Positions 1 to 64,000 of a stretch of 64,000 nt of DNA are shown here, piece by piece (the stretch's first letter is position 1; every line of letters begins with the position of its first letter). The stretch covers positions 26,619-90,618 of the forward strand of contig QQND01000001.1 in the NCBI GenBank assembly GCA_003402745.1. Reading direction: 5' to 3'. The stretch is from Verrucomicrobiota bacterium. Lineage in GTDB: Bacteria; Verrucomicrobiota; Verrucomicrobiia; Chthoniobacterales; Chthoniobacteraceae. The position numbers and the translations under genes are program-made. The notes under the pieces are model-generated. The model was given only the letters and a program-made list of their open reading frames with translations, had not been told where the DNA came from and did not search any database.

Positions 1-596
1 ACCCCTACCCGATGATAGTACGCGATTTCCACCGCGTCATTGGCGAAGAGGCCCGCAGGCAGGTGCTCGAGCGAGAAGGCCGCCTGCCCGACCTTCTCGT
101 GGCCTGTGTCGGTGGAGGCAGTAACGCGATCGGTCTCTTCTGGCCCTTCCTCAACGACGAAGGCGTGAAAATGATGGGCGTCGAAGCAGGGGGGCGAGGC
201 ATCCGGTTGGGTGAACACGCCGCGCGCTTCGAAGGTGGAAAACTGGGGGTTCTCCAGGGGACGCGAACCTACCTCCTCACGGATGACGACGGCCAAATCC
301 AGCTGACACACTCGGTCTCAGCTGGCCTTGATTATGCCGCAATCGGGCCAGAACACGCCTACCTTCGCGACCAGGGAAGGATTGACTACGACTATGCCAC
401 CGATGACGAGGCGCTAGCTGCCTTCCAGCACCTCTCCCAAACAGAGGGTATTATTCCCGCCCTGGAAACGGCTCACGCCGTTGCGTACGTTCTAAAAGCA
501 GCGCCCGCCATGGATCCCTCCCAGATTCTAATCGCGAACCTCTCCGGCCGGGGAGACAAAGACGTCGCCCAGGCTGCGGCGCTCCTTCTCAAGTAA
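1..596 (+). CDS. trpB: Tryptophan synthase beta chain, C-terminal part (5' end outside window)
   Basis: This is the C-terminal half of the PLP enzyme that condenses indole and L-serine to tryptophan in the cytoplasm. The reading frame is open from the window edge (PYP precedes the ORF-track methionine), so the gene begins upstream. The phosphate-binding motif GGGSNAIG, the segment [18 protein letters not shown] and the terminal NLSGRGDKD are all typical of TrpB. Only about 197 codons are visible of the roughly 400 usual. It ends in TAA 13 bases before yicC, so the two may share a transcript. TrpA is not visible downstream. Confidence 0.95.
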
Positions 597-609
597 ACCC
601 GCCTCCACG

Positions 610-1485
610 ATGCACAGCATGACAGGCTACGGGCGGGGCGAAGCGTCCACCGACTCGGTGCGCTTGAGCGTCGAACTCCATTCGGTCAACCGCAAGCACA
701 TCGACATCGCCCTCAGCCTCCCGCGTGCCCTCCAGCCCATTGAGGGGAGAATCCGCGAAAAGATCCAGTCCCGCATCGCCAGAGGGCGACTAAACGTCAA
801 CGTCAATCTGCTTCCCTCTGGTGATGCCGCCTGCGTCCAAGTCATCGACGAAAACTTGGCCGGCCTCTATGCTCAAGCAATGCGCCAGCTCCAGCAAAAG
901 CTCGGACTCGTTGGGGAGATCTCCCTCGATCTAATCCTCCGCGCGCCGGGAGTTCTTCTCACACCCGGGCAGGACGCTGACCCTGAAACCGTCTGGCCCG
1001 TCCTGGAAGAAGCGCTCCACGCAGCCCTTCAATCGCTCCTAGCAATGCGGCAGACTGAAGGCTCCGCTCTCGCCAGCGATTTGTCGATGCGCCTGGTCTC
1101 TCTCCAGCAATGTGCGGAATGCATCGAAGCGCGCGCTCCAAACGTCACACAACGCTACCGCACCCAGCTTCTCGAGCGCCTCAGAACCGCAGAAATCGAA
1201 ATCGCGCTCACCGACGAACGCTTACTTAGAGAACTTGCCCTCTTTGCTGACCGCTCCGACATCAGCGAAGAATTAACCCGGTTGCGCAGCCATTTCGCGC
1301 AAATGGAAAAACTGCTTCAACAGGAAGGCTCCGTGGGTCGGACTCTGGAATTTCTCACCCAGGAGATCGCCCGCGAATTTAACACGCTTGGAGTGAAATC
1401 AAATGATTCACAAATCTCTCACTGGGTGGTCGAGGGAAAAGCTGAGCTGGAAAAAATCCGCGAACAAATCCAAAATATCGAATAG
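610..1485 (+). CDS. yicC: YicC family protein (stress-induced endoribonuclease)
   Basis: This 291-residue protein has the standard YicC architecture: an N-terminal YicC domain opening MHSMTGYGRGE with VNRKHIDI, and a C-terminal DUF1732 domain ending TQEIAREFNTLGVKS...KAELEKIREQIQNIE. Members of the family, such as E. coli YicC, are endoribonucleases linked to small-RNA decay; that role is known from the family and not shown here. The ATG start fits the conserved MTGYGR start region. The gene lies between trpB and gmk, and the yicC-gmk neighbourhood is common in bacteria. The intrinsic function in this organism is inferred. Confidence 0.93.
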   Translation: MHSMTGYGRGEASTDSVRLSVELHSVNRKHIDIALSLPRALQPIEGRIREKIQSRIARGRLNVNVNLLPSGDAACVQVIDENLAGLYAQAMRQLQQKLGLVGEISLDLILRAPGVLLTPGQDADPETVWPVLEEALHAALQSLLAMRQTEGSALASDLSMRLVSLQQCAECIEARAPNVTQRYRTQLLERLRTAEIEIALTDERLLRELALFADRSDISEELTRLRSHFAQMEKLLQQEGSVGRTLEFLTQEIAREFNTLGVKSNDSQISHWVVEGKAELEKIREQIQNIE

Positions 1486-1489
1486 CATC

Positions 1490-2128
1490 GTGAGCACCCC
1501 CTCCGACCTCCCCTTCCACACTCGCCGCCGCGGGATTCTCTTCGTCATCTCCGCCCCCTCCGGGGCAGGAAAAAGCACATTACTCCACGGTATTCGGCAC
1601 TTTGCGGACTTCCATTATTCCGTCTCCTGCACCACGCGCAGCCCTCGCCCAGGAGAAACAAATGGAGAGGATTACCATTTTCTTTCCCGGGACCAGTTCG
1701 AAACTGAGATCTCCAATTCCAATCTACTCGAATATGCAGAGGTCCACGGCAATTTTTACGGCACTCGGAAGGACGCCATCAAGGAACACCTCGCCCATGG
1801 GACAGATGTTCTCGTGGATGTCGATGTTCAAGGCGCCAGATCTATTCGCAAGTGTGAAGACCCGGCTATCACAAGTGCTTTAGCCGATATTTTCCTCGCT
1901 CCACCAAGCATGGAAATCCTCACACAACGCCTCCACAAACGCGCAACCGAAAGCCCCGAGCAGCTTCAGCTCCGGCTCAATAACGCGATCCTCGAAATGC
2001 AATGCTGGAGGGAATACCAATATCTCCTCATCAGCGGCAGTCCCGAACACGACCAGCGCCAGTTCAGGGCTCTCATGGAAAGTGAAAGACTGAGAACCTT
2101 CCGCCTTAACACGGAGGAGCCTCAGTGA
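1490..2128 (+). CDS. gmk: Guanylate kinase
   Basis: Phosphorylates GMP to GDP in purine nucleotide synthesis. The P-loop SAPSGAGKST lies near residue 20, followed by the GMP-binding region (CTTRSPRPGE, GEDYHF) and LLEYAEVHGNFYGT. The ORF track begins at 1403 inside yicC, but a GTG at 1490 gives a 212-residue protein of normal length that starts just after the yicC stop, so I chose it. The 3' end overlaps the next gene by four bases (GTGA), which implies translational coupling. In many bacteria rpoZ (RNA polymerase omega) follows gmk; it is absent here. Confidence 0.93.
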   Translation: MSTPSDLPFHTRRRGILFVISAPSGAGKSTLLHGIRHFADFHYSVSCTTRSPRPGETNGEDYHFLSRDQFETEISNSNLLEYAEVHGNFYGTRKDAIKEHLAHGTDVLVDVDVQGARSIRKCEDPAITSALADIFLAPPSMEILTQRLHKRATESPEQLQLRLNNAILEMQCWREYQYLLISGSPEHDQRQFRALMESERLRTFRLNTEEPQ

Positions 2129-2673
2129 CTTCCCCCGTGGTCGTCCTCGGTGTCACCGGATCCATCGCCGCATACAAGGCGCCGGACATCGCCAGCCGTC
2201 TCGTGAAGGAAGGCATAGAAGTCCACGTTGTCATGACCGCCGCAGCAGAGCGCTTCATCACCCCACTCACACTCCAGACCCTCTCGCGAAACCCCGTCGT
2301 CTGCGCCTCTGCTGCAGGCCGTGCCGATTGGAAGCCTGTCCACATCGAACTGGCAGACCGCGCCTCGCTGCTTCTCATCGCCCCGGCTTCCGCAAACGTC
2401 ATCGCTGAACTCGCCCTTGGCCTCGCGGGGCATCCGCTCGCAGAAATCGCCCTCGCAACCCGCGCACCGCTCCTCCTCGCGCCTGCGATGAACGGCAACA
2501 TGTGGCACCACCCCGCCACGCAACAAAATGTCATCACACTAAAAAACCGCGGTGCGCATTTCATTGGTCCAGGACAAGGAATACTCGCCTGCGGCTATGA
2601 GGGTATAGGTCGCCTCCTCGAACCGGTGGATATTGTGGCTGCAGCGAAAGCGCTTTTGTTCCCCGCGTCCTGA
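2125..2673 (+). CDS. coaC: Phosphopantothenoylcysteine decarboxylase, stand-alone CoaC
   Basis: Flavin-dependent decarboxylase that turns phosphopantothenoylcysteine into phosphopantetheine in coenzyme A synthesis. Seen: the FMN-binding start VTGSIAAYKA, the segment LLIAPASANVIAEL, the motif PAMNGNMW (the family PxMNxxMW substrate-binding signature) and the terminal GILACGYEGIGRL with the expected cysteine. At 182 residues it has only the CoaC domain; the CoaB synthetase domain that is usually fused is missing, and the gene ends before a convergent neighbour, so CoaB must be encoded elsewhere. It starts at a GTG overlapping the gmk stop. Confidence 0.92.
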   Translation: MTSPVVVLGVTGSIAAYKAPDIASRLVKEGIEVHVVMTAAAERFITPLTLQTLSRNPVVCASAAGRADWKPVHIELADRASLLLIAPASANVIAELALGLAGHPLAEIALATRAPLLLAPAMNGNMWHHPATQQNVITLKNRGAHFIGPGQGILACGYEGIGRLLEPVDIVAAAKALLFPAS

Positions 2674-2713
2674 CCCTGTTCGAGGCGCCTTACGCATCCG
2701 AGGCGTACCCGGC

Positions 2714-4213
2714 CTAAGCAAGAATCTCTTTGATCACGTGGCCATGCACATCGGTAAGGCGCCGGTCGATTCCGTTGTTCCGCAACGTCAGTTTTGTGTG
2801 ATCAATTCCCAGCAGATGCAGCAGGGTCGCATGAACATCGTATACTTGGGTTGGGTTCTTGCGATCCAGAGGCTTGTATCCCCACTGATCGCTTTCCCCG
2901 TGCGTAATTCCTCCCCGAATCCCGCCGCCACACAGCCAGTTTGTGAAAACAAAAGGATTGTGATCCCTTCCCTTTCCTCCCTGCGAGGACGGCATCCGAC
3001 CAAACTCGGTTGTCCACAGAATGATCGTGTCCTCCAAAAGACCGCGTTGCTTAAGATCCGTAATAAACGCCGCGCAGCCCTGCGCCATCCCCGCTGCAAG
3101 GGGACCGTGATCGCGGTCTATGTCTTCGTGGGAATCCCAGTTGCGACGGGGAAACCCGTTGTCATTTCCGCTCCAAACCTGAATAAACCGCACACCCCTC
3201 TCCAGCAGACGCCGCGCCGCAAGACACTTTTGTGCGAAATAAAACCCCTCCTCCTTCGCATTGATTTCCTTCGGCCAACTCTGCGGCCCTCCCTCAATTC
3301 CATAAAGACGCAGCACATGAGCCGGTTCATCCTTTAAATTCAATGCCTCCGGCGCAGCCAGTTGCATCCGAGCCGCAAGCTCGTAACTCCGAATCCGAGC
3401 CTCCAACCTTTGATCCCCAGGATGCCCCGCGGCATGACGTCTGTTTAACGACGCAAGCAGTGACCTCCCCTCGGCCTCCCCTTCCGAACTAATAAACGCA
3501 CCCGACTTATGGGGATACAAATCCGCGATCGGGGTCTCCGTTCCGGGATAAATCACCGTCCCACTGTGCTGGGAAGGAAGAAATGCGCTGTCCCAATTCT
3601 TCACTCCGTTCGAACCAAATCCTCGGTGGTCTGGAAGCACAACGAACGCAGGAAGATTATCGTTCATCGATCCCAGTCCGTAACTCACCCAGCAACCGGC
3701 CCCCGGAAACCCAGGCAACTGAAATCCTGTGGCCTGTAAAAGCGTCGCCGCTGAGTGAACGCCAGACTTACTGACCATATTGTGGATAAAGGCCATCTCG
3801 TCGACCACTTGTCCCAGGGCAGCAACAGGTTCACCCAGCATCTTTCCCGACTGCCCGTACGGTTTGAAATCCCAAACAGGGCGCAGCCATGGACCCAGAC
3901 CGTTTTGAAAGGCCTCCACCGGTTCTCCAAAATCACTCGGCTTTCCATCGTGTTTCACGAGCTCGGGCTTGAAATCAAAAAGGTCCAAATGGCTTGCCGC
4001 CCCAGCCATGAAGAACTGCACAACACGCTTGGCTTTCCCAAAGGAACTAGGAACAAAATCTCCGCCGACCCCCGGTTCCCCATGCGCACTTTTCTCCGAA
4101 CTGAACATCGACGCGAGTGCCACCCCGCCCAACCCGCCGCCAGACTGCCAAAGAAAATCCCGCCGGCTCAACGGACCCGAATTTAATGGAGAATGAAAAG
4201 GGGACGTATTCAT
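2714..4213 (-). CDS. DUF1501 domain protein, Tat-exported
   Basis: A 499-residue member of the DUF1501 family (alkaline-phosphatase/sulfatase-like fold) that is abundant in Planctomycetes and Verrucomicrobia. The N-terminus carries a twin-arginine signal, SRRDFLWQSGGGLGGVALAS, which suggests folded export. Conserved family segments include FMAGAASHLDLFDFKPEL, GVHSAATLLQATGFQLPGFP, NWDSHEDIDRDHGPLA and LWTTEFGRMPSSQGGKGRDHNP; the last two contain likely metal or catalytic Asp/His residues. It starts 33 bases after the PSD1-type gene and is probably cotranscribed, a pairing typical of these phyla. The substrate is unknown; a sulfated or phosphorylated sugar is often suggested. Confidence 0.88.
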   Translation of the reverse strand: MNTSPFHSPLNSGPLSRRDFLWQSGGGLGGVALASMFSSEKSAHGEPGVGGDFVPSSFGKAKRVVQFFMAGAASHLDLFDFKPELVKHDGKPSDFGEPVEAFQNGLGPWLRPVWDFKPYGQSGKMLGEPVAALGQVVDEMAFIHNMVSKSGVHSAATLLQATGFQLPGFPGAGCWVSYGLGSMNDNLPAFVVLPDHRGFGSNGVKNWDSAFLPSQHSGTVIYPGTETPIADLYPHKSGAFISSEGEAEGRSLLASLNRRHAAGHPGDQRLEARIRSYELAARMQLAAPEALNLKDEPAHVLRLYGIEGGPQSWPKEINAKEEGFYFAQKCLAARRLLERGVRFIQVWSGNDNGFPRRNWDSHEDIDRDHGPLAAGMAQGCAAFITDLKQRGLLEDTIILWTTEFGRMPSSQGGKGRDHNPFVFTNWLCGGGIRGGITHGESDQWGYKPLDRKNPTQVYDVHATLLHLLGIDHTKLTLRNNGIDRRLTDVHGHVIKEILA

Positions 4214-4246
4214 AATAAAATCAGGAACTGCGAAAATTTTAAACCC

Positions 4247-7207
<2,961 letters not shown>

Positions 7208-7236
7208 ATTTTCTAGTTTATCAGTTCAAGCCGCCC

Positions 7237-7266
7237 TTTGCACGCCACGCGTATGCGTGGTGCAAA
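7237..7266. promoter_or_regulatory. Palindrome upstream of the PSD1 gene, candidate operator
   Basis: The core CCACGC-GTAT-GCGTGG is a perfect inverted repeat; it is flanked by TTTGCA and TGCAAA arms, so the dyad extends further with a two-base bulge. It lies about 40 bases upstream of the PSD1 ATG, where an activator would bind next to the -35 region. A near copy is found upstream of the kinase gene. Its link to the LuxR-type regulator next door is inference. Confidence 0.45.
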
Positions 7267-7442
7267 CGGGATATTTCGAAAACCGCAGCCCCCCTTTTTC
7301 GCTAACGCCGAACCGCAGCGAGGCCAGACAGTTTCCACAGAAATGGCAAACTCTGCGCAGATGGTGTCTGTCAAAAAAACGGCTGCGGCGCTTCTGCCAA
7401 AGAGTTGGGATCCCCGCCTGTTTTTACAGCCTCCAATAAATC

Positions 7443-8078
7443 CTACAAAATGTTCTCTTTGATTGCTTTAGAAACGGCGTTGCTACGGGAATTGACGTGC
7501 ATCTTTTCGTAAACCCGCCGCAAATAAGAATCAACAGTGTGCGCACTGAGCTGAAGGCGCTCGGCGATTTGTTTTTTAAGAAGCCCTTCCACGATGCATT
7601 GCAGCACTTCCATCTCTCTCCCGCTCAATCCGTAATCTGCTTGTTTTTTTGGTGCCAGGTTGGCGAACATTTCAAGAACACGGCGGGCAATTTTAGGAGT
7701 CATTGGGGCTCCGCCGGCAAGCGCGGCGTGAACAGCGTGCAGAAGTTCCTCTGCAGCCTGTATTTTCAAAAGGTATCCATTCGCTCCAGAGCAAATTGCC
7801 CGGAAAAGCTTGTCGTCATCCTCAAATACCGTGAGCACAACAATTGGAGTGCCGGGACTTCTTTTCTTAAATAGAGGAATTCCATCAAGTCCGCTCATCC
7901 CACGCAGGCCAATATCCAGAAGAATCAGCGCAGGGGGTGCTTCAGCGCCAAGCGCCAAAAATGCATCCTCACACGAAGCAAATAGTTTTGTTTCCAATGG
8001 AAATTCGCCCTGTTCCAAAAGCCGCGCGAGCGTTTTGCGAAACGCGGCATGATCATCAATGATCCAAACGGTGCTCAT
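7443..8078 (-). CDS. LuxR/NarL-type response regulator
   Basis: A 211-residue two-component regulator. The N-terminal receiver domain shows the acidic pair (IIDDHA) and the phospho-acceptor Asp in LILLDIGLRGMSG near residue 55, with the conserved Thr (VVLTVFEDDD) and Lys (GYLLKIQ). The C-terminal LuxR helix-turn-helix is GLSGREMEVLQCIVEGLLKKQIAERLQLSAHTVDSYLRRVYEKM (split here only for description). Its ATG overlaps the kinase stop (ATGA), so the pair is translationally coupled. Likely targets are its own operon and the adjacent PSD1-DUF1501 unit, because matching palindromes precede both; this is inferred. Confidence 0.93.
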   Translation of the reverse strand: MSTVWIIDDHAAFRKTLARLLEQGEFPLETKLFASCEDAFLALGAEAPPALILLDIGLRGMSGLDGIPLFKKRSPGTPIVVLTVFEDDDKLFRAICSGANGYLLKIQAAEELLHAVHAALAGGAPMTPKIARRVLEMFANLAPKKQADYGLSGREMEVLQCIVEGLLKKQIAERLQLSAHTVDSYLRRVYEKMHVNSRSNAVSKAIKENIL

Positions 8079-10024
8079 GGCTTTGGCATTTTGAAAACGA
8101 GGCGGGTTCCTTCACCGACGCGACTATCTATCAAAAGCGTCCCGTTTAAGTGCCCCGTCCGGTAGCGCATGTTTTCAATTCCATCTCCCGCGAGCGAGTT
8201 CTTGGGATCAAAGCCGCAGCCTCGGTCAACGACACACATTTCTACGCCGGAAGGGTTCCAGCTAAACTGAATTTCTACGGAAGAAGCGCCCGAATGTTTC
8301 ACAATATTATGCAAGGCCTCCCTGAAAACAAAAAGGATATCACGGTGAAATGAAATTGGCGCAACCGCCTCCGCAGGAATTATTTTTATCGTGAAATTCC
8401 ACTCCATACCTACAAGAAGCGCCCCCGCTACGCCCCTCATTTTTTCCACGAGAGTTTCTACCCCGGGCTGTCCTCTCTCCTTCAAAAGCCAAACCATGTC
8501 CCGCAACGATTCTGTGCTTTTCTCCGCTAAAGTGCGGATTTCAGAAAGTACGTCCTCTGCAGGACGGAGCGATTTTTCAGAGCAACTCATCTCGGCCATC
8601 AGCCTGATGCTACAGAGGTTGCTGCCCACGTCATCATGGAGATCGCGTGATATTTGTTGCCTGACCACCTCAATCTCGCGGGCCCGGGTGATGCGCCCGC
8701 GCAAAAAAAGAAGGGCGATCGAGCCGACGGCGAGCACTACGAATCCCTGAGCCATGCGGCCCGAACGCTCTTGCGAGTTCTTAATTTCCTGCTTCTGAAT
8801 ACGTATAAGTTCTTCGCGCTTTTCTAAAAGCAGTCGACGCCGTGAAAGCCCGTGAAGCCAAGCGGCGTCATCCTGAAGCATTCCGGCGCCGCCAATCCCG
8901 TCCACTAAAAAACTCGGTCTCCAGGCGGACGAGGTTGTAGAATCCGATGCGGTCACTACAGCGTTTCTTGCGATATTTTGGCGGCCTTCGAACGCCTCCA
9001 ACTCACCGAGAGCGAATACAAAATCACCGCTTCGTTCCCAGAGTTTCTGAGCTGTGACACGAAGGTACCGAATCGGACTACGAGGACAGGGAAAGGCAAC
9101 CTGAGTTTCCCCAGGGTTTGCAAAATCAACATTCGCACCATCAAATACCAGAGCCGGTTCGGAAAATGTGGGGGTAAGAGAAACCTCGATTTTAAACCTT
9201 AGGGGAAAGCCAAAGCCTGCTCTGTCTGGATAGTCTCGCGGATGTGCAGGGATGAGCCGGATTTCGTCCAGCGTGTGCACGCCTCCAAGATCGACTTGAA
9301 CCCAGCACTCCGAGTTTTGCGCTCTGAAGATTTGGCTGTGCCAACCGTTGCTTCCTGAGTCGAGGGGACTCGAAGGTATACCAAGCCCATGGGAGCCATC
9401 GACGACATGTTTGGGGGACCAAGTAGGCAGCGTCTCCACAGAATTGGGGGCCAGCACCGCAGCTTGCAGCGCCACGTCTCTCCCGCCGCTGAAGACCAAA
9501 ATTTCTCCCAAACAGAAGATGAAACGTGAGGTCATCCGGGGCTGGGGCACGAGGCTGAGCGCTGTAAATCGGACATACCGTGCCCGCACGCCACCCGCGT
9601 TTATGCAGTGGGGTAAAATACTGGAAGGCTCTTCGACGGTTGTTTCTAAAAGTAATTCCGATTCGCTCATAAGGACATCCCGCGAGGTCTCAACTCGGAA
9701 CTTGCCGGGAAAACCATAAGCCCCTGCGCCGTTGATACAGGCAGGAACAATCACCACCGAATCAATGGCATACTCGTTCCCCAGGTCCAATTGGATCCAC
9801 CGTGCCGCATCCAACGTCGGAGCAAAACCGCTATGATACCCAGCGTTGGACACGACCTGCAGGGGCGGAATCTCCGGACATTGCGCCAGTTCCCGGTCGA
9901 TTTCAAAGAGCTGCGTCTCCACCTTGGAGGTCCCAAAATTGAACCAAGCTTGAGCGTTCGCACTCCCATCTAAAAGGAGTGCGATAAAGGCTGCCGCACA
10001 CCTCAACAAGATCGCATTCACCAA
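8075..10024 (-). CDS. Sensor histidine kinase with two periplasmic discoidin-like domains
   Basis: A 649-residue NarX/DesK-type kinase. Order: signal peptide (1-24, ending ANAQA), discoidin-like domain 1 (about 25-190: WIQLDLGNEYAIDSVVIVPA, YVRFTALSL), discoidin-like domain 2 (about 205-370: CWVQVDLGGVHTLDEIRLIP, GFGFPLRFKIE, SGDFVFALGELEAF), a helical stalk, one transmembrane helix (about 421-440), HisKA_3 with the phospho-His in SRDLHDDVGSNL, and HATPase_c (N box REALHNIVKHSG, G boxes DRGCGFD and GDGIENM). Discoidin (F5/8 type C) domains usually bind carbohydrate, so a periplasmic glycan ligand is the simplest guess. Signalling passes to the overlapping LuxR-type regulator. Confidence 0.92.
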   Translation of the reverse strand: MVNAILLRCAAAFIALLLDGSANAQAWFNFGTSKVETQLFEIDRELAQCPEIPPLQVVSNAGYHSGFAPTLDAARWIQLDLGNEYAIDSVVIVPACINGAGAYGFPGKFRVETSRDVLMSESELLLETTVEEPSSILPHCINAGGVRARYVRFTALSLVPQPRMTSRFIFCLGEILVFSGGRDVALQAAVLAPNSVETLPTWSPKHVVDGSHGLGIPSSPLDSGSNGWHSQIFRAQNSECWVQVDLGGVHTLDEIRLIPAHPRDYPDRAGFGFPLRFKIEVSLTPTFSEPALVFDGANVDFANPGETQVAFPCPRSPIRYLRVTAQKLWERSGDFVFALGELEAFEGRQNIARNAVVTASDSTTSSAWRPSFLVDGIGGAGMLQDDAAWLHGLSRRRLLLEKREELIRIQKQEIKNSQERSGRMAQGFVVLAVGSIALLFLRGRITRAREIEVVRQQISRDLHDDVGSNLCSIRLMAEMSCSEKSLRPAEDVLSEIRTLAEKSTESLRDMVWLLKERGQPGVETLVEKMRGVAGALLVGMEWNFTIKIIPAEAVAPISFHRDILFVFREALHNIVKHSGASSVEIQFSWNPSGVEMCVVDRGCGFDPKNSLAGDGIENMRYRTGHLNGTLLIDSRVGEGTRLVFKMPKP

Positions 10025-10076
10025 CGTAGGATCATCCGCGTTCCGGCTCGGAAAGCAACTGCCTGCTCCCGCCTAG

Positions 10077-10100
10077 ACTGCCACGCAAACGCGGGGCAAT
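10077..10100. promoter_or_regulatory. Imperfect palindrome upstream of the kinase operon, candidate operator
   Basis: TGCCACGC-AAAC-GCGGGGCA is an inverted repeat with one mismatch per arm pair. Read on the minus strand its core is CCCCGC-GTTT-GCGTGG, which matches the core upstream of the PSD1 gene at all positions of the right arm and five of six in the left, with the same four-base spacer. It lies about 55-75 bases upstream of the kinase start. The neighbouring T-run is on the wrong side to make it a terminator for the minus-strand genes. Confidence 0.4.
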
Positions 10101-10116
10101 TTTTCCAACTGCACTC

Positions 10117-11241
10117 CTATACGGTGAAGGCTGGCAACTTCACAATCGCCCCGCCCTTGAGGGCGGACTGGTGGGCACAAAGCCCCACGCAGGTCCAGTT
10201 TGCAGACTGCTTAGCATTTGGAAATGGATCGCGGTCCTCCACAAGCGCGCTTACAAACTCGTGCACCAGATGGGGATGAGAACCACCATGGCCCGCTCCT
10301 TGAGTGAAAGATAAGTGTGCTTTTTTTCCAACGCCGTATACCCCGTTTGTGGTAAATGGGCGGATCTGTTTGGGAAGCAGCTTCGCGTAGTCGGGTGCCT
10401 TGACCAGTTTTGGAATCTTGGACTCAGGCATCTTTGCCCGGTGTAATACCAGAGGCTCGTGCTCGACCAAAGGCCACTCCACAGAGGCTTTGTCCCCATA
10501 AACGTCGATGCTTTCGCGATACTGGCGGGCCGTGTCAAACAGGCTCCGAATGATCCGAGCGGACAAATCAGTTCCGTGAAATTTAATGTGCGCCGTTTCC
10601 ACCGCAAACGGCGAACCGTAATGCTTTTGAAGTTCAGGCCGGATGGTCCCAGAACCAAAACAACTCACGTATTCTGCGGATGCACCAGCGAGCCCTGCAA
10701 CAGGACCGACGCAGTGGGTTGCATACCACATCGGAGGAAGGCCGGGCCAGTAGTTGGGCCAGCCATCCATATCCTGCTGATGGCTGGCTTGGAGAAACTG
10801 GAGCTTTCCAAGAGTCCCCTTCTGCAACAACTCTCGCATGTAGAGATACTCCCGAGCATACACCACCGTCTCCGCCATCGTGTATTTCAACCCGGTCTTG
10901 CGGACAAGCTCGACGATCTGCTTGCACTCTTCCACAGACGTGGCCATCGGCACCGTGCAACTCACATGCTTCCCAGCTTTCAACGCCGCAATGCTCATCC
11001 AACCGTGGTCGGGGATCGGAGAATTAATGTGCACCGCGTCCACCCTGGGATCCTTCAGCAGTTCCTGAAAGTCCGTGTACCGTGCCGCCACGCCGAAGGC
11101 ATCGCCGATGGAGTCCAGTTTTTTCCGGTCGCGCTGGCAGATGGCGTACAGGTTGGCGTTGGGATGGTGCTGGTAGATCGGGATAAACTCCGCTCCGAAA
11201 CCAAGGCCGACGATGGCGACATTTATTTTTTTGCGCGACAT
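10117..11241 (-). CDS. Gfo/Idh/MocA family oxidoreductase, CTVPMA subtype
   Basis: A 374-residue NAD(P)-dependent dehydrogenase-like protein. The Rossmann motif AIVGLGFGAEF is at the N-terminus, followed by the family substrate domain with DMDGWPNYWPGLPPMWYATHCVGP and the terminal CVGLCAHQSALKGGAIVKLP. The ORF track starts at a GTG 48 bases further upstream; the ATG giving MSRKKINVAIVG is preferred because the Rossmann fold begins there. The usual EKP motif, whose lysine is catalytic in most of the family, reads GKHVSCTVPMATS, so the lysine is replaced. It lacks a signal peptide and is probably cytoplasmic sugar metabolism. The exact substrate cannot be told. Confidence 0.85.
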   Translation of the reverse strand: MSRKKINVAIVGLGFGAEFIPIYQHHPNANLYAICQRDRKKLDSIGDAFGVAARYTDFQELLKDPRVDAVHINSPIPDHGWMSIAALKAGKHVSCTVPMATSVEECKQIVELVRKTGLKYTMAETVVYAREYLYMRELLQKGTLGKLQFLQASHQQDMDGWPNYWPGLPPMWYATHCVGPVAGLAGASAEYVSCFGSGTIRPELQKHYGSPFAVETAHIKFHGTDLSARIIRSLFDTARQYRESIDVYGDKASVEWPLVEHEPLVLHRAKMPESKIPKLVKAPDYAKLLPKQIRPFTTNGVYGVGKKAHLSFTQGAGHGGSHPHLVHEFVSALVEDRDPFPNAKQSANWTCVGLCAHQSALKGGAIVKLPAFTV

Positions 11242-11344
11242 AGGAAATTTTCTGAAAAACTGAGTCTGAGTTTGGCCCACCCGAGGCACGGAGGCTCTGA
11301 CAAGTTTTGTTGAAATTCAGACGTCTTCTCCAGAGCTTAGGCCG

Positions 11345-12592
11345 CTACTCCACGCACGCAGCTTCCTTGGTGCTACGCACAAAAAGACGCCCCCCAGAGA
11401 TCGCAGGCGTCGTCCAACACTTGCCGTCGAGAACTTTCTGCCTGCTAATTTCTCGGTACTCAGAAGGCGTGGCGCTGAATCTCACCACTTCACCCGCGTC
11501 AGAGAGAGCCACAACTTCAGAGCCCATCAGAATCACATGCCCCGGACCAAACCCTTCCTTGGACCATTTGACCTCTCCGGTGGCGAGGTCCACACACTTC
11601 ACCGGGCCCTTGCCGTACTCCTTGAACTGAAACATGCCGTACATGTACCCGTCTTTAAGCACTGGGGTGCTCCAGTGGTTTGCGAGCGGCTGGTTGCCCG
11701 GCATCCGATATATTTCGTTGGCCTTGAACGCATCGCCTTCCTTAGTGATTTTCACCGCGCCCGCCCCCACGCCATAACCGGCGGAGCAATAAACGATGTC
11801 CCCGCCAACTACGGGCGAGGCTGCAGTCGAAACCTTGTAGGGAAACGCATAGCGCCACAATTCCTTACCCGACTTTGGCTCGACAGACAGAAGACCTGAT
11901 TGAAGAAAGAAAATCACCTGTCGCTGGCCGTGGATCGTCGCCGCCACCGGAGTGGCGTGTGTGATTTTTTCGTCGAAAGCCTTCCAAACCACCCGTCCAT
12001 CTGAGGGATCCACGGCGAGCACGGACTGCCCGGGGCCGCCACCAGCGATGTAAAGCAGACCCCCTTCAAGGAGCGGTGAAGCGGCGTTTTGCCATTGAAT
12101 GTTGCGGCCTTCATGTTGGGCCTTCAGATCGACACTCCACCCTGCTTTACCGGTTTCCACATCGAAACTGCGCAGGGCCAGTTGTGAGTTAAGCACAACC
12201 ACCGATTTTCCAACCACAGTTGGCGTTGATCGGGGTCCGTCACCTCCTTTGTTTTCCGCAGTTCCGTCGTTTCCTCCCTTGTCGTAATTTGCCACTGAAA
12301 GCGCGGCGCTCCAGATTTCCCGGCCCGTTGCCGAGTCATGAGCACACACAACTTCCTGGCTGGCACCGTCGATTTCCTTCAAAGACAAGGTGAAGGCTTT
12401 CCCTCCAGAAACCGCAAAGGAGCTGAAGCCCCCCACACTTTCCGTCTTCCATAACGTCTTCAGACCTGTCGCATTCAGCTTGAGAATTTCTGCAGAGACG
12501 CCGTCTCCGGCGCCCCCCCGGTACTGAGGCCAGTCGGCAGCCTGCGCGATAAAAGGGCTCAGTAAGATAATGGAGAGGAGTTTTGATTTCAT
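11345..12592 (-). CDS. Secreted PQQ-like beta-propeller protein
   Basis: A 415-residue exported protein with signal peptide MKSKLLSIILLSPFIAQA followed by DWPQYRGGAGDGVSAE, the start typical of the outer-membrane-assembly-like PQQ propellers that are numerous in Planctomycetes and Verrucomicrobia. Repeated propeller blades are visible (VVCAHDSATGREIWSAALS, LRSFDVETGKAGWSVDL, VLAVDPSDGRVVWKAF, LLSVEPKSGKELWRYAF, VKCVDLATGEVKWSKEGF). No cytochrome domain is present, and catalytic PQQ binding cannot be shown; many such proteins are non-enzymatic. It lies about 100 bases downstream of the LamG-like gene and may share its transcript. Confidence 0.85.
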   Translation of the reverse strand: MKSKLLSIILLSPFIAQAADWPQYRGGAGDGVSAEILKLNATGLKTLWKTESVGGFSSFAVSGGKAFTLSLKEIDGASQEVVCAHDSATGREIWSAALSVANYDKGGNDGTAENKGGDGPRSTPTVVGKSVVVLNSQLALRSFDVETGKAGWSVDLKAQHEGRNIQWQNAASPLLEGGLLYIAGGGPGQSVLAVDPSDGRVVWKAFDEKITHATPVAATIHGQRQVIFFLQSGLLSVEPKSGKELWRYAFPYKVSTAASPVVGGDIVYCSAGYGVGAGAVKITKEGDAFKANEIYRMPGNQPLANHWSTPVLKDGYMYGMFQFKEYGKGPVKCVDLATGEVKWSKEGFGPGHVILMGSEVVALSDAGEVVRFSATPSEYREISRQKVLDGKCWTTPAISGGRLFVRSTKEAACVE

Positions 12593-12689
12593 AGGGTGGG
12601 ATATGGATTAAAAGTAAAGCAAACAGTGTGCCTGACCAACAAAGAGTCATGCCAGCAGGCGGAGGGCGGCTTTCTCGTGTTTGTATCGC

Positions 12690-13322
12690 CTACCGCGTGA
12701 TCCAGCGGATGTCGTCAAACCGGATGAGGGTTCCTGAATAGGGGCTGCCCCACAGGGCGCCTCGCCCGGGCGTGACCTCCGCAGCAACCGCCCAAAGCAC
12801 TTGGGCCTCCAGCGGCGCGCTCGTTCCCTCTGACCATGCACGGCCCTCTACCAGCCAGCCGCCGTCCTTCTTTGAGAGACTCAGCCGAAGCCAGGTCCAT
12901 GCGCCCGACTGCCACGTGAATGGAACTCCCACGAGCGCGTCGTCGCCCTTGTAGATTTCCAACTGGCCCTTACCCGGGCTAACCTGGAGTCGGTATCCAC
13001 CCGCCCCCCTCAAACTGAGTCCGAAAGTGGGGAATTTACGTCCCTGCTTGGTGCCAAAGAAGCGCGCTTCCAGCGAACCGGGATCGCCGTTCGATGGACC
13101 GAAGAGCGCGCCGAAGGTGTCCAAGGGCGAGCCGGGGAGCTCCAGAAAGTGCTCACTGCCATCGACAGCCACTCCGAATTCACCTGCAAGAGCCAAAAAC
13201 TCTTTGGGCAGCGGACCCGAAGATAGAGCGTTGAAGTTCTGTTCAAAAAGAACCGTTTCAGAGGCGCCGGCGCCCGTCAGTAGCAGCAAGGAGAACGCAG
13301 TGGAGAGCAGTCGATGTTTCAT
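12690..13322 (-). CDS. Secreted LamG/3-keto-disaccharide-hydrolase-like domain protein
   Basis: A 210-residue exported protein of unknown function. The chosen ATG starts a clear signal peptide, KHRLLSTAFSLLLLTGAGAS; the ORF-track start, 47 codons earlier, would place it internally. The mature part begins VLFEQNFNALSSGPLP and contains strand-rich segments (LQVSPGKGQLEIYKG, WTWLRLSLSKKDGGWLVEGRAW) ending LIRFDDIRWITR, which is the pattern of concanavalin-like jelly-roll domains often encoded next to PQQ-propeller genes in these phyla. I see no catalytic motif, so a glycan-binding or structural role is only a possibility. Confidence 0.65.
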   Translation of the reverse strand: MKHRLLSTAFSLLLLTGAGASETVLFEQNFNALSSGPLPKEFLALAGEFGVAVDGSEHFLELPGSPLDTFGALFGPSNGDPGSLEARFFGTKQGRKFPTFGLSLRGAGGYRLQVSPGKGQLEIYKGDDALVGVPFTWQSGAWTWLRLSLSKKDGGWLVEGRAWSEGTSAPLEAQVLWAVAAEVTPGRGALWGSPYSGTLIRFDDIRWITR

Positions 13323-13467
13323 GAAAGGACGTAAATTCGGATTCGTCTGGATACAGCAGTCAGCCTTTTGAAGAGGCTTTCCGCAATCGTGGTTAAGCAG
13401 ACTGCCACAGACGCCAACAGGAACAATCCCCCTGAAACCCCTTTCTTGGATAGATAGATTCATTCCT

Positions 13468-14919
13468 TCAGCCTAAAAGACTGCGGGCGGACTGCTCCAC
13501 GGCGCCCTTGGACTGGGACCTGCGCTCGTTTTCTATTTTGCGATACAACGTTGCCGTCGAAATTCCAAGCATGTGCGCAGCCCGCTCCCGGATTCCTTCG
13601 TTGAAAAGTAACGTCTCTTCGATAAATCGGCGTTCCACCGTGGACAGGACATATTCAAGTGATTTCCCGATAGGGAGCAGTACTGAATTCAGATCCACTT
13701 CCCCTCCCCCTTCCACAAAGGCAAGTGGCAAAGTCCGCGTGAAACTGCTGTCCTGCACGTGCGAGGGAAGATCTCGCATTTGAATCAGCCCATGGTCGCA
13801 AAGAACACACGCTCGCTCCATTGCGTTTTCCAGTTCTCTCACATTTCCCGGCCAGTCGTACGAACAGAGCGCGTGCGATGCAGCTCCATCGATCTGGGCG
13901 TATTCTCCCCGGCTCCTCCCGTAGGAATGTTTCCTGAGAAAATGTTCCACCAAGAGCGGAATGTCATCGGCACGCTGGCGCAGCGCCGGAATTTCTAACT
14001 GTATGACAGCAAGTCTGTAATACAAATCCTGCCGAAATCCGCCCGTTTTCAGTTTATCGTGCAGCGGCTCATTTGTGGCAGCCAAAACCCGCACGTGGAT
14101 CGGGGTCGTGCGGTTGTCGCCAACCCTTCTAACGGTGCGCTCTTGCAATACGCGCAGGAGTTTTGTCTGCAGCAAAGGTGCCATCGAATTGATCTCGTCC
14201 AAGAAAACAGTCCCGCCCTCAGCCTCCTCAAAAAGACCAACCTTGTCCTGAACTGCTCCAGTGAAGGCGCCCTTCTTGTGACCGAACAGTTCGCTTTCCA
14301 AAAGATTTTCGGGAAGTGCAGAGCAATTGATCGCGACAAAGGGCTTTGCCTTCCGCTCCGACTTAAAGTGCAATGCTCTTGCGACAAGCTCTTTCCCAGT
14401 TCCACTCTCCCCCCCAATTAAAATCGTCGAGTCAGTGTTGGCGACTTTTTCAATCAGGCCAAAGACCTCCCGCATCCGAGGAGACTTACCGATGATATTC
14501 TCAAAACGCAGATGCTCCCTGGCTCCTGAGGCATTGTGCTGCTGTCCCTCGACTGAGGCATTTTCGTCCAGCGACCGACGTACCACGGCCAAAAACTCAT
14601 CCACTTTGAATGGCTTGAGCACGTAATCAAAGGCTCCTGCTCTCATGCCCTGCACGACGACCTCAAGCTGCTTGCTGGCACTGATCAGGACAACAGGAAC
14701 CTGAGGAAGCAACGCCCGCGCGGCGTGTAAAACATCAATGCCGCTCACCCCCTCCATTAGCACGTCTGTGATAATCAATTCAGGCGCATGCCCACGCATA
14801 AACTCCAAGGCACGAGCACCTGAAGTGTAGGGAATAGGCGTGTGTCCAGCCTGGACGCAAAGATCAGAGATGACCTGCACCATCGCAGGGTCATCATCAA
14901 TGATTAGTACACGAGCCAT
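13468..14919 (-). CDS. NtrC-family sigma-54-dependent response regulator (orphan)
   Basis: A 483-residue activator. Receiver domain: VLIIDDDPAM and the phospho-Asp in LIITDVLMEGVSGIDVL. AAA+ domain: Walker A GGESGTGKELVA, sigma-54 contact loop GAFTGA, Walker B GGTVFLDEIN, arginine finger RQDLYYRL. C-terminal Fis-type helix-turn-helix: RAAHMLGISTATLYRKIENE. The ATG giving MARVLIIDDD is chosen over the ORF-track start 47 codons upstream. No cognate histidine kinase is adjacent, and I found no convincing -24/-12 promoter before the next gene, so its targets are unknown. Confidence 0.93.
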   Translation of the reverse strand: MARVLIIDDDPAMVQVISDLCVQAGHTPIPYTSGARALEFMRGHAPELIITDVLMEGVSGIDVLHAARALLPQVPVVLISASKQLEVVVQGMRAGAFDYVLKPFKVDEFLAVVRRSLDENASVEGQQHNASGAREHLRFENIIGKSPRMREVFGLIEKVANTDSTILIGGESGTGKELVARALHFKSERKAKPFVAINCSALPENLLESELFGHKKGAFTGAVQDKVGLFEEAEGGTVFLDEINSMAPLLQTKLLRVLQERTVRRVGDNRTTPIHVRVLAATNEPLHDKLKTGGFRQDLYYRLAVIQLEIPALRQRADDIPLLVEHFLRKHSYGRSRGEYAQIDGAASHALCSYDWPGNVRELENAMERACVLCDHGLIQMRDLPSHVQDSSFTRTLPLAFVEGGGEVDLNSVLLPIGKSLEYVLSTVERRFIEETLLFNEGIRERAAHMLGISTATLYRKIENERRSQSKGAVEQSARSLLG

Positions 14920-15075
14920 CGAACTTTGGGGGTTCCAGCTAAGATTTTCAAAGGTCGGGGGTGTTCTTTGATTGCAAACTTCTCTCAAAAAAAACCCGGG
15001 GAAGCAAAATAGAAAAACATCGCCCTCCACCCCCAAGTTTCCATTATATTGTGTAAACACATTATTTTAAACATT

Positions 15076-15630
15076 TTACGGCTCAAAAAGACCAACGGCG
15101 CGCAGGGTTCCTTTTTTCCATTCCAAAAGTTCCACCGTCACCGGATAAGCGGTTTCCCTGTAAGCGCTCCAAACCAGTCCCGAATATTTTGAGACATCGG
15201 AGGCGAGTTGAGGAAAAACAAAGGCGCGGCTACGGCTCGGGACGGCGAGAAGGAGCACATCACCAAGAGTTTCTTGGAACTTTTCGCCAAATTCAGGAGC
15301 GAGTACTCCGGATGACACAAGCCCCTCATCACTAGTTATTTCTGCGTATTCGATAACCATTCGTTTGTCCCGTTTGAAGTGGACCTGCAGCTTCTGAAAA
15401 TCTCCAGAGTTTGCCCCTCTCGCCTTCGTTTCAAACATCGGCCAATTCAGGCGCAACAGTCCCCACCGCTTGCGATCAAACGCTTTCAATTGGCTGCCAT
15501 CCCAGTACCCGGCAACCCTGACAGTGCGTTGCGCATTTTCAACGGGAGCGGATATGGGAGCTCCCATGAATTTCGCCTCCAGCCAGACCCGCAGATCCTC
15601 TTCAGCCGCACCAGCGCACCCGGTCGCCAT
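15076..15630 (-). CDS. Small secreted protein of unknown function
   Basis: The ORF track gives 377 residues, but the first half is antisense to ruvA and has no protein-like character. The credible part begins near MATGCAGAAEEDLRVWLEAKF, about 184 residues. A hydrophobic stretch just before it (AAWACFLLMATGCAG) looks like the end of a signal peptide or lipoprotein signal, so the true start may lie some codons upstream at a non-ATG codon I cannot identify. The mature part has WLEAKFMGAPISAPVE, VRVAGYWDG and AVPSRSRAFVFPQLASDVSKYSGLVW. I do not recognise a family. It diverges from ruvA. Confidence 0.6.
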   Translation of the reverse strand: MATGCAGAAEEDLRVWLEAKFMGAPISAPVENAQRTVRVAGYWDGSQLKAFDRKRWGLLRLNWPMFETKARGANSGDFQKLQVHFKRDKRMVIEYAEITSDEGLVSSGVLAPEFGEKFQETLGDVLLLAVPSRSRAFVFPQLASDVSKYSGLVWSAYRETAYPVTVELLEWKKGTLRAVGLFEP

Positions 15631-15690
15631 AAGTAAGAAGCATGCCCATGCCGCTTGCCTTCCGCGGGTAGGCGCGAAATGCTGACGGGC

Positions 15691-16299
15691 ATGATCACCT
15701 TTTTGGAAGGCATTCTTGTAGAGGCATACCCCACCCACGTGGTTTTGAATGTGCATGGGGTCGGATACCACGTTTCTATTCCACTCTCCAGCTATGACCG
15801 TCTTCCCGCCGTGGGTGCGAAGTTTCATATGCTGACTCACCTCCAAATCCGCGAGGATGCGCACGTTCTTTTTGGCTTTGCCACGACCCCGGAACGCGAC
15901 TTGTTTCGAATGCTCATCCATCATGTTTCTGGCATCGGTCCGAAAACGGCACTGGATGTTTTGAGCGGCGTTTCCGTGATGAGTTTTAAGAGCGCCGTTG
16001 TCGCAGGCGACGCCAAGTCGCTCTCGCAGGTGAAAGGGATTGGGAAAAAAACGGCTGAGCGTATCATTGTCGAACTCAAGGACAAAGTCGGAGTCGCTGC
16101 GGCTTGGGAAGCCGCGTCGGCCACCCACGCGCCGGCGCCGCGCGAGATGGAAATGAACGATGCGATGCTCGCCCTCATCGCCCTCGGCTACAAACAAGTG
16201 GATGCCCACAAAGCCATCAAGGCAGTCACAGAGAAACGGCCTGCCGAGGAAATTCCCTCGGATGAATTACTCCGGGAAGCCCTCAAGCGCCTCGCTTAA
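15691..16299 (+). CDS. ruvA: Holliday junction branch migration protein RuvA
   Basis: DNA-binding subunit of the RuvAB branch migration complex in recombination repair. The protein begins MITFLEGILVEAYPTHVVLNVHGVGYHVSIP (OB-fold domain I), has two helix-hairpin-helix motifs in domain II (HVSGIGPKTALDVLSG and VKGIGKKTAERIIVELKDK), and a short C-terminal domain III (AMLALIALGYKQVDAHKAI) that contacts RuvB. The MIT start is used because RuvA proteins normally begin MIxxLxG; an in-frame ATG 12 bases upstream is an alternative. The stop overlaps the next start (TAATG). RuvB and RuvC are not in the window. Confidence 0.95.
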   Translation: MITFLEGILVEAYPTHVVLNVHGVGYHVSIPLSSYDRLPAVGAKFHMLTHLQIREDAHVLFGFATTPERDLFRMLIHHVSGIGPKTALDVLSGVSVMSFKSAVVAGDAKSLSQVKGIGKKTAERIIVELKDKVGVAAAWEAASATHAPAPREMEMNDAMLALIALGYKQVDAHKAIKAVTEKRPAEEIPSDELLREALKRLA

Positions 16300-17624
16300 T
16301 GACGGAACAAAACGCCCCCTTGGCACAGCTCCAGGCTGCGCTTCCAGAATCCGGCCTTTTTGCGGGAAAGACCTGGCGATTTTCCCCCCAGGCGTTTCCG
16401 CTGACTGATGCGCTTCACGCCGAATTACTTTCGCTGGGAGAACGCTTGTGGGCTTTCCAAAGGGCATGTAACGACCTCTACGCTCTATCCGCCTCGGGTC
16501 GCCAGCCCGCCTGGGTTGCGGAACTCTTGGACCGGGGCAAACCTCCAGAATTGGTCGAGTTCAGCCGCGCAAAGGCTTTTCGAAACCAGGTTCCGCAGGT
16601 GCTGCGCCCGGACGTGATTCTGACTGAAGACGGCTTCGTTTTAAGCGAACTCGATTCGGTTCCGGGAGGGATCGGCCTGACGGCATGGCTCAACGCAACC
16701 TACGCGGAGGCGGGTGCAGAGGTTCTTGGCGGGGCTTCCGGAATGCTGGAGGGCTTTGCGGGCATTGCACCTGGAGGGGATATTCTGATCTCCCGCGAAG
16801 CAGACACTTACCGTCCTGAAATGGAATGGGTTGCCTCCCGGACAGGACACCGTGTGTGTGCCGCTGAGGGTTACGGTGCGCGTACTGACAAGCGCAGGGA
16901 AGTGTACCGTTTCTTTGAACTCTTCGACCTCGAAAACATTCCCGAGGTTGCTTCGCTCCAGAGCGCAGCTCTGCAGGGCGAGCTCACTGTGACGCCCCCC
17001 TTCAAGCCGTATTTGGAAGAAAAACTTTGGTTCGCTCTATTCTGGATACGTCCGCTGCGCAGCTATTGGCGCAGAGCTCTCACGGACCGAAATTTTCTGG
17101 CGCTGCAAAAAGTGATTCCTAAATCTTGGGTTCTGGATCCGCAGCCCCTTCCCCCTCACGCGGAGCTGCCCGGGTTGGGAATCCACGATTTCAGCGAGTT
17201 GGGTGACTTTAGCCAGAAGGAACGGGAACTGGTCATCAAGGCCAGCGGGTTTTCAGAGCTTGCCTGGGGGGCACGCAGCGTCGTCATTGGTTCAGATGAA
17301 CCACAAATATCTTGGAAAACCTCTGTTTTCCAGGCTCTTAAAGCATTTCCGAAGCAGCCGCACATTTTACAGCGCTTCCACAAGGCACGACTCTTCCAAC
17401 ACACGGTGTACGACCCGGTGAGCGGCGACGTACACCCTTTTCCCTGCCGAGTCCGGCTTTGTCCGTACTACTTTTCCCCGCAGAACCAGCCGAAGCTCGC
17501 TGGGGCGCTGGCAACGCTCTGTCCCCCGGACAAAAAGATCCTCCATGGCATGAAGGATGCCGTACTGGTCCCTGCAAGCATCGCTTCCACTGGCTGGACG
17601 CGGGCCGGTGGCCCGCTAAGCTGA
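16299..17624 (+). CDS. ATP-grasp-like protein, glutathionylspermidine-synthase fold suspected
   Basis: A 441-residue protein that I do not recognise with certainty. The N-terminal half contains RPDVILTEDGFVLSELDSVPGGIG, reminiscent of the substrate region of glutathionylspermidine-synthase/circularly permuted ATP-grasp proteins. The C-terminal half has spaced ATP-grasp-like elements: an arginine/lysine-rich segment RPLRSYWRRALTDRNFLALQ, KVIPKSWVLDP, ELVIKASGFSELAWG, HILQRFHKA and FPCRVRLCPYYF. No signal peptide is seen, so it is probably cytoplasmic. Its ATG overlaps the ruvA stop, and it is followed at 5 bases by an SRPBCC gene and a ketosynthase, which hints at a ligase in a small biosynthetic pathway. 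Confidence 0.5.
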   Translation: MTEQNAPLAQLQAALPESGLFAGKTWRFSPQAFPLTDALHAELLSLGERLWAFQRACNDLYALSASGRQPAWVAELLDRGKPPELVEFSRAKAFRNQVPQVLRPDVILTEDGFVLSELDSVPGGIGLTAWLNATYAEAGAEVLGGASGMLEGFAGIAPGGDILISREADTYRPEMEWVASRTGHRVCAAEGYGARTDKRREVYRFFELFDLENIPEVASLQSAALQGELTVTPPFKPYLEEKLWFALFWIRPLRSYWRRALTDRNFLALQKVIPKSWVLDPQPLPPHAELPGLGIHDFSELGDFSQKERELVIKASGFSELAWGARSVVIGSDEPQISWKTSVFQALKAFPKQPHILQRFHKARLFQHTVYDPVSGDVHPFPCRVRLCPYYFSPQNQPKLAGALATLCPPDKKILHGMKDAVLVPASIASTGWTRAGGPLS

Positions 17625-17629
17625 GCTCA

Positions 17630-18082
17630 GTGCACTCCACCTCCAGCATCCTCATTCAAGCGCCTCGCGAGAGAATTTTCGAAACCGTCTGTCAATTACT
17701 ACGGTGGCCGGATTTTCTGCCCCATTACCGCTTCGTGCGTGCGCTTCAGCCCGTGTCAGGCGCACGCGAAGGATGGACGAGCCTCCACATGGCAGCGGCG
17801 GGCGGGTGGTTTCCCGTGGCTTGGAAAGCAAGCTTTCGAGCGGACACCGACCTGCTGGAGCTTCACTTTGAACACACGGCCGCTTTCACAAAAGGCATGC
17901 AGGTAGTCTGGACGCTAACACAAACTCCTGAAGGGACGCTGGTTGAAATACTCCATAAACTGAGTTTCAGAGTGCCCGGCCTGGGGGGTTTCATCGAACC
18001 GCTACTGCAGCACGGCTTCATTGAGCCTGTGGCAAAAAAAACACTGGCCACCTTCAAGTCGCTTCTCGAGAGCCGGCCATGA
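17630..18082 (+). CDS. SRPBCC (START/polyketide cyclase-like) protein
   Basis: A 150-residue protein with the helix-grip pattern of the SRPBCC superfamily: HSTSSILIQAPRERIFETVCQLLRWPDFLPHYRFVRAL at the N-terminus (strand, then the alpha helices at the cavity mouth), central strands, and the long C-terminal helix FIEPLLQHGFIEPVAKKTLATFKSLLES. Members bind hydrophobic ligands; some are polyketide aromatase/cyclases. The ORF-track start lies inside the previous gene, so the GTG at 17630, 5 bases after the upstream stop, is chosen. It overlaps the ketosynthase by ATGA. Coupling to the ketosynthase suggests that it handles the acyl or polyketide product, which is inference. Confidence 0.75.
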   Translation: MHSTSSILIQAPRERIFETVCQLLRWPDFLPHYRFVRALQPVSGAREGWTSLHMAAAGGWFPVAWKASFRADTDLLELHFEHTAAFTKGMQVVWTLTQTPEGTLVEILHKLSFRVPGLGGFIEPLLQHGFIEPVAKKTLATFKSLLESRP

Positions 18083-19338
18083 ACTACCAAACATCTGCAA
18101 AAGTCCGTCGGGCCGTCATCACAGGACTTGGCCCGATCACCGCAGTGGGTCTTGGTAAAACCGACCTTTGGCGCGCTCTGCTCGAGGGGCGCAGTGGAAT
18201 CCGCCCCGTGAGTTTTTTTGATCCGGCATCCTATCATGCCAAACATTCCGCCGAAATTAGAGACTGGAACCCCAAGAACTTTTTCCCGCCCCATCGGCTC
18301 AAAAGACTGGATCGATACGCGCAATTTGCGGTGGCGTCTGCACTTCTCGCCTTGGAAGACGCGGGGCTTTCTTGGAGCGCTCAAAAGCCTCAGGACCGAG
18401 TCGGGGTTTCTTTTGGCACGGCTTTGGGTGGGATTGCCAATGCGGAAAAAGAGCACACAGCATTTCTTGCGGGCGGCCCAAAGGCGGTCAGCCAAACCCT
18501 TGCACTGACGGTTTTTGGCGGCTCTGCACATTCCAACATAGCCATGGAATGCGGCTTCCGCGGACCGGGGACAACGAACTCAAACTCCTGTTCCAGCGGC
18601 GCCGTCGCCGTGGCTGACGCGCTGCGTTTCATTCGGGAGGATCGCGCCGATGTCATCATCGCAGGCGCCGCTGAAGCACCGTTATGTCCATTAACTTTTG
18701 GGGCGTTTGACTTCATTAAAACCATGAGTCGATGGCAGGGTGACCCTCCCGAATTTGCGTGCAGACCTTTCGATCTTTCGCGGCAAGGGTTTGTGATGGG
18801 GGAAGGAGCGGCAAGCCTCGTGATTGAAGAGTACGAGCATGCTCTCAGGCGCGGCGCCCACATCTATGCAGAAGTCTTGGGCTGGGGGTTGAGTAACGAA
18901 GCCTTCCACATGACCTCTCCCCTTCCCGGAGGCGCGGCAGTAATCCGATGCATGAAAGAAACGCTTGATGATGCAGGACTTGAAACACCCGATGTGGATT
19001 ATATAAACGCCCATGCGAGCGGCACGCAAATGAATGATTCCAACGAATCCTCCTGTATCAGCGCCGTGTTTGGAGCAGCACCGCCTCCAGTGAGCGGCAC
19101 GAAAGCCATTACAGGGCATCCCCTGGGAGCGACCGCCGCCATCGAAACGGTTCTTTGCGCGCTTGCGATCCAGCATCAGATGCTCCCCCCCACGCTCCAT
19201 TTTCAAACGCCAGATCCGGCCTGCTCTTTGGACATCGTACCGAACATAGCCCGACCTGCAAAGATCAGGAATGTGCTGAACAACGCCTTTGGCTTCGGAG
19301 GAATTAACGCCTGTATCGCTCTCGGCGCGCCCTGTTGA
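18079..19338 (+). CDS. Beta-ketoacyl-ACP synthase (FabF/KS-alpha type)
   Basis: A 419-residue thiolase-fold condensing enzyme. The catalytic triad is visible: Cys171 in NSNSCSSGAVAV, His312 in NAHASGTQMND and His347 in TKAITGHPLGA, at nearly the spacing of E. coli FabF (163, 303, 340). The motifs depart from the FabF consensus (TACSSG and NAHGTST), which suggests a specialised clade more than the housekeeping FabF. No ACP, malonyl-transferase or ketoreductase is adjacent, so partners must be shared from elsewhere. It is translationally coupled to the SRPBCC gene. It may build a secondary lipid or polyketide; the product is unknown. Confidence 0.85.
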   Translation: MNYQTSAKVRRAVITGLGPITAVGLGKTDLWRALLEGRSGIRPVSFFDPASYHAKHSAEIRDWNPKNFFPPHRLKRLDRYAQFAVASALLALEDAGLSWSAQKPQDRVGVSFGTALGGIANAEKEHTAFLAGGPKAVSQTLALTVFGGSAHSNIAMECGFRGPGTTNSNSCSSGAVAVADALRFIREDRADVIIAGAAEAPLCPLTFGAFDFIKTMSRWQGDPPEFACRPFDLSRQGFVMGEGAASLVIEEYEHALRRGAHIYAEVLGWGLSNEAFHMTSPLPGGAAVIRCMKETLDDAGLETPDVDYINAHASGTQMNDSNESSCISAVFGAAPPPVSGTKAITGHPLGATAAIETVLCALAIQHQMLPPTLHFQTPDPACSLDIVPNIARPAKIRNVLNNAFGFGGINACIALGAPC

Positions 19339-19429
19339 GAATCGTTGAAGAACGGGTACCCTCGCCAAAAAATGGGGGAAGTGCGGTGGCACAGCTTTTC
19401 TTTCCGCAGCTTTTGCATACAATCATCGG

Positions 19430-20251
19430 ATGCTGCACAAACCCGAGAGCGCACTAATTATTGTTGGACACGGCTCTACCGTGAATCCGGACTCCAGCGC
19501 GCCCACCTTTGACCACGCCGAAGCAATCCTGCGGCAGGGCTCTTTTGGGGAAGTGCACTGCGCGTTTTGGAAGGAGGAACCGAGCCTGCGGCAAGTCCTG
19601 CACATGGTCGACCGTGAGGACGTCTACATCGTTCCCAACTTCATCAGCGAAGGCTACTTCACCAGAACCGTAATTCCCCGCGAATTGGAGCTTACAGGAC
19701 CACTCACTCACCGCGATGGACGCCTTCTCAAATACTGCGAACCTGTGGGCAACCACGAGCGGATGTGCGAGCTGCTTTTAAAGCGGGCAGCCGAAGTCGC
19801 ACCGGGTGTCCCGACAAAGGACTGCAGTCTTCTCATCGTGGGCCATGGAACGAACCTCAACGATAATTCGGCATTCGCGGCCAAACGCGAGGTAGACCGA
19901 ATCCGTGACACGGGCCTCTACGGCGAAGTGTTCAACACGTACATGGAAGAGGCCCCCCTTGTGAACGAATGGGATTCTTACACCACCTGCCCGAATGTGG
20001 TTGTCGTACCGTTTTTCATCGCAGATGGCCTCCATTCTTACCAGGACATTCCGGTGCTACTGGGCATCGAGCAGGACACGGGATTGGCGGCAAGCCAGCG
20101 GGACATTTTTCGTCAAAATCCTTATCACCTGCGCGGAAGGACCTTATATTATGCAAGCGCGATCGGAACAGAGCCTCTATTTGGCGAGCTGATTCTGGAC
20201 CAAGCCGCACTCTTCGACCGCCAGCACTCCAACGCCACCCTATCCGCTTGA
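19430..20251 (+). CDS. CbiX/SirB-like chelatase, two-domain
   Basis: A 273-residue protein made of two CbiX-like halves. The first half opens LIIVGHGSTVNPDSSA and the second LLIVGHGTNLNDNSAF, each with the class II chelatase HG metal-binding motif; VVVPFFIADGLHSYQDIP matches the second metal histidine region. Class II chelatases insert Co, Fe or Ni into sirohydrochlorin-type tetrapyrroles. No other tetrapyrrole gene is nearby. The last four bases overlap the next gene (TTGA), whose Cys-rich product resembles the Fe-S part of Deinococcus DR2241, in which CbiX and Fe-S domains are fused. Metal and substrate are not predictable from sequence alone. Confidence 0.82.
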   Translation: MLHKPESALIIVGHGSTVNPDSSAPTFDHAEAILRQGSFGEVHCAFWKEEPSLRQVLHMVDREDVYIVPNFISEGYFTRTVIPRELELTGPLTHRDGRLLKYCEPVGNHERMCELLLKRAAEVAPGVPTKDCSLLIVGHGTNLNDNSAFAAKREVDRIRDTGLYGEVFNTYMEEAPLVNEWDSYTTCPNVVVVPFFIADGLHSYQDIPVLLGIEQDTGLAASQRDIFRQNPYHLRGRTLYYASAIGTEPLFGELILDQAALFDRQHSNATLSA

Positions 20252-20931
20252 AACGTAATCTCACCCAAGCCTTGGAATCCTGGATCGCCGCCGGATTCCG
20301 CTCGATCGGGCAAATCACGATCACCCCTCAGTCCAACGGAGGCTATGAATTGCGCCATGCCGAAGACTTAGGCCGGGAAGATCTCCATTTGCACACCTCC
20401 GCGGATGACGCCCGGGGGTTGTCCTTTTTCGATGATGCAAATGTGTATCGCCCGCTAAAGACCGCCCCAACCCTCAGGCACGGCTGGCGGCTGCTCGCAG
20501 GGACTGCGGGCGAGCTGCGTGCCGCTCTCGACCATTTTTATCCCTCCATGACAGCCTTGTGGCTCAGTTATTTAGAGGGTAAGTTGCCGCCCGTTCCTCT
20601 GCGCGAAACCCTGGGCCGACAGACTGGGATGTACGCCGCGACCAAACGCCTGTTGGATGACGAAGGCCAAGAGCTAGTGGGCAAGGCCTGTGCCGCCTCC
20701 GCCTGCACGAAGCGGATGTTGTGGCCTTTTTCTGAGAATCAGCCTCTCACTCAACTTCCGGCTGAGGACCTTTCCTGCGAACCGCGCGTCATGGCAGATG
20801 GTTCGCATCAAATCCCACTCCTCTGCCACGAAGCCTGCAATATTTTGGTGGCGGCTTGCCGCGAAGTCGTAAAAAAACGAGAACGCGCTCAATCCCCGCA
20901 GCCGAGCGCGGCTTCACCAGCCTCGCATTAG
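20248..20931 (+). CDS. DR2241-like 4Fe-4S domain protein, partner of the CbiX gene
   Basis: A 227-residue protein whose only plausible start is a TTG at 20248, overlapping the CbiX stop; the ORF-track methionine lies antiparallel in frame within CbiX and is rejected. The product begins KRNLTQALESWIAAGFRSIGQITITP, has LHLHTSADDARGLSFFDDANVYRPLKTAPTLRHGW in the middle, and ends with a cysteine array, GKACAASACTKRMLWPF, LSCEPR and IPLLCHEACNILVAACREV, consistent with an Fe-S cluster site. It resembles the Fe-S region of DR2241; this is from memory of the family and should be checked. A small low-complexity tail follows. Confidence 0.65.
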   Translation: MKRNLTQALESWIAAGFRSIGQITITPQSNGGYELRHAEDLGREDLHLHTSADDARGLSFFDDANVYRPLKTAPTLRHGWRLLAGTAGELRAALDHFYPSMTALWLSYLEGKLPPVPLRETLGRQTGMYAATKRLLDDEGQELVGKACAASACTKRMLWPFSENQPLTQLPAEDLSCEPRVMADGSHQIPLLCHEACNILVAACREVVKKRERAQSPQPSAASPASH

Positions 20932-20945
20932 GGGGATTACCCCCT
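20930..20945. terminator. Hairpin between convergent genes, possible terminator
   Basis: AGGGGG-ATTA-CCCCCT is a perfect six-pair hairpin with a four-base loop that begins at the stop codon of the DR2241-like gene and faces the convergent pseudouridine synthase gene. No T-run follows on either side, so intrinsic termination is uncertain. Confidence 0.4.
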
Positions 20946-20994
20946 GATGAAGCAGGAAACAGGGGCACGGAGGTGTCTGTGAATGAAAGGCTTC

Positions 20995-21777
20995 CTAACG
21001 GCCGCCAGTCTTTCCTGGACGAGACCTGAAGACCGTGGGGGCATCGGCTCTGATGAGCTCGCGAGGCTCTTCCCGTTTTTTGGGGGCACGGCCGGCCTTC
21101 AGATCTGCAACGTCTTTGGGAGAAAGCATGCGCCACATTCCAGCGCGCAATTTGTCGATGCGGATCGTTCCGATCCGGACGCGGCGAAGGTTCTCCACCT
21201 CGTAGCCGCAATCATAGAGCATCAGACGAATTTGGCGTTTAATGCCTTGGGTAAGGACAACACGCAGTTTGTTGGCGGCGACCTGTTCGATCTCCTCCAT
21301 TTTTGCCCTGCCGCCCTCGATGTAGAAGCCGTGCAGAAGCTTTTCCTTTTTTGAAGGGTCAAAGGTTTTGTCCAAGGTGACCTCATATTCCTTTTCAAAC
21401 TTGAATTTGGGATGGGTGAGGGACATGGAAAGTTCCCCGTCGTTGGTGACGATCAGCAAGCCCTCGCTTTCCATGTCCAGACGGCCCACGTGGTAGACGC
21501 GGGGCCAGTCGGTGGGCAGCAGGTCGAAAATCGTGCGCCGTTCCCGCTCATCAGAGGCCGTACATAAAAAGCCTCGTGGCTTGTAGAGGACCGCATGGAC
21601 GATTTCCTGGGGGGTGACGATTTTGCTCCCCACCTTGACGACGTCCCCGGGCGCCACCACTGTTCCCAAGTCTTCGATGACCTGTCCGTTGATTTTCACG
21701 CGCCCCTCCAAGATCAGGGTTTCCACGCTGCGCCTGGAGCCAAGTCCGGCGGCGGCTAAATAACGGTTGAGTCGCAT
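20995..21777 (-). CDS. rRNA pseudouridine synthase, RsuA/RluB/RluE family
   Basis: Converts a specific uridine of ribosomal RNA to pseudouridine. Residues 1-60 form an S4 RNA-binding domain (MRLNRYLAAAGLGSRRSVETLI...GRVKINGQ), followed by the catalytic domain with the active-site Asp in HVGRLDMESEGLLI and the conserved KEYEVTLD, TQGIKRQIRLMLYDCGYEV and LRRVRIGTI. The ATG giving MRLNRYL is chosen over the ORF-track start 143 codons upstream, which would run through the rex promoter. A basic tail (APKKREEPREL...SRPGKTGGR) is extra. RsuA versus RluB specificity cannot be settled here; RluB-like is most likely. Confidence 0.9.
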   Translation of the reverse strand: MRLNRYLAAAGLGSRRSVETLILEGRVKINGQVIEDLGTVVAPGDVVKVGSKIVTPQEIVHAVLYKPRGFLCTASDERERRTIFDLLPTDWPRVYHVGRLDMESEGLLIVTNDGELSMSLTHPKFKFEKEYEVTLDKTFDPSKKEKLLHGFYIEGGRAKMEEIEQVAANKLRVVLTQGIKRQIRLMLYDCGYEVENLRRVRIGTIRIDKLRAGMWRMLSPKDVADLKAGRAPKKREEPRELIRADAPTVFRSRPGKTGGR

Positions 21778-21863
21778 GAGAAAATAAAAGGGCGGTTGAG
21801 AAGCAAGTATCGGCGAAAACTGTGCGGGGAGCAACCCTGAGGAAAACTGCCCAGTAACGTCTC

Positions 21864-21884
21864 GTTTACAATGGCCTTGTGAAC
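21864..21884. promoter_or_regulatory. Inverted repeat upstream of rex, candidate operator
   Basis: GTTTACAA-TGGCC-TTGTGAAC is an inverted repeat with one mismatch, located about 30-50 bases before the preferred rex ATG. The right arm equals a Rex half-site (TTGTGAAC), but the two arms face in the opposite order to the classical Rex operator (TTGTGAA then TTCACAA), so autoregulation is only a possibility. Confidence 0.3.
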
Positions 21885-21914
21885 GGCGTAGATTGGCGTT
21901 TATCCCGAGCCCCC

Positions 21915-22535
21915 ATGACACGAGGTCCCATCCCCCGAAAAACCGTTTACCGCCTGTCCCTTTATTACCGCGTTCTTCAAAGGCTGCGAGGCAACCTGAT
22001 TGAGACGGTTTCTTCCGCCGCCCTGGCAAAAGTCTCCGGGGTGAAGCCGACACAGCTTCGAAAAGACCTCGCCTACTTAGGGCACTTCGGGACGCGGGGC
22101 CTCGGTTACAGCGTGGACGCGCTGTGCACAAAGCTGGTGGAGGTGATGGGAACAGCGAGCCTGCAGCCCGTAATTTTGGTGGGCGTCGGACAATTGGGAT
22201 CTGCATTGCTCGGCTACGATGGGTTTGAGAGGGAAGGGTTCGAGATTGTGGGGGCGTTTGATTTGGACCATGCCAGGGGACGGATGGGGCGTGAAAAAAT
22301 CAAACCAATGCCCATGGAAGCGCTTCCAAATTTCGTGAAGGAGCGGGGCATCAAAATCGCGATTCTCTGCGTGCCAGGGCATGTGGCACAAGAGGTCGCA
22401 AACGAACTTGTGGGCAACGGGATTCAGGCGATCCTCAACTTTGCTCCCGCTGTGTTACAGGTGCCCGAAAACGCCGTTGTGAACTCGGTAAATCTTGCGG
22501 CAGAGCTCGAAAACCTGAGCTACTTCATCCGGTAA
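21915..22535 (+). CDS. rex: Redox-sensing transcriptional repressor Rex
   Basis: Cytoplasmic repressor that senses the NADH/NAD+ ratio. The N-terminal winged helix is IPRKTVYRLSLYYRVLQRL...VSSAALAKVSGVKPTQLRKDLAYLGHFGTRGLGY, and the C-terminal Rossmann domain has VILVGVGQLGSAL (NAD-binding), AFDLD and NFAPAVLQVP with VNSVNLAAELENLSYF at the domain-swapped end. These are diagnostic. Two starts are possible: the GTG at 21879 and the ATG at 21915; the ATG is preferred because it leaves room for a promoter and the inverted repeat. It is transcribed away from the pseudouridine synthase gene. Confidence 0.95.
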   Translation: MTRGPIPRKTVYRLSLYYRVLQRLRGNLIETVSSAALAKVSGVKPTQLRKDLAYLGHFGTRGLGYSVDALCTKLVEVMGTASLQPVILVGVGQLGSALLGYDGFEREGFEIVGAFDLDHARGRMGREKIKPMPMEALPNFVKERGIKIAILCVPGHVAQEVANELVGNGIQAILNFAPAVLQVPENAVVNSVNLAAELENLSYFIR

Positions 22536-22549
22536 TTTCCCGAACTGCG

Positions 22550-23389
22550 ATGAATCTTGTTTCCCTTGGCACGCCCTTGCTGGCGCTCGAACTCACGCTC
22601 AACAGCGGACAAGCCTTTCACTGGAAGCGCGAGGGGCACGGATGGCTCGGAGCGATTGGGGAGGCCGCTGTTTATTTGGAACAACGAAACGGCGAGCTTT
22701 TTGTAAACGCGGGAGCAGAGTCCGCCGCCTCGAATTACCTGGCTCTGGACCACCCACTGGAAGAAATCGCGGCCAGCTTTCCCAAGGATCCGGTGACACA
22801 GGAAGCGCTCTCATTTTGCCACGGGATGCGAATTTTGCGGCAACCCCGCTGGGAAGCCTTAGCGACTTTCATCACCTCCTCCATGAAACAGGTGGCGCAC
22901 ATTGCACAAATTTCGCACACGCTGCGCCAGCGTTTCGGGCGTCCTCTGGATTGGGAGGGGCGTAGTATGCACACCTACCCTTCTCCGGAGGCCCTAGGCG
23001 CCTTGTCTGAGGCGGATCTAAGGGCCTGTGCTCTCGGCTACCGCGCGGCAAACCTGCTGGCAAGCGCACAGCGCATTGCAAGCGGCGACACAGATCTGGA
23101 CAGGATCGCTGAACTTCCGGACGCGGAGGCGCAAATGGCCCTCCGAAACCTGCCCGGCGTGGGGGAAAAAGTCGCAAACTGCGCGCTGCTTTTTGGCTTC
23201 GAACGCTTGAAAGCCTTCCCAGTGGACGTTTGGATCGAACGGGTGATTCGGGTGCGTTATTTCAGAAAACGGCAAAAAGTAACCCCCGCGACAATAAGAG
23301 CGTTTTGCTCAAAGTCGTTTGGGCCTTACGGTGGGTACGCGCAGCAGTACCTTTTCCACCACGCTCGCCTAACGTGGAAGAAGGGGTAG
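22550..23389 (+). CDS. ogg: 8-oxoguanine DNA glycosylase, OGG1 family
   Basis: Base-excision repair enzyme that removes 8-oxoguanine. Residues 1-110 match the OGG N-terminal domain (ELTLNSGQAFHWKREGHGWLGAIG), followed by the HhH-GPD domain with ITSSMKQVAHIAQI, the hairpin LPGVGEKVANCALLFGF (the Lys aligns with catalytic Lys249 of human OGG1) and AFPVDVWIERV (catalytic Asp aligned with Asp268). Length, 279 residues, is within the range for bacterial OGG1-like enzymes. It starts 14 bases after rex. The pairing with Rex, a redox sensor, may be coincidental or reflect oxidative-stress control. Confidence 0.9.
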   Translation: MNLVSLGTPLLALELTLNSGQAFHWKREGHGWLGAIGEAAVYLEQRNGELFVNAGAESAASNYLALDHPLEEIAASFPKDPVTQEALSFCHGMRILRQPRWEALATFITSSMKQVAHIAQISHTLRQRFGRPLDWEGRSMHTYPSPEALGALSEADLRACALGYRAANLLASAQRIASGDTDLDRIAELPDAEAQMALRNLPGVGEKVANCALLFGFERLKAFPVDVWIERVIRVRYFRKRQKVTPATIRAFCSKSFGPYGGYAQQYLFHHARLTWKKG

Positions 23390-23451
23390 AAGAGAGACAC
23401 TTTCCAGTTTAAGATCGCGTCTCTCTGGCCCGCGACGCCTCTAAGCACCCC

Positions 23452-24168
23452 ATGATTGTTGATGTAGTCACTCATCCCTCGGAACTTCCTTTTCTCGCCA
23501 GACGCGGGATCGAGGAAGCTGTTTGCGTGGTCTTCGACGTACTAAGGGCGACTTCGACGATGCTCACCGCATTGGCTCACGGCGTCTTGGAAATCGTACC
23601 CGCAGCAACTATCGAGGAAGCCCTGTCTCTCAAAAAATCTTATCCGAACGCTCTTCTCGGCGGGGAGCGGCACGGCGATAAGATCGCGGGCTTCGACTTA
23701 GGCAACTCCCCCTTGGAATACATGGATCGGCGCGGGGCAAAAATCATTTCCACGACCACGAACGGAACAATAGCACTCAAGGCGTGCGAGGGCGCGCAAG
23801 TCGTTCTCGTGGGGGCGGTGCTCAACTTGGATGCCGCGATTGAGGCGGTCCGCGCGCTCGCCCCCTCGCGTCTTATCGCGGTTTGTTCGGGCACTGGGAC
23901 CGGCGTGGCGCTGGAAGATGTCTGGGCGGCAGGGGCGCTTGCAGGCCATTTCCAGCGGGAAAATCTCACCGATGAAGCCCGGATGGCGATGGCGTTGCAG
24001 CAGGCTTATCAAGCGGCACCGGAAGCCCTGCGCGTTTCTAAGAACGGACGCGCGCTGCAGTCCCGGGGGAGGCTCTCCGATGTCGAATGGTGCGAAAACA
24101 GAGGCCGCCTCAGCACCGTGGGGGTGATGCGCGCGGGGGCGGTGCGCACATGGGAGGCTGGGGCTTGA
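23452..24168 (+). CDS. comB: 2-phosphosulfolactate phosphatase (ComB family)
   Basis: A 238-residue member of the ComB family, which hydrolyses 2-phosphosulfolactate in coenzyme M synthesis of methanogens. Typical segments are VVFDVLRATSTMLTALAHG, LLGGERHGDKIAGFDLGNSPLEY, STTTNGTIALKAC, VGAVLNLDAAIEAV and CSGTGTGVALEDVWAAGAL. Bacteria with ComB mostly do not make coenzyme M, so the physiological role here is unknown; sulfolactate formation is one option. The next gene begins one base after its stop, which suggests a shared transcript with the TonB-like gene, although a functional link is not evident. Confidence 0.9.
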   Translation: MIVDVVTHPSELPFLARRGIEEAVCVVFDVLRATSTMLTALAHGVLEIVPAATIEEALSLKKSYPNALLGGERHGDKIAGFDLGNSPLEYMDRRGAKIISTTTNGTIALKACEGAQVVLVGAVLNLDAAIEAVRALAPSRLIAVCSGTGTGVALEDVWAAGALAGHFQRENLTDEARMAMALQQAYQAAPEALRVSKNGRALQSRGRLSDVEWCENRGRLSTVGVMRAGAVRTWEAGA

Positions 24169-24169
24169 G

Positions 24170-25291
24170 ATGAAGTGGGAGCTTCCAGGATTTGCCAAGC
24201 GCGTCATCAACGCGGTGCCGGATTTAAACGACCAGCCCGAAAAGGTGCAGGCGGCAACCGCGATCGCCGGCTCGCTGGCGTTTCATCTGCTTCTCCTCCT
24301 GATTTGGTTGCTACTTCAGAACGGCGTCCTTGGGAAACTGCTCGAGTCGCTGCCCCCAAAAGAAGTCCCGATCGAAATAGTGATCCAGACGATTTCCATT
24401 TTACCCGAGCGCATGCTTTCCACCCTGGACCAACTTCGGGACAAGGGCCGTGTGGATTCTGCCGGTTTGAGCGAGGCAAAGGAGGCCCCGAAAAACGCGC
24501 CCTTTGAATCGGACAAAAACCTGGAAGCGGGCAGCAAGGAGATCCCCATGGGATCCTCCCCCGTGCCCCAAACCGGTGCCAAAGAGCGGACCATCGACCG
24601 ATCACTGGTCCAGCGGGAGGCTAAAATCGGATCGACCGGCGCGCAACAGTCCAAGCCGACGCCGGATCTGGCCCGTTTGGGAGCCAGCAACACAAGTTCC
24701 AAAACGTCTGCGGCCAAGGTCGCTTCGCTCGCAAAAAAACGCGCCCCCCTGCCCCAACCAGGGACTGAAGCGGAACGCGTCGAAGATATCGAAGACTTGG
24801 GCGGAGAACTCGTTTTCCGAAAGGTCGCCGCCGGCGTCGCGGCCCCCGTCAAGGTGAGCGAAACGGTGGGTACGGGGAAAAAACAAAAGTCTGTGGATGA
24901 CATCCTCGAAGAAGAAGCCCAAGAGGGAAAACAGCAGACCAAAACCGATGGAGGGCTCGCCCAGAACGGAAAATTAGGGGTCAATGCCTCCCGGGCGCCA
25001 ATGGCCGTTTACATGAAGTCCGTGAGCCGTGCCATCGGGGCGCGTTGGAATGTGCTCGTGAAATCCAAAAATGATTCGCTGGACACCGGTTCCGCCAAGG
25101 TGAAGTTCCGCGTGGCGGCAGACGGCTCCATCCGTGACGTGACGCTGGTGCAATGCACGGCGAACCAAGAATTCTCGGACCTTTGCCTGAACGTGGTCAA
25201 ACAGTGCGTCCTGGAGGCCCCGCCCCCAGAGGCCAAGCCCCTCCTTAGGGACGGCCTGTTGGAAATCCCTTTTACCTTTTCACTATTCTAA
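24170..25291 (+). CDS. TonB/TolA-like energy-transducing protein
   Basis: A 373-residue protein with one N-terminal transmembrane helix (about residues 32-52, AIAGSLAFHLLLLLIWLLLQ), a long charged Pro/Lys/Ala-rich periplasmic spacer and a C-terminal domain of about 90 residues of TonB/TolA type (MAVYMKSVSRAIGARWNVLVKS...VKFRVAADGSIRDVTLVQC...FTFSLF). It precedes genes for an ExbB/TolQ-like and an ExbD/TolR-like subunit, which use the proton gradient to drive it. Whether the set serves outer-membrane uptake (TonB) or envelope integrity (Tol) cannot be decided: no TonB-dependent receptor, TolB or Pal gene is adjacent. Confidence 0.8.
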   Translation: MKWELPGFAKRVINAVPDLNDQPEKVQAATAIAGSLAFHLLLLLIWLLLQNGVLGKLLESLPPKEVPIEIVIQTISILPERMLSTLDQLRDKGRVDSAGLSEAKEAPKNAPFESDKNLEAGSKEIPMGSSPVPQTGAKERTIDRSLVQREAKIGSTGAQQSKPTPDLARLGASNTSSKTSAAKVASLAKKRAPLPQPGTEAERVEDIEDLGGELVFRKVAAGVAAPVKVSETVGTGKKQKSVDDILEEEAQEGKQQTKTDGGLAQNGKLGVNASRAPMAVYMKSVSRAIGARWNVLVKSKNDSLDTGSAKVKFRVAADGSIRDVTLVQCTANQEFSDLCLNVVKQCVLEAPPPEAKPLLRDGLLEIPFTFSLF

Positions 25292-25301
25292 TCCCAACCA
25301 A

Positions 25302-25976
25302 ATGAACTCTCAGTCAGTCAACGAAATCATACAGTTTTTCAACAGGGGCGGAGCTTTTATGTATCTCTTGGCGGCCTGCTCCGTCGTGGGCGTGGCAGTC
25401 ATCCTGCTTCGCCTGCTGGGCCTCAGGCGCGACCTTGCCGTTCCTGCCGTCCTCCGCTTGGAGGTGGAACGGATGCAGTCGGACACGGAAAACCCGACTG
25501 GCCGGCTCGCCGCATTTTTGATGGCAGACCGCTCTCCCTTGGGGCGAGTGATCCGCGTGGCACTCAAGCATCTGGAGGTATCGCGCACAGAAAACCAAGA
25601 TGCCGTCCAAGTGGCGGCGCGCCGTGAAATGGTGCGTCTCGAGCAAGGTCTTTTCATTTTAGAAATTCTCATCGGGATCACCCCGCTGCTCGGGCTTTTG
25701 GGAGCCGTTTCTGGACTGGTTAAAGTTTTCGGGGCCTTCGGGGATGCCGCAGGCCAAAGCGACCCGCATGTGATTGCGAGTGGCATTGCCGAAGCGCTGA
25801 CGACGACCGTGGTTGGCCTTGCCATAGCGATCCCATGCCTCATTGCTTACTCCTGTTTCGTGCGAAAAATCGAAACCATCGCCTCGGAAATGGAGTCGAT
25901 CGTTTCGCTGCTTTTAAGCAAAAGTTACCAGCACAGGACTTGGCGGAGGACTACGGAATCCAACCCAGCACCCTGA
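25302..25976 (+). CDS. exbB: MotA/TolQ/ExbB proton channel family protein
   Basis: A 224-residue inner-membrane protein with three transmembrane helices: about residues 19-40 (MYLLAACSVVGVAVILLRLL), about 110-135 (ILEILIGITPLLGLLGAVSGLV) and about 165-190 (EALTTTVVGLAIAIPCLIAYSCF). The conserved segments IGITPLLGLLGTV-like and AEALTTTVVGL, with the channel-lining Thr residues, are clear. It forms the proton channel with the ExbD/TolR protein encoded next and energises the TonB/TolA-like protein encoded 11 bases upstream. ExbB versus TolQ cannot be distinguished from sequence; the gene symbol is therefore provisional. Confidence 0.88.
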   Translation: MNSQSVNEIIQFFNRGGAFMYLLAACSVVGVAVILLRLLGLRRDLAVPAVLRLEVERMQSDTENPTGRLAAFLMADRSPLGRVIRVALKHLEVSRTENQDAVQVAARREMVRLEQGLFILEILIGITPLLGLLGAVSGLVKVFGAFGDAAGQSDPHVIASGIAEALTTTVVGLAIAIPCLIAYSCFVRKIETIASEMESIVSLLLSKSYQHRTWRRTTESNPAP

Positions 25977-26027
25977 GGTGCCGCGTGAACCCGCCCTGAC
26001 CAACAAAGACAAGCCCGCACAAACGCT

Positions 26028-26441
26028 ATGAATTTCTACCCCAAACGCAGGCGCGCGCCGCAGGTCATCATCGTGTCGTTGATCGATATTTTTGCGATCC
26101 TCCTGATTTTCGTGATCGTTTCCACCACCTTCAAGAAGGAGCAAGCGGCGGTCACCATCCGGCTGCCTGAATCCAAAACAGCGACGTTGGCCCAACCCAA
26201 AAAAGAGCCGATTATTTTAACGATCTCCAAAGAGTCGCAGCTTTACCTCGACGAAAAGCCCGTGATTTTAGAACGGCTAGCCCCCATGCTTCGGGAACTG
26301 GTGAAACAAGATCCCTCCACGTTTTTCGCCCTGAACGCCGACCGCGATGCACCCTTTGGCACGGTTTTGCACGTGCTTGATGGGTTGAAAGAAGCCGGCA
26401 TCAAGGGCAACCTCACCGCTTTTATGGAGCGCCCAAAATGA
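26028..26441 (+). CDS. exbD: ExbD/TolR family biopolymer transport protein
   Basis: A 137-residue protein with one N-terminal transmembrane helix (about residues 13-34, VIIVSLIDIFAILLIFVIVSTTF) that carries the conserved Asp of the proton path (SLIDIFAILLIF), then a small periplasmic domain (VTIRLPESKTATL...LYLDEKPVILERL...FFALNADRDAPFGTVLHVLDGLKEAGI). This is the third member of the TonB-ExbB-ExbD-like set. It begins 52 bases after exbB, and its stop overlaps the start of def (ATGA), so the deformylase is translationally coupled to it. There is one ExbD copy only. Confidence 0.9.
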   Translation: MNFYPKRRRAPQVIIVSLIDIFAILLIFVIVSTTFKKEQAAVTIRLPESKTATLAQPKKEPIILTISKESQLYLDEKPVILERLAPMLRELVKQDPSTFFALNADRDAPFGTVLHVLDGLKEAGIKGNLTAFMERPK

Positions 26442-26989
26442 TTTTACCTATTGTACTCTTTGGTGACCCTGTATTGCGAGCCGTCGGAGGTCGGGTGGAC
26501 AAAATCACCGACAAGGTCAAGCAATTCGCAGCCGACATGCTCGAAACCATGCGCGAAGCGGATGGCGTTGGACTTGCCGCCCAGCAGGTTGCCATCCCCC
26601 TTCAAATCGCCGTCATTGACGTAAGGGAGGTCGAAGAACGGCCCAGTAAAATGTGGATTGAAGGTCAGGAAGTGGATCCGAGCGCCTATATGCCGATGGT
26701 CATCCTCAATCCGGAGCTGACTTTTGGAAAGGAGAAGGTGGTAGGTGTGGAAGGCTGCCTTTCCTTTCCAAAAATGAACGCCGATATCGTGCGGTTTGCC
26801 AGGGTTCGCTGCCAGGCCACAACGCTGGAAGGCGGAAAGTGGGATTTTGAAGCGGAGGGCCTTTTGGCTCGGGCGCTCCAACATGAAGTCGACCATCTCA
26901 ACGGCGTTTTGTTCATCGACCGCATGAATTCAGCAGCCAAGGCCAGCTTGGCGGGCAAGTTAAAACGCCTAATGCGGGCAAGCAAATAA
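26438..26989 (+). CDS. def: Peptide deformylase
   Basis: Removes the N-formyl group from nascent proteins. The three family motifs are present: GVGLAAQQ (motif 1), EGCLSFP (motif 2, with the metal-binding Cys) and HEVDHLNG (motif 3, with the two His ligands and the catalytic Glu). Length, 183 residues, is normal. A segment of about 20 residues between motifs 1 and 2 (EERPSKMWIEGQEVDPSAYMPM) is longer than in the E. coli enzyme, which is common in some type I/II variants. It overlaps exbD by four bases. No fmt (formyltransferase) gene is adjacent, unlike the usual def-fmt arrangement. Confidence 0.95.
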   Translation: MILPIVLFGDPVLRAVGGRVDKITDKVKQFAADMLETMREADGVGLAAQQVAIPLQIAVIDVREVEERPSKMWIEGQEVDPSAYMPMVILNPELTFGKEKVVGVEGCLSFPKMNADIVRFARVRCQATTLEGGKWDFEAEGLLARALQHEVDHLNGVLFIDRMNSAAKASLAGKLKRLMRASK

Positions 26990-27008
26990 TCGGCCACCCC
27001 GGAGAGCC

Positions 27009-28112
27009 GTGCCCCTCGAATCTCTTTACGACCTCAGCTTTAAGACCCTGCAATCCCGCCTCCTGTCGGACGGGGTCCGCCCCATCCATGCCGTACAGCT
27101 GTGGAAACTCCTCTACTACGAATTAGAGCCTGATCCAAACACGAGCGACATGCTTTCGCCCCCATTGAGGCGTTGGCTTAAAGCCGCTCTAGAAGAATCA
27201 CTCACACTCTCGCAGCCGTCGGTTTGCGACCGGCTCGACAGTTCGGACGGCCTGACAAAAAAGCTGCTCCTGCGATTGCACGACGGTCAGGAAATCGAGA
27301 CGGTCGTGATGGGATATCCGGGGCGATTCACGGCGTGTATCAGCTCGCAGGCGGGCTGCGCGATGGGCTGCGTTTTTTGTGCAACCGGGCAGATGGGATT
27401 TGTCCGACACCTGAGCCACGGGGAGATCGTAACGCAGGTCATGGAGGCTCAGCGCCTCTTGAGAGCGGAGGGAAACAAGCTGCGAAACCTTGTCCTGATG
27501 GGCATGGGGGAACCTCTGCACAATTACGACGTGGTCATGGAGGCTCTCGCCTCCGTTTGCCACCTGCCGGGAATAGGCATCGCTCCGTCTCGGATTTCCG
27601 TGAGTACCGTCGGCCTTGTTCCCGGAATCATCCGCTTCACAGAAGAACGACTGCCCTATTCCCTCGCCATCAGCTTGCACGCCGCCACAGACGCCGAGCG
27701 CTCCGCACTGCTCCCCGTGAACCAGCGCTGGCCACTAAGCGAACTCATGGAAGCCTGTCGATATTACAGCAGGAAACTTCAGCGGAAGGTGTTTTTCGGA
27801 TGGACCCTGATTGCCGGACAAAACGATTCTGCTGACCATGCGCTTGTTCTTTTAGAACTTCTCCAGGGGCTGGATGCACACGTGAATTTGATCAGGCTTA
27901 ACCGTACCGCAGGCTTCTCAGGCCGCACGAGCGAGGAACCTTCCACAACCGCCTTCCAAAAAGCAATTCAAGAGGCCGGTGTTCCCTGCACCGTCCGACA
28001 GTATAGGGGGATCGACGTGGCTGCAGGCTGCGGCCAACTCAGGGCCGACCGGCAGAAATTCAAATCTCCGGAAATAGAGTGTCCCCCAAATAAAGCGTCG
28101 GCCGTTTCGTAA
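27009..28112 (+). CDS. rlmN: Dual-specificity RNA methyltransferase RlmN
   Basis: Radical-SAM enzyme that methylates C2 of A2503 in 23S rRNA and A37 of some tRNAs. The radical-SAM cluster motif is CAMGCVFCATGQMGF (CxxxCxxC), followed by LVLMGMGEPLHNY, the SAM-contacting VSTVGLVPGI and the C-terminal VPCTVRQYRGIDVAAGCGQL with the second catalytic Cys. N-terminal domain: LYDLSFKTLQSRL. It starts with a GTG, 19 bases after def. Length 367 is typical. It ends shortly before the convergent dehydrogenase gene. Confidence 0.95.
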   Translation: MPLESLYDLSFKTLQSRLLSDGVRPIHAVQLWKLLYYELEPDPNTSDMLSPPLRRWLKAALEESLTLSQPSVCDRLDSSDGLTKKLLLRLHDGQEIETVVMGYPGRFTACISSQAGCAMGCVFCATGQMGFVRHLSHGEIVTQVMEAQRLLRAEGNKLRNLVLMGMGEPLHNYDVVMEALASVCHLPGIGIAPSRISVSTVGLVPGIIRFTEERLPYSLAISLHAATDAERSALLPVNQRWPLSELMEACRYYSRKLQRKVFFGWTLIAGQNDSADHALVLLELLQGLDAHVNLIRLNRTAGFSGRTSEEPSTTAFQKAIQEAGVPCTVRQYRGIDVAAGCGQLRADRQKFKSPEIECPPNKASAVS

Positions 28113-28157
28113 CGTTCGGAGTTCCAAGTTCGAGTCGGCCGGGACAAGTTCCCTTCG

Positions 28158-29114
28158 CTAACGCACTGGATTGACCACATTTTGGGGCCGCCCTTCCATC
28201 CAACGCTGAATGTTTTCAACCGTAGTGGCCAAGAGGCGGCGGCGGGCATTGGGCGTTGCCCAAGCGATGTGCGGCGTGATGATGCAGTTTCGGGCGCTCA
28301 AGAGCGGGTTCGTCGCCGGGGGCGGTTCGACGGAAAGGACATCCAAGCCGGCCCCCGCAATCACACCGGCATTGAGCGCAGCAGCGAGATCCCCCTCATG
28401 AATAAGCGCGCCGCGGGCGGTGTTGATCAAAAATGCAGAGGGCTTCATCAGCCGCAACCGTTCCGCGTTAACAAGCTCTCGGGTGTGCTCAGTGAGCGGA
28501 CAGTGCAGACTCACCACGTCGCTCTCGCGCAGTAACTGCTCCAAGCCAACATGCTGAAACTCGCTTTTTTCCGGAGCGTTGCGGCGGTGGGCAAGAATCC
28601 GCATGCCAAAGGCACTGCCAATGCGCCCCACCATTTCTCCGATCCGCCCGAAACCGACAACTCCAAGGGTCGCCCCCTGCAAATCGGTAAGCGTGCCGTC
28701 CCAATAACAAAAATCGGCGGAGCGACTCCAACGCCCGGCGCGGACGGTATCTGAGTGATACCCGATGCGATTGGTCAACTCCAGCAGCAAAGCGATTGCA
28801 GCCTGCGCCGTGTTTGGCGTGCCGTATTCAGGCACGTTGCACACGGGAATCCCATGTTCCCGGGCCGCATCGACATCAACGACGTTGTATCCGGTGGCGA
28901 GAACGCCGATACACTTGAGGTGGGGTAGTTCAAGGAGGAGTTCGCGAGAGATGGGTGTTTTGTTTGTCAGCAAAACATCTGCGTTTTGGGCGCGCTTAAG
29001 AACCTCTTCGGGAAGGCTTCTGTCATAAACCTGACATTTGCCCAGTGCCTTGAGAGGCTCCCAGCTGCAGTCCCCGGGGTTTGCGGTAAATCCGTCCAAA
29101 ACAACGATATTCAT
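28158..29114 (-). CDS. D-2-hydroxyacid dehydrogenase (hydroxypyruvate reductase-like)
   Basis: A 318-residue NAD(P)-dependent dehydrogenase of the D-isomer-specific family. N-terminal catalytic domain: VLLTNKTPISRELL and IGVLATGYNVVDVDAA; Rossmann motif LGVVGFGRIGEMVGRI; catalytic Arg in LINTARGALIHEGDL, Glu in GLDVLSVEPP and His in ITPHIAWAT. The sequence VCNVPEYGTPNTAQAAIALLLE and the close match to glycerate dehydrogenases suggest reduction of hydroxypyruvate or glyoxylate. The ATG giving MNIVVLDGF is used; the ORF-track GTG lies five codons upstream. It diverges from the amidase gene. Confidence 0.88.
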   Translation of the reverse strand: MNIVVLDGFTANPGDCSWEPLKALGKCQVYDRSLPEEVLKRAQNADVLLTNKTPISRELLLELPHLKCIGVLATGYNVVDVDAAREHGIPVCNVPEYGTPNTAQAAIALLLELTNRIGYHSDTVRAGRWSRSADFCYWDGTLTDLQGATLGVVGFGRIGEMVGRIGSAFGMRILAHRRNAPEKSEFQHVGLEQLLRESDVVSLHCPLTEHTRELVNAERLRLMKPSAFLINTARGALIHEGDLAAALNAGVIAGAGLDVLSVEPPPATNPLLSARNCIITPHIAWATPNARRRLLATTVENIQRWMEGRPQNVVNPVR

Positions 29115-29261
29115 CCCCCTATTGTTCACATTTTAGGGCAAGCAGCAGGGACTTTTTTTGCCGGCCCCTGATTTGCCTGCATGCCTGGGGGGAGAAGCAC
29201 GAAGGGCTTGTGTAAATTCATGGGGTGTCTTCCGGCGGAAACTGATATCTTGAAGCCTTCT

Positions 29262-30491
29262 ATGGTCGGCACTCCTAAGTTGATCGGTTTGGCTGCACTG
29301 CTTTTTTTTCTGGCAGGACGGAGCGGTTTTGCAAAGAACAGCCCCCTCGCGCCTCCGCCCGACTGGAGCTGGCTTGCGCACTGCGCGCACTCGATGCCCC
29401 GGGAGGAATTTGCGCGGCTGCTGCAAAACCACTACGCGCGCAACGATGCAGCCGCCGGCTCCGTAGAGGTGGGGGAAGCCAGTGTCCGAATCCGGACGGA
29501 GGGGGATGCTTGGCAGGAGGTTCCCTTCGCGACCGGCGGGGAGCATCAGGGAACCGGCCCTGCCCGTTTTTGGAGGAAGGCCGCGGAATTGGGACCTGCG
29601 CCCCTGGGAAAGCCGCTGCAGGGGGTTAAGATTGTGCTAGATCCGGGGCACCTTGGGGGAGAATGGGCGGCGATGGAGGAGCGCTTTTTCCAACTCGGAA
29701 AAACTCGTCCAGTGGCCGAAGGAGATCTGACACTGGCAGTGGCAAAGCGGCTCAAACCCATGCTTGAAAAGCTTGGGGCACAGGCTGTTTTACTCCGAAA
29801 GAGCGACAGGCCTGTCACCCGCCAGCGGGCCAAAACCCTGGAACCCGCCGCTGCCGCTGAATTGACCGGGGCTTACACCGCAGAGCGATTGCGACGCCAA
29901 AGCGAACTTTTCTTTTACCGCATCAGCGAAATCCGCGCTCGGGCCCAACTCGTAAACGAGTTGCTCAAACCGGACGTGGTGGTTTGTTTGCACATGAATG
30001 CGGAGGAATGGGGAGAGCCGGAGCATCCCGTCCTCCAGCCCCGCAACCATCTTCATGCCATCGTAAACGGATGCTACGGGCGGCGCGAACTGGAGTCGGA
30101 CGACATCCGAGCAGAGATGCTGGCCCACTTGTTTGGAAGGATCGCAGACGAGGCAGTGCCTTTGAGCGAATGCGTGGTGGAGACGTTGGCAGAGGCGACG
30201 GGGCTGCCTCCTTACACCTACTTTTCAAACAACGCCTTCCGGGCCGGTGAAGGGCCGTACTTGTATTCGCGCAACCTTCTTGCCAACAGGCTTTACCGAG
30301 TACCCGTTGTTTTTCTAGAACCCTACGTCATGAATAGCAGCCCGGTTTGGAGACGCGTTCAAATGGGAGACTATTCCGGGGAAAAGGTCGTGGACGGCGT
30401 ACCGCAAAAAAGCTTGGTCGTGGAGTATGCAACGGGGGTTGCAGAAGGCCTTGCCCGGTACTTCCGTCGGGAGCGGCCTTCGGGCAAGTAG
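29262..30491 (+). CDS. N-acetylmuramoyl-L-alanine amidase (Amidase_3)
   Basis: Secreted cell-wall hydrolase that cleaves the bond between muramic acid and the stem peptide. The ATG chosen begins a signal peptide (VGTPKLIGLAALLFFLAGRSGFA); 27 extra codons on the ORF track are unlikely. The Amidase_3 domain starts KIVLDPGHLGG (first Zn-binding His), has a likely Glu ligand in WAAMEERFFQLG, then VVCLHMNAEEW (third ligand His) and VPVVFLEPYVMNSS. It is longer than usual between these motifs (about 409 residues in total), with an insertion around RRQSELFFYRISEIRARAQL. No LysM or AMIN domain is seen. Confidence 0.82.
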   Translation: MVGTPKLIGLAALLFFLAGRSGFAKNSPLAPPPDWSWLAHCAHSMPREEFARLLQNHYARNDAAAGSVEVGEASVRIRTEGDAWQEVPFATGGEHQGTGPARFWRKAAELGPAPLGKPLQGVKIVLDPGHLGGEWAAMEERFFQLGKTRPVAEGDLTLAVAKRLKPMLEKLGAQAVLLRKSDRPVTRQRAKTLEPAAAAELTGAYTAERLRRQSELFFYRISEIRARAQLVNELLKPDVVVCLHMNAEEWGEPEHPVLQPRNHLHAIVNGCYGRRELESDDIRAEMLAHLFGRIADEAVPLSECVVETLAEATGLPPYTYFSNNAFRAGEGPYLYSRNLLANRLYRVPVVFLEPYVMNSSPVWRRVQMGDYSGEKVVDGVPQKSLVVEYATGVAEGLARYFRRERPSGK

Positions 30492-30672
30492 GAAGTCGGA
30501 AAGTCGGGCCGGAGGCCAAGGCCCAAAAAGCTTACACCGGCGAGGGAGCTGCGGATGCGCGAGCCGGCCAAATTGCAGCAAAACTATCAGCCGGGCAGTC
30601 GCAAGCTTTCTTTCCGCTTCGCGTGTCTCCGCGTGACCCTCGGCCCTTGATGCGTTATGCTAGGAGGTGAAC

Positions 30673-32118
30673 ATGGTCCCCAAAATTTTAAATTCCCTCC
30701 TCATCGTTCTCGAAGTTTTGCTCATTTTCAATCTGTTGATTGTCGTGCACGAACTCGGCCATTTCCTCGCAGCCCGCTGGCGCGGCCTCGTAATTGACGA
30801 GTTTGGAATTTGGTTTGGGAAACCGATCTGGCGCAAGAATTTGGGTGGAGTCTGGTTTTCGCTTGGGAGTATTCCTGCGGGAGGTTTTGTGAAGCTGCCC
30901 CAACTGGCTCCCATGGAGGCTATCGAAGGGGAAACCGAGGAACGGGAGGCGCCGCTTCCCCCCATCAAGCCCCTAGATAAGATTCTGGTGGCCCTGGCAG
31001 GGCCTGTTTTTTCCTTCCTGCTAGCCGTTGTGATGGCGGGCGTGGTGTGGGCCGTGGGCAAGCCGGTGCATGAATTCGACCAAACCACCGTCATCGGCTT
31101 CGTCAAACCCGGTGGCCCGGCAGAGCGCGCCGGACTTCTTCCCGGCGACCGTATTTTGGAAGTGGACGGCAAGCCCGTAGACCGATTCACCGGCCCGCTG
31201 CACTCCGTTACTTGGAGGGTGGTGCGTTCAGAAGGAGAAACAATCGCCTTCAAAATTGAGCGAGAGGGACAGACGCTGACGCTCAATTCGGGATGGGAGA
31301 GGGAGGAGGTACCGGGCTGGAAGCGCAAAAGCCTGCGCAAGGTTTTCATCGGCCAGAGGCTCATTCCCTCGGTGGGCAGAGTGGCTCCAGGCTCTGTGGC
31401 AGCGATGGCTGGAATCCAAGCGGGAGACGTAATCACCACGGTGGACGGCGCGGCTAGCGTGGATCTTGGCACATTTTACGAGTCTTTGGAAAAGGCCAAA
31501 GGGGCGCCCCTCCACCTCACGCTGCAGCGGGCGGGGGCGGAAACGGCTGTGACTTTGAGCCCGGGCGCGCCGCCGGAGGGTGCGAAAAGCCCAGACCTCG
31601 GAATCAGCTGGGGCAGGTTGACCCTCACCCATCCCAGCCCGGTTGAGCAGGTGACGGACGCGGTCCTGACCATCCGCAACATGCTGGACGCCCTTTTTTC
31701 GCCCAAGAGCGACGTTAAGGCCCAGCATTTCAGCGGCCCGGTGGGCATTTTGAAAGCCTATTACAGCCTGTTTGACTCGGAGCAGGGCTGGCGTTTGGCA
31801 CTGGCGTTTTCGGTGTTCTTCAACGTCAACCTGGCCCTCTTCAACATGCTCCCCTTCCCGGTACTGGACGGGGGCCACATCACGCTTGCGATTATCGAAA
31901 GCCTTCGCAGAAAACCCATTGGAGGGAGATTTCTGGAGGGAATTCAGACTGCGTGCGCCATCGCCGTCATGGTGTTCCTCGCGTACGTCACTTTTTTTGA
32001 TGTGAGCGACTTTTTGCCCGGTAGAAAAGCCGCTACGGCGCCCGCAACTCCGCCGCCTGCCGCAGCAGGTGCAATCCCCGCCATGGACAAGGAGAAGGCG
32101 CCCGGGGAAGCCAAGTAA
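30673..32118 (+). CDS. rseP: RseP-like site-2 zinc metalloprotease
   Basis: Membrane-embedded protease that cleaves transmembrane substrates such as anti-sigma factors and signal peptides. The metal site is VVHELGHFLAARW (HExxH in the first helix), the second ligand is in FNMLPFPVLDGGH (NxxPxPxLDGG), and two PDZ domains lie between (GFVKPGGPAERAGLLPGDRIL and VAPGSVAAMAGIQAGDVITTV). A good ribosome-binding site, AGGAGG, sits 5 bases before the ATG at 30673, so this is preferred over the GTG at 30667. It ends with a Pro/Ala-rich tail. ispG follows at 7 bases, the usual rseP-ispG neighbourhood; dxr is absent. Confidence 0.93.
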   Translation: MVPKILNSLLIVLEVLLIFNLLIVVHELGHFLAARWRGLVIDEFGIWFGKPIWRKNLGGVWFSLGSIPAGGFVKLPQLAPMEAIEGETEEREAPLPPIKPLDKILVALAGPVFSFLLAVVMAGVVWAVGKPVHEFDQTTVIGFVKPGGPAERAGLLPGDRILEVDGKPVDRFTGPLHSVTWRVVRSEGETIAFKIEREGQTLTLNSGWEREEVPGWKRKSLRKVFIGQRLIPSVGRVAPGSVAAMAGIQAGDVITTVDGAASVDLGTFYESLEKAKGAPLHLTLQRAGAETAVTLSPGAPPEGAKSPDLGISWGRLTLTHPSPVEQVTDAVLTIRNMLDALFSPKSDVKAQHFSGPVGILKAYYSLFDSEQGWRLALAFSVFFNVNLALFNMLPFPVLDGGHITLAIIESLRRKPIGGRFLEGIQTACAIAVMVFLAYVTFFDVSDFLPGRKAATAPATPPPAAAGAIPAMDKEKAPGEAK

Positions 32119-32125
32119 AACCGCT

Positions 32126-33907
32126 ATGAAGTACTGTCCCTCGCTTTTCTCCGCCTCCCGTCGTCTGACGCGGGAGGTTGTGGTCGGTTCGGTCGGCCTG
32201 GGGAGTACGCACCCGATCCGCGTCCAGTCGATGCTGACGTGCGATACCATGGACACGGCGGCCTGCATTCAGCAGAGCGAGGAACTTGTGGCGGTGGGCT
32301 GCGAGCTGGTGAGAATCACGGCACCCACCGTGAAAGACGCGGCGAATCTGGAGCACATTGTGGCGGGACTTCGTTCGCGCGGGATTGACGTGCCGATTGT
32401 GGCTGACATTCATTTCAAACCCGATGCTGCCTTCGAAGCGGCAAAATGGGTGGAGAAGGTGCGGATCAATCCTGGCAACTACGCCGACAAAAAGCGGTTT
32501 GACGTCAGGGAATATACCGATGCCGAATACACCGCCGAGTTGGACCGAATTAGGGACAAGTTCGTCCCCTTGGTGGCGCTTTGTAAATCCCGCGGAGTCG
32601 CGATGCGGATCGGGACCAACCACGGCTCACTGTCTGACCGGATCATGAACCGATATGGGGACTCGCCCCTGGGGATGGTCGAAAGCGCTCTGGAGTTCGC
32701 CCGGATCGCACGCGACTGCGACTACCACGCCTTCGTGTTCTCAATGAAGGCGAGCAACCCGAAAGTGATGATCGGCGCGTACCGACTCTTGGTGGCTCGA
32801 CTGAACGAACTTGGCGCGGACTGGAACTACCCGGTACATTTGGGCGTGACAGAGGCGGGCGATGGCGAAGACGGAAGGATCAAAAGCGCCATCGGCATCG
32901 GCAGCCTGCTTGCTGACGGGATCGGAGATACGATTCGGGTCTCATTGACCGAAGATTCTGTGCATGAAATTCCTGTGGCTCAGGCACTGGTGCGCGAGGT
33001 TTCTGCCGCTGGAGGAAGGCCCGCGATCGAGAGCGGCCTCCCAACGGCATACGACCCCTACGAATACCACCGGCGGGATGCGGGCCAAGTGAACGCACAG
33101 GGCTTCACTTTGGGCGGGACGGACCTGCTCCGCGTGGCGCTCTCAAAGGAGCAGCACCTGGCGCTTCAGAACAAAATCCAAGAAGGCACAGACCCCGGAG
33201 AATACCGGCCCGAACTTGTGGCCGAGGAACTCGAGGTTATCGCGGTAGATCCCCGGGACACAGCCTCTGTGGCGGCTCTCCACCAGGAAACGCACCCCTG
33301 TCTAGTTACGGTGGCCGACCGTGTTGAGCTCAGTCCGGTGCACGCTTTTCGTTTGCTTGCGGCGCACCTCGATCCACGGCACCCAATCCTGCTGAAGGAC
33401 ACGCTCCACCCGGAGCAGCCCCCCTCCAACGCTCTGGACGCGCTCTTGCGCTCCAGCGCGGTCTTGGGAAGCCTGATTTGCGACGGAATTGGAGATGCCG
33501 TTTTTTTACGCAACGAACCCGCGCCTGGGGCGGCGCTTCGTCTGGCCTACAATATTTTGCAGGCGTCGGGGGCGCGGATTTTTAAGACGGACTATGTGGC
33601 CTGCCCGAGTTGCGGGAGGACGCTGTTCAACCTCCAGGAAACAACGGCGCGCATCAAGGCGGCGACGGCACACTTAAAGGGCGTTAAAATCGCAATTATG
33701 GGCTGTATTGTCAACGGCCCCGGAGAGATGGCAGATGCGGACTTCGGCTATGTCGGCGGTGCCCCGGGTAAAATCAACCTTTACGTGGGCAAAAAAGCGG
33801 TGAAGTTCAACATCCCGGAGGCGGAGGCGGTAAGCCGTCTCAGAGAGCTGATCGCGGAACATGGCAAGTGGGTCGAACCGGACTCTCGCGCCGGACAGAG
33901 CGCATAA
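32126..33907 (+). CDS. ispG: 4-hydroxy-3-methylbut-2-enyl diphosphate synthase, long form
   Basis: Fe-S enzyme of the methylerythritol phosphate pathway of isoprenoid synthesis. The N-terminal TIM-barrel is clear (VGLGSTHPIRVQSMLTCDT, VPIVADIHFKPDAAFEAAKWVEKVRINPGNYAD, GTNHGSLSDRI). Between about residue 280 and 490 there is a large extra domain, as in chlamydial, Bacteroidetes and plant enzymes. The C-terminal cluster domain has CPSCGRTLFNLQ and GCIVNGPGEMADADFGYVGGAPGKINLY with the three Cys ligands. The start is the ATG at 32126, 7 bases after rseP; 19 upstream codons are rejected. It feeds isoprenoids to the polyprenyl and terpene enzymes elsewhere in the window. Confidence 0.95.
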   Translation: MKYCPSLFSASRRLTREVVVGSVGLGSTHPIRVQSMLTCDTMDTAACIQQSEELVAVGCELVRITAPTVKDAANLEHIVAGLRSRGIDVPIVADIHFKPDAAFEAAKWVEKVRINPGNYADKKRFDVREYTDAEYTAELDRIRDKFVPLVALCKSRGVAMRIGTNHGSLSDRIMNRYGDSPLGMVESALEFARIARDCDYHAFVFSMKASNPKVMIGAYRLLVARLNELGADWNYPVHLGVTEAGDGEDGRIKSAIGIGSLLADGIGDTIRVSLTEDSVHEIPVAQALVREVSAAGGRPAIESGLPTAYDPYEYHRRDAGQVNAQGFTLGGTDLLRVALSKEQHLALQNKIQEGTDPGEYRPELVAEELEVIAVDPRDTASVAALHQETHPCLVTVADRVELSPVHAFRLLAAHLDPRHPILLKDTLHPEQPPSNALDALLRSSAVLGSLICDGIGDAVFLRNEPAPGAALRLAYNILQASGARIFKTDYVACPSCGRTLFNLQETTARIKAATAHLKGVKIAIMGCIVNGPGEMADADFGYVGGAPGKINLYVGKKAVKFNIPEAEAVSRLRELIAEHGKWVEPDSRAGQSA

Positions 33908-34248
33908 CACGCCGGCTGCCACGCGCAACCAGTCGGCTGCCACGCGCACCTTGCTGGCTGCGGCCTGCTCAGCCCTGCTAAATTCGCTGTTGCGAAGCCC
34001 ACGGCCCGCGGTCTCTCACCCGATCCGACTCAGACACTAATCTCGACTGGGACACCTCGCCTGTTGAGTTAGGAGACGAGCGGCTTTTGAGTTCTCAAAT
34101 GTAGGGTGACCTTGGGCAGGCTTAAGCAAAACAGCCGGCACTCAGGCTCATTCTTGGGCAGCATGCCTCCCGGACCCAGCGCGTGTGGCTTGCCGAGAGG
34201 CCGCGAGGCGCTCATGCTTCCTCGCTCACCCATTCACCTTATCCACCC
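33908..34248. other. Intergenic region (about 340 bases) with short repeats
   Basis: No credible gene. It holds two direct copies of CGGCTGCCACGCGCA at 33913 and 33934 (period 21), a further GGCTGC shortly after, and a short dyad TTTGAG-TT-CTCAAA at 34086-34099. I do not see a tRNA, a classic riboswitch or a clear promoter; the pfkB-type gene starts at 34249. Confidence 0.6.
33913..33948. repeat. Two direct copies of a 15-base repeat
   Basis: CGGCTGCCACGCGCA occurs twice, at 33913-33927 and 33934-33948, with six bases (ACCAGT) between. It starts just after the ispG stop codon. Confidence 0.7.
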
Positions 34249-35166
34249 ATGTCTGTCCTTGTTGTTGGTTCCATAGCCCTTGATACCGTAAAAACACCCG
34301 CAGCAGAACATACCGATTTGCTCGGCGGTTCCGCCAGTTACGCGGCCGTAAGCGCCAGCTTCTTCGCCCCTGTGAAACTCGTGGGTGTGGTTGGCGACGA
34401 TTTCCCCAGAGCACATCTCGATTTCCTCACGCACCGCAAGATCGATCTCTCCGGACTCCAGCAGGTCGAAGGGAAAACCTTCCGCTGGTCGGGTGAATAC
34501 ATGGTCGACATGAACACGCGCGAAACGCGTTCTGTTGAACTCAATGTCTTCGAACACTTTACGCCAACTCTCAACGCCTCGCACAACGCCACTCCCATCG
34601 TTCTGCTCGCCAATATCGCGCCCTCCCTGCAAAGCCATGTACTCGACCAGATGAACCGCCCCCAGTTCACCGTCGCAGACACCATGGACCTCTGGATCAA
34701 CATCGCCCGCGGCGATCTCGAGGCACTCCTCAAACGCGTGGACATGCTCATCCTCAACGACGGCGAAGCGCGTCTTTTCACCGGCGAAAACAATCTTATC
34801 AAAGCCGGTCATAAAATCCGCTCGATGGGCCCGCACTACGTCGCGATCAAGAAAGGCGAACACGGCTGCCTCCTCTTCGGGGAAAACGAATTTTTCTCCT
34901 GCCCCGCCTTCCCGCTGGAAACCATCCACGACCCGACCGGCGCAGGCGACACGTTCGCGGGCGGCCTGGCTGGCCATTTGGCGGCCAACGTCACTGGCGC
35001 CGTCACCTTCGCTGATCTCCGGCATGCCGTCGTTTATGGCAGCGTTCTAGCCAGCTTCAACGTCGAAGCCTTCAGTCTCGAACGACTGCGCTCCCTCCAG
35101 CCCGCTGAAATTACGGCCCGCTACGAGGCCTTCCGAGCGCTCAGTCAGTTTGAGGGAAACAAGTGA
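34249..35166 (+). CDS. PfkB family carbohydrate/nucleoside kinase
   Basis: A 305-residue ribokinase-fold kinase. N-terminal VLVVGSIALDTVKTP and LLGGSASYAAVSASFF; anion-hole and catalytic base motif DPTGAGDTFAGGLAGHL near the C-terminus; MLILNDGEARLFTGE in the middle. Adenosine kinase-like proteins and ADP-heptose-type kinases share this pattern, so the substrate is open. The ATG at 34249 is used; the ORF track adds 22 codons upstream with no family match. Its last four bases overlap the GTG of the ABC exporter, so both are translationally coupled, which might fit a nucleotide sugar or lipid A function, but this is a guess. Confidence 0.85.
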   Translation: MSVLVVGSIALDTVKTPAAEHTDLLGGSASYAAVSASFFAPVKLVGVVGDDFPRAHLDFLTHRKIDLSGLQQVEGKTFRWSGEYMVDMNTRETRSVELNVFEHFTPTLNASHNATPIVLLANIAPSLQSHVLDQMNRPQFTVADTMDLWINIARGDLEALLKRVDMLILNDGEARLFTGENNLIKAGHKIRSMGPHYVAIKKGEHGCLLFGENEFFSCPAFPLETIHDPTGAGDTFAGGLAGHLAANVTGAVTFADLRHAVVYGSVLASFNVEAFSLERLRSLQPAEITARYEAFRALSQFEGNK

Positions 35167-36884
35167 GCACCGTCCTGCGGGTCTTCCGTTATCTGCGCCG
35201 GTATCCCGGGTGGGCTGCCGGCACCCTCGGGTGCGCACTGCTTTCCACGGCGCTGGTGATCGTTTTCCCAAAAGTCACACAAGTCATCGTGGATGAAGTC
35301 AGCGCAGGCCGAGGGGAACGAATCTGGCCCTTGGTGGGCTGGGCGCTGCTTGCCTTCATCGCCCGGGACCTGCTGAATTCGGTGCGAATCATCTGCAACA
35401 ACACCTTTGAACAGAAGGTGATTTTTGATCTGCGCAGCGACCTTTATTCCCACATCCAGCGACTCCCACTGCGCTGGTTCGACAACCGCGCCACCGGCGA
35501 CCTGATGACCCGCGTGATGGAGGACGTTAACGCCGTGGAGCGCGTTCTCATCGACGGCATCGAGCAGGGCGCCGTCGCGGTTCTGCAGATCGTCATCGTC
35601 GCCGGCATGTTGTTCACCTACCACCCCTCGCTCGCCTGGTGGTCTTTTACCCCCATTCCCTTGCTCGCAGGCGGCGCGCTCGCGTACACATTCACTGCAA
35701 AACTCCGATACCGCGGCCAGCGCAAGGCGTCCTCGGCGATGAATTCCATGCTGCACGACAATCTCGCAGGCATCCGGCAGATCAAGACCTACGTCCGTGA
35801 AGAAGAGCAGCATGCGCGTTTCAACGAGGCAAGCAGCCAACTGCAGAAAGCCACGCTCGTGGTGATGCGCGTCTGGGCCGTCTACAATCCGTCCATGTCG
35901 CTGCTCGCCTCGCTGGGGCTTGTTGTGGTCGTGGCGTTTGGAGCCCAGGCCGTTCTCAGGCACGAGATGAGCGTGGGGGACCTTACCAGTTTCCTCCTCC
36001 TAACGGGCTTTTTGTACGACCCCATCAGCCGGCTGCATCAGCTTAACCAAATCCTTCAAGCCGGCCGTGCCGCCGGAGAACGCGTGTTTGAGATCTTGGA
36101 CGAACCGGTCGAGTGCGACGAAAACGCAAAGGCACCCCTCTCGCTTGCAGCAATCAAAGGGGAGGTGGAGTTTCGTAGCGTCGGTTTCCGATACCGCTCC
36201 GAGATCCCCGTTCTCAACGAGATCAACCTTCACGCCTCCCCCGGTGAAACAGTGGCGTTGGTGGGCGAAACAGGGGCGGGCAAGTCCACGCTGGTGCAAA
36301 TGCTGATTCGCTTTTACGAAAACGATGCGGGTGTTGTATTGCTCGACGGGATTCCGATTCATGAATTTTCCAGGGCTAGACTGCGCGACGCTGTGGGGTT
36401 GGTGACGCAGGAAAGTTTCCTCTTCAACGGCACGCTCCGCGAAAACCTGCTCTTTGGAAAACCCAACGCCTCCCCGGAGGAAATTCGCCTCGTGTTAGAG
36501 ACCGCAAACGTCGACGCCTTCATTGCGCGGTTGCCGGAAGGCCTCGACACGCTGGTGGGGGAACGCGGAGTGAAACTGAGCGTTGGAGAAAAACAGCGCA
36601 TCTCCATTGCAAGGATGCTTTTAAAGGACCCTCCAGTGCTGATTTTAGATGAGGCCACAGCCAGCGTCGATACCGAGACGGAACGCCAGATTCAACAGGC
36701 TCTGGAGAGGCTTATGCAGCGGCGCACGTGTTTTGTCATCGCCCACCGGCTTTCCACCGTCCAGAACGCCGACCAGATTCTGGTTCTAGACCGGGGCGCG
36801 ATCGTGGAGCGCGGGCGTCACGCTGAGCTCATCGCGCTCAACGGGATTTACACAAAGCTTTGCCGCAACAGCGAACTGCGCTGA
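35163..36884 (+). CDS. ABC transporter, fused permease/ATPase (MsbA-like exporter)
   Basis: A 573-residue half-transporter that acts as a homodimer in the inner membrane. Residues about 1-310 form the six-helix transmembrane domain (VLRVFRYLRRYPGWAAGTLGCALLSTALVIVFP; FDNRATGDLMTRVMEDVNAVERV; GIRQIKTYVREEEQ). The nucleotide-binding domain has Walker A GETGAGKSTLVQ, Q-loop VTQESFLFNGTL, the signature LSVGEKQRISIARM (LSGGQ replaced by LSVGE), Walker B VLILDEATASVD and the switch His in IAHRLSTVQ. MsbA-type lipid flippases have this form, but peptide or drug export is equally possible. It overlaps the kinase gene by four bases. Confidence 0.88.
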   Translation: MSTVLRVFRYLRRYPGWAAGTLGCALLSTALVIVFPKVTQVIVDEVSAGRGERIWPLVGWALLAFIARDLLNSVRIICNNTFEQKVIFDLRSDLYSHIQRLPLRWFDNRATGDLMTRVMEDVNAVERVLIDGIEQGAVAVLQIVIVAGMLFTYHPSLAWWSFTPIPLLAGGALAYTFTAKLRYRGQRKASSAMNSMLHDNLAGIRQIKTYVREEEQHARFNEASSQLQKATLVVMRVWAVYNPSMSLLASLGLVVVVAFGAQAVLRHEMSVGDLTSFLLLTGFLYDPISRLHQLNQILQAGRAAGERVFEILDEPVECDENAKAPLSLAAIKGEVEFRSVGFRYRSEIPVLNEINLHASPGETVALVGETGAGKSTLVQMLIRFYENDAGVVLLDGIPIHEFSRARLRDAVGLVTQESFLFNGTLRENLLFGKPNASPEEIRLVLETANVDAFIARLPEGLDTLVGERGVKLSVGEKQRISIARMLLKDPPVLILDEATASVDTETERQIQQALERLMQRRTCFVIAHRLSTVQNADQILVLDRGAIVERGRHAELIALNGIYTKLCRNSELR

Positions 36885-36896
36885 AGTTAAAATTAT

Positions 36897-38141
36897 ATGG
36901 AGAATTTCGACGTCCTTGTAGTCGGCGGAGGCGCCTCCGGTTATTTCGCAGCGATCACGGCTGCCCAGACCCGGCCCGACTGCCGCGTGTTGCTCGTGGA
37001 ACGCGGTCCACAACCGCTTTCCAAGGTGCGCATCTCCGGCGGCGGTCGCTGCAATGTCACACACTCCTGCTTTGAACCGCGCGCGCTTTCAACCCGTTAC
37101 CCACGCGGGGCACGCGCCCTGCTCTCGGCCTTCTCTAGGTTTCAACCATCCGACACCGTCCAGTGGTTTGAAAGCCGCGGGGTGAAACTGAAAACAGAAC
37201 CAGACGGACGCATGTTTCCAACGACGGACCGTTCCGAGTCGATCATCGAATGCCTCGAGCGCGAGGCTGTGGCATCCGGCGTCCAGGTGCGCGTGCGCTG
37301 CGGGGCGGAGGAGCTCCGGGCGTTGTCCGGGGGCGGATGGGAGGTGCTCCTTTCCGGAGTCCGGGGAGGGACGGTCCAGGCGAACAGGATTTTAATCGCC
37401 ACGGGCGGATGGCGCGACGGCACGCTGGCTTCGATGCTGAAAATGCTTGGCCACGATATTATTGCTCCAGTCCCTTCGCTGTTCACCTTTCACATCAACG
37501 ACGGCTGGGTCAGGGAGCTCTCCGGCCTGGCTGTAGCCAAGGCGGAAGTGGGTATCCAAGGCATTACGTTGCGGGAAAAAGGGCCGGTTTTGTTCACGCA
37601 CTGGGGGTTGAGCGGGCCCGCGATTTTAAGGCTCTCGGCCTGGGGAGCGCGCGAACTTCAGGAGAGGGATTACCACTTTCCCCTGCGCGTGCGCTGGTGC
37701 GGAGAACACAGCGAGCAGCAGGTGCTCGAGATTTTTCAGGAAATGCGCCTGCAACACCCGGGCAAGGCGGTGACCAATACCCCCCTTTTTGCGCTGCCCT
37801 CGCGCCTTTGGGAGAGACTAGTCGCCTCCGCCGGGGTCTTCGGAGAGGAACGCTGGAACCGTCTGACCAAGCAGGCGGCCCTCGGGCTGGCGGACAAACT
37901 CTTGCGCACAGAACTTCAGGTCACCGGCAAAAGCATGCACAAGGACGAGTTTGTCACCTGCGGCGGGGTGAGCCTCAGGCAGGTCGATTTTAAGACGATG
38001 GAAAGCCGTGTCTGCCCCGGCCTGCACTTCGCCGGAGAGGTGCTCGATCTCGACGGCATTACGGGCGGCTTCAATTTCCAAGCGGCGTGGACCACGGGCT
38101 GGCTCGCCGGCCAGGCGATGGCCCGAGGCACAGCGGCCTGA
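36897..38141 (+). CDS. HI0933-like flavoprotein (BaiN/YhiN family)
   Basis: A 414-residue NAD(P)/FAD-dependent oxidoreductase of unknown physiological role. The N-terminal dinucleotide motif is VLVVGGGASGYFAAITAAQ; KVRISGGGRCNVTHS is the family signature, followed by FKTEPDGRMFPTTDRSESIIECL, LFTHWGLSGPAILRLSA and the C-terminal TCGGVSLRQVDFKTMESRVCPGLHFAGEVLDLDGITGGFNFQAAW. Length is normal. It follows the exporter by 12 bases with an AT-rich spacer (AAAATTATATG). No substrate is suggested by the neighbours. Confidence 0.9.
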   Translation: MENFDVLVVGGGASGYFAAITAAQTRPDCRVLLVERGPQPLSKVRISGGGRCNVTHSCFEPRALSTRYPRGARALLSAFSRFQPSDTVQWFESRGVKLKTEPDGRMFPTTDRSESIIECLEREAVASGVQVRVRCGAEELRALSGGGWEVLLSGVRGGTVQANRILIATGGWRDGTLASMLKMLGHDIIAPVPSLFTFHINDGWVRELSGLAVAKAEVGIQGITLREKGPVLFTHWGLSGPAILRLSAWGARELQERDYHFPLRVRWCGEHSEQQVLEIFQEMRLQHPGKAVTNTPLFALPSRLWERLVASAGVFGEERWNRLTKQAALGLADKLLRTELQVTGKSMHKDEFVTCGGVSLRQVDFKTMESRVCPGLHFAGEVLDLDGITGGFNFQAAWTTGWLAGQAMARGTAA

Positions 38142-38186
38142 GCGAGGGGCTGCCATCGGCAACAGAAGCAATTTTTAGCAATATAC

Positions 38187-38399
38187 TTAAGTCAACTCGC
38201 TGTCATCCCTGCGCTCTAGGCGCATGAGCTGCTTTTTCACAGTCTCCACGTGTTTGGTGAGCTCATAGAGTGCCTTAAAAATCTCCGCCTGAGTCGGGGC
38301 GTCTTCCAGCGCCGGTGCCATCGGATGCATGCGCGTCACCGCCGCAGACAGTTGATTGCATTCGGCGCGGAGTTGCTGGATGGCTTCATTTCGGTTCAT
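38187..38399 (-). CDS. Small hypothetical protein, likely helical
   Basis: A 70-residue reading frame on the opposite strand of the convergent flavoprotein gene. It starts with ATG and ends in TAA; the composition (MNRNEAIQQLRAECNQLSAA...EIFKALYELTKHVETVKKQLMRLERRDD) reads as two amphipathic helices, possibly a coiled coil, without a hydrophobic signal. No ribosome-binding site is convincing. I do not recognise a family; it is retained because it fills a gap, uses sensible codons and is protein-like, but it could be spurious. Confidence 0.4.
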   Translation of the reverse strand: MNRNEAIQQLRAECNQLSAAVTRMHPMAPALEDAPTQAEIFKALYELTKHVETVKKQLMRLERRDDSELT

Positions 38400-38496
38400 G
38401 CAGCATTCTCAGCGGAGGGCAGCACTTGCTGCAAGCTCCTCCGCCGTTGCGCACCTGCGCAGGTGTGCTAGGATCATGCCTCCCTTTTTTAGGTCT

Positions 38497-38841
38497 ATGC
38501 CGAATTACGATTACACCTGCGAGAAATGTCACAAGACGTTCGAGTTCTTCCAGTCCATGAAGGACGAGCCTCTCAAGACTTGTCCGCAGTCTGCGTGCTG
38601 CCAAAAAACATGGGGCAAAGGTAAGGTGAAGCGCCAGATCGGAACTGGAGCCGGACTGATCTTCAAGGGCTCCGGCTTTTACATCACGGACTACCGGTCT
38701 GAGAACTACAAGTCCGGGGCCAAGAGCGATACAAAGAGCGCCGAAGCAGCCCCCGCTAAAACTGAGCCCCCCAAGGCCAGCCCGCCCCCGAAAAGCGAGG
38801 CGCCCAAGGCCGGCAAGTCCAAGCCGAAAGCTTCCGAATAA
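38497..38841 (+). CDS. FmdB-type zinc ribbon protein
   Basis: A 114-residue protein with the FmdB/CxxC regulatory-protein start MPNYDYTCEKCHKTFEFFQSMKDEPLKTCP and a second cysteine pair after it (CPQSACCQK), forming a zinc ribbon. After it comes GLIFKGSGFYITDYRSENYKS, which is typical of the family (GSGFYxTDYR), then a Lys/Pro/Ala-rich tail. The MPNYDY start is the family start, so the 47 upstream residues on the ORF track are rejected; another ATG lies seven codons upstream. Function is unknown in spite of the historical formamidase-regulator name. Confidence 0.9.
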   Translation: MPNYDYTCEKCHKTFEFFQSMKDEPLKTCPQSACCQKTWGKGKVKRQIGTGAGLIFKGSGFYITDYRSENYKSGAKSDTKSAEAAPAKTEPPKASPPPKSEAPKAGKSKPKASE

Positions 38842-38846
38842 GCTCC

Positions 38847-39521
38847 ATGGCTGCCCGCCCCCCGCGCAGTTCGAGTGCTCCAGCAAAGGGCGCTCCCAAG
38901 GCCCCCGCGCAGAGCGATTCTGTCCGGGGCGCGCTTTGGACGCGCGGCCTCCAGCGCTCCCTGATCGCGGCCCTGGTTCTGGCCCCCCTGCTGGCGCTGG
39001 GCATACAGCTCGCCCGGGTACCGGAAGTTCCACCTTCCGCCGTGTCGGTTGTAAAACCGCGCACCTTGGGCCCCCTCATCGCCGGCTCCATCGCCAACCC
39101 GCAGCCCACAACGCTGGAGTTCAGCCTGGATGAGATCAACACCCACCTCGCGCAGGTCCTCCCGCCCGTGGCCAAAAAGGACGGGAGCTGGGCATTTCAC
39201 ACAGCCTCACTTCGGCTAGAGCCCGAGAAGGCCACTTTGCAGACGGTCTACCGCTGGCACGGTTTCCAGCTGCATTTGCACGTGAGTTACGCCGTGTCTT
39301 TACAAGGGGGTAAACTGCAGCTGCGCCCCTTCAGCGCCAGCTGCGGACGGGTGGTGCTGGGCATGTACTGGATCCGGAAAGCGGAGGAAAACATCCTTCG
39401 CAAATTACTCCCCTCGTTGAAGAAAGAGCAAGTCCTGCTGAACCGCCTAGAAACGCTCAGGGTCGAACCTGGCCGTGTTCTCATGAAGGTCCGTGCCTCG
39501 ACCTCCATCGGCGGCGCCTGA
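38847..39521 (+). CDS. Single-pass membrane protein of unknown function
   Basis: A 224-residue protein with a Pro/Ala-rich cytoplasmic N-terminus, one transmembrane helix (about residues 38-58, RSLIAALVLAPLLALGIQLA) and an extracytoplasmic domain with FSLDEINTHLAQVLPP, LQTVYRWHGFQLHLHVSYAV and CGRVVLGMYWIRKAEENILRKLLPSL. No recognised domain. It starts 5 bases after the FmdB gene, suggesting cotranscription. It may be an anchored lipid- or protein-binding domain, but this is a guess. Confidence 0.65.
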   Translation: MAARPPRSSSAPAKGAPKAPAQSDSVRGALWTRGLQRSLIAALVLAPLLALGIQLARVPEVPPSAVSVVKPRTLGPLIAGSIANPQPTTLEFSLDEINTHLAQVLPPVAKKDGSWAFHTASLRLEPEKATLQTVYRWHGFQLHLHVSYAVSLQGGKLQLRPFSASCGRVVLGMYWIRKAEENILRKLLPSLKKEQVLLNRLETLRVEPGRVLMKVRASTSIGGA

Positions 39522-39575
39522 GATCGCTGCGGAAACGGGTGGTCAGACGATGTCCCTACCCGTTATGAACCCTGC

Positions 39576-40373
39576 ATGCTCAGGCTTCTTTTTCTTGGCG
39601 ACATCGTTGGCGAACCAGGCCGCAAGGCGGTGATAGATTCAATCCCGTGGTTTAAACAGGAGCGGGGCGTGGACTTTATCGTCGCAAACGGGGAGAACTC
39701 TGCGGGTGGCCGGGGCATTAGCCCTAAAATTAGCGTGGATCTGCTGCGTGCCGGTGTCGCAGTGATCACCACAGGAGACCACGTGTGGGATCAGAAAGAC
39801 CTCCTTCCCTACCTCCCCACCGAACCCCGCCTGCTGCGGCCCTTGAACTATCCCGCGGGCACCATTGGACACGGCTCCATCGTGTTGGATACCGCCAAAG
39901 GCAAGGTGGGCGTTATTAACATACAGGGCCGCACCTTCATGCAGCCCCCCTTGGAAAACCCGTTCCGGGTCATCCAGGCTGAGGTGGAGCGGATGCGTGA
40001 GGAGACGCACATCATCTTCGTCGATATCCATGCGGAGACCACCAGCGAAAAAATCGCGATGGGCCGCTTCCTCGACGGCAAAGTCTCCGGCGTCGTCGGC
40101 ACCCACACCCACACTCAAACCGCTGACGAACAGATTTTTCCGGGCGGCACCGCCTTTTTGTGCGACGCTGGAATGTGCGGCCCCATTGACAGCATTTTGG
40201 GACGCGACATCGAGGCCATTTTAAAGCGCTTCCTCACCAGCCTGCCCGTGAGTTTCCCCGTGGCGAAGGGGCCCGTCGTCCTGCACGGGGCGATGATTGA
40301 CATCGACGAAAATACAGGGCGCGCGATGCACATCGAAAGGGTCGCTCACCGCGTGGAACAAATGGGCGCCTAG
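39576..40373 (+). CDS. ymdB: YmdB family metallophosphoesterase (cyclic-nucleotide phosphodiesterase)
   Basis: A 265-residue member of the YmdB family (TIGR00282), which degrades 2',3'- and 3',5'-cyclic nucleotides and influences biofilm and RNA turnover in Bacillus. Metal-binding motifs are LFLGDIVGEPGR, VANGENSAGG (Asn/Glu), TGDHVWDQ, FVDIHAETTSEK and VGTHTHTQTADE. Length and start fit the family. The Bacillus homologue sits next to rny; here no such gene is adjacent. It is separated by 54 bases from the preceding membrane protein gene. Confidence 0.93.
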   Translation: MLRLLFLGDIVGEPGRKAVIDSIPWFKQERGVDFIVANGENSAGGRGISPKISVDLLRAGVAVITTGDHVWDQKDLLPYLPTEPRLLRPLNYPAGTIGHGSIVLDTAKGKVGVINIQGRTFMQPPLENPFRVIQAEVERMREETHIIFVDIHAETTSEKIAMGRFLDGKVSGVVGTHTHTQTADEQIFPGGTAFLCDAGMCGPIDSILGRDIEAILKRFLTSLPVSFPVAKGPVVLHGAMIDIDENTGRAMHIERVAHRVEQMGA

Positions 40374-40399
40374 GGACTAAGCCCACACGGCCGAACGGA

Positions 40400-40449
40400 G
40401 CGGCGCTTTAAGTAAAAGGCGGCGCCTTAAGTAAAAAGCGGCGCCTTTT
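40400..40449. repeat. 19-base tandem repeat, 2.6 copies, forming a terminator-like hairpin
   Basis: The unit GCGGCGC(C/T)TTAAGTAAAA(A/G) recurs with period 19 at 40400 and 40419, and the third, partial copy begins at 40438. AAAAGGCG (40414-40421) can pair with CGCCTTTT (40442-40449), giving a hairpin that ends in T residues, so the region may terminate ymdB and the convergent gene in both directions. The last base overlaps the stop codon of the minus-strand gene. Confidence 0.65.
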
Positions 40450-41285
40450 CAATTTTTCCACTGAAAACGGATAGGCGGCGGCGTGGGGCCGATGGGCTTC
40501 ATCTGCTCCAGAAGCTCCTCTTCCGGAGTTAGCTGGGGATTCGGCGGGTGCGCTTTTGGGATCGTCGGCCGGAACCCGCCCCGCTGGAGTTCAGGCCCGG
40601 CGGGATTTGCCGCGATCGCCGCGTTTGAGACCGGAGCGGCGGAACCCTCGGGAACGTCCTTTTCTGGCTTCGCCGCCTTGAGTTGCGCTCCCCCAAAGGA
40701 TGCGGGTGGCGCGGCCCCTCGCCTCGACTCGGTTGCGACAGGCGCGGTGTGCGCAGCAGAAGCCTTGGAAAATTCCGCCGCTTCGGTGGCTGGCGCACTC
40801 GCCACTGCGGCGCCTGACACTTTTTGTGGAGCCGGGTTCTGCGCGAGTGGCGTTCCGGACACGGCCTCTTCCTGGCTGGAAGGGGATACCGGCGCAGCTA
40901 GCGGAACCCCTTCGAGCTCGGAACTCGCCGCAGAGCCGCGAAGGAGTGGGAGGAGCGCCACAGGAATGAACAGGAGTCCGTTTAAGGCGATGAATGGCGC
41001 GATTTCACCCCAAGGAAAAGCCAGTCCTCCTCCCGACCCTCCGATTAGCGCAAAGCAGGCGGCGCTCCGAGTGAAGGAGGCCGCCAGCGTGGGTGCCGCT
41101 CCACCCTGGTGAAGGACAATCGCCCAAGCCCCAATCTGGATGGCCGCAAGCAGCAGGAGTTTCCACAGGAGCAGGAGTCTGTCTGCCTCCGCGCGCCCCG
41201 CGCGTGCAGGTGAAAAAAGGGCGCCCAAGGAAAGGTTGGCGGTGAGCAAAAGCAGCCCCAGGACGAAGAGTTTCGAGGAATTCAT
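40449..41285 (-). CDS. Multi-pass membrane protein with Ala/Pro-rich C-terminal region
   Basis: A 278-residue protein; the ORF-track start is 31 codons upstream, but MNSSKLFVLGLLLLTANLSLG starts the first hydrophobic helix. Further hydrophobic stretches: LLLLWKLLLLAAIQIGAWAIVL, FTRSAACFALIGGSGGGLAF and FIALNGLLFIPVALLPLLRG, so about four helices in residues 1-120. The remaining half is Ala/Pro/Ser-rich and probably disordered, ending in FRPTIPKAHPPNPQLTPEEELLEQMKPIGPTPPPIRFQWKN. I do not recognise a family. It is convergent with ymdB and diverges from the copper-protein gene. Confidence 0.6.
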   Translation of the reverse strand: MNSSKLFVLGLLLLTANLSLGALFSPARAGRAEADRLLLLWKLLLLAAIQIGAWAIVLHQGGAAPTLAASFTRSAACFALIGGSGGGLAFPWGEIAPFIALNGLLFIPVALLPLLRGSAASSELEGVPLAAPVSPSSQEEAVSGTPLAQNPAPQKVSGAAVASAPATEAAEFSKASAAHTAPVATESRRGAAPPASFGGAQLKAAKPEKDVPEGSAAPVSNAAIAANPAGPELQRGGFRPTIPKAHPPNPQLTPEEELLEQMKPIGPTPPPIRFQWKN

Positions 41286-41520
41286 GGGTGTGTTTCCCCC
41301 CAAACGTCTCCCATCTTCACTAGTAATCAAGGAGAGATGGATGAAAGAGCCGCTTTGGAAGCCAGGCGCCCCAGCCATTGCAGCGCTGAGAGTCCCTTAA
41401 AATACGAAAGGTCAACCCCTGACAGGGCCTCTTGCAGGTGAAAAAAATGAAAAGAACCTCACATTTGTCTGCCGCTGGGATTGTTCATTCGCATAACGTC
41501 GGTTTTCACAGTTTTTTCCC

Positions 41521-43164
41521 ATGAACTTCCTCCGTCCCATCTTGTTTTCAGGCGTGTTAGCCACCGCCGCCTCCCTTCTCGGGGTCCCCTCGCCGCTGCA
41601 AGCGCAGGAACCAGTGGAGATCACTCTCAAAACACTCACCGCACAGATGAAGTTCGAGCTGAACGAGCTCGTCATCAGCCCCGGAGCGAAGGTGAAGCTC
41701 AATTTTGAGAACCCAGACGACATGCCGCACAACGTCGTCTTCTGCCAGCCAGGCACCGACGTCGTACAACTCGTGACGAAGATGCTCGAGAAACCGGAGG
41801 AGGCCATGAAGAACAACTTCCTGCCGGAAGATCCCAAAGTCTGGCTCAAGTCCCGCCTCCTTAATCCGCACGAAAAGCAGGTCATCGAGTTTACTGCGCC
41901 CACCAAACCGGGCAACTACCCCTACGTCTGCAGCTTTCCAGGACACGCCGCCACCATGCAAGGGGTGCTCCGCGTCCTTGGGGAAGGCCCCAAACTCCAG
42001 GACCTCAAATTCGCCCTTTACCACGGCGACTGGAAGAACCTGCCCGACTTTTCTACCCTCACCCCCCACCGCACGGGGGAAGTGCCGGGCAACCTCGTCC
42101 AGCTCAATTTCGACGACTATAAAAACCAGTACGGCCTCGTTTTCACCGGCAAACTGAACGTCCCAGCCAATGCGGAATACACGTTCTACTGCGCCAGCGA
42201 CGATGGCTGCCGCATCACCGTCGGAGAGGAGCGGGTCTTAAACAACGACGGCATTCATCCCGCCTCGATCAAGGAGTCTAAAAAGAAGCTCAAAAAGGGC
42301 GAATACCCGGTCAAGATTGAATACTTTCAGGCGGCCGGAGGTGCCGAGCTGTACGTGGGCTGGAAAAGTGATGCTTTCGACACCACGGCGCTCTCGAGCT
42401 GGACGCCGCCGAACTGGAAAAAAGGCGTGGAACAAAAGACGAACGAGTTCGTAGGCATGCCCCTTGAACCAAAGGACGGGCCTCTCATTTACCGCAATTT
42501 CATCGCCGGCACAGGCAATCGCAGCATCGGCGTCGGGTTCCCCGGCGGCCTGAACTTCGCTTGGAGCGCGGAAACCATGAACCTCTCCATGGCCTGGAAG
42601 GGCGCCTTCATCGACGCGGCCCGGCATTGGAAAAACCGGGGCGGCGGGCACCAACCCCCGGCGGGGTTTGACGTCGTACGGCCCTCGGACATGGCGCCCC
42701 CCTTCGCCGTGTTGGACGCCCCTGGGGCGGTGTGGCCGTCCTTTGTCGCAGACCAGCCGCTGGAAGGATATGCGTGGAAGGGCTACCAACTTGATGCAAA
42801 AGGAGTTCCCTCATTTAATTACGTCTGGAACGGCGTCGAGGTCGAGGACCGTCTCGAGGCCAAGGGCGACTTCAAGAGCGGCGGAACCTTGGTCCGGACA
42901 CTCACCCTCAAGGGCAAGATCCCGGAGAAGGCCTTCCTGCTCCTCTCGCAAAAATCGAAACTGACCCCCGCGGACAAAGGTTTCGCGGTTCAGGGTGAAA
43001 AACTCAACCTGACGGGCACCAATTACCCCAACCAGCTTCTGATTCGGGCGGAGGGCGCCACCATCTCAGGCGACGCGCTGCTCGTGCCTGCGCGCAAACA
43101 AATCCAGATCACTTACGCCTGGCCAGAGTCCCATCCCGCCAGCCACACCCCCCTCGCCCAGTAA
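41521..43164 (+). CDS. Secreted azurin/auracyanin-like copper protein with PA14-type domain
   Basis: A 547-residue exported protein (signal peptide ends SPLQAQE). Residues about 30-150 form a type 1 copper (cupredoxin) domain: ligands are His in MPHNVVF and the C-terminal set C-SFPG-H-AAT-M, whose spacing is identical to azurin. Residues about 155-300 resemble a PA14 domain (LQLNFDDYKNQYGLVFTGKLNVPANAEYTFYCASDDGCRITVGE). The last 240 residues (NFIAGTGNRSIGVGFPGGLNFAWSAETMNLSMAWKGAFIDAARHW) form a strand-rich domain of the type found in PVC auracyanin-family proteins. It precedes a sugar-dehydrogenase-like gene by 19 bases and may pass electrons to or from it; this is inferred. Confidence 0.85.
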   Translation: MNFLRPILFSGVLATAASLLGVPSPLQAQEPVEITLKTLTAQMKFELNELVISPGAKVKLNFENPDDMPHNVVFCQPGTDVVQLVTKMLEKPEEAMKNNFLPEDPKVWLKSRLLNPHEKQVIEFTAPTKPGNYPYVCSFPGHAATMQGVLRVLGEGPKLQDLKFALYHGDWKNLPDFSTLTPHRTGEVPGNLVQLNFDDYKNQYGLVFTGKLNVPANAEYTFYCASDDGCRITVGEERVLNNDGIHPASIKESKKKLKKGEYPVKIEYFQAAGGAELYVGWKSDAFDTTALSSWTPPNWKKGVEQKTNEFVGMPLEPKDGPLIYRNFIAGTGNRSIGVGFPGGLNFAWSAETMNLSMAWKGAFIDAARHWKNRGGGHQPPAGFDVVRPSDMAPPFAVLDAPGAVWPSFVADQPLEGYAWKGYQLDAKGVPSFNYVWNGVEVEDRLEAKGDFKSGGTLVRTLTLKGKIPEKAFLLLSQKSKLTPADKGFAVQGEKLNLTGTNYPNQLLIRAEGATISGDALLVPARKQIQITYAWPESHPASHTPLAQ

Positions 43165-43183
43165 TCAGCCCCTACGTTTTATT

Positions 43184-44740
43184 ATGAAAGCGCAACGCCT
43201 TCTCCTCTCCGTTCTCCTCGGAACCCTCCCCTCCACCTCCGCTCTGCTCTCGGTAGCGCGGGCCGAAACCCCAGACCCCGCAGAGGCCGAGTACTACAAG
43301 ATCACCACCTTTCCAACCCCTCCCGGGACCGCCCTAGAGGTCAGTTCAGTAGAGTTTCTTCCAGACGGCCGGGTCGCCATGGGCACACGCCGTGGCGAGG
43401 TGTGGATCGCTTCCAACGCCCAGAACGCGACCAACGCAGGGGTTTGGAATCCGAAAGAAATGAAGTATGAGGCCGATCCAGCGGCTCCGGCCAAAAACAG
43501 CGTGATCTACCAGCGGTTCGCCGAGGGGCAGCACGAGATTCTCGGGCTCGCCACCAAGGACGGCTGGTTGTACGCCACCAACCGGTACGAAGTGCTTCGC
43601 ATGAAGGATGAAACCGGCGCGGGCAAGGCGACTCGCTTTGAGACCGTCTGCGACAAGTGGGGGGTCAGCGGCGACTATCACGAGTACTCCTTCGGGTCGC
43701 GGTTTGACAAAAACGGGGATCTCTGGGTGCTCGCCTGCCTCACGGGTTCTTTTTCAAGCAAAACCCCATTTCGCGGGTGGGCGCTGCGGGTCAAACCCGA
43801 TGGCACGATGGTCCCCACCTGCAGTGGCGTGCGGTCCCCGGGGGGAGTGGGGTTTGACGCGGACGGCGAAGTTTATTACACGGACAATCAGGGGCCCTGG
43901 CACGGGGCGTGCACCCTCCAGCACCTCATTCCAGGAAGCTTCCAGGGGCATCCCGGCGGGAACCAGTGGTATGATTTGGCGCCAAACATGGGGCCGCGTC
44001 CTGTGGAACCGAACGATGCCAGCCGCATGGTCCTTGAGCGCGAACGGGTGAAAGAACTCGTGCCGCCGGCGGTGTACATGGTGTACGGCCCGGGTAAAAT
44101 CGGGAATTCCTCCACAGCCGTGGTGTGCGACCTAAGCGCGGGCAAGTTTGGCCCGTTTGCAAAGCAGATTTTCATCCCCGACCAAAGTCATTCCAACATC
44201 TCCCGCGTGTATCTGGAAACCGTTAACGGCGTCAAACAAGGCGTTGTTTTCCCCTTCTTGAAGGGGCTCCGTTCCGGACCGATCGGCGCCCGTATGGGAA
44301 GCGACGGCAAGTTTTTTGTCGGCGGCTCGGACCGCGGCTGGGGAGCCAAAGGTGGACAGCCCTTCGCCTTTGAACGCGTAGACTGGACCGGGAAAGTTCC
44401 GTTTGAGGTCCATGAAATGCACGCCAAGCCCGATGGGTTTGAACTGACCTTCACTGAACCGGTGGATCCAGTGACGGCAGGCAACCCTGCAAGTTATTCG
44501 GCGAGGGAATTTACGTACATTTATCAGGCAAAGTACGGCAGTCCCGAGGTGGACGACGTCTGGCCAAAGATTGAAAAAATCGACGTGGCCAAGGACGGAA
44601 AGTCGGTTCGTCTCAAGTTCGACGTGCTTACCAAGGGGCACATTCACGAACTCCATCTGGACGGCGTCCGTTCAGCCAAAGGCAGCCCAGTGCTGCATCC
44701 GGTGGCTTACTACACGCTGAACGAGATTCCTGCGAAATAA
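43184..44740 (+). CDS. Secreted glucose/sorbosone-dehydrogenase-like beta-propeller protein
   Basis: A 518-residue exported protein with signal peptide (QRLLLSVLLGTLPSTSALLSVARAE). The main part is a six-bladed propeller resembling PVC membrane-bound dehydrogenases (VEFLPDGRVAMGTRRGEVWIAS, LGLATKDGWLYATNRYEVLRMKD, YHEYSFGSRFDKNGDLWVLACLTGSF, VRSPGGVGFDADGEVYYTDNQGPW, GNSSTAVVCDLSAGKFGPF, GMGSDGKFFVGGSDRGWG-like). PQQ ligands cannot be assigned, and no CxxCH haem motif is visible, so electron transfer would have to use the adjacent copper protein. The C-terminus has a strand-rich domain (VHEMHAKPDGFELTFTEPVDPVTAGN). A good intrinsic terminator follows the stop. Confidence 0.8.
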   Translation: MKAQRLLLSVLLGTLPSTSALLSVARAETPDPAEAEYYKITTFPTPPGTALEVSSVEFLPDGRVAMGTRRGEVWIASNAQNATNAGVWNPKEMKYEADPAAPAKNSVIYQRFAEGQHEILGLATKDGWLYATNRYEVLRMKDETGAGKATRFETVCDKWGVSGDYHEYSFGSRFDKNGDLWVLACLTGSFSSKTPFRGWALRVKPDGTMVPTCSGVRSPGGVGFDADGEVYYTDNQGPWHGACTLQHLIPGSFQGHPGGNQWYDLAPNMGPRPVEPNDASRMVLERERVKELVPPAVYMVYGPGKIGNSSTAVVCDLSAGKFGPFAKQIFIPDQSHSNISRVYLETVNGVKQGVVFPFLKGLRSGPIGARMGSDGKFFVGGSDRGWGAKGGQPFAFERVDWTGKVPFEVHEMHAKPDGFELTFTEPVDPVTAGNPASYSAREFTYIYQAKYGSPEVDDVWPKIEKIDVAKDGKSVRLKFDVLTKGHIHELHLDGVRSAKGSPVLHPVAYYTLNEIPAK

Positions 44741-44759
44741 GCGGTGCCAAGGAGTAGGA

Positions 44760-44797
44760 GAGTCGCTCCGGCGCAATGCCACGGAGCGGCTCTTTTC
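44760..44797 (+). terminator. Rho-independent terminator after the sugar-dehydrogenase-like gene
   Basis: An 11-pair stem, GAGTCGCTCCG with CGGAGCGGCTC (one G-U pair), has an 11-base loop and is followed at once by TTTT. It ends the copper-protein/dehydrogenase transcript 20 bases after the stop codon. Confidence 0.75.
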
Positions 44798-44822
44798 TGC
44801 GGCCCGCCCTTGCGATCCCTCC

Positions 44823-44838
44823 TAGAATAATCTATATT
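44823..44838 (+). promoter_or_regulatory. Candidate -10 region for the zinc peptidase gene
   Basis: TAGAAT (44823-44828) and TATATT (44833-44838) both resemble the -10 hexamer and sit 29-44 bases upstream of the ATG at 44867, between the preceding terminator and the gene. No clear -35 hexamer was found. Confidence 0.35.
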
Positions 44839-44866
44839 GCGGGCGTGTTTTGAACGCGTCCTTTTT

Positions 44867-45556
44867 ATGACCGTTTTACTTCTCTTCGCGGCAACCCTGT
44901 CTCTTTCTCTGTGGGCCATGTGGCGGGTCAAGTCGGTTTATAACCACTACAGCCTCATTCCTGCATCCTCTGGGGCGACGGGCGCTGCCGTAGCGGATTC
45001 CATTCTCAGACGGGCTGGGATTTTTGATGTCGAGATCCTCGAATTCGACGAAAATTTGGGCGACCACTACGACCCAACAAAAAAGCGCCTTGTCCTCTCC
45101 TCCCAGAACTTCCACGGCACCTCGCTCGCCGCGATTGGGGTCTCCGCCCACGAATGCGGGCACGCCATCCAGCACAAGCTCGCCTACGCCCCCCTCCAGT
45201 GGCGCATGGCGGCCGTCGGCGCCACCACCGTCGCCAACCAAATCCTCATGTGGCTCCCGTTGATCGGGGTTTTCAGCGGGTTGGTTCGCCCAAAGGCGGC
45301 GGCGTGGATCATGGCCGTGGCTTGGGGCGTGATCATGGCGTTTAATCTGGTCACATTGCCCGTGGAATTTGACGCCTCCAACCGGGCCAAACGCATTCTG
45401 GCGGACATGGGCTACGTGGGGACCCCTCAGGAAATGGAAGGCGTCCAGAAGACCTTGGATGCCGCAGGATGGACGTACGTCGCGGCGTTTGTGACGTCGC
45501 TAGGCTGGTTTCTATACCACTTGCTGCCGCTGCTTGGAGGCCGGCGAGAAGACTGA
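44867..45556 (+). CDS. Neutral zinc metallopeptidase, YugP family
   Basis: A 229-residue membrane protease of the DUF2265/YugP family. The N-terminal helix is TVLLLFAATLSLSLWAMWRV; the metal site is GVSAHECGHAIQHKLAY (HExxH), preceded by LSSQNFHGTSLAAI and followed by membrane helices (QILMWLPLIGVFSGL, WIMAVAWGVIMAFNLVTLP), then EFDASNRAKRILADMGYVGTPQEMEGVQKTLDAAGWTYVAAFVTSLGWFLYHLLPLL. The ATG at 44867 is used; the ORF-track start is a TTG 10 codons upstream that overlaps the candidate promoter. The natural substrate is unknown. Confidence 0.9.
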   Translation: MTVLLLFAATLSLSLWAMWRVKSVYNHYSLIPASSGATGAAVADSILRRAGIFDVEILEFDENLGDHYDPTKKRLVLSSQNFHGTSLAAIGVSAHECGHAIQHKLAYAPLQWRMAAVGATTVANQILMWLPLIGVFSGLVRPKAAAWIMAVAWGVIMAFNLVTLPVEFDASNRAKRILADMGYVGTPQEMEGVQKTLDAAGWTYVAAFVTSLGWFLYHLLPLLGGRRED

Positions 45557-45607
45557 AGTGTCGGGAGTTTCAGAGATTGCAGCGGGAGGAGAAAGCAGCT
45601 TGGAAAA

Positions 45608-45625
45608 CGGGCTTGCATCAGCCCG
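45608..45625. other. Hairpin between zinc peptidase and Rrf2 genes
   Basis: CGGGCT-TGCATC-AGCCCG is a perfect six-pair inverted repeat. There is no T-run after it, so it is either a weak terminator for the peptidase gene or part of the Rrf2 upstream region. TTGAAA follows at once and could be a -35 hexamer. Confidence 0.4.
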
Positions 45626-45668
45626 CTTGAAACCATACCAATTCTGTCTACTTACCGGATAACAGTAC

Positions 45669-46313
45669 ATGACTCTCACCAAAAAAGGCGAATATGCCCT
45701 CCGGGCAATGATCCAACTCGGCCTCGCCAAATCCCTGGGCAAGGCCCTCGTGCCCGTCTCCGAACTCGCTGAAAGCAACCGGCTGCCCCTGAAATTTGTC
45801 GAACGCATCCTGCTTGAACTCCGCGAGGCTGGTTACGTGGAGACACAGCGCGGAAAGCTGGGGGGCTACCAAATCGCCAAGTCCATGCACGACATCAAAA
45901 TGGGGGAACTGGTCCGGCTCATCGATGGCCGTCTCGCCCCCATCGCCTGCGCAAGCGAGACGGAATATTCGCGCTGCTCCTGCCCTGACGAAGAACATTG
46001 CGGCCTGCGCATGCTGATGGTGGACGTGCGCAACGCAATCTCGGACATTCTCGACCGGTACACCCTAGGGGATGTTGTGGAGGTCACCCTCCGCAAAATG
46101 CGCCAGGACAACGCCACCCTGCCCTTCATGCCCGAACCCGCGCCGTGCGCCCGACCGGGCCGCCGGATCGCCGACCCCGCCCAAGGCTTCCTCTCCCAGC
46201 TTGGGATCCGGTCCGTCCTTTCGGATGGCGATTCCAGCGAAGAAACCCTCGAGGAGGAGCCCCGCGAGCGAGGCCCCTCAGGCCCGGTTCGCGCTCTGAA
46301 ACCCAAAAACTGA
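45669..46313 (+). CDS. Rrf2 family transcriptional regulator, likely sulfur-responsive
   Basis: A 214-residue winged-helix regulator of the Rrf2 (IscR/CymR/NsrR) family. DNA-binding part: [62 protein letters not shown] cysteine group, [23 protein letters not shown], lies at the position where IscR binds an Fe-S cluster, but it has four Cys (C-x8-C-x-C-x5-C), not the exact IscR pattern. The last 60 residues are an unusual Pro/Glu/Arg-rich tail. It lies directly upstream of the cysTWA operon in the same direction, which makes it the likely regulator of sulfate uptake (as CymR-like proteins are). Confidence 0.88.
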
Positions 46314-46339
46314 AGCGACCAAGCTGAAGCCAAAAAAGC

Positions 46340-46382
46340 CCCTCCGCTGGACCGGTGGAGGGAATACAGCGAGAGTTTTTTT
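46340..46382 (+). promoter_or_regulatory. Leader hairpin and T-run before the cysT start
   Basis: CCCTCC and GGAGGG flank an 11-base loop (46340-46362); 13 bases later a seven-T run ends immediately before the cysT ATG. The distance is too great for a standard terminator, but the leader between the Rrf2 stop and the transport operon is short and structured. Confidence 0.3.
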
Positions 46383-46383
46383 C

Positions 46384-47214
46384 ATGCAAGCTAAGCGGCC
46401 GCGCAGCATTTTACCGGGGTTCGGGTTAAGCCTAGGGTTCACCTTGGCTTACTTAGGGCTTGTGGTTCTTTTTCCACTACTGATGGTTTTTGTGAAGGCC
46501 TCAGGGCTGGGTTGGCGGGGCATTTTTGAAGCGCTCTGGACCAGCCGCGTCTGGGCGGCGTGCCGACTGAGTTTCGGGCTGTCCATCATCGCCGGGCTGC
46601 TCAATGGGGTCTTCGGCCTGCTCATCGCCTGGGTCCTCACTCGCTACACATTCCCAGGCCGCCGCTTTCTCGAAGCCTCCGTAGATCTTCCCTTCGCCAT
46701 GCCCACTGCCGTGGCCGGGATCGCGCTCACGACCCTGTACGCGCCCAACGGCTGGATCGGCTCCCTGCTGAAGCCGTACGACATCAAGGTGGCATTTGCG
46801 CCGCCGGGGATTTTGATCGCACTGGTGTTTATCGGCCTCCCGTTTGTGGTGCGGACCCTCCAGCCCGTGCTGGAGGATTTTGAAACCGCACAGGAAGAAG
46901 CGTCGGCGACCCTTGGCGCCACCCGCTGGCAGACCTTCCGGCGCGTGGTCTTCCCCCAGTTGGTTCCCGCGCTGATCACGGGGACGACGCTGGCTTTTGC
47001 CAGGGCGGTGGGTGAATACGGCTCGGTCGTGTTCATCGCAGGCAATATGCCAGGGAAGACGGAGATTCTGCCCCTGCTGATCATCACCAAACTTGAGCAA
47101 TACGATTACGAGGGCGCCACGGCTCTGGCGGCCATGATGCTGGTGGTCTCCTTTGTGCTGCTGCTTGTGATCAACTTTCTGCAGCGCAAAACCCTTGTCC
47201 GCAACGTCGCATGA
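46384..47214 (+). CDS. cysT: Sulfate/thiosulfate ABC transporter permease CysT
   Basis: A 276-residue inner-membrane permease subunit of the sulfate importer. Several helices are visible; the EAA loop that contacts the ATPase is [58 protein letters not shown], which is a close match to CysT (CysU) of other bacteria, as are [26 protein letters not shown] and [18 protein letters not shown]. Its last four bases overlap the cysW start (ATGA). It is preceded by the Rrf2 gene. No periplasmic binding protein gene (sbp or cysP) is seen in the operon. Confidence 0.93.
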
Positions 47215-48050
47215 GTGTCCAAACCCGTTCCACTCAAGACCCCCTCTGGACACGCGTCCTACTCATCGGCTGCGCGGTGGGATTCTTGGCCGTGTTTCTG
47301 TTTGTGCCTCTGGCCCTCGTTTTTGCGGAAGCCTTCCGCAAAGGCATCAAGGTCTATGCAGACGCCGTGACGGAGGCCAACACCCTTTCCGCTATCTATC
47401 TGACGCTGACCGTGGCGCTGGTGTCCGTCCCTCTGAACGCGGTGTTTGGAGTCGGCGCCTCCTGGGCGATTGCGAAGTTTTCCTTCAAGGGAAAAAGCCT
47501 GTTACTCTCCCTGATCGACCTGCCCTTTGCCGTCTCCCCCGTGGTCTCTGGTCTGGTGTGGGTCCTGCTTTTTGGGGCGCGGGGGTTGTTTGGACCGTGG
47601 CTTCGGGAGCATGATTTGCAGATCATTTTCGCCGCACCAGGCATGATTTTGGCCACCGTTTTCGTCACTTTCCCCTTTGTCGCCCGGGAGCTCATCCCGC
47701 TGATGCAGGCCCAGGGAAACGACCAGGAATACGCGGCCTTAAGCCTGGGAGCCTCGGGCTGGCAAACCTTCCGCCGCGTTACACTTCCCAACATCAAATG
47801 GGCGCTTTTCTACGGAATCATCCTGTGTAACGCTCGCGCCATGGGTGAGTTCGGTGCTGTTTCTGTGGTCTCCGGCCACATCCGCGGCGAAACCAATACG
47901 CTCCCCCTGCACGTCGAGGTGCTTTACAACGAATACAACTCCGCCGCCGCCTTCGCCTGCGCCTCCATCCTGAGCGTGCTCGGCCTGCTGACCCTCGCGC
48001 TTAAAACCTTTATTGAATGGCGCGTCGGGTTGAGGCGCCAAAAACACTGA
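47211..48050 (+). CDS. cysW: Sulfate/thiosulfate ABC transporter permease CysW
   Basis: A 279-residue second permease subunit that pairs with CysT. Typical CysW segments are [105 protein letters not shown] (EAA loop) and [35 protein letters not shown]. It is translationally coupled to cysT, and the cysA ATG lies 5 bases downstream. Confidence 0.93.
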
Positions 48051-48055
48051 CTCTC

Positions 48056-49045
48056 ATGTCCATCGTTGTTCAAAATCTGCGCCGTACTTTTGGCACCTTT
48101 CAGGCCTTGCGCGGCATCAATCTGGAAATCGCCGACCACCAGCTCGTCGCTTTGCTGGGCCCCTCGGGTTCCGGAAAAACCACCCTCTTGCGCATCATCG
48201 GCGGCTTGGATTTTCCGGACTCCGGCCAGGGCAGCGTCGTCATCAACGAGGAGGACGTCACCGACCGTCCCGCTGCCGAGCGCAAGGCAGGGTTTGTTTT
48301 CCAGCATTACGCCCTCTTTAACCACCTGAGTGTTTTTGAAAACGTGGCCTTCGGGTTGGAAGTGCGGCCTCAAAAAATACGCCCCGGCAAAGACGCCATT
48401 CGCGACCGCGTGCTGGAACTACTGCGGCTCGTCCAGCTCCAAGGGCTCGAGCAGCGCCTCCCCTCGGAGCTCTCCGGCGGCCAGCGCCAGCGAGTGGCTC
48501 TCGCGCGCGCCCTCGCCATCGACCCCAAGGTGTTACTGCTGGATGAACCCTTCGGCGCGCTGGACGCAAAGGTGCGCAAGGACCTGCGCCGGTGGCTCCG
48601 GGCCTTCCACCGGGAAATCGGGGTCACCACCATTTTCGTCACCCACGACCAGCAGGAAGCCTTGGAACTGGCGGACGTCGTTGTCGTCATGAACCAGGGC
48701 CAGATTGAGCAAATCGGCTCTCCCCAGCAGGTCTACGACCATCCCGCCACCCCCTTCGTTTATGAATTCCTCGGGGATGTGAACAAGGTGCGCAAACCGG
48801 GCCGACCCGACCTCTTTTACGTCCGCCCCCACGAAGTCCGCATCCTGTTTGCCGGCGATGCCGCGGCCGAACTTCACGCCACCATCGAACATCTCTTCGC
48901 CGCCGGCCCCAGCGCCCGGTTGACTCTGCGCCTTCAGGAATCCAGAGAAACCCTCGACGCGGACATCACCCGCCAGCAGTTGGAGGAAATGGGGCTCTCC
49001 GAGGGTGACGAGGTGGGTATACACCTCGCGTTGTCACGGTCCTGA
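48056..49045 (+). CDS. cysA: Sulfate/thiosulfate ABC transporter ATPase CysA
   Basis: A 329-residue ATPase that drives the CysTW importer. Walker [18 protein letters not shown], signature [15 protein letters not shown], Walker [25 protein letters not shown] and the switch His in [14 protein letters not shown]. The C-terminal extension ([19 protein letters not shown]...[34 protein letters not shown]) is the usual TOBE-like regulatory part of CysA. The [13 protein letters not shown] start is used; the ORF track begins 13 codons earlier within cysW. A terminator-like hairpin follows the stop. Confidence 0.93.
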
Positions 49046-49067
49046 CCGGGGGTTCCCCCCTTTTTTT
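49046..49067 (+). terminator. Terminator-like hairpin after cysA
   Basis: A G-run (49048-49052) faces a C-run (49055-49060), giving a short GC-only stem, followed by seven T residues. It begins directly after the cysA stop codon and should end the cysTWA transcript. Confidence 0.6.
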
Positions 49068-49171
49068 AGACAAAAATCTGCGCCCCTCTTGAGGCCTTTG
49101 AAGTGAACACCCCCGAAGGCGGACGCCCGTGCGATTGACTTCCCAGCGAGGCGTTCTATCGTGGCGACCAA

Positions 49172-50197
49172 GTGAATTCACCTTCTGAACTGGAGCCTCC
49201 GCTCGACAAAACCCTCGCCTTGAAACGGGCGTTCGAACCGATTGCAGAAGGTCTGCACCAGGTGGAGGAGCGCATCCGAGCACAGGCCCACGCCTTCGAC
49301 CCCGCAGTAGAACTCTATGTGGCCTATGCGATCGAAAGCCACGGCAAAAGACTGCGCCCTGCCCTGGCCCTGCTCGCCGGGGGAGCCACCGGCGCCATCC
49401 TCCCGCCGCATTCCGATTTGGCCGTCATTGTGGAGCTCATTCACGCCGCCACCCTCGTCCATGACGATATTCTCGACCATGCCGACCTCCGGCGCGGCCA
49501 GCCCACGGCTAACGCCAAATGGGGCAATTCACTAGCCGTGCTCCTCGGGGACTGCCTATTCGCCCACGCCCTCCGGCTTGCCTCCTCCTTTGAAGACACC
49601 CGAATCTGCCGACGCATCGCGGATGCCGCCAGCGAAGTCTGTTCCGGAGAAATCATACAAACCCAGCGCCGTTTCGATTTCAAACTCACCGTGCCTGATT
49701 ACTTCCGCATTCTGGAGATGAAAACAGGGGCGTTGTTCGCCGCAGCAACCCAACTGGGCGGACTCCTTAACGGCGCCTCCGAAGCGGCTCAAAAAGGCCT
49801 CTTCGACTTCGGGATGCGCCTGGGCACCGCCTACCAGATTTATGACGACTGCCTGGATCTAGCAGGCGACGAGGGTACGGTTGGAAAAACCCTCGGAAGC
49901 GACCTGCGTCGCGGCAAGCTGACGCTCCCCATCCTGCACCTCTTGAACACGAGTTCCACCGCGGAGCGCGAGCGCCTGGGGGAACTAATCTTGGAGGGAA
50001 ACGAGGATAAAATCCGGGGCCTGGTGGAGTCCACGATGGCCCGGAATGCTTTGCACTACGCCGTGAAAACAGGACGCCAGATGTTACAGGATGCACAAGA
50101 AGGCCTCGTGCACTTGGATGCTTCCGTGTACAAGGAATCTCTGTTTGGCCTTTGCGAGACTCTCGACGCAATGATCGCCCCCCTGGGCGAGGCCTAA
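49172..50197 (+). CDS. Polyprenyl diphosphate synthase (trans-prenyltransferase)
   Basis: A 341-residue all-helical enzyme that elongates isopentenyl diphosphate chains, probably for quinone or undecaprenyl-like carriers. The first aspartate-rich motif is LVHDDILDHADLRRGQPTAN (DDxxD, with RR after), and the second is YQIYDDCLDLAGDEGTVGKTLGSDLRRGKLTLP. GKRLRPALALL (Lys/Arg diphosphate binding) and MKTGALFAAATQLG are also typical. It starts with a GTG. Chain length cannot be assigned; octaprenyl or heptaprenyl synthase is most common. It would supply longer isoprenoids, and so relates to ispG and the cyclases in the window only in a general way. Confidence 0.9.
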   Translation: MNSPSELEPPLDKTLALKRAFEPIAEGLHQVEERIRAQAHAFDPAVELYVAYAIESHGKRLRPALALLAGGATGAILPPHSDLAVIVELIHAATLVHDDILDHADLRRGQPTANAKWGNSLAVLLGDCLFAHALRLASSFEDTRICRRIADAASEVCSGEIIQTQRRFDFKLTVPDYFRILEMKTGALFAAATQLGGLLNGASEAAQKGLFDFGMRLGTAYQIYDDCLDLAGDEGTVGKTLGSDLRRGKLTLPILHLLNTSSTAERERLGELILEGNEDKIRGLVESTMARNALHYAVKTGRQMLQDAQEGLVHLDASVYKESLFGLCETLDAMIAPLGEA

Positions 50198-50338
50198 CCC
50201 CCCCGCTTCGGCGAATCCGTTTGCCCCCTGGACGGGGCCTAATCAACGCGCTGGGTCGTTACTAATCTTCAGCACGGAGCAGGGGCTAATCTGAAAGGTA
50301 ATCGCCACTTTTCGCGGAGTTTCGTGCGATTTTAAGGT

Positions 50339-51034
50339 GTGGGAGCAGGCACGACCAAGGAAACAGAGGGGGGCGAACAGCCAAGGGAAAAAATCTTTGC
50401 CCAAGGCTTGGGCGCACTTTCCGATGGCGAGCTGCTCTCCATTCTGATCCGCACGGGGATTGTGGGTTTAAGCGCGGTGGAGTTGGGCCGGCAACTCCTC
50501 AAACGTTATGGCTCGCTGGGCGGGTTGAGCCGTTGCACCGCCAGCGAACTGGCAAAAGTCCGCGGGCTCAGTGATAACAAGGCGGTACAACTGGTGGCGG
50601 CCTTTGGACTGGCCTCCAGATTGAGCGCGGAGTGCGTGCGGCGCGAGCGCATCGACTCCCCCGAACGGGTCTTCCAGTTGCTGGGCATGGAAATGCGATT
50701 CCTCGCCAAAGAGTCGCTGCGGGTGGTGCTCCTCGATACACGCTATCAACTCATGCGCGTGGAGGAGGTTTCCAGAGGCACCGTGAATGAAAGCATCGCC
50801 CATCCTCGGGACATTTTCGGCCCCGTCCTCACCGCCGCCGCCTTCGCTTTTATTCTAGTTCACAACCATCCCTCGGGCGACCCCACTCCCAGCGAGGCGG
50901 ACCGGCGCCTGACCGCCCGGCTCACGGAGGCCTCCAAGCTGCTCCAAGTCCAGCTCTTGGACCATGTCATTCTGGGTTCGTCCGACAATGGCAGGAACCC
51001 CTGGTTTTCCTTCAAACAAATCGGAATGATCTGA
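50339..51034 (+). CDS. radC: RadC/UPF0758 family protein
   Basis: A 231-residue protein with a helix-hairpin-helix segment (LSRCTASELAKVRGLSDNKAVQLVAAFGL) and a JAMM/MPN metal-binding motif, VHNHPSGDPTPSEAD (HxHx7-D form). It starts with a GTG at 50339, following a stretch with a reasonable composition for a promoter but no clear hexamers. RadC was once linked to DNA repair; the current view is that the family's function is unsettled, and some members occur next to mobile elements, which are not seen here. Confidence 0.92.
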   Translation: MGAGTTKETEGGEQPREKIFAQGLGALSDGELLSILIRTGIVGLSAVELGRQLLKRYGSLGGLSRCTASELAKVRGLSDNKAVQLVAAFGLASRLSAECVRRERIDSPERVFQLLGMEMRFLAKESLRVVLLDTRYQLMRVEEVSRGTVNESIAHPRDIFGPVLTAAAFAFILVHNHPSGDPTPSEADRRLTARLTEASKLLQVQLLDHVILGSSDNGRNPWFSFKQIGMI

Positions 51035-51157
51035 GCCACACCAAGCTCCGGGCCGAAAAAAAACAGTGCTCCTTGAGCTTTCCCAGCCGCGCCCTCAAAG
51101 TCTCCAACGAGGCCGCAAACCCCTCCGGAAGGGGCTCCCCACCTTTCTCTTGTTATA

Positions 51158-53521
51158 ATGAACCCTCTTGACCGCAAGCTTCTGCGCGACCTGAGTGCCA
51201 TCAAGGGTCAGATCGCCGCCGTCGCCTTGGTCATGGCCTGCGGATTGGCGATGATGATCCTCTCACGCAGTCTCATCCTCTCCCTATCCCAAACGCGCGA
51301 CCTTTACTATGCCGCCCACCGGATGGGAAACGTCTTCGCCGATTTGCGCCGCGCCCCGAAGGCGCTCGCCCAGCGCATCGCTGACCTTCCAGGAGTCGCA
51401 CGCATCGAGACTCGGATCAAGGGGACGCTCCTGCTGGACCTTCCCGACGTGATCGAACCAGCCGATGGCCTCGTGCTCTCGCTCCCCAATGAGCGCGACC
51501 CCGCTCTGCTGTCGTTGTTCCTGCGGAGCGGCCGGTTACCGGCGTCGGGCACGCGCGGCGAGGTTGCCATTTCTGAAGCATTCGCGGAGGCCCGGGGACT
51601 CCAACCCGGCGATAGCCTCCAGGCCACGCTCCGTGGCAAACAACAGCGCCTCCTCATCACCGGAATCGCCCTCTCCCCCGAATTCATCTTTGAAGCCCGC
51701 CCGGGCGAAACCCTGCCCGACGCGAAGCGGTTCGGCATTTTTTGGATGCGCGAACGCGAACTGGCCGCCGCCATGGACCTGGAAGGCGCCTTCAACAATG
51801 TCGTTCTTTCCACCGGGCCCGGGACCAAACCGGAAGCCATTCAAGCGGACCTCGACCTTTTGCTTGCCCCCTATGGCGGGCTGGGCGCCTTTGGCCTCAG
51901 GGAACATCCCTCGGCCAACCGGCTCAACGACGAACTGGGCATCCTGAGCACCCTAGCGGTGGCTTTCCCAATGGCGTTCCTGAGCGTCGCCGCGTTCATG
52001 AGCAGCTCGGTGCTCACGCGCCTCGTGCGCTTGCAGCGCGAACAAATCGCCCAACTCAAGGCTTTCGGCTTCACCCCCCGCGAAATCGGCATCCATTACG
52101 CGAAGTTTGCCCTTGTGCTCGTCCTCGCGGGCACCACTCTGGGCACCGTCGGTGGACTCCACCTTGGCAGCCAGTTCGTAGCGCTTTACCACAAGTTTTT
52201 CAAATTCCCTGAGCTCCCCTTCCATCCCGCCTGGGGGGCGGTCGCCATCGCATTCTGCGCCAACACCATGGCCGCTTTCGCAGGCGTATTTGGAGCCGTC
52301 CGGCAGGCTGTCCGCCTCGCCCCCGCACAGGCCATGCGCCCGGAACCTCCCGCCTCTTTCCGCCCCTCCCTTCCGGAGCGACTGGGGCTGACAAAATTGC
52401 TGCCCATACCCGTGCGGATGGCCCTGCGCAATATCCAACGCCGGCCCGCTCAGGCGCTTTTCACCACCCTCGGGCTCGCCCTAGCCGCAGGCATTCCCGT
52501 CCTGCCCGGGGCCATGCGTGACGGCGTCGACCATCTGCTTTCCTTTGAATGGGATGTTGCCCAACGTCAAAACGCCTCCGTAGGCCTGCGTGAACCCGGC
52601 AGTGCCGCCGCCGCACACGCCCTTGCGGGGCTTCCGGGCGTCCTCAAAAGCGAGGCTTTCCGCAGCGTTCCAGTACGCATCCGCTATGGCCAGCACACAA
52701 GGCGCCTTCTCCTCACCGGCTTGGATCCCGAAGGCTCTCTCAACCGGCCGCTGGATGAGCAGGGAAACCCGGCGGGCGTGCCTCCATCAGGACTGGCGAT
52801 TTCAGCAAAGCTGGCGGAGATTTTGGAGGCGGTTCCGGGAGACTTTCTACAAGTGGAAATCCTGGAAGGCAAAAGACCCGTCCACTCCCTAAAACTCCAA
52901 TCCCTAATCACCGACTACGCCGGCCTCAACGCCTATATGAGCCGGGAAGCGCTTCATACGCTGCTTCGAGAAGGCGAAACGGTGAGCGGCGCCCACTTCC
53001 AAGTCGACACGCTCCTGTGGGAGCGTCTGTTCCAGCGCCTCAAAAACACCCCGGCCATTTCCGCGCTCCGCCTCAAGGAGGCAACGCGCGCGAGTTTCAA
53101 ACAAACCACGGCCGAGAGCATCAATCTGCTCCAGACCCTCTATTTCTCCTTTGCCGTGGTGGTCGCCTTCGGGGTGGTTTACAATAGCGCCCGCATCGCC
53201 TTGTCGGAGCGCAGCCGGGACCTTGCAACCCTCCGGGTGCTCGGATTTTCCCACCGCGAAGTCGCCGCAGTCCTCATCGGCGAACTGGCCCTGCTCACCC
53301 TCCTCGCACTGCCCGCCGGACTCGCCTTTGGAAGCTTGCTCTCCCAGCTCATCATTTCAAAAGTCCACACAGAAACCGTACGCCTTCCTCTGGTTTTGAC
53401 CTCGAAGAATTTCGCCACCGCCGCCACCATCGTCCTCAGTTCAGCTGCCTGCTCCTTCACTCTCGTGACACGCCGTATCCGCAAACTCGACCTCCTCGCC
53501 GTGCTCAAAGCCGCAGAGTAA
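51158..53521 (+). CDS. FtsX-like ABC permease (DevC/MacB type), large
   Basis: A 787-residue membrane protein with the arrangement of FtsX-like permeases: an N-terminal helix (GQIAAVALVMACGLAMMILSRSL), an extracytoplasmic domain, three helices (VAFPMAFLSVAAFMSSSVL, FALVLVLAGTTLGTVGGLHL, AWGAVAIAFCANTMAAFAGVFGAVRQAVRLAPAQAMRPE), a second extracytoplasmic domain and three C-terminal helices (FSFAVVVAFGVVYNSARIALSERSRDLATLRVLGFS and others, ending VLKAAE). It is fused from two FtsX units. The HlyD-type gene follows 9 bases later, but the ATPase that such exporters need is not encoded nearby. Confidence 0.87.
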   Translation: MNPLDRKLLRDLSAIKGQIAAVALVMACGLAMMILSRSLILSLSQTRDLYYAAHRMGNVFADLRRAPKALAQRIADLPGVARIETRIKGTLLLDLPDVIEPADGLVLSLPNERDPALLSLFLRSGRLPASGTRGEVAISEAFAEARGLQPGDSLQATLRGKQQRLLITGIALSPEFIFEARPGETLPDAKRFGIFWMRERELAAAMDLEGAFNNVVLSTGPGTKPEAIQADLDLLLAPYGGLGAFGLREHPSANRLNDELGILSTLAVAFPMAFLSVAAFMSSSVLTRLVRLQREQIAQLKAFGFTPREIGIHYAKFALVLVLAGTTLGTVGGLHLGSQFVALYHKFFKFPELPFHPAWGAVAIAFCANTMAAFAGVFGAVRQAVRLAPAQAMRPEPPASFRPSLPERLGLTKLLPIPVRMALRNIQRRPAQALFTTLGLALAAGIPVLPGAMRDGVDHLLSFEWDVAQRQNASVGLREPGSAAAAHALAGLPGVLKSEAFRSVPVRIRYGQHTRRLLLTGLDPEGSLNRPLDEQGNPAGVPPSGLAISAKLAEILEAVPGDFLQVEILEGKRPVHSLKLQSLITDYAGLNAYMSREALHTLLREGETVSGAHFQVDTLLWERLFQRLKNTPAISALRLKEATRASFKQTTAESINLLQTLYFSFAVVVAFGVVYNSARIALSERSRDLATLRVLGFSHREVAAVLIGELALLTLLALPAGLAFGSLLSQLIISKVHTETVRLPLVLTSKNFATAATIVLSSAACSFTLVTRRIRKLDLLAVLKAAE

Positions 53522-53530
53522 GCGTCCCCC

Positions 53531-54772
53531 ATGTCTCCTTCCATGCCACCGTCCGCCGATCCCGTCACCTCCCAAAAAAAGCAGCCTGTGTTTCCCTTTC
53601 TTCGCTGGCTCACGCTCCTGCTGCTCGTGGCTGCGCTCGCCTTCAACTTCCGCCCAAAACCCCTCCCTGTTGAAACCGCCGCTGCTTTCGAAGGCCCCAT
53701 GGACGCCTCAGTCCTCGAGGAAGGCAAAACGCGCATCCGCAACCGGTACGTGATCTCGCCGCCCCTGGCGGGGATGGTCCGACGAACCCCTTTGCGCGCC
53801 GGTGATCTCGTGGTCCAGGGACAAACGCTGGTCGCAGTGATCGATCCAGAACCCTCAGAATTATTGAGCCCGCGCAGCCGCGCCCAAGCGGAAGCCCGCG
53901 TCCAGTCCGCCGAGGCCGCACTTCAACAGCGGGAAGCGGATGTGGCCCGGGCTGCCTCCGCTGCAGATTTGGCCTCCCGTGAGCGCGCCCGCGCGGATGT
54001 CCTCTCTCGTTCCGGCGCGATTTCCGAGCAGGAACGGGACGCCGCAGAACTCGGCGCTTCCATGCGAAACAGGGAATGGAAGGCCGCTGAATTCAGCCGG
54101 GACATTTCTAGGTACGAACTGGCCCAGGCCCAGGCGACGCTGCGCAGCGGACCCCTGGGAAGTGCTCCGCTTGAAATCACCTCCCCAATCAACGGCGTCG
54201 TCCTAAACGTCTTCGAAGAAAATGCGCGGAGCGTCGCCCCAGGAACGCCGCTTCTGGAAGTGGGCGACCCGAGTGAACTTGAAATCGAGATCGAGCTCCT
54301 CTCCACAGACGCCGCCGGCGTCCACCTGGGCGCCCCCGTCTCCATCGAGCGCTGGGGCGGCCCCGACCCGCTCCCCGCCAAAGTCCGCCTGGTGGAACCC
54401 GCCGCGTTTACGAAAACCTCCGCCCTCGGTGTCGAGGAACAGCGGGTGCGAGTTTTAGTAGACTTCAACGCGACTCTTCCCCTCTCCCCCAAACTAGGGG
54501 ACCGGTTTCGCGTAGAGGGCCGAATCCAAACGTGGCACTCCAACCGCGTCCTCCAAGTCCCTGCAGGCGCCCTTTTCCGAAGGGGCGTGGTCTGGAAGTG
54601 TTTCACCCTTTCCGGGGGCGCTGCTCGTTTGCAGGAACTCAAAGTCGGCCATCAAAATGGTCAGACAGCCGAAATCCTCTCCGGCCTGGCAGCGGGCGAG
54701 GCCGTGATTGTGCACCCCCCAGACGCCGTCCGGGAGGGACTCCGTGTCCAGGCCCGGCCTTCCGAACCGTAA
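53531..54772 (+). CDS. HlyD/MacA-type periplasmic adaptor protein
   Basis: A 413-residue membrane-fusion protein: one N-terminal helix (FLRWLTLLLLVAALAFNFRPK), a lipoyl-like hairpin domain (VETAAAFEGPMDASVLEEGKTRIRNRYVISPPLAGMVRRTPLRAGDLVVQG and later ITSPINGVVLNVFEENARSVAPGTPLLEVGD), a coiled-coil hairpin (QAEARVQSAEAALQQREADVARAASAADLASRERARADVL) and a strand-rich C-terminal barrel. It probably bridges the upstream FtsX-type permease to an outer-membrane channel. The gene begins 9 bases after the permease stop. No outer-membrane TolC gene is visible. Confidence 0.87.
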   Translation: MSPSMPPSADPVTSQKKQPVFPFLRWLTLLLLVAALAFNFRPKPLPVETAAAFEGPMDASVLEEGKTRIRNRYVISPPLAGMVRRTPLRAGDLVVQGQTLVAVIDPEPSELLSPRSRAQAEARVQSAEAALQQREADVARAASAADLASRERARADVLSRSGAISEQERDAAELGASMRNREWKAAEFSRDISRYELAQAQATLRSGPLGSAPLEITSPINGVVLNVFEENARSVAPGTPLLEVGDPSELEIEIELLSTDAAGVHLGAPVSIERWGGPDPLPAKVRLVEPAAFTKTSALGVEEQRVRVLVDFNATLPLSPKLGDRFRVEGRIQTWHSNRVLQVPAGALFRRGVVWKCFTLSGGAARLQELKVGHQNGQTAEILSGLAAGEAVIVHPPDAVREGLRVQARPSEP

Positions 54773-54844
54773 TAAAATCTAACGAGCCGAACCCTGATCC
54801 CATGGCCAAGCGCGAAAAGACCGCGATTTTTCCGCAACCCGGGC

Positions 54845-54856
54845 TATATTGAGGTG
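54845..54856 (+). promoter_or_regulatory. Candidate -10 hexamer and ribosome-binding site before 54868 gene
   Basis: TATATT at 54845-54850 could be a -10 hexamer, and the following GAGGTG (54851-54856) could be the ribosome-binding site 11 bases before the ATG; both cannot act for the same transcript in the normal geometry unless the transcript is nearly leaderless upstream, so at least one assignment is doubtful. Confidence 0.25.
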
Positions 54857-54867
54857 TTACTAATTTT

Positions 54868-55539
54868 ATGAAGCCCGCCCCTTTACTCTCCGTCCTTCTA
54901 TTTGGTGCGATCCTCGTTTTCTTCCCGGCATGCCCTACCCAAGCCCAGTCCCCCAGCTCCGCTTTGAGCCCCAGCTCTGCTTTGAGCCCCAGCTCTGCTT
55001 TGAGCCCCGAATCGCGCTTGGAGGCGATGCGGGCTCGCCTCGGGCTCTCTGAAGAGCAGTTTGCAAAACTCAAACCCGTGGTGCTGGAGGAATCCTCCAA
55101 CCTTGACGCCATCAAAAATGACGCGACCCTCACAGACTCTCAGAAAAAGGAAAAAGCGGGCGTCCTCATGGCAAGTTTCAGAGAGAAAATGGGAGCCGTG
55201 TTGACTGCGGAACAGCGGGCGCAATTGGCCGAGGAAACCCAGCGCAGGGCAACGCAGGGGCGGGACGAGATTGCGCTGCGCCTGCAGGCCATGAAGGAAA
55301 AACTCGGCCTCAGCGAAGAGCAAATGGCTAAAATCAGGCCCGTGCTTCTGGAGGAGGGGCCAAAACTCAAAGCGCTCAAGGACGACAAAACCACTTCGCC
55401 CGAGGAAAAACGCGCGACCTTAAAGCAAAGCATGGAGCGGATCGCGGCGGAACTGACCCCGGAGCAGAAAGAAAAAATGCGCGAACAGCTTCAAAAACGC
55501 GCCGCACAAAACGCCGAGGAATCCCCGAAAAAGCCCTGA
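54868..55539 (+). CDS. Secreted helical protein with duplicated domain and SPSSAL repeats
   Basis: A 223-residue exported protein (signal peptide ends TQAQ). After cleavage there are three copies of SPSSAL, encoded by an 18-base tandem repeat, then two homologous units of about 75 residues: RLEAMRARLGLSEEQFAKLKPVVLEE...LTAEQRAQLAEETQRR and RLQAMKEKLGLSEEQMAKIRPVLLEE...LTPEQKEKMREQLQKR. The LSxEQ helices and length recall the Spy/CpxP-type periplasmic chaperone class, although sequence motifs for it (LTxxQ) are only approximate. It may serve in envelope stress. The gene is preceded by a TATATT and a GAGGTG. Confidence 0.6.
   Translation: MKPAPLLSVLLFGAILVFFPACPTQAQSPSSALSPSSALSPSSALSPESRLEAMRARLGLSEEQFAKLKPVVLEESSNLDAIKNDATLTDSQKKEKAGVLMASFREKMGAVLTAEQRAQLAEETQRRATQGRDEIALRLQAMKEKLGLSEEQMAKIRPVLLEEGPKLKALKDDKTTSPEEKRATLKQSMERIAAELTPEQKEKMREQLQKRAAQNAEESPKKP
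54955..55008 (+). repeat. 18-base tandem repeat, three copies, inside CDS
   Basis: AGCTC(C/T)GCTTTGAGCCCC recurs with period 18 (starts at 54955, 54973 and 54991), encoding SPSSAL three times. The period is a multiple of three, so copy-number change keeps the frame. Confidence 0.85.
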
Positions 55540-55569
55540 GAAACCGCTCCCCTTTCGGCTTGGAAAGAA

Positions 55570-55639
55570 GTGCACGCCATAAAATGCACGCTACAAGGTG
55601 CACGCCATAAAGTGCACGCCATAAAGTGCACGCCAAAGA
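55570..55639. repeat. 14-base tandem repeat, five copies
   Basis: GTGCACGCCATAAA recurs at 55570, 55584, 55598, 55612 and 55626; the second and fifth copies diverge slightly. Each complete unit contains the palindrome GTGCAC. The array sits in a 218-base gap between the convergent genes of the duplicated-domain protein and the serine hydrolase. It is not coding (period not a multiple of three) and is too short and unspaced for CRISPR. Confidence 0.85.
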
Positions 55640-55757
55640 GTCCTGCCCAAGCCCGGCGACCGCAGGCATAGCAGCTCAATGGGCCGCCCCAGGGCCGCCG
55701 GTTTTAAAACCGCAGCCGCACAAATCTTGGGAACGCCTCGCCGTTCGCGGCGAACCC

Positions 55758-56924
55758 TCAGGACTTACGCAGCTCCCCCGATGCCTCCCCTTCGTAACAG
55801 GCCTCTATCAAGCTGAGGGCCCGCATATTCGGAAGCACCCCGGGCTCCATCTGATTCATCACGTAGGCAAAACCAAGACCCCGCGTCGGGTCGGCAAACC
55901 CCACGCTGCCTCCCGCGCCCGGGTGACCGAAGGCTTTTGATTCGGGGCCAAAAGTTTTGCGTCGCTTCCTTCCCAAAGCGTCCTCTGGATCCCGCATGAA
56001 ACCACACGAAAAAGCCGTGTCCATTTGTAGCACCCGGTCCGCACCTTGAACTCTGCTCCGCTGAAGCGGCAACAGTGTCTCCGGCTTGAAGTAACTCCGG
56101 CCACTCCACGCTCCCTCGCAGGCGAGCATGGCGTAAAACTTTGCAATAGCGCTCGCCGTTCCGATTCCACCAAAGCCCGCATATTCGCCCTGCCTGGCCT
56201 CTGGCGTGTTCATCGCCCCGGCGGAATGCAGTCCCTTTGGCGATGCAAACGATCGGGACGTCAAAGATCCCGGCGTCATGAACGCTGTGAAAAATGGATC
56301 GTCTTTAGGCATCACCCCTTTGGGCGCAAATACGGGAGCGATGCGGGAATGTATTTCAGGGGGCGCTCCGATCCAAAACTGCAACTCCAGAGGCTCCGCG
56401 AAAACCCGTCTCCAGTAAGCTCCCAAAGACTCCCCGCCAGTGATTTTTCGCAATACTGCATCGAGCAGAAACCCAAACGTACGAGGATGATAACCGTGTG
56501 CTGTTCCCGGAACCCAGGCGGGCTCTTGGGCTGCGAGTGCCTCAAAAACCGCAGCGCAATCCTCCACCGGAGGCGACGCGTTCAGCGCACACAACCCAGC
56601 CTGGTGCTGGAGAAGCGTTTCAAGGGTGACGTCCCGCTTGCCGGCCGCACCAAATTCCGGCCACAGGTATGAAACGCGCGTCGCCAAGGGAAGTCGCGCT
56701 CCCTCCAAGGCATGCAACAAACAGGCGGCTGACATCCCCTTCGTTGCGGACCACACCAGTACGGGCGTGGAAACATCCCACGGCATCGTTCCTTCCTTGT
56801 CCTTAAACCCGCTGCCCATTCCCACGATTTCTTTCCCCTCAACCCATACGGAAACCGACGCCCCAATTTCCCCCCGCATGGAAAAATTCTCCGCATATGC
56901 GCTTCGCATCGCCTCAACATTCAT
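55758..56924 (-). CDS. Serine hydrolase, beta-lactamase/EstB family
   Basis: A 388-residue penicillin-binding-protein-fold hydrolase without a signal peptide. The SxxK motif is VWSATKGMSA, the second motif is a Tyr in HGYHPRTFGF and the C-terminal motif is FGHPGAGGSVGFADP (HxG form). These fit class C beta-lactamase-like esterases (EstB, LovD). It is the last gene of an apparent operon, 6 bases after the cyclase-like gene. In that context an acyltransferase or esterase acting on a terpenoid alcohol is conceivable, as LovD acylates a polyketide, but no direct evidence exists. Confidence 0.88.
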   Translation of the reverse strand: MNVEAMRSAYAENFSMRGEIGASVSVWVEGKEIVGMGSGFKDKEGTMPWDVSTPVLVWSATKGMSAACLLHALEGARLPLATRVSYLWPEFGAAGKRDVTLETLLQHQAGLCALNASPPVEDCAAVFEALAAQEPAWVPGTAHGYHPRTFGFLLDAVLRKITGGESLGAYWRRVFAEPLELQFWIGAPPEIHSRIAPVFAPKGVMPKDDPFFTAFMTPGSLTSRSFASPKGLHSAGAMNTPEARQGEYAGFGGIGTASAIAKFYAMLACEGAWSGRSYFKPETLLPLQRSRVQGADRVLQMDTAFSCGFMRDPEDALGRKRRKTFGPESKAFGHPGAGGSVGFADPTRGLGFAYVMNQMEPGVLPNMRALSLIEACYEGEASGELRKS

Positions 56925-56930
56925 AACGAA

Positions 56931-58841
56931 TTAATCCTTCTGCTTTGGCCCCCGTGAAAACGGGGACCAGGCTTTCATCTCAGCCAAAGGCTCGCTTTCC
57001 AAGGAACCGTCCTCGGGCACATCCCCGAATTCTACGGACCCCTGCAGTACCGCCCCAAGGGCTGCAACCGTCGTCAACTGAGGGTAAAGACGCTCATAGT
57101 ACCAGAGCTTTGCAAAGTAGAACCCCACGGGCGCACACTCCAACCAACGTCCGTTTTCAACACGCTCCACCATCCAGCGCACCCCTTTGTCTACGGCGCT
57201 GGTATACGACGTCCCGGCGAGGGCTTCGAGGGCGACGCCCGTTTCTTCAACCGTACTTTCCAGGTGCTGCCCCGAGCCCCCGGACCAACCTCCGTCAGCC
57301 TGCTGCAGGCCCGCGAGCGCGGCCTTCCCCCGTTGCAGCACTTCAGGCGCGAATTCAAACCCGCGGTCCCGAAGCTCTCTGAGGGCCAAAACCACCCGCG
57401 CCGTTCCCCAGGTCGGATTCTCCTCCGCAGGGGCGTCCTGGTTTCCAAACCACAACGGCACCCACGTTCCATCAGGCCGTTGCTGTTTTTGAAGAAACGC
57501 TAAGCCGCGTTGAATGGCCTTAATGACCTCCGTTCGAAACGCTCCCTGCCATTCGGGTAGCCACGCACTCCAGGAGCGCAGGGTGTGAGCGGTCAAATCG
57601 GCTCCACTCCGATCAAAAGGGAGGGTTCCCCAGCCGCGGCAAAAAGTCGGAATCCCGCCGTCCCTGTTTTGGAGGCCCAGCAACCAGCGCGTCCCCAACT
57701 GGCCCGCGCGCCGCGCTCGGGAGTCGATGGTCCCCAAAGCCAGAAGCGCCAGAAGGGCCCCCGGTGTGTCGTCCGCATCCGGAACCCCCCCAGCGAGATC
57801 CGTCCACGCCCAGCCTCCCGGGGCGGCGTTGGTGTAAGGATGCCGGCAAAGATACTGCTGGCCCAAAAGCCACTCTTTCAAAACAGAACGCACCTCGTAA
57901 GAGAGCAGGTTGGACTGCCGGTGAAGGCCGTTGATCGCCCAGGTTGTCACCCACGTGGAAAGGTTCGTGTCTATCGGCCAGCTCCCGTCGGGACGCATGG
58001 AAACTCGCAAAAACGAGGCTGCGCGTTGGGCGGTTTTCGAGTTCGTTTCCCCCAGGGCCGCAAGGTTCATGAGTACAAAACTCGTCAGAGGCGTGGCCTC
58101 CAAAAAACCTCCATTTTCGGGTTGGATCTTCTCAAGCTTTCGCGAGGCGACCTTTTCAAGACGGTTGCGAAGGAACCGCAGCAGCGGGTTTTTTGTAGGG
58201 GCATGTCGATGGATCGCTCGCCCAATTGCGATAAGTGCTGGAAGGGCGTAGCTCACCACCGGAAGTTGCAAAAAACCATAAAACCCGTGGGGAAAAGCAG
58301 CGAGTTCAAAAGGCAGCGAAGGAACTTCGCTCCAGCCGTTTGCGCCCATACGACCGGACAAAATACAAGCCGTTAAAATTGGCACTGAAAACGTCCGGTC
58401 TTTCCCGTACCGCCGCCGGATGGACTCAGCCAAATATTTTTCCCATCCCGCAGAATCCACCCCACAAGCTTTTTGCAGCCACTGCCGGCTTTGTCCCACC
58501 ACCTCGGGGTAAACCGCGTCCTGCTTTGCCGCCCCGAAGGCAGCCCAAACAAGCGCTGTCGTACTGATGTTGGAATGACTTTTGTTGGTATCGCCCCAGC
58601 CGCCATCCGCATTTTGATGAGCTGCCAGCCAGTTCAATCCCGCCTCTATGCGAGGCTCATCCTGGGCCGAACCATCCGCCGTCGCGAGTTGTGCAAACGC
58701 GATCACGGCCGTGGCTGTGGAGAGTGCACTGCTTGAGAGCTCGCCCACCCAAAAGCCATCCCCTCCCATTTCCTCCAAAAGTTGGCGGGTCGAAACGCCC
58801 AGGGCTGCGGAGACCCGTTCCCTTGTAAAAGCCGCTTTCAT
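56931..58841 (-). CDS. Squalene-hopene cyclase-superfamily terpene cyclase
   Basis: A 636-residue alpha/alpha-barrel protein of the class II terpene cyclase family. The acid motif DxDD is present as VPDADDTPGAL, and several QW-type repeats are seen (LNWLAAHQNADGGWGD, WLLGLQNRDGGIPTF, LAFLQKQQRPDGTWVPLWFG, LAGLQQADGGWSGG). The N-terminus reads GDGFWVGELSSSALSTATAVIAF, and FCRGWGTLPFDRSGADLTAHTLRSW replaces the standard SHC segment. It has a full-length cyclase size but differs from HpnF, and the usual hopanoid genes (hpnC, D, E) are absent. It overlaps the upstream prenyltransferase-like gene by four bases. Confidence 0.85.
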   Translation of the reverse strand: MKAAFTRERVSAALGVSTRQLLEEMGGDGFWVGELSSSALSTATAVIAFAQLATADGSAQDEPRIEAGLNWLAAHQNADGGWGDTNKSHSNISTTALVWAAFGAAKQDAVYPEVVGQSRQWLQKACGVDSAGWEKYLAESIRRRYGKDRTFSVPILTACILSGRMGANGWSEVPSLPFELAAFPHGFYGFLQLPVVSYALPALIAIGRAIHRHAPTKNPLLRFLRNRLEKVASRKLEKIQPENGGFLEATPLTSFVLMNLAALGETNSKTAQRAASFLRVSMRPDGSWPIDTNLSTWVTTWAINGLHRQSNLLSYEVRSVLKEWLLGQQYLCRHPYTNAAPGGWAWTDLAGGVPDADDTPGALLALLALGTIDSRARRAGQLGTRWLLGLQNRDGGIPTFCRGWGTLPFDRSGADLTAHTLRSWSAWLPEWQGAFRTEVIKAIQRGLAFLQKQQRPDGTWVPLWFGNQDAPAEENPTWGTARVVLALRELRDRGFEFAPEVLQRGKAALAGLQQADGGWSGGSGQHLESTVEETGVALEALAGTSYTSAVDKGVRWMVERVENGRWLECAPVGFYFAKLWYYERLYPQLTTVAALGAVLQGSVEFGDVPEDGSLESEPLAEMKAWSPFSRGPKQKD

Positions 58842-59716
58842 AGGAGGTGCCCCAGTGCCAAAAGGCCGTAAAACGTGTATTCCGCGTCCAGATGGTCATC
58901 CGCCCAGTGCCCGTGGAAGCCGCCCTGCGCGGTCCAGAGCGAGTCCAAGAAATCAAGGCAGCGCTCTTTTGCAACCGCCCCAAGCTCAACCTCCAAACAA
59001 GACAAAGCGTGCAAAGCCGTAGCCGTGGAAAGTAGGTCCGGTATCGGCGCCAGGGGCATCGCCAGAAATCCACCCGCGGGGTGCATCTGCGACAAGAGCC
59101 AGCTCCCCGCCGCCTCATGAATGGGCATTTCCAACTGATGGAGAAGTGTGACAGCCGCCGCAGAGGCGTTGGTGGAGCCCACGCGCAACCCGGGAACATT
59201 TCCCCAAGCGCCGTCCCGAGTTTCCAAAAATTTCAACGACTGCACCAGCCTCAAAGGGTCAGGGAGCTGCACCCCGAGATCCTGATAAGAGCCAAGCGCC
59301 ACGAAGCCTCCATAGGCCGTGCCGGAAGCGGCGCCGGCCTCGCCATCAAACCCCCCGTTATCGGTTCTGTAGCTCTCGACTTTTTCGAGAATGCCCAAAG
59401 CAATTTCCTTCGGAGGAGCCCCGACCACGGCCCAGCAGCGCGCAAGCGCGCCCAGATGCACAAAATCCAGCGCACCCCCTGATCCAAAGCCCAGCAACCT
59501 TTCGCGCACCACGCCAAAAGGCACCGCTTCGTCGAGGGCCTGCAGCAGTGCGAGGGCAAAAATTGTGTAATACAAGTCAGGGCGACCATCCCGATCCAGT
59601 CCCTCGCCCTCACTTGAAAGTCTGGAATGTGCAAAAGCCCGGACAACGGGGAGCGACTCGCCTAAGCTGAGCGCACCACGCCGGGCAACCTGAAGCATTT
59701 GGAGGCGAAGAGACAC
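58838..59716 (-). CDS. Prenyltransferase-beta/cyclase-repeat protein
   Basis: A 292-residue alpha/alpha-toroid protein resembling protein geranylgeranyltransferase beta subunits and squalene-cyclase repeats ([93 protein letters not shown]). The expected Asp/Cys/His zinc ligands of protein prenyltransferases are not obvious, which favours a cyclase-like or ligand-binding role. It starts 17 bases into the ORF track of the next plus-strand gene, from which it diverges. It heads the three-gene operon, and its stop overlaps the cyclase start (ATGA). Confidence 0.75.
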
Positions 59717-59875
59717 GCCCTCCAGCCTAGCGTAAGCACCACCTTGGAATCACAGCCTTTTCTGAGCTCCTCCTGTTCCCCGGCCTCGTCCTCTGTTTCA
59801 GAGATTGTTCCGCGAAAGATATTGATAAACATTGTTGCCCCTGAGCTCCAGGATCAAAGAATCTCACGTATTCCC

Positions 59876-61501
59876 ATGCCGAAAAAAACCACCTCCCCGA
59901 CAACTGTATACCTCATCGCAAACGGTGATTTGCGGACTTCGGCAAACCAAAAGTGCGAAGCCGCGCAGGCCGCCATGGAGAAGCTCATCGTCGCCGCCCT
60001 CAAAAAAGAAGGCTGCAAGGTGCAGCGCGCCCACTCCTTCAACAAGCTCAAGGGCCACGGTTTCATCGACAGCCAGAAATACGGGATGGAGGTCTTCCAA
60101 GAAATCCCGGCCGATGCCCCCCTCATCGTGGCCGAGGCCGTCTGGCAGTACAGCCACCACATCCTCCACGGTTTGCTCACGCATCGCGGCCCAATCCTCA
60201 CCCTGGCAAATTGGAGCGGCACCTGGCCAGGGCTCGTGGGGATGCTGAATCTGAACGGCTCCCTCAAAAAGGCTGGCGTCAAATACAGCACGCTCTGGAG
60301 CGAAACCTTCAAGGATCCTTTTTTCCAAGCAGGCCTCAAGAAGTGGCTCAAGAAAGGCCGCCTCAGCCACGATGTCTCTCACGTCCGCGCATTAAAGGAC
60401 GTCAAAGTTCCAGTCGCGGCCCGCAAAGAGGGCGAACGTTTCGCCAAAGGATTGCTTAAATACAAGGCCATCATGGGTGTCTTCGATGAGGGCTGCATGG
60501 GTATGTACAACGCAATCCTGCCCGATGAATTGCTGCACAAGACAGGCGTGTTCAAAGAACGTCTAAGCCAGTCCGCCCTCTACGCAGCCATGCTCGAGGT
60601 CAGCGATCCCGAGGCCCGGGCTGTCTATCAATGGTACGTCGACAAAGGGCTGCGGTTCGACTTCGGGAAAAATGAGGAGACTTGCCTCACCCTAAAACAG
60701 GTGCTCCAGCAGTGCAAAATGTACATCGCCGCCGTTCGCATCGCTGACGATTTCGGCTGCTCCACCATCGGCATCCAGTACCAGCAAGGATTGAAGGATC
60801 TCGCTCCCGCGTCCGACCTTGTCGAGGGCACTCTCAACAACGTGGATCGTCCGCCGGTCTACCGCAAAAATAGCGGTGAGGAGTTGTACGCCCACGAGGC
60901 ATTGCCGCATTTCAACGAAGTCGACGAATGCGCCGGCCTCGATGGCCTGGTCACCTACCGACTCTGGCGACAGCTGGGATTCGAGCCCGAAAACACGCTG
61001 CACGACCTGCGCTGGGGCCGCCCCTACGTCTTCGAAGACGGTAGGGAGGAGTACGTTTGGGTGTTCCTGATTTCAGGTGCGGCGCCGCCTGCGCACTTCA
61101 TTGACGGTTGGCATGGCGCTTTGAGCGAACGCCAGCCTTCCATGTACTTTCGTCTGGGCGGTGGAACTTTAAAAGGAATCAGCAAACCTGGCTGGATTGT
61201 TTGGAGTCGTATTTACGTCGCCGAGGGTAGCCTCCACTTCGACACAGGATTAGGCGAGGTTGTTGCGCTTCCGGAAAACGAAACCGAAGAACGCTGGGCG
61301 CTGACAACCTCACAGTGGCCGATCATGCATACCGTCTTGAAGGGCATCACCAGGGACCAAATGATGGCGCGCCACGCTTCAAATCACATCCAGGTCGTGT
61401 ATGCCCCGGACAAAGAGTCGGCACGTTTTGGTCTCCTGGCTAAAGCCTGTGCCATGCGCTCTCTCGGCATGGAAGTCAGTATTTGCGGAGACATTCAATG
61501 A
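59876..61501 (+). CDS. L-fucose/L-arabinose isomerase-like protein
   Basis: A 541-residue cytoplasmic protein that begins [31 protein letters not shown] (59 ORF-track codons upstream are rejected). It resembles the fucose-isomerase superfamily: [97 protein letters not shown] and [18 protein letters not shown] (with possible metal-binding Glu/Asp). A class II aldolase gene overlaps its stop (ATGA), as isomerase and aldolase genes of fucose or rhamnose pathways often do. The substrate is not determined; no kinase gene is in the pair. Confidence 0.65.
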
Positions 61502-62271
61502 GTGATCTTGAACAAAAACGCCGGACCCTCCTCGCCCTCTCGCATGAACTTGGCGAGGAGTCGCGCGAACTTTCAATCTTGGGCGAGGGAAACACTTCCG
61601 CCCGCCTGAGCAAAGAGCGCTTTCTTGTGAAGGCAAGCGGCAGCAACCTCGGCACACTGCGCGAGGAAGACACAGTGGAATGCCTTTCAGAACCGCTGCT
61701 GGAATTACTTGGGCAGGAGCATGCTACAGACGAAGACGTGGACCACGCACTCGTCCGCTGCAAGGTTGATCCGAAAGCCAGGCGCCCCTCCGTCGAGGCG
61801 CTTTTCCATGCCTACTTTCTCTCGCTTCCAGGAGTCGAGTTTGTTGGACACACCCATCCCATCGCCATCAATTCCCTGCTCTGCTCCACACGTGCGAATG
61901 ACTTCGCAGAACGCAGGACGTTTCCCGATGAAATCGTCTGCTGCGGGCCCGCCTCAGTGCTCGTGCCCTACACGGACCCGGGCCTCTGGCTCGGGCAGGA
62001 AATCCGCAGGAAAACGGAAGCTTACATCGAGCGCTATGGCGCCTTTCCAAAGGTTGTCCTGCTTCAAAGTCACGGAGTCATCACCTTTGGTTCCACGCCC
62101 GAGGCCGTGAAGGCGGCCATGTACATGGCCGTGAAAGCCGCGCGCATCTTTGCGGGAGCCGCAGCCCTTGGCGGCCCCGTGTTTTTATCACAGGAGGTCA
62201 TCGACCGCATCGGAGGCAGGAAAGACGAACACTACCGGCAGGCCGCTCTCACCAGCACACGCAGCACGTAG
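61498..62271 (+). CDS. Class II aldolase/adducin family protein
   Basis: A 257-residue zinc aldolase or epimerase (fuculose/rhamnulose/ribulose-phosphate type). Motifs: GEGNTSARL with ASGSNLG (phosphate binding), zinc ligands His-x-His in [13 protein letters not shown] and His in [11 protein letters not shown]. The ATG at 61498 is chosen over the ORF-track start five codons upstream since it overlaps the isomerase stop (ATGA). It would cleave a sugar phosphate, or act on a sugar acid, made by the upstream isomerase. There is no mobility or fusion sign. Confidence 0.88.
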
Positions 62272-62299
62272 CCGCGCGCGGTGGAGTCACGGGAACCCG

Positions 62300-62752
62300 C
62301 TACACTCCCTCTTTTTCGAGCATCCTGTCGATGGTCGCATCCAGCAGGGAACGGTACCCCTCAACCGCCGTGCAACGCGCATCTGGGGTGCCGGCGATGC
62401 GGAAAAGCCACCCTTCCCCGTACGGGTCGGTTCCAATGATTTCCGGGTCTTTCTGGAGCGCCGGATTGCCTCCCGCAAAACTTCCAGTAACAGGCGAATA
62501 CAAGTCAGAAATAGCCTTAAACCCCTCCACCGAGCCGACGATTTCTCCACTTGAAACATTCTCGCCCGACTGTTTTTCAAACTGGTGGTCCACCAAGTCA
62601 CCCAGCATACGCGTGGCGAACTTGGTGAAACCCACGCGCCACACGTTGTCCGCCTCGGGCATCAGCCAGTAATGACTCGGGCTGAACAACGCCTCCGCAG
62701 GAAGGTGGGTGACGAAGGTGGAACGTTTGTAAAAAACGGTGCTGGCGGCCAT
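62300..62752 (-). CDS. gcvH: Glycine cleavage system H protein (lipoyl carrier)
   Basis: A 150-residue lipoyl-domain carrier of the methylamine group in glycine cleavage. The domain contains HYWLMPEADNVWRVGFTKFATRMLGDLV and the lipoylation region GEIVGSVEGFKAISDLYSPVTGSF; the Lys of FKAISDLY aligns with the modified Lys in the usual SVKAASD pattern, with three inserted residues (EGF) before it. The C-terminal GWLFRIAGTPDA is normal. The ATG at 62752 is used; the ORF track adds 47 upstream codons within the adjacent gene. No gcvT, gcvP or lipoyl ligase gene is nearby. It is separated from the ABC-F gene by five bases. Confidence 0.85.
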   Translation of the reverse strand: MAASTVFYKRSTFVTHLPAEALFSPSHYWLMPEADNVWRVGFTKFATRMLGDLVDHQFEKQSGENVSSGEIVGSVEGFKAISDLYSPVTGSFAGGNPALQKDPEIIGTDPYGEGWLFRIAGTPDARCTAVEGYRSLLDATIDRMLEKEGV

Positions 62753-62757
62753 TTCAA

Positions 62758-64000
62758 TTACACGGGTTGAGGTTCTTCGACGCTGTGCTCCGCAGCAAGC
62801 TGGTCCCAGCGGGAGGTGGCTTCCGCGATTTGTTGATGAACCTGGCGCAGCTCGCGGTTGAGCTGCAATGCCATGGAAGGATTGTCGTAACACTTGGGGG
62901 ATTCCAACTCTTCCGTGATGGTGCGTTGGCGCCCCTCCAGACGAACCACCTCGGCTTCTGCGGCAGCAAGCGCCTTTTCGCGGTCTCTCTGCACCTTAGC
63001 ACGGGCGGCGCGCTCCGCAGATTCACGCTTCCGAGCCTCGCGGACTTCTTTCATGCCCGGCCCCGCTCCCGGAGACGACGTTGTTGCGGGCGCAGTCGCC
63101 GGACGGTGGTCGGAGAGTCCCTCCCCAGCGGTCAGCGCGGCCCGCGCAGAAAGCGCCTTTGTTTTATCAAGGTAATAATCGTAATTCCCAGCGTACGGAG
63201 TGAGTTTACCTGCGGAGATGTGCAGCACATTGTCCGCAATGGAGCGGATAAAGTGAACATCGTGAGAGATGAAAACGAGGGTCCCTTCAAACTGCTTGAG
63301 CGCCCCGATCAGGGCGTCAATGGAGGCCATATCAAGGTGCGTCGTCGGCTCGTCCATGAGCAACAAATTAGGCGGGTCCAGCAACAGCTTGATCAAACCC
63401 AGTCGTGTCTTTTCCCCCCCGCTGAGGACGGAGACAGGTTTGAAAACGTCGTCGCCTCGGAACAAAAATGCTCCGCACACCGAACGGGCCATCTGTTCGG
63501 AAACGCCCGCAGGATTGCCGTCGAGCGCGTTTTCCAAAACAGTCGCGCTGGTTCTGAGCATGTCCTGACGGTGCTGCGAAAAATATCCGACGCGGACCTG
63601 ATGCCCCAGTTCCAGCGCCCCCGACTGCAGAGGAAGAACGCCGGCGAGCAACTTCAACAGGGTCGACTTACCAGCGCCATTCGGGCCGACGAGCACGATG
63701 CGCTGACCGCGTTCGGCCTGGAAATCGAGCCCCTTGTAAACCACGAGATCCCCGTAGGCATGGTCCACATTTTTAAGCGCAATCGCACGCTGCCCGGAAC
63801 GCTGCGGCTGCGGGAACTTAAATTGGCCGACGACTTTTTCTGGAGCCTCAGGCGCCTCAATGCGGTCCATCCGCTCAATCTGTTTGAGCTTGCTCTGCGC
63901 CTGTGCCGCCTTGCTTGCCTTGGCGCGAAAACGGTCTGCAAATAACTGCAGCGCAGCAATTTCACGCTGCTGGTTTTTGTAGGCTGCCATCTGCTGTTCA
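62758..64000 (-). CDS. ABC-F family ATPase (C-terminal part, 5' end outside window)
   Basis: Fused ABC ATPase without membrane part, of the kind that acts on ribosomes or in antibiotic resistance. The second nucleotide-binding domain is complete: Walker A GPNGAGKSTLLKLLAG, signature LSGGEKTRLGLIKLL, Walker B NLLLMDEPTTHLDM and the switch His in FISHDVHF. Before it is the interdomain linker (EQQMAAYKNQQREIAALQLFADRFRAKASKAAQAQSKLKQIERMDRIE), and after it a C-terminal coiled coil (EAEVVRLEGRQRTITEELE...REVHQQIAEATSRWDQL). The frame is open at the window edge, so domain 1 is missing. Confidence 0.93.
   Translation of the reverse strand, partial: EQQMAAYKNQQREIAALQLFADRFRAKASKAAQAQSKLKQIERMDRIEAPEAPEKVVGQFKFPQPQRSGQRAIALKNVDHAYGDLVVYKGLDFQAERGQRIVLVGPNGAGKSTLLKLLAGVLPLQSGALELGHQVRVGYFSQHRQDMLRTSATVLENALDGNPAGVSEQMARSVCGAFLFRGDDVFKPVSVLSGGEKTRLGLIKLLLDPPNLLLMDEPTTHLDMASIDALIGALKQFEGTLVFISHDVHFIRSIADNVLHISAGKLTPYAGNYDYYLDKTKALSARAALTAGEGLSDHRPATAPATTSSPGAGPGMKEVREARKRESAERAARAKVQRDREKALAAAEAEVVRLEGRQRTITEELESPKCYDNPSMALQLNRELRQVHQQIAEATSRWDQLAAEHSVEEPQPV

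Follow-up and report, generated by a model that had tools for sequence, protein, structure and literature searches.

Whether genes that touch one another on a bacterial chromosome also act in one pathway is the question raised by a gene chain in a 64,000-nucleotide stretch of Verrucomicrobiota DNA (the window). The gene for the Holliday junction branch migration protein RuvA (ruvA; 15691..16299; TIGR00084, 199 bits against a cut-off of 85) is followed on the same (+) strand by three others. They encode a 441-aa protein (A441; 16299..17624), predicted from its modelled fold to be an orphan ATP-grasp ligase of the GSH/glutathionylspermidine synthetase type; a 150-aa, aromatase/cyclase-like SRPBCC (helix-grip) protein (17630..18082, GTG start); and a FabF-related ketosynthase (KS; 18079..19338, ATG start). 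The coordinates confirm the coupling described in an earlier note, including the overlap of the chain start with ruvA: the ruvA stop codon TAA (16297-16299) shares one base with the A441 start codon ATG at 16299 (TAATG), five bases separate the end of A441 (17624) from the SRPBCC GTG (17630), and the end of the SRPBCC gene (18082) overlaps the KS start (18079) by four bases. A promoter and terminator scan of the gene chain gave no signal above shuffled background. The earlier note took A441, SRPBCC and KS for a compact pathway to an amidated or cyclised acyl product. We lean, cautiously, towards a different explanation, in which the touching genes are two unrelated units placed end to end and joined in one bacterial lineage. 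The first would be ruvA-A441, and the second SRPBCC-KS, as half of a set of four genes that also comprises a UbiE-like methyltransferase (MT) and a FAD oxidoreductase (FAD) and whose products would act together to give a methylated aromatic lipid.

A441 has no Pfam or NCBIfam match, and neither its sequence nor its 68-row profile found a relevant match in the PDB; fold comparison alone succeeded. The AlphaFold2 model (pLDDT 94.5) was matched by Foldseek to 8fbz (E 2.4e-12) and 3n6x (E 5.1e-11) with a probability of 1.00, and a TM of about 0.6 to human GSS, 3n6x and Cp1B places the predicted structure within the permuted ATP-grasp fold. Residues R103, D105, E117, K242 and K314 are invariant in 68 sequences. 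Matched by spacing and motif and not by superposition, R103-x-D105-x11-E117-x-D119 reproduces the spacing of R316-x-D318-x11-E330-x-N332 in E. coli Gss, while the Asn of the Gss E-x-N is Asp in 68/68 A441 sequences; K242 and K314 sit in motifs resembling those of Gss K498 and K533. Unlike the glutathionylspermidine/glutathione synthetases (E. coli Gss, human GSS, 3n6x) to which the model likens it, A441 has no amidase domain. At the level of the predicted fold, these comparisons confirm that the 441-residue protein is of the ATP-grasp type, as had been suggested, and place it with the glutathionylspermidine and glutathione synthetases.

The distribution of this gene is quite different from that of its neighbours in the window. 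A441 was found in 167 of the 188 genomes of the class Verrucomicrobiae, usually right after ruvA: of 78 loci with a homologue, about 60 have ruvA upstream. The genes downstream vary while the ruvA neighbour stays. A441 is inherited behind ruvA across the class and stands outside the polyketide set, and, judged by position, the two genes are probably transcribed together. An uncharacterised ligase that escapes both domain databases is hereby exposed in about 90% of the sampled genomes of the class. The SRPBCC gene, by comparison, occurs in 25 of the 188 genomes (about 13%), with A441 present in 22 of these 25 and no association between the two (p = 1.0).

This distribution bears directly on the possibility that A441, SRPBCC and KS form a single pathway, with the ligase joining an amine or amino acid to an acyl chain made by KS and cyclised by the SRPBCC protein. 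The tight coupling in the window and its near relatives is in keeping with such a pathway, as is the modelled ligase fold of A441 with its conserved putative nucleotide and metal residues. However, A441 is near-universal behind ruvA whereas SRPBCC-KS lies mostly elsewhere, and the order A441-SRPBCC-KS recurs in only six near relatives (L036-L040 and L046). In a seventh relative (L041), A441 and KS have no SRPBCC gene between them, and three more (L043-L045) retain ruvA-A441 with SRPBCC-KS absent at that place. We consider a three-gene pathway highly improbable. The conservation of the trio across genomes that had been proposed as a check holds in the six near relatives and fails beyond them. 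Since A441 is unassociated with SRPBCC, and SRPBCC-KS is tied to MT and FAD genes that the source genome carries on other contigs, the amidated product is left without support; the cyclised product agrees with the cyclase-like character of the SRPBCC protein.

The partners of the second unit can be seen in other genomes. In most loci SRPBCC immediately precedes KS, and the pair stands behind A441 only in the nearest relatives of the window. Elsewhere, some loci have the pair preceded by a run of sugar-isomerase-like, flippase and RibD_C genes, and others have the arrangement MT-SRPBCC-KS-FAD. MT directly precedes SRPBCC-KS in ten loci, and FAD directly follows KS in about eleven; at L184, the FAD gene adjoining KS was missed by the ORF caller and found by a search for FAD homologues. 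The source genome encodes MT at G000:C14:31489-32172 (E 2.4e-74) and FAD at G000:C12:28372-29412 (E 1.1e-109). Among the 25 SRPBCC-positive genomes, KS is present in 23, MT in 23 and FAD in 22 (Fisher p 1e-20 to 1e-22, relatedness ignored), and all four genes occur together in 22 genomes, the source genome included; permutation within families gave p <= 1e-4 for their co-occurrence. In a phylum-wide sample, SRPBCC was found only inside the class, and a search of plasmids found none. The sugar-isomerase-like, flippase and RibD_C genes were rejected as core members: RibD_C, a frequent neighbour of SRPBCC-KS that served as a negative control, is absent from the source genome and present in many SRPBCC-less genomes.

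KS carries the ketoacyl-synt N and C domains of Pfam and the motifs TTNSNSCSSG (C171), NAHASGT (H312) and GTKAITGHPLG (K342, H347). These four residues are invariant in 31 aligned relatives, and the Cys-His-His triad is intact, as the earlier note had stated. Family and triad are shared with FabF (KAS II), to which KS is 42-43% identical, and its best NCBIfam matches are FabF models, which would suit a second housekeeping FabF with SRPBCC as an unrelated neighbour. We think this very unlikely. The score of 446.5 bits against TIGR03150 is under the equivalog cut-off of 493.75, TTNSNSC takes the place of the TAC/SAC active-site context of FabF, and another FabF is encoded in the same genome on contig C41. 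In a quick tree, 35 KS sequences form a clade separate from FabF (SH-aLRT 95), with four KS-alpha sequences apart (SH-aLRT 99). The regular position of SRPBCC directly upstream of KS, and the presence of KS in nearly all SRPBCC-positive genomes, also speak against an unrelated neighbour. Judged from these sequences, KS appears to represent a separate verrucomicrobial clade, apart from both FabF and KS-alpha, and the earlier distinction between KS and the housekeeping enzyme is upheld.

Neither a second KS (chain-length factor, CLF) nor a recognisable ACP gene was found beside KS in the loci examined, although the gene caller could miss ORFs as short as those of ACPs; in the Streptomyces and Azospirillum controls, CLF and ACP are adjacent. 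With none recognised next to it, KS may plausibly draw on a shared ACP. KS of the same clade also occurs without SRPBCC, MT and FAD in four genomes (G356, G362, G382 and G078), and these lone copies, together with the SRPBCC-less L041, suggest that KS can serve a purpose where SRPBCC is lacking.

The SRPBCC protein matches Polyketide_cyc (2e-8) and Polyketide_cyc2 in Pfam, and the best PDB matches of its profile are type II PKS aromatase/cyclases (BexL, 1e-18; WhiE ORFVI, 2e-12; TcmN, 1e-6), in agreement with the cyclase-like role first proposed for it. Its AlphaFold2 model (pLDDT 91.1) has the helix-grip fold, and Foldseek matched it to WhiE, ZhuI and TcmN, with TTHA0849, a Coq10-like protein, as the top match. 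A pocket arginine is conserved in characterised aromatase/cyclases (TcmN R69, ZhuI R66; PMC12664062). It was found in 0/29 SRPBCC sequences in a HMMER alignment to TcmN, where the column holds F, Y, Q or E. The pair is like the type II aromatic PKS (whiE, tcm, bex) in combining a Cys-His-His KS with an aromatase/cyclase-like protein of this family, but differs from them in that KS falls outside KS-alpha and has no adjacent CLF or ACP, and in the missing arginine.

These features raise the possibility that the four genes modify fatty acids or lipids without aromatisation. KS would then extend a special acyl chain, the SRPBCC protein would act as a Coq10/START-like carrier of lipids or quinones, MT would methylate the lipid and the flavoenzyme would reduce or oxidise it. 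The affinity of KS for FabF models, the absent arginine, the match to TTHA0849 and the broad match of the FAD enzyme to FAD_binding_3 all fit this alternative. We nevertheless judge it unlikely, though it deserves serious consideration: the SRPBCC sequence profile ranks type II PKS aromatase/cyclases many orders of magnitude ahead of TTHA0849, and the MT relatives are often partners of type III PKS.

The latter connection supplies the closest parallel for the aromatic pathway that we favour. Of the 32 MT relatives that rank below the orthologues proper, 14 have a type III PKS gene next to them. Type III PKS-MT-FAD operons, which make C-methylated alkylresorcinols in Planctomycetota (PMC10896814), are also present in this class of Verrucomicrobiota. 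Operons of this hidABC type (cyanobacterial hierridin; Planctomycetota alkylresorcinols) share homologous MT and, more weakly, FAD families with the four-gene set, at 22-34% identity. They differ in that the chain is made by a type III PKS, where the set has a FabF-family KS and SRPBCC, and in that the genes of the set are often dispersed. A type III PKS is present in 2 of the 25 SRPBCC-positive and 65 of the 163 SRPBCC-negative genomes (p = 0.0014, kinship ignored), and the source genome, 69% complete, has no match to PF00195.

We infer that the four genes serve one pathway, in which SRPBCC and KS would stand in for the type III PKS. KS, as a homodimer probably drawing on the fatty-acid ACP and malonyl supply, would condense an acyl starter with malonyl units and leave the chain incompletely reduced. 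The SRPBCC protein would bind the poly-beta-keto chain and fold it so that a ring can close. The ring would be hydroxylated by the flavoenzyme and methylated by MT, and the product would be a methylated lipid of phenolic or quinone type. Observations that count against such a pathway are the partnerless KS in four genomes, the missing SRPBCC arginine, the lack of an adjacent ACP or CLF, the low identity of MT and FAD to the type III partners and the breadth of the FAD family.

The set probably makes a methylated aromatic lipid by a route not described before; we found no description of it in the open-access literature. More tentatively, a lone FabF-derived KS without CLF and an arginine-less aromatase/cyclase homologue may have replaced the type III PKS of an alkylresorcinol-type pathway in many families of Verrucomicrobiae, a bolder proposal that we put forward as possible but doubtful. 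Such a replacement would amount to a second biochemical route to the same class of aromatic lipids, with genes often scattered over the chromosome, and it predicts that a KS without chain-length factor fills the role of a type III synthase with the help of a cyclase-like protein. The analysis uncovers in Verrucomicrobiota a polyketide-type gene set that is small and widely distributed and that genome mining for clusters would overlook, since its four members are often dispersed. Around the dispersed MT and FAD genes, no further partner is common to all; YfiH-like and TolC-like genes recur beside MT.

The gene chain described in the earlier note is real, and every coordinate was correct on re-checking. 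ruvA ends at 16299, overlapping by one base with a 441-codon ORF (16299-17624; protein A441), which is followed after a 5-base gap by a GTG-started gene for a 150-residue cyclase-like SRPBCC protein (17630-18082; Pfam Polyketide_cyc) and, with a 4-base overlap, by a ketosynthase (KS) gene (18079-19338; ketoacyl synthase in Pfam and NCBIfam). The KS motifs quoted in that note can be found in the sequence, and its fold families were well identified. Its proposal that the three genes form one compact pathway does not hold: A441 occurs with ruvA across the class Verrucomicrobiae and shows no association with SRPBCC (p = 1.0, 188 genomes), and the true partners are a UbiE-like methyltransferase (MT) and a flavin oxidoreductase (FAD). 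SRPBCC and KS are half of a dispersed four-gene set.

SRPBCC is present in 25 of the 188 class genomes, together with KS in 23/25, MT in 23/25 and FAD in 22/25; all four occur jointly in 22 genomes. A sample of 289 phylum genomes yielded no SRPBCC outside the class. Co-occurrence with KS, MT and FAD had Fisher p values between 1e-20 and 1e-22 and odds ratios of about 190-300. To allow for the inflation of these tests by shared ancestry, the SRPBCC labels were also shuffled inside each family, giving p <= 1e-4 for each partner. The window's own genome (69% complete, 102 contigs), whose closest relatives are Chthoniobacteraceae/Spartobacteria MAGs and which therefore comes from a verrucomicrobium, encodes strong orthologues of MT (C14:31489-32172, E 2.4e-74) and FAD (C12:28372-29412, E 1.1e-109) on separate contigs. 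Exceptions to the set are KS alone in genomes G356, G362, G382 and G078, and MT with FAD alone in G370. Two loci of family f11 (L196 in G218, L299 in G066) also carry a same-clade KS without SRPBCC; in L196, KS lies 3' of a sugar-isomerase-like gene and a GtrA-like membrane gene and is possibly put to a different use.

A441 has no match in Pfam or NCBIfam. Its AlphaFold2 model (68 sequences, mean pLDDT 94.5) matched human glutathione synthetase in the PDB (Foldseek E 2.4e-12, probability 1.00), as well as ligase Cp1B, the putative glutathionylspermidine synthase 3n6x and E. coli Gss. The invariant R103-P-D105-x11-E117-x-D119 has the spacing of Gss R316-x-D318-x11-E330-x-N332, although the Gss Asn is Asp in all 68 sequences, and the motifs around K242 and K314 resemble those at Gss K498 and K533. 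In Gss the residues compared, K498 and K533 among them, are metal/ATP residues. Given the predicted Gss/glutathione synthetase fold and the similar residue spacing and motifs, A441 is very probably an active ATP-grasp ligase.

A441 is a separate, class-wide neighbour of ruvA. Homologues occur in 167/188 class genomes, and ruvA precedes A441 in about 60 of 78 loci, with varying genes on the 3' side. Most of the A441-negative genomes belong to one genus, g9 (family f8), in which most genomes, several of them single-contig, lack the gene; nearly all other class genera have it, and the absence in g9 is patchy loss. Only L036-L040 and L046 have SRPBCC and KS behind A441. Among close relatives, L043-L045 carry ruvA-A441 without the pair, and in L041 (4255-6911), as in L276, KS directly follows A441 with no SRPBCC between. 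The public MAG records behind L042, L043 and L045 are titled Akkermansia muciniphila; their A441 proteins are Spartobacteria-like and 66-71% identical to that of the window, and these species names look wrong.

SRPBCC almost always lies directly ahead of KS. In same-order relatives, sugar-isomerase-like, flippase and RibD_C genes run ahead of the pair, and more distant families show the arrangement MT-SRPBCC-KS-FAD. The arrangement in L278, RibD_C-SRPBCC-KS with ruvA-A441 elsewhere in the genome, suggests that the pair was relocated behind A441 in the window's lineage. The window's own genome lacks the frequently neighbouring RibD_C gene.

KS is not a housekeeping FabF. The best NCBIfam model is fabF, at 446 bits against an equivalog cut-off of 494, and a quick tree, built with few outgroups, places KS in a clade of its own (SH-aLRT 95), separate from same-class FabF and from actinobacterial and Azospirillum KS-alpha. 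Cys171, His312, Lys342 and His347 are invariant across 31 relatives. The window's own genome holds an aryl-polyene-like cluster (contig C7, about 35000-54000; L173, L174) with three ketosynthase-domain genes, ACP-like proteins, acyltransferases, a hotdog-sized protein, an AMP-ligase-like protein, a LolA-like protein and an MMPL exporter; its KS genes fall outside the window KS clade.

The profile of SRPBCC is nearest to type II polyketide aromatase/cyclases (BexL 1e-18, WhiE ORFVI 2e-12, TcmN 1e-6), ahead of the Coq10-like TTHA0849 (3e-5). Its model has a helix-grip fold, with TTHA0849 ranked first and WhiE, ZhuI and TcmN among the top structural matches. Trp/Tyr residues are retained at TcmN pocket positions (W26, Y33, W65, W94), and the arginine that a review reports as critical in aromatase/cyclases (TcmN R69, ZhuI R66; PMC12664062) is never present; the invariant H32, H82 and H109 are candidates to supply its function. 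In this cyclase likeness, and in the Cys171, His312 and His347 of KS, the set resembles a type II PKS. It is not one: no chain-length factor or recognised ACP lies beside KS, the KS clade is separate, and the cyclase arginine is missing.

Among class MT relatives ranking below the orthologues, 14/32 adjoin a type III polyketide synthase, and type III PKS-MT-FAD operons occur within the class. Such an operon in Planctomycetota, similar to cyanobacterial hidABC, makes alkylresorcinols, and co-expression of MT and FAD adds one methyl group to them (PMC10896814). Type III PKS occurs in 2/25 SRPBCC-positive genomes versus 65/163 others (p = 0.0014, relatedness uncorrected). It was not found in the window's draft genome, and the set is not a type III cassette. 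The most economical reading is that KS and SRPBCC stand in for the chain-making and ring-closing step, where they would take the position of the type III PKS. The set plausibly works like both a type II PKS and a type III cassette. We infer its product class, ACP source and reaction order.

Elsewhere in the window, a minus-strand tRNA-Leu (9924-10006) overlaps the start of a long ORF (8075-10024), whose TTG start was therefore probably called too far upstream. Downstream of KS, here and in trio-bearing relatives, a CbiX-like chelatase gene overlaps the next gene, which carries DR2241-stabilising and 4Fe-4S domains (both genes within 19430-20931); since NCBIfam PRK02395.1-4 matches both, the pair appears to be a single protein in split form.
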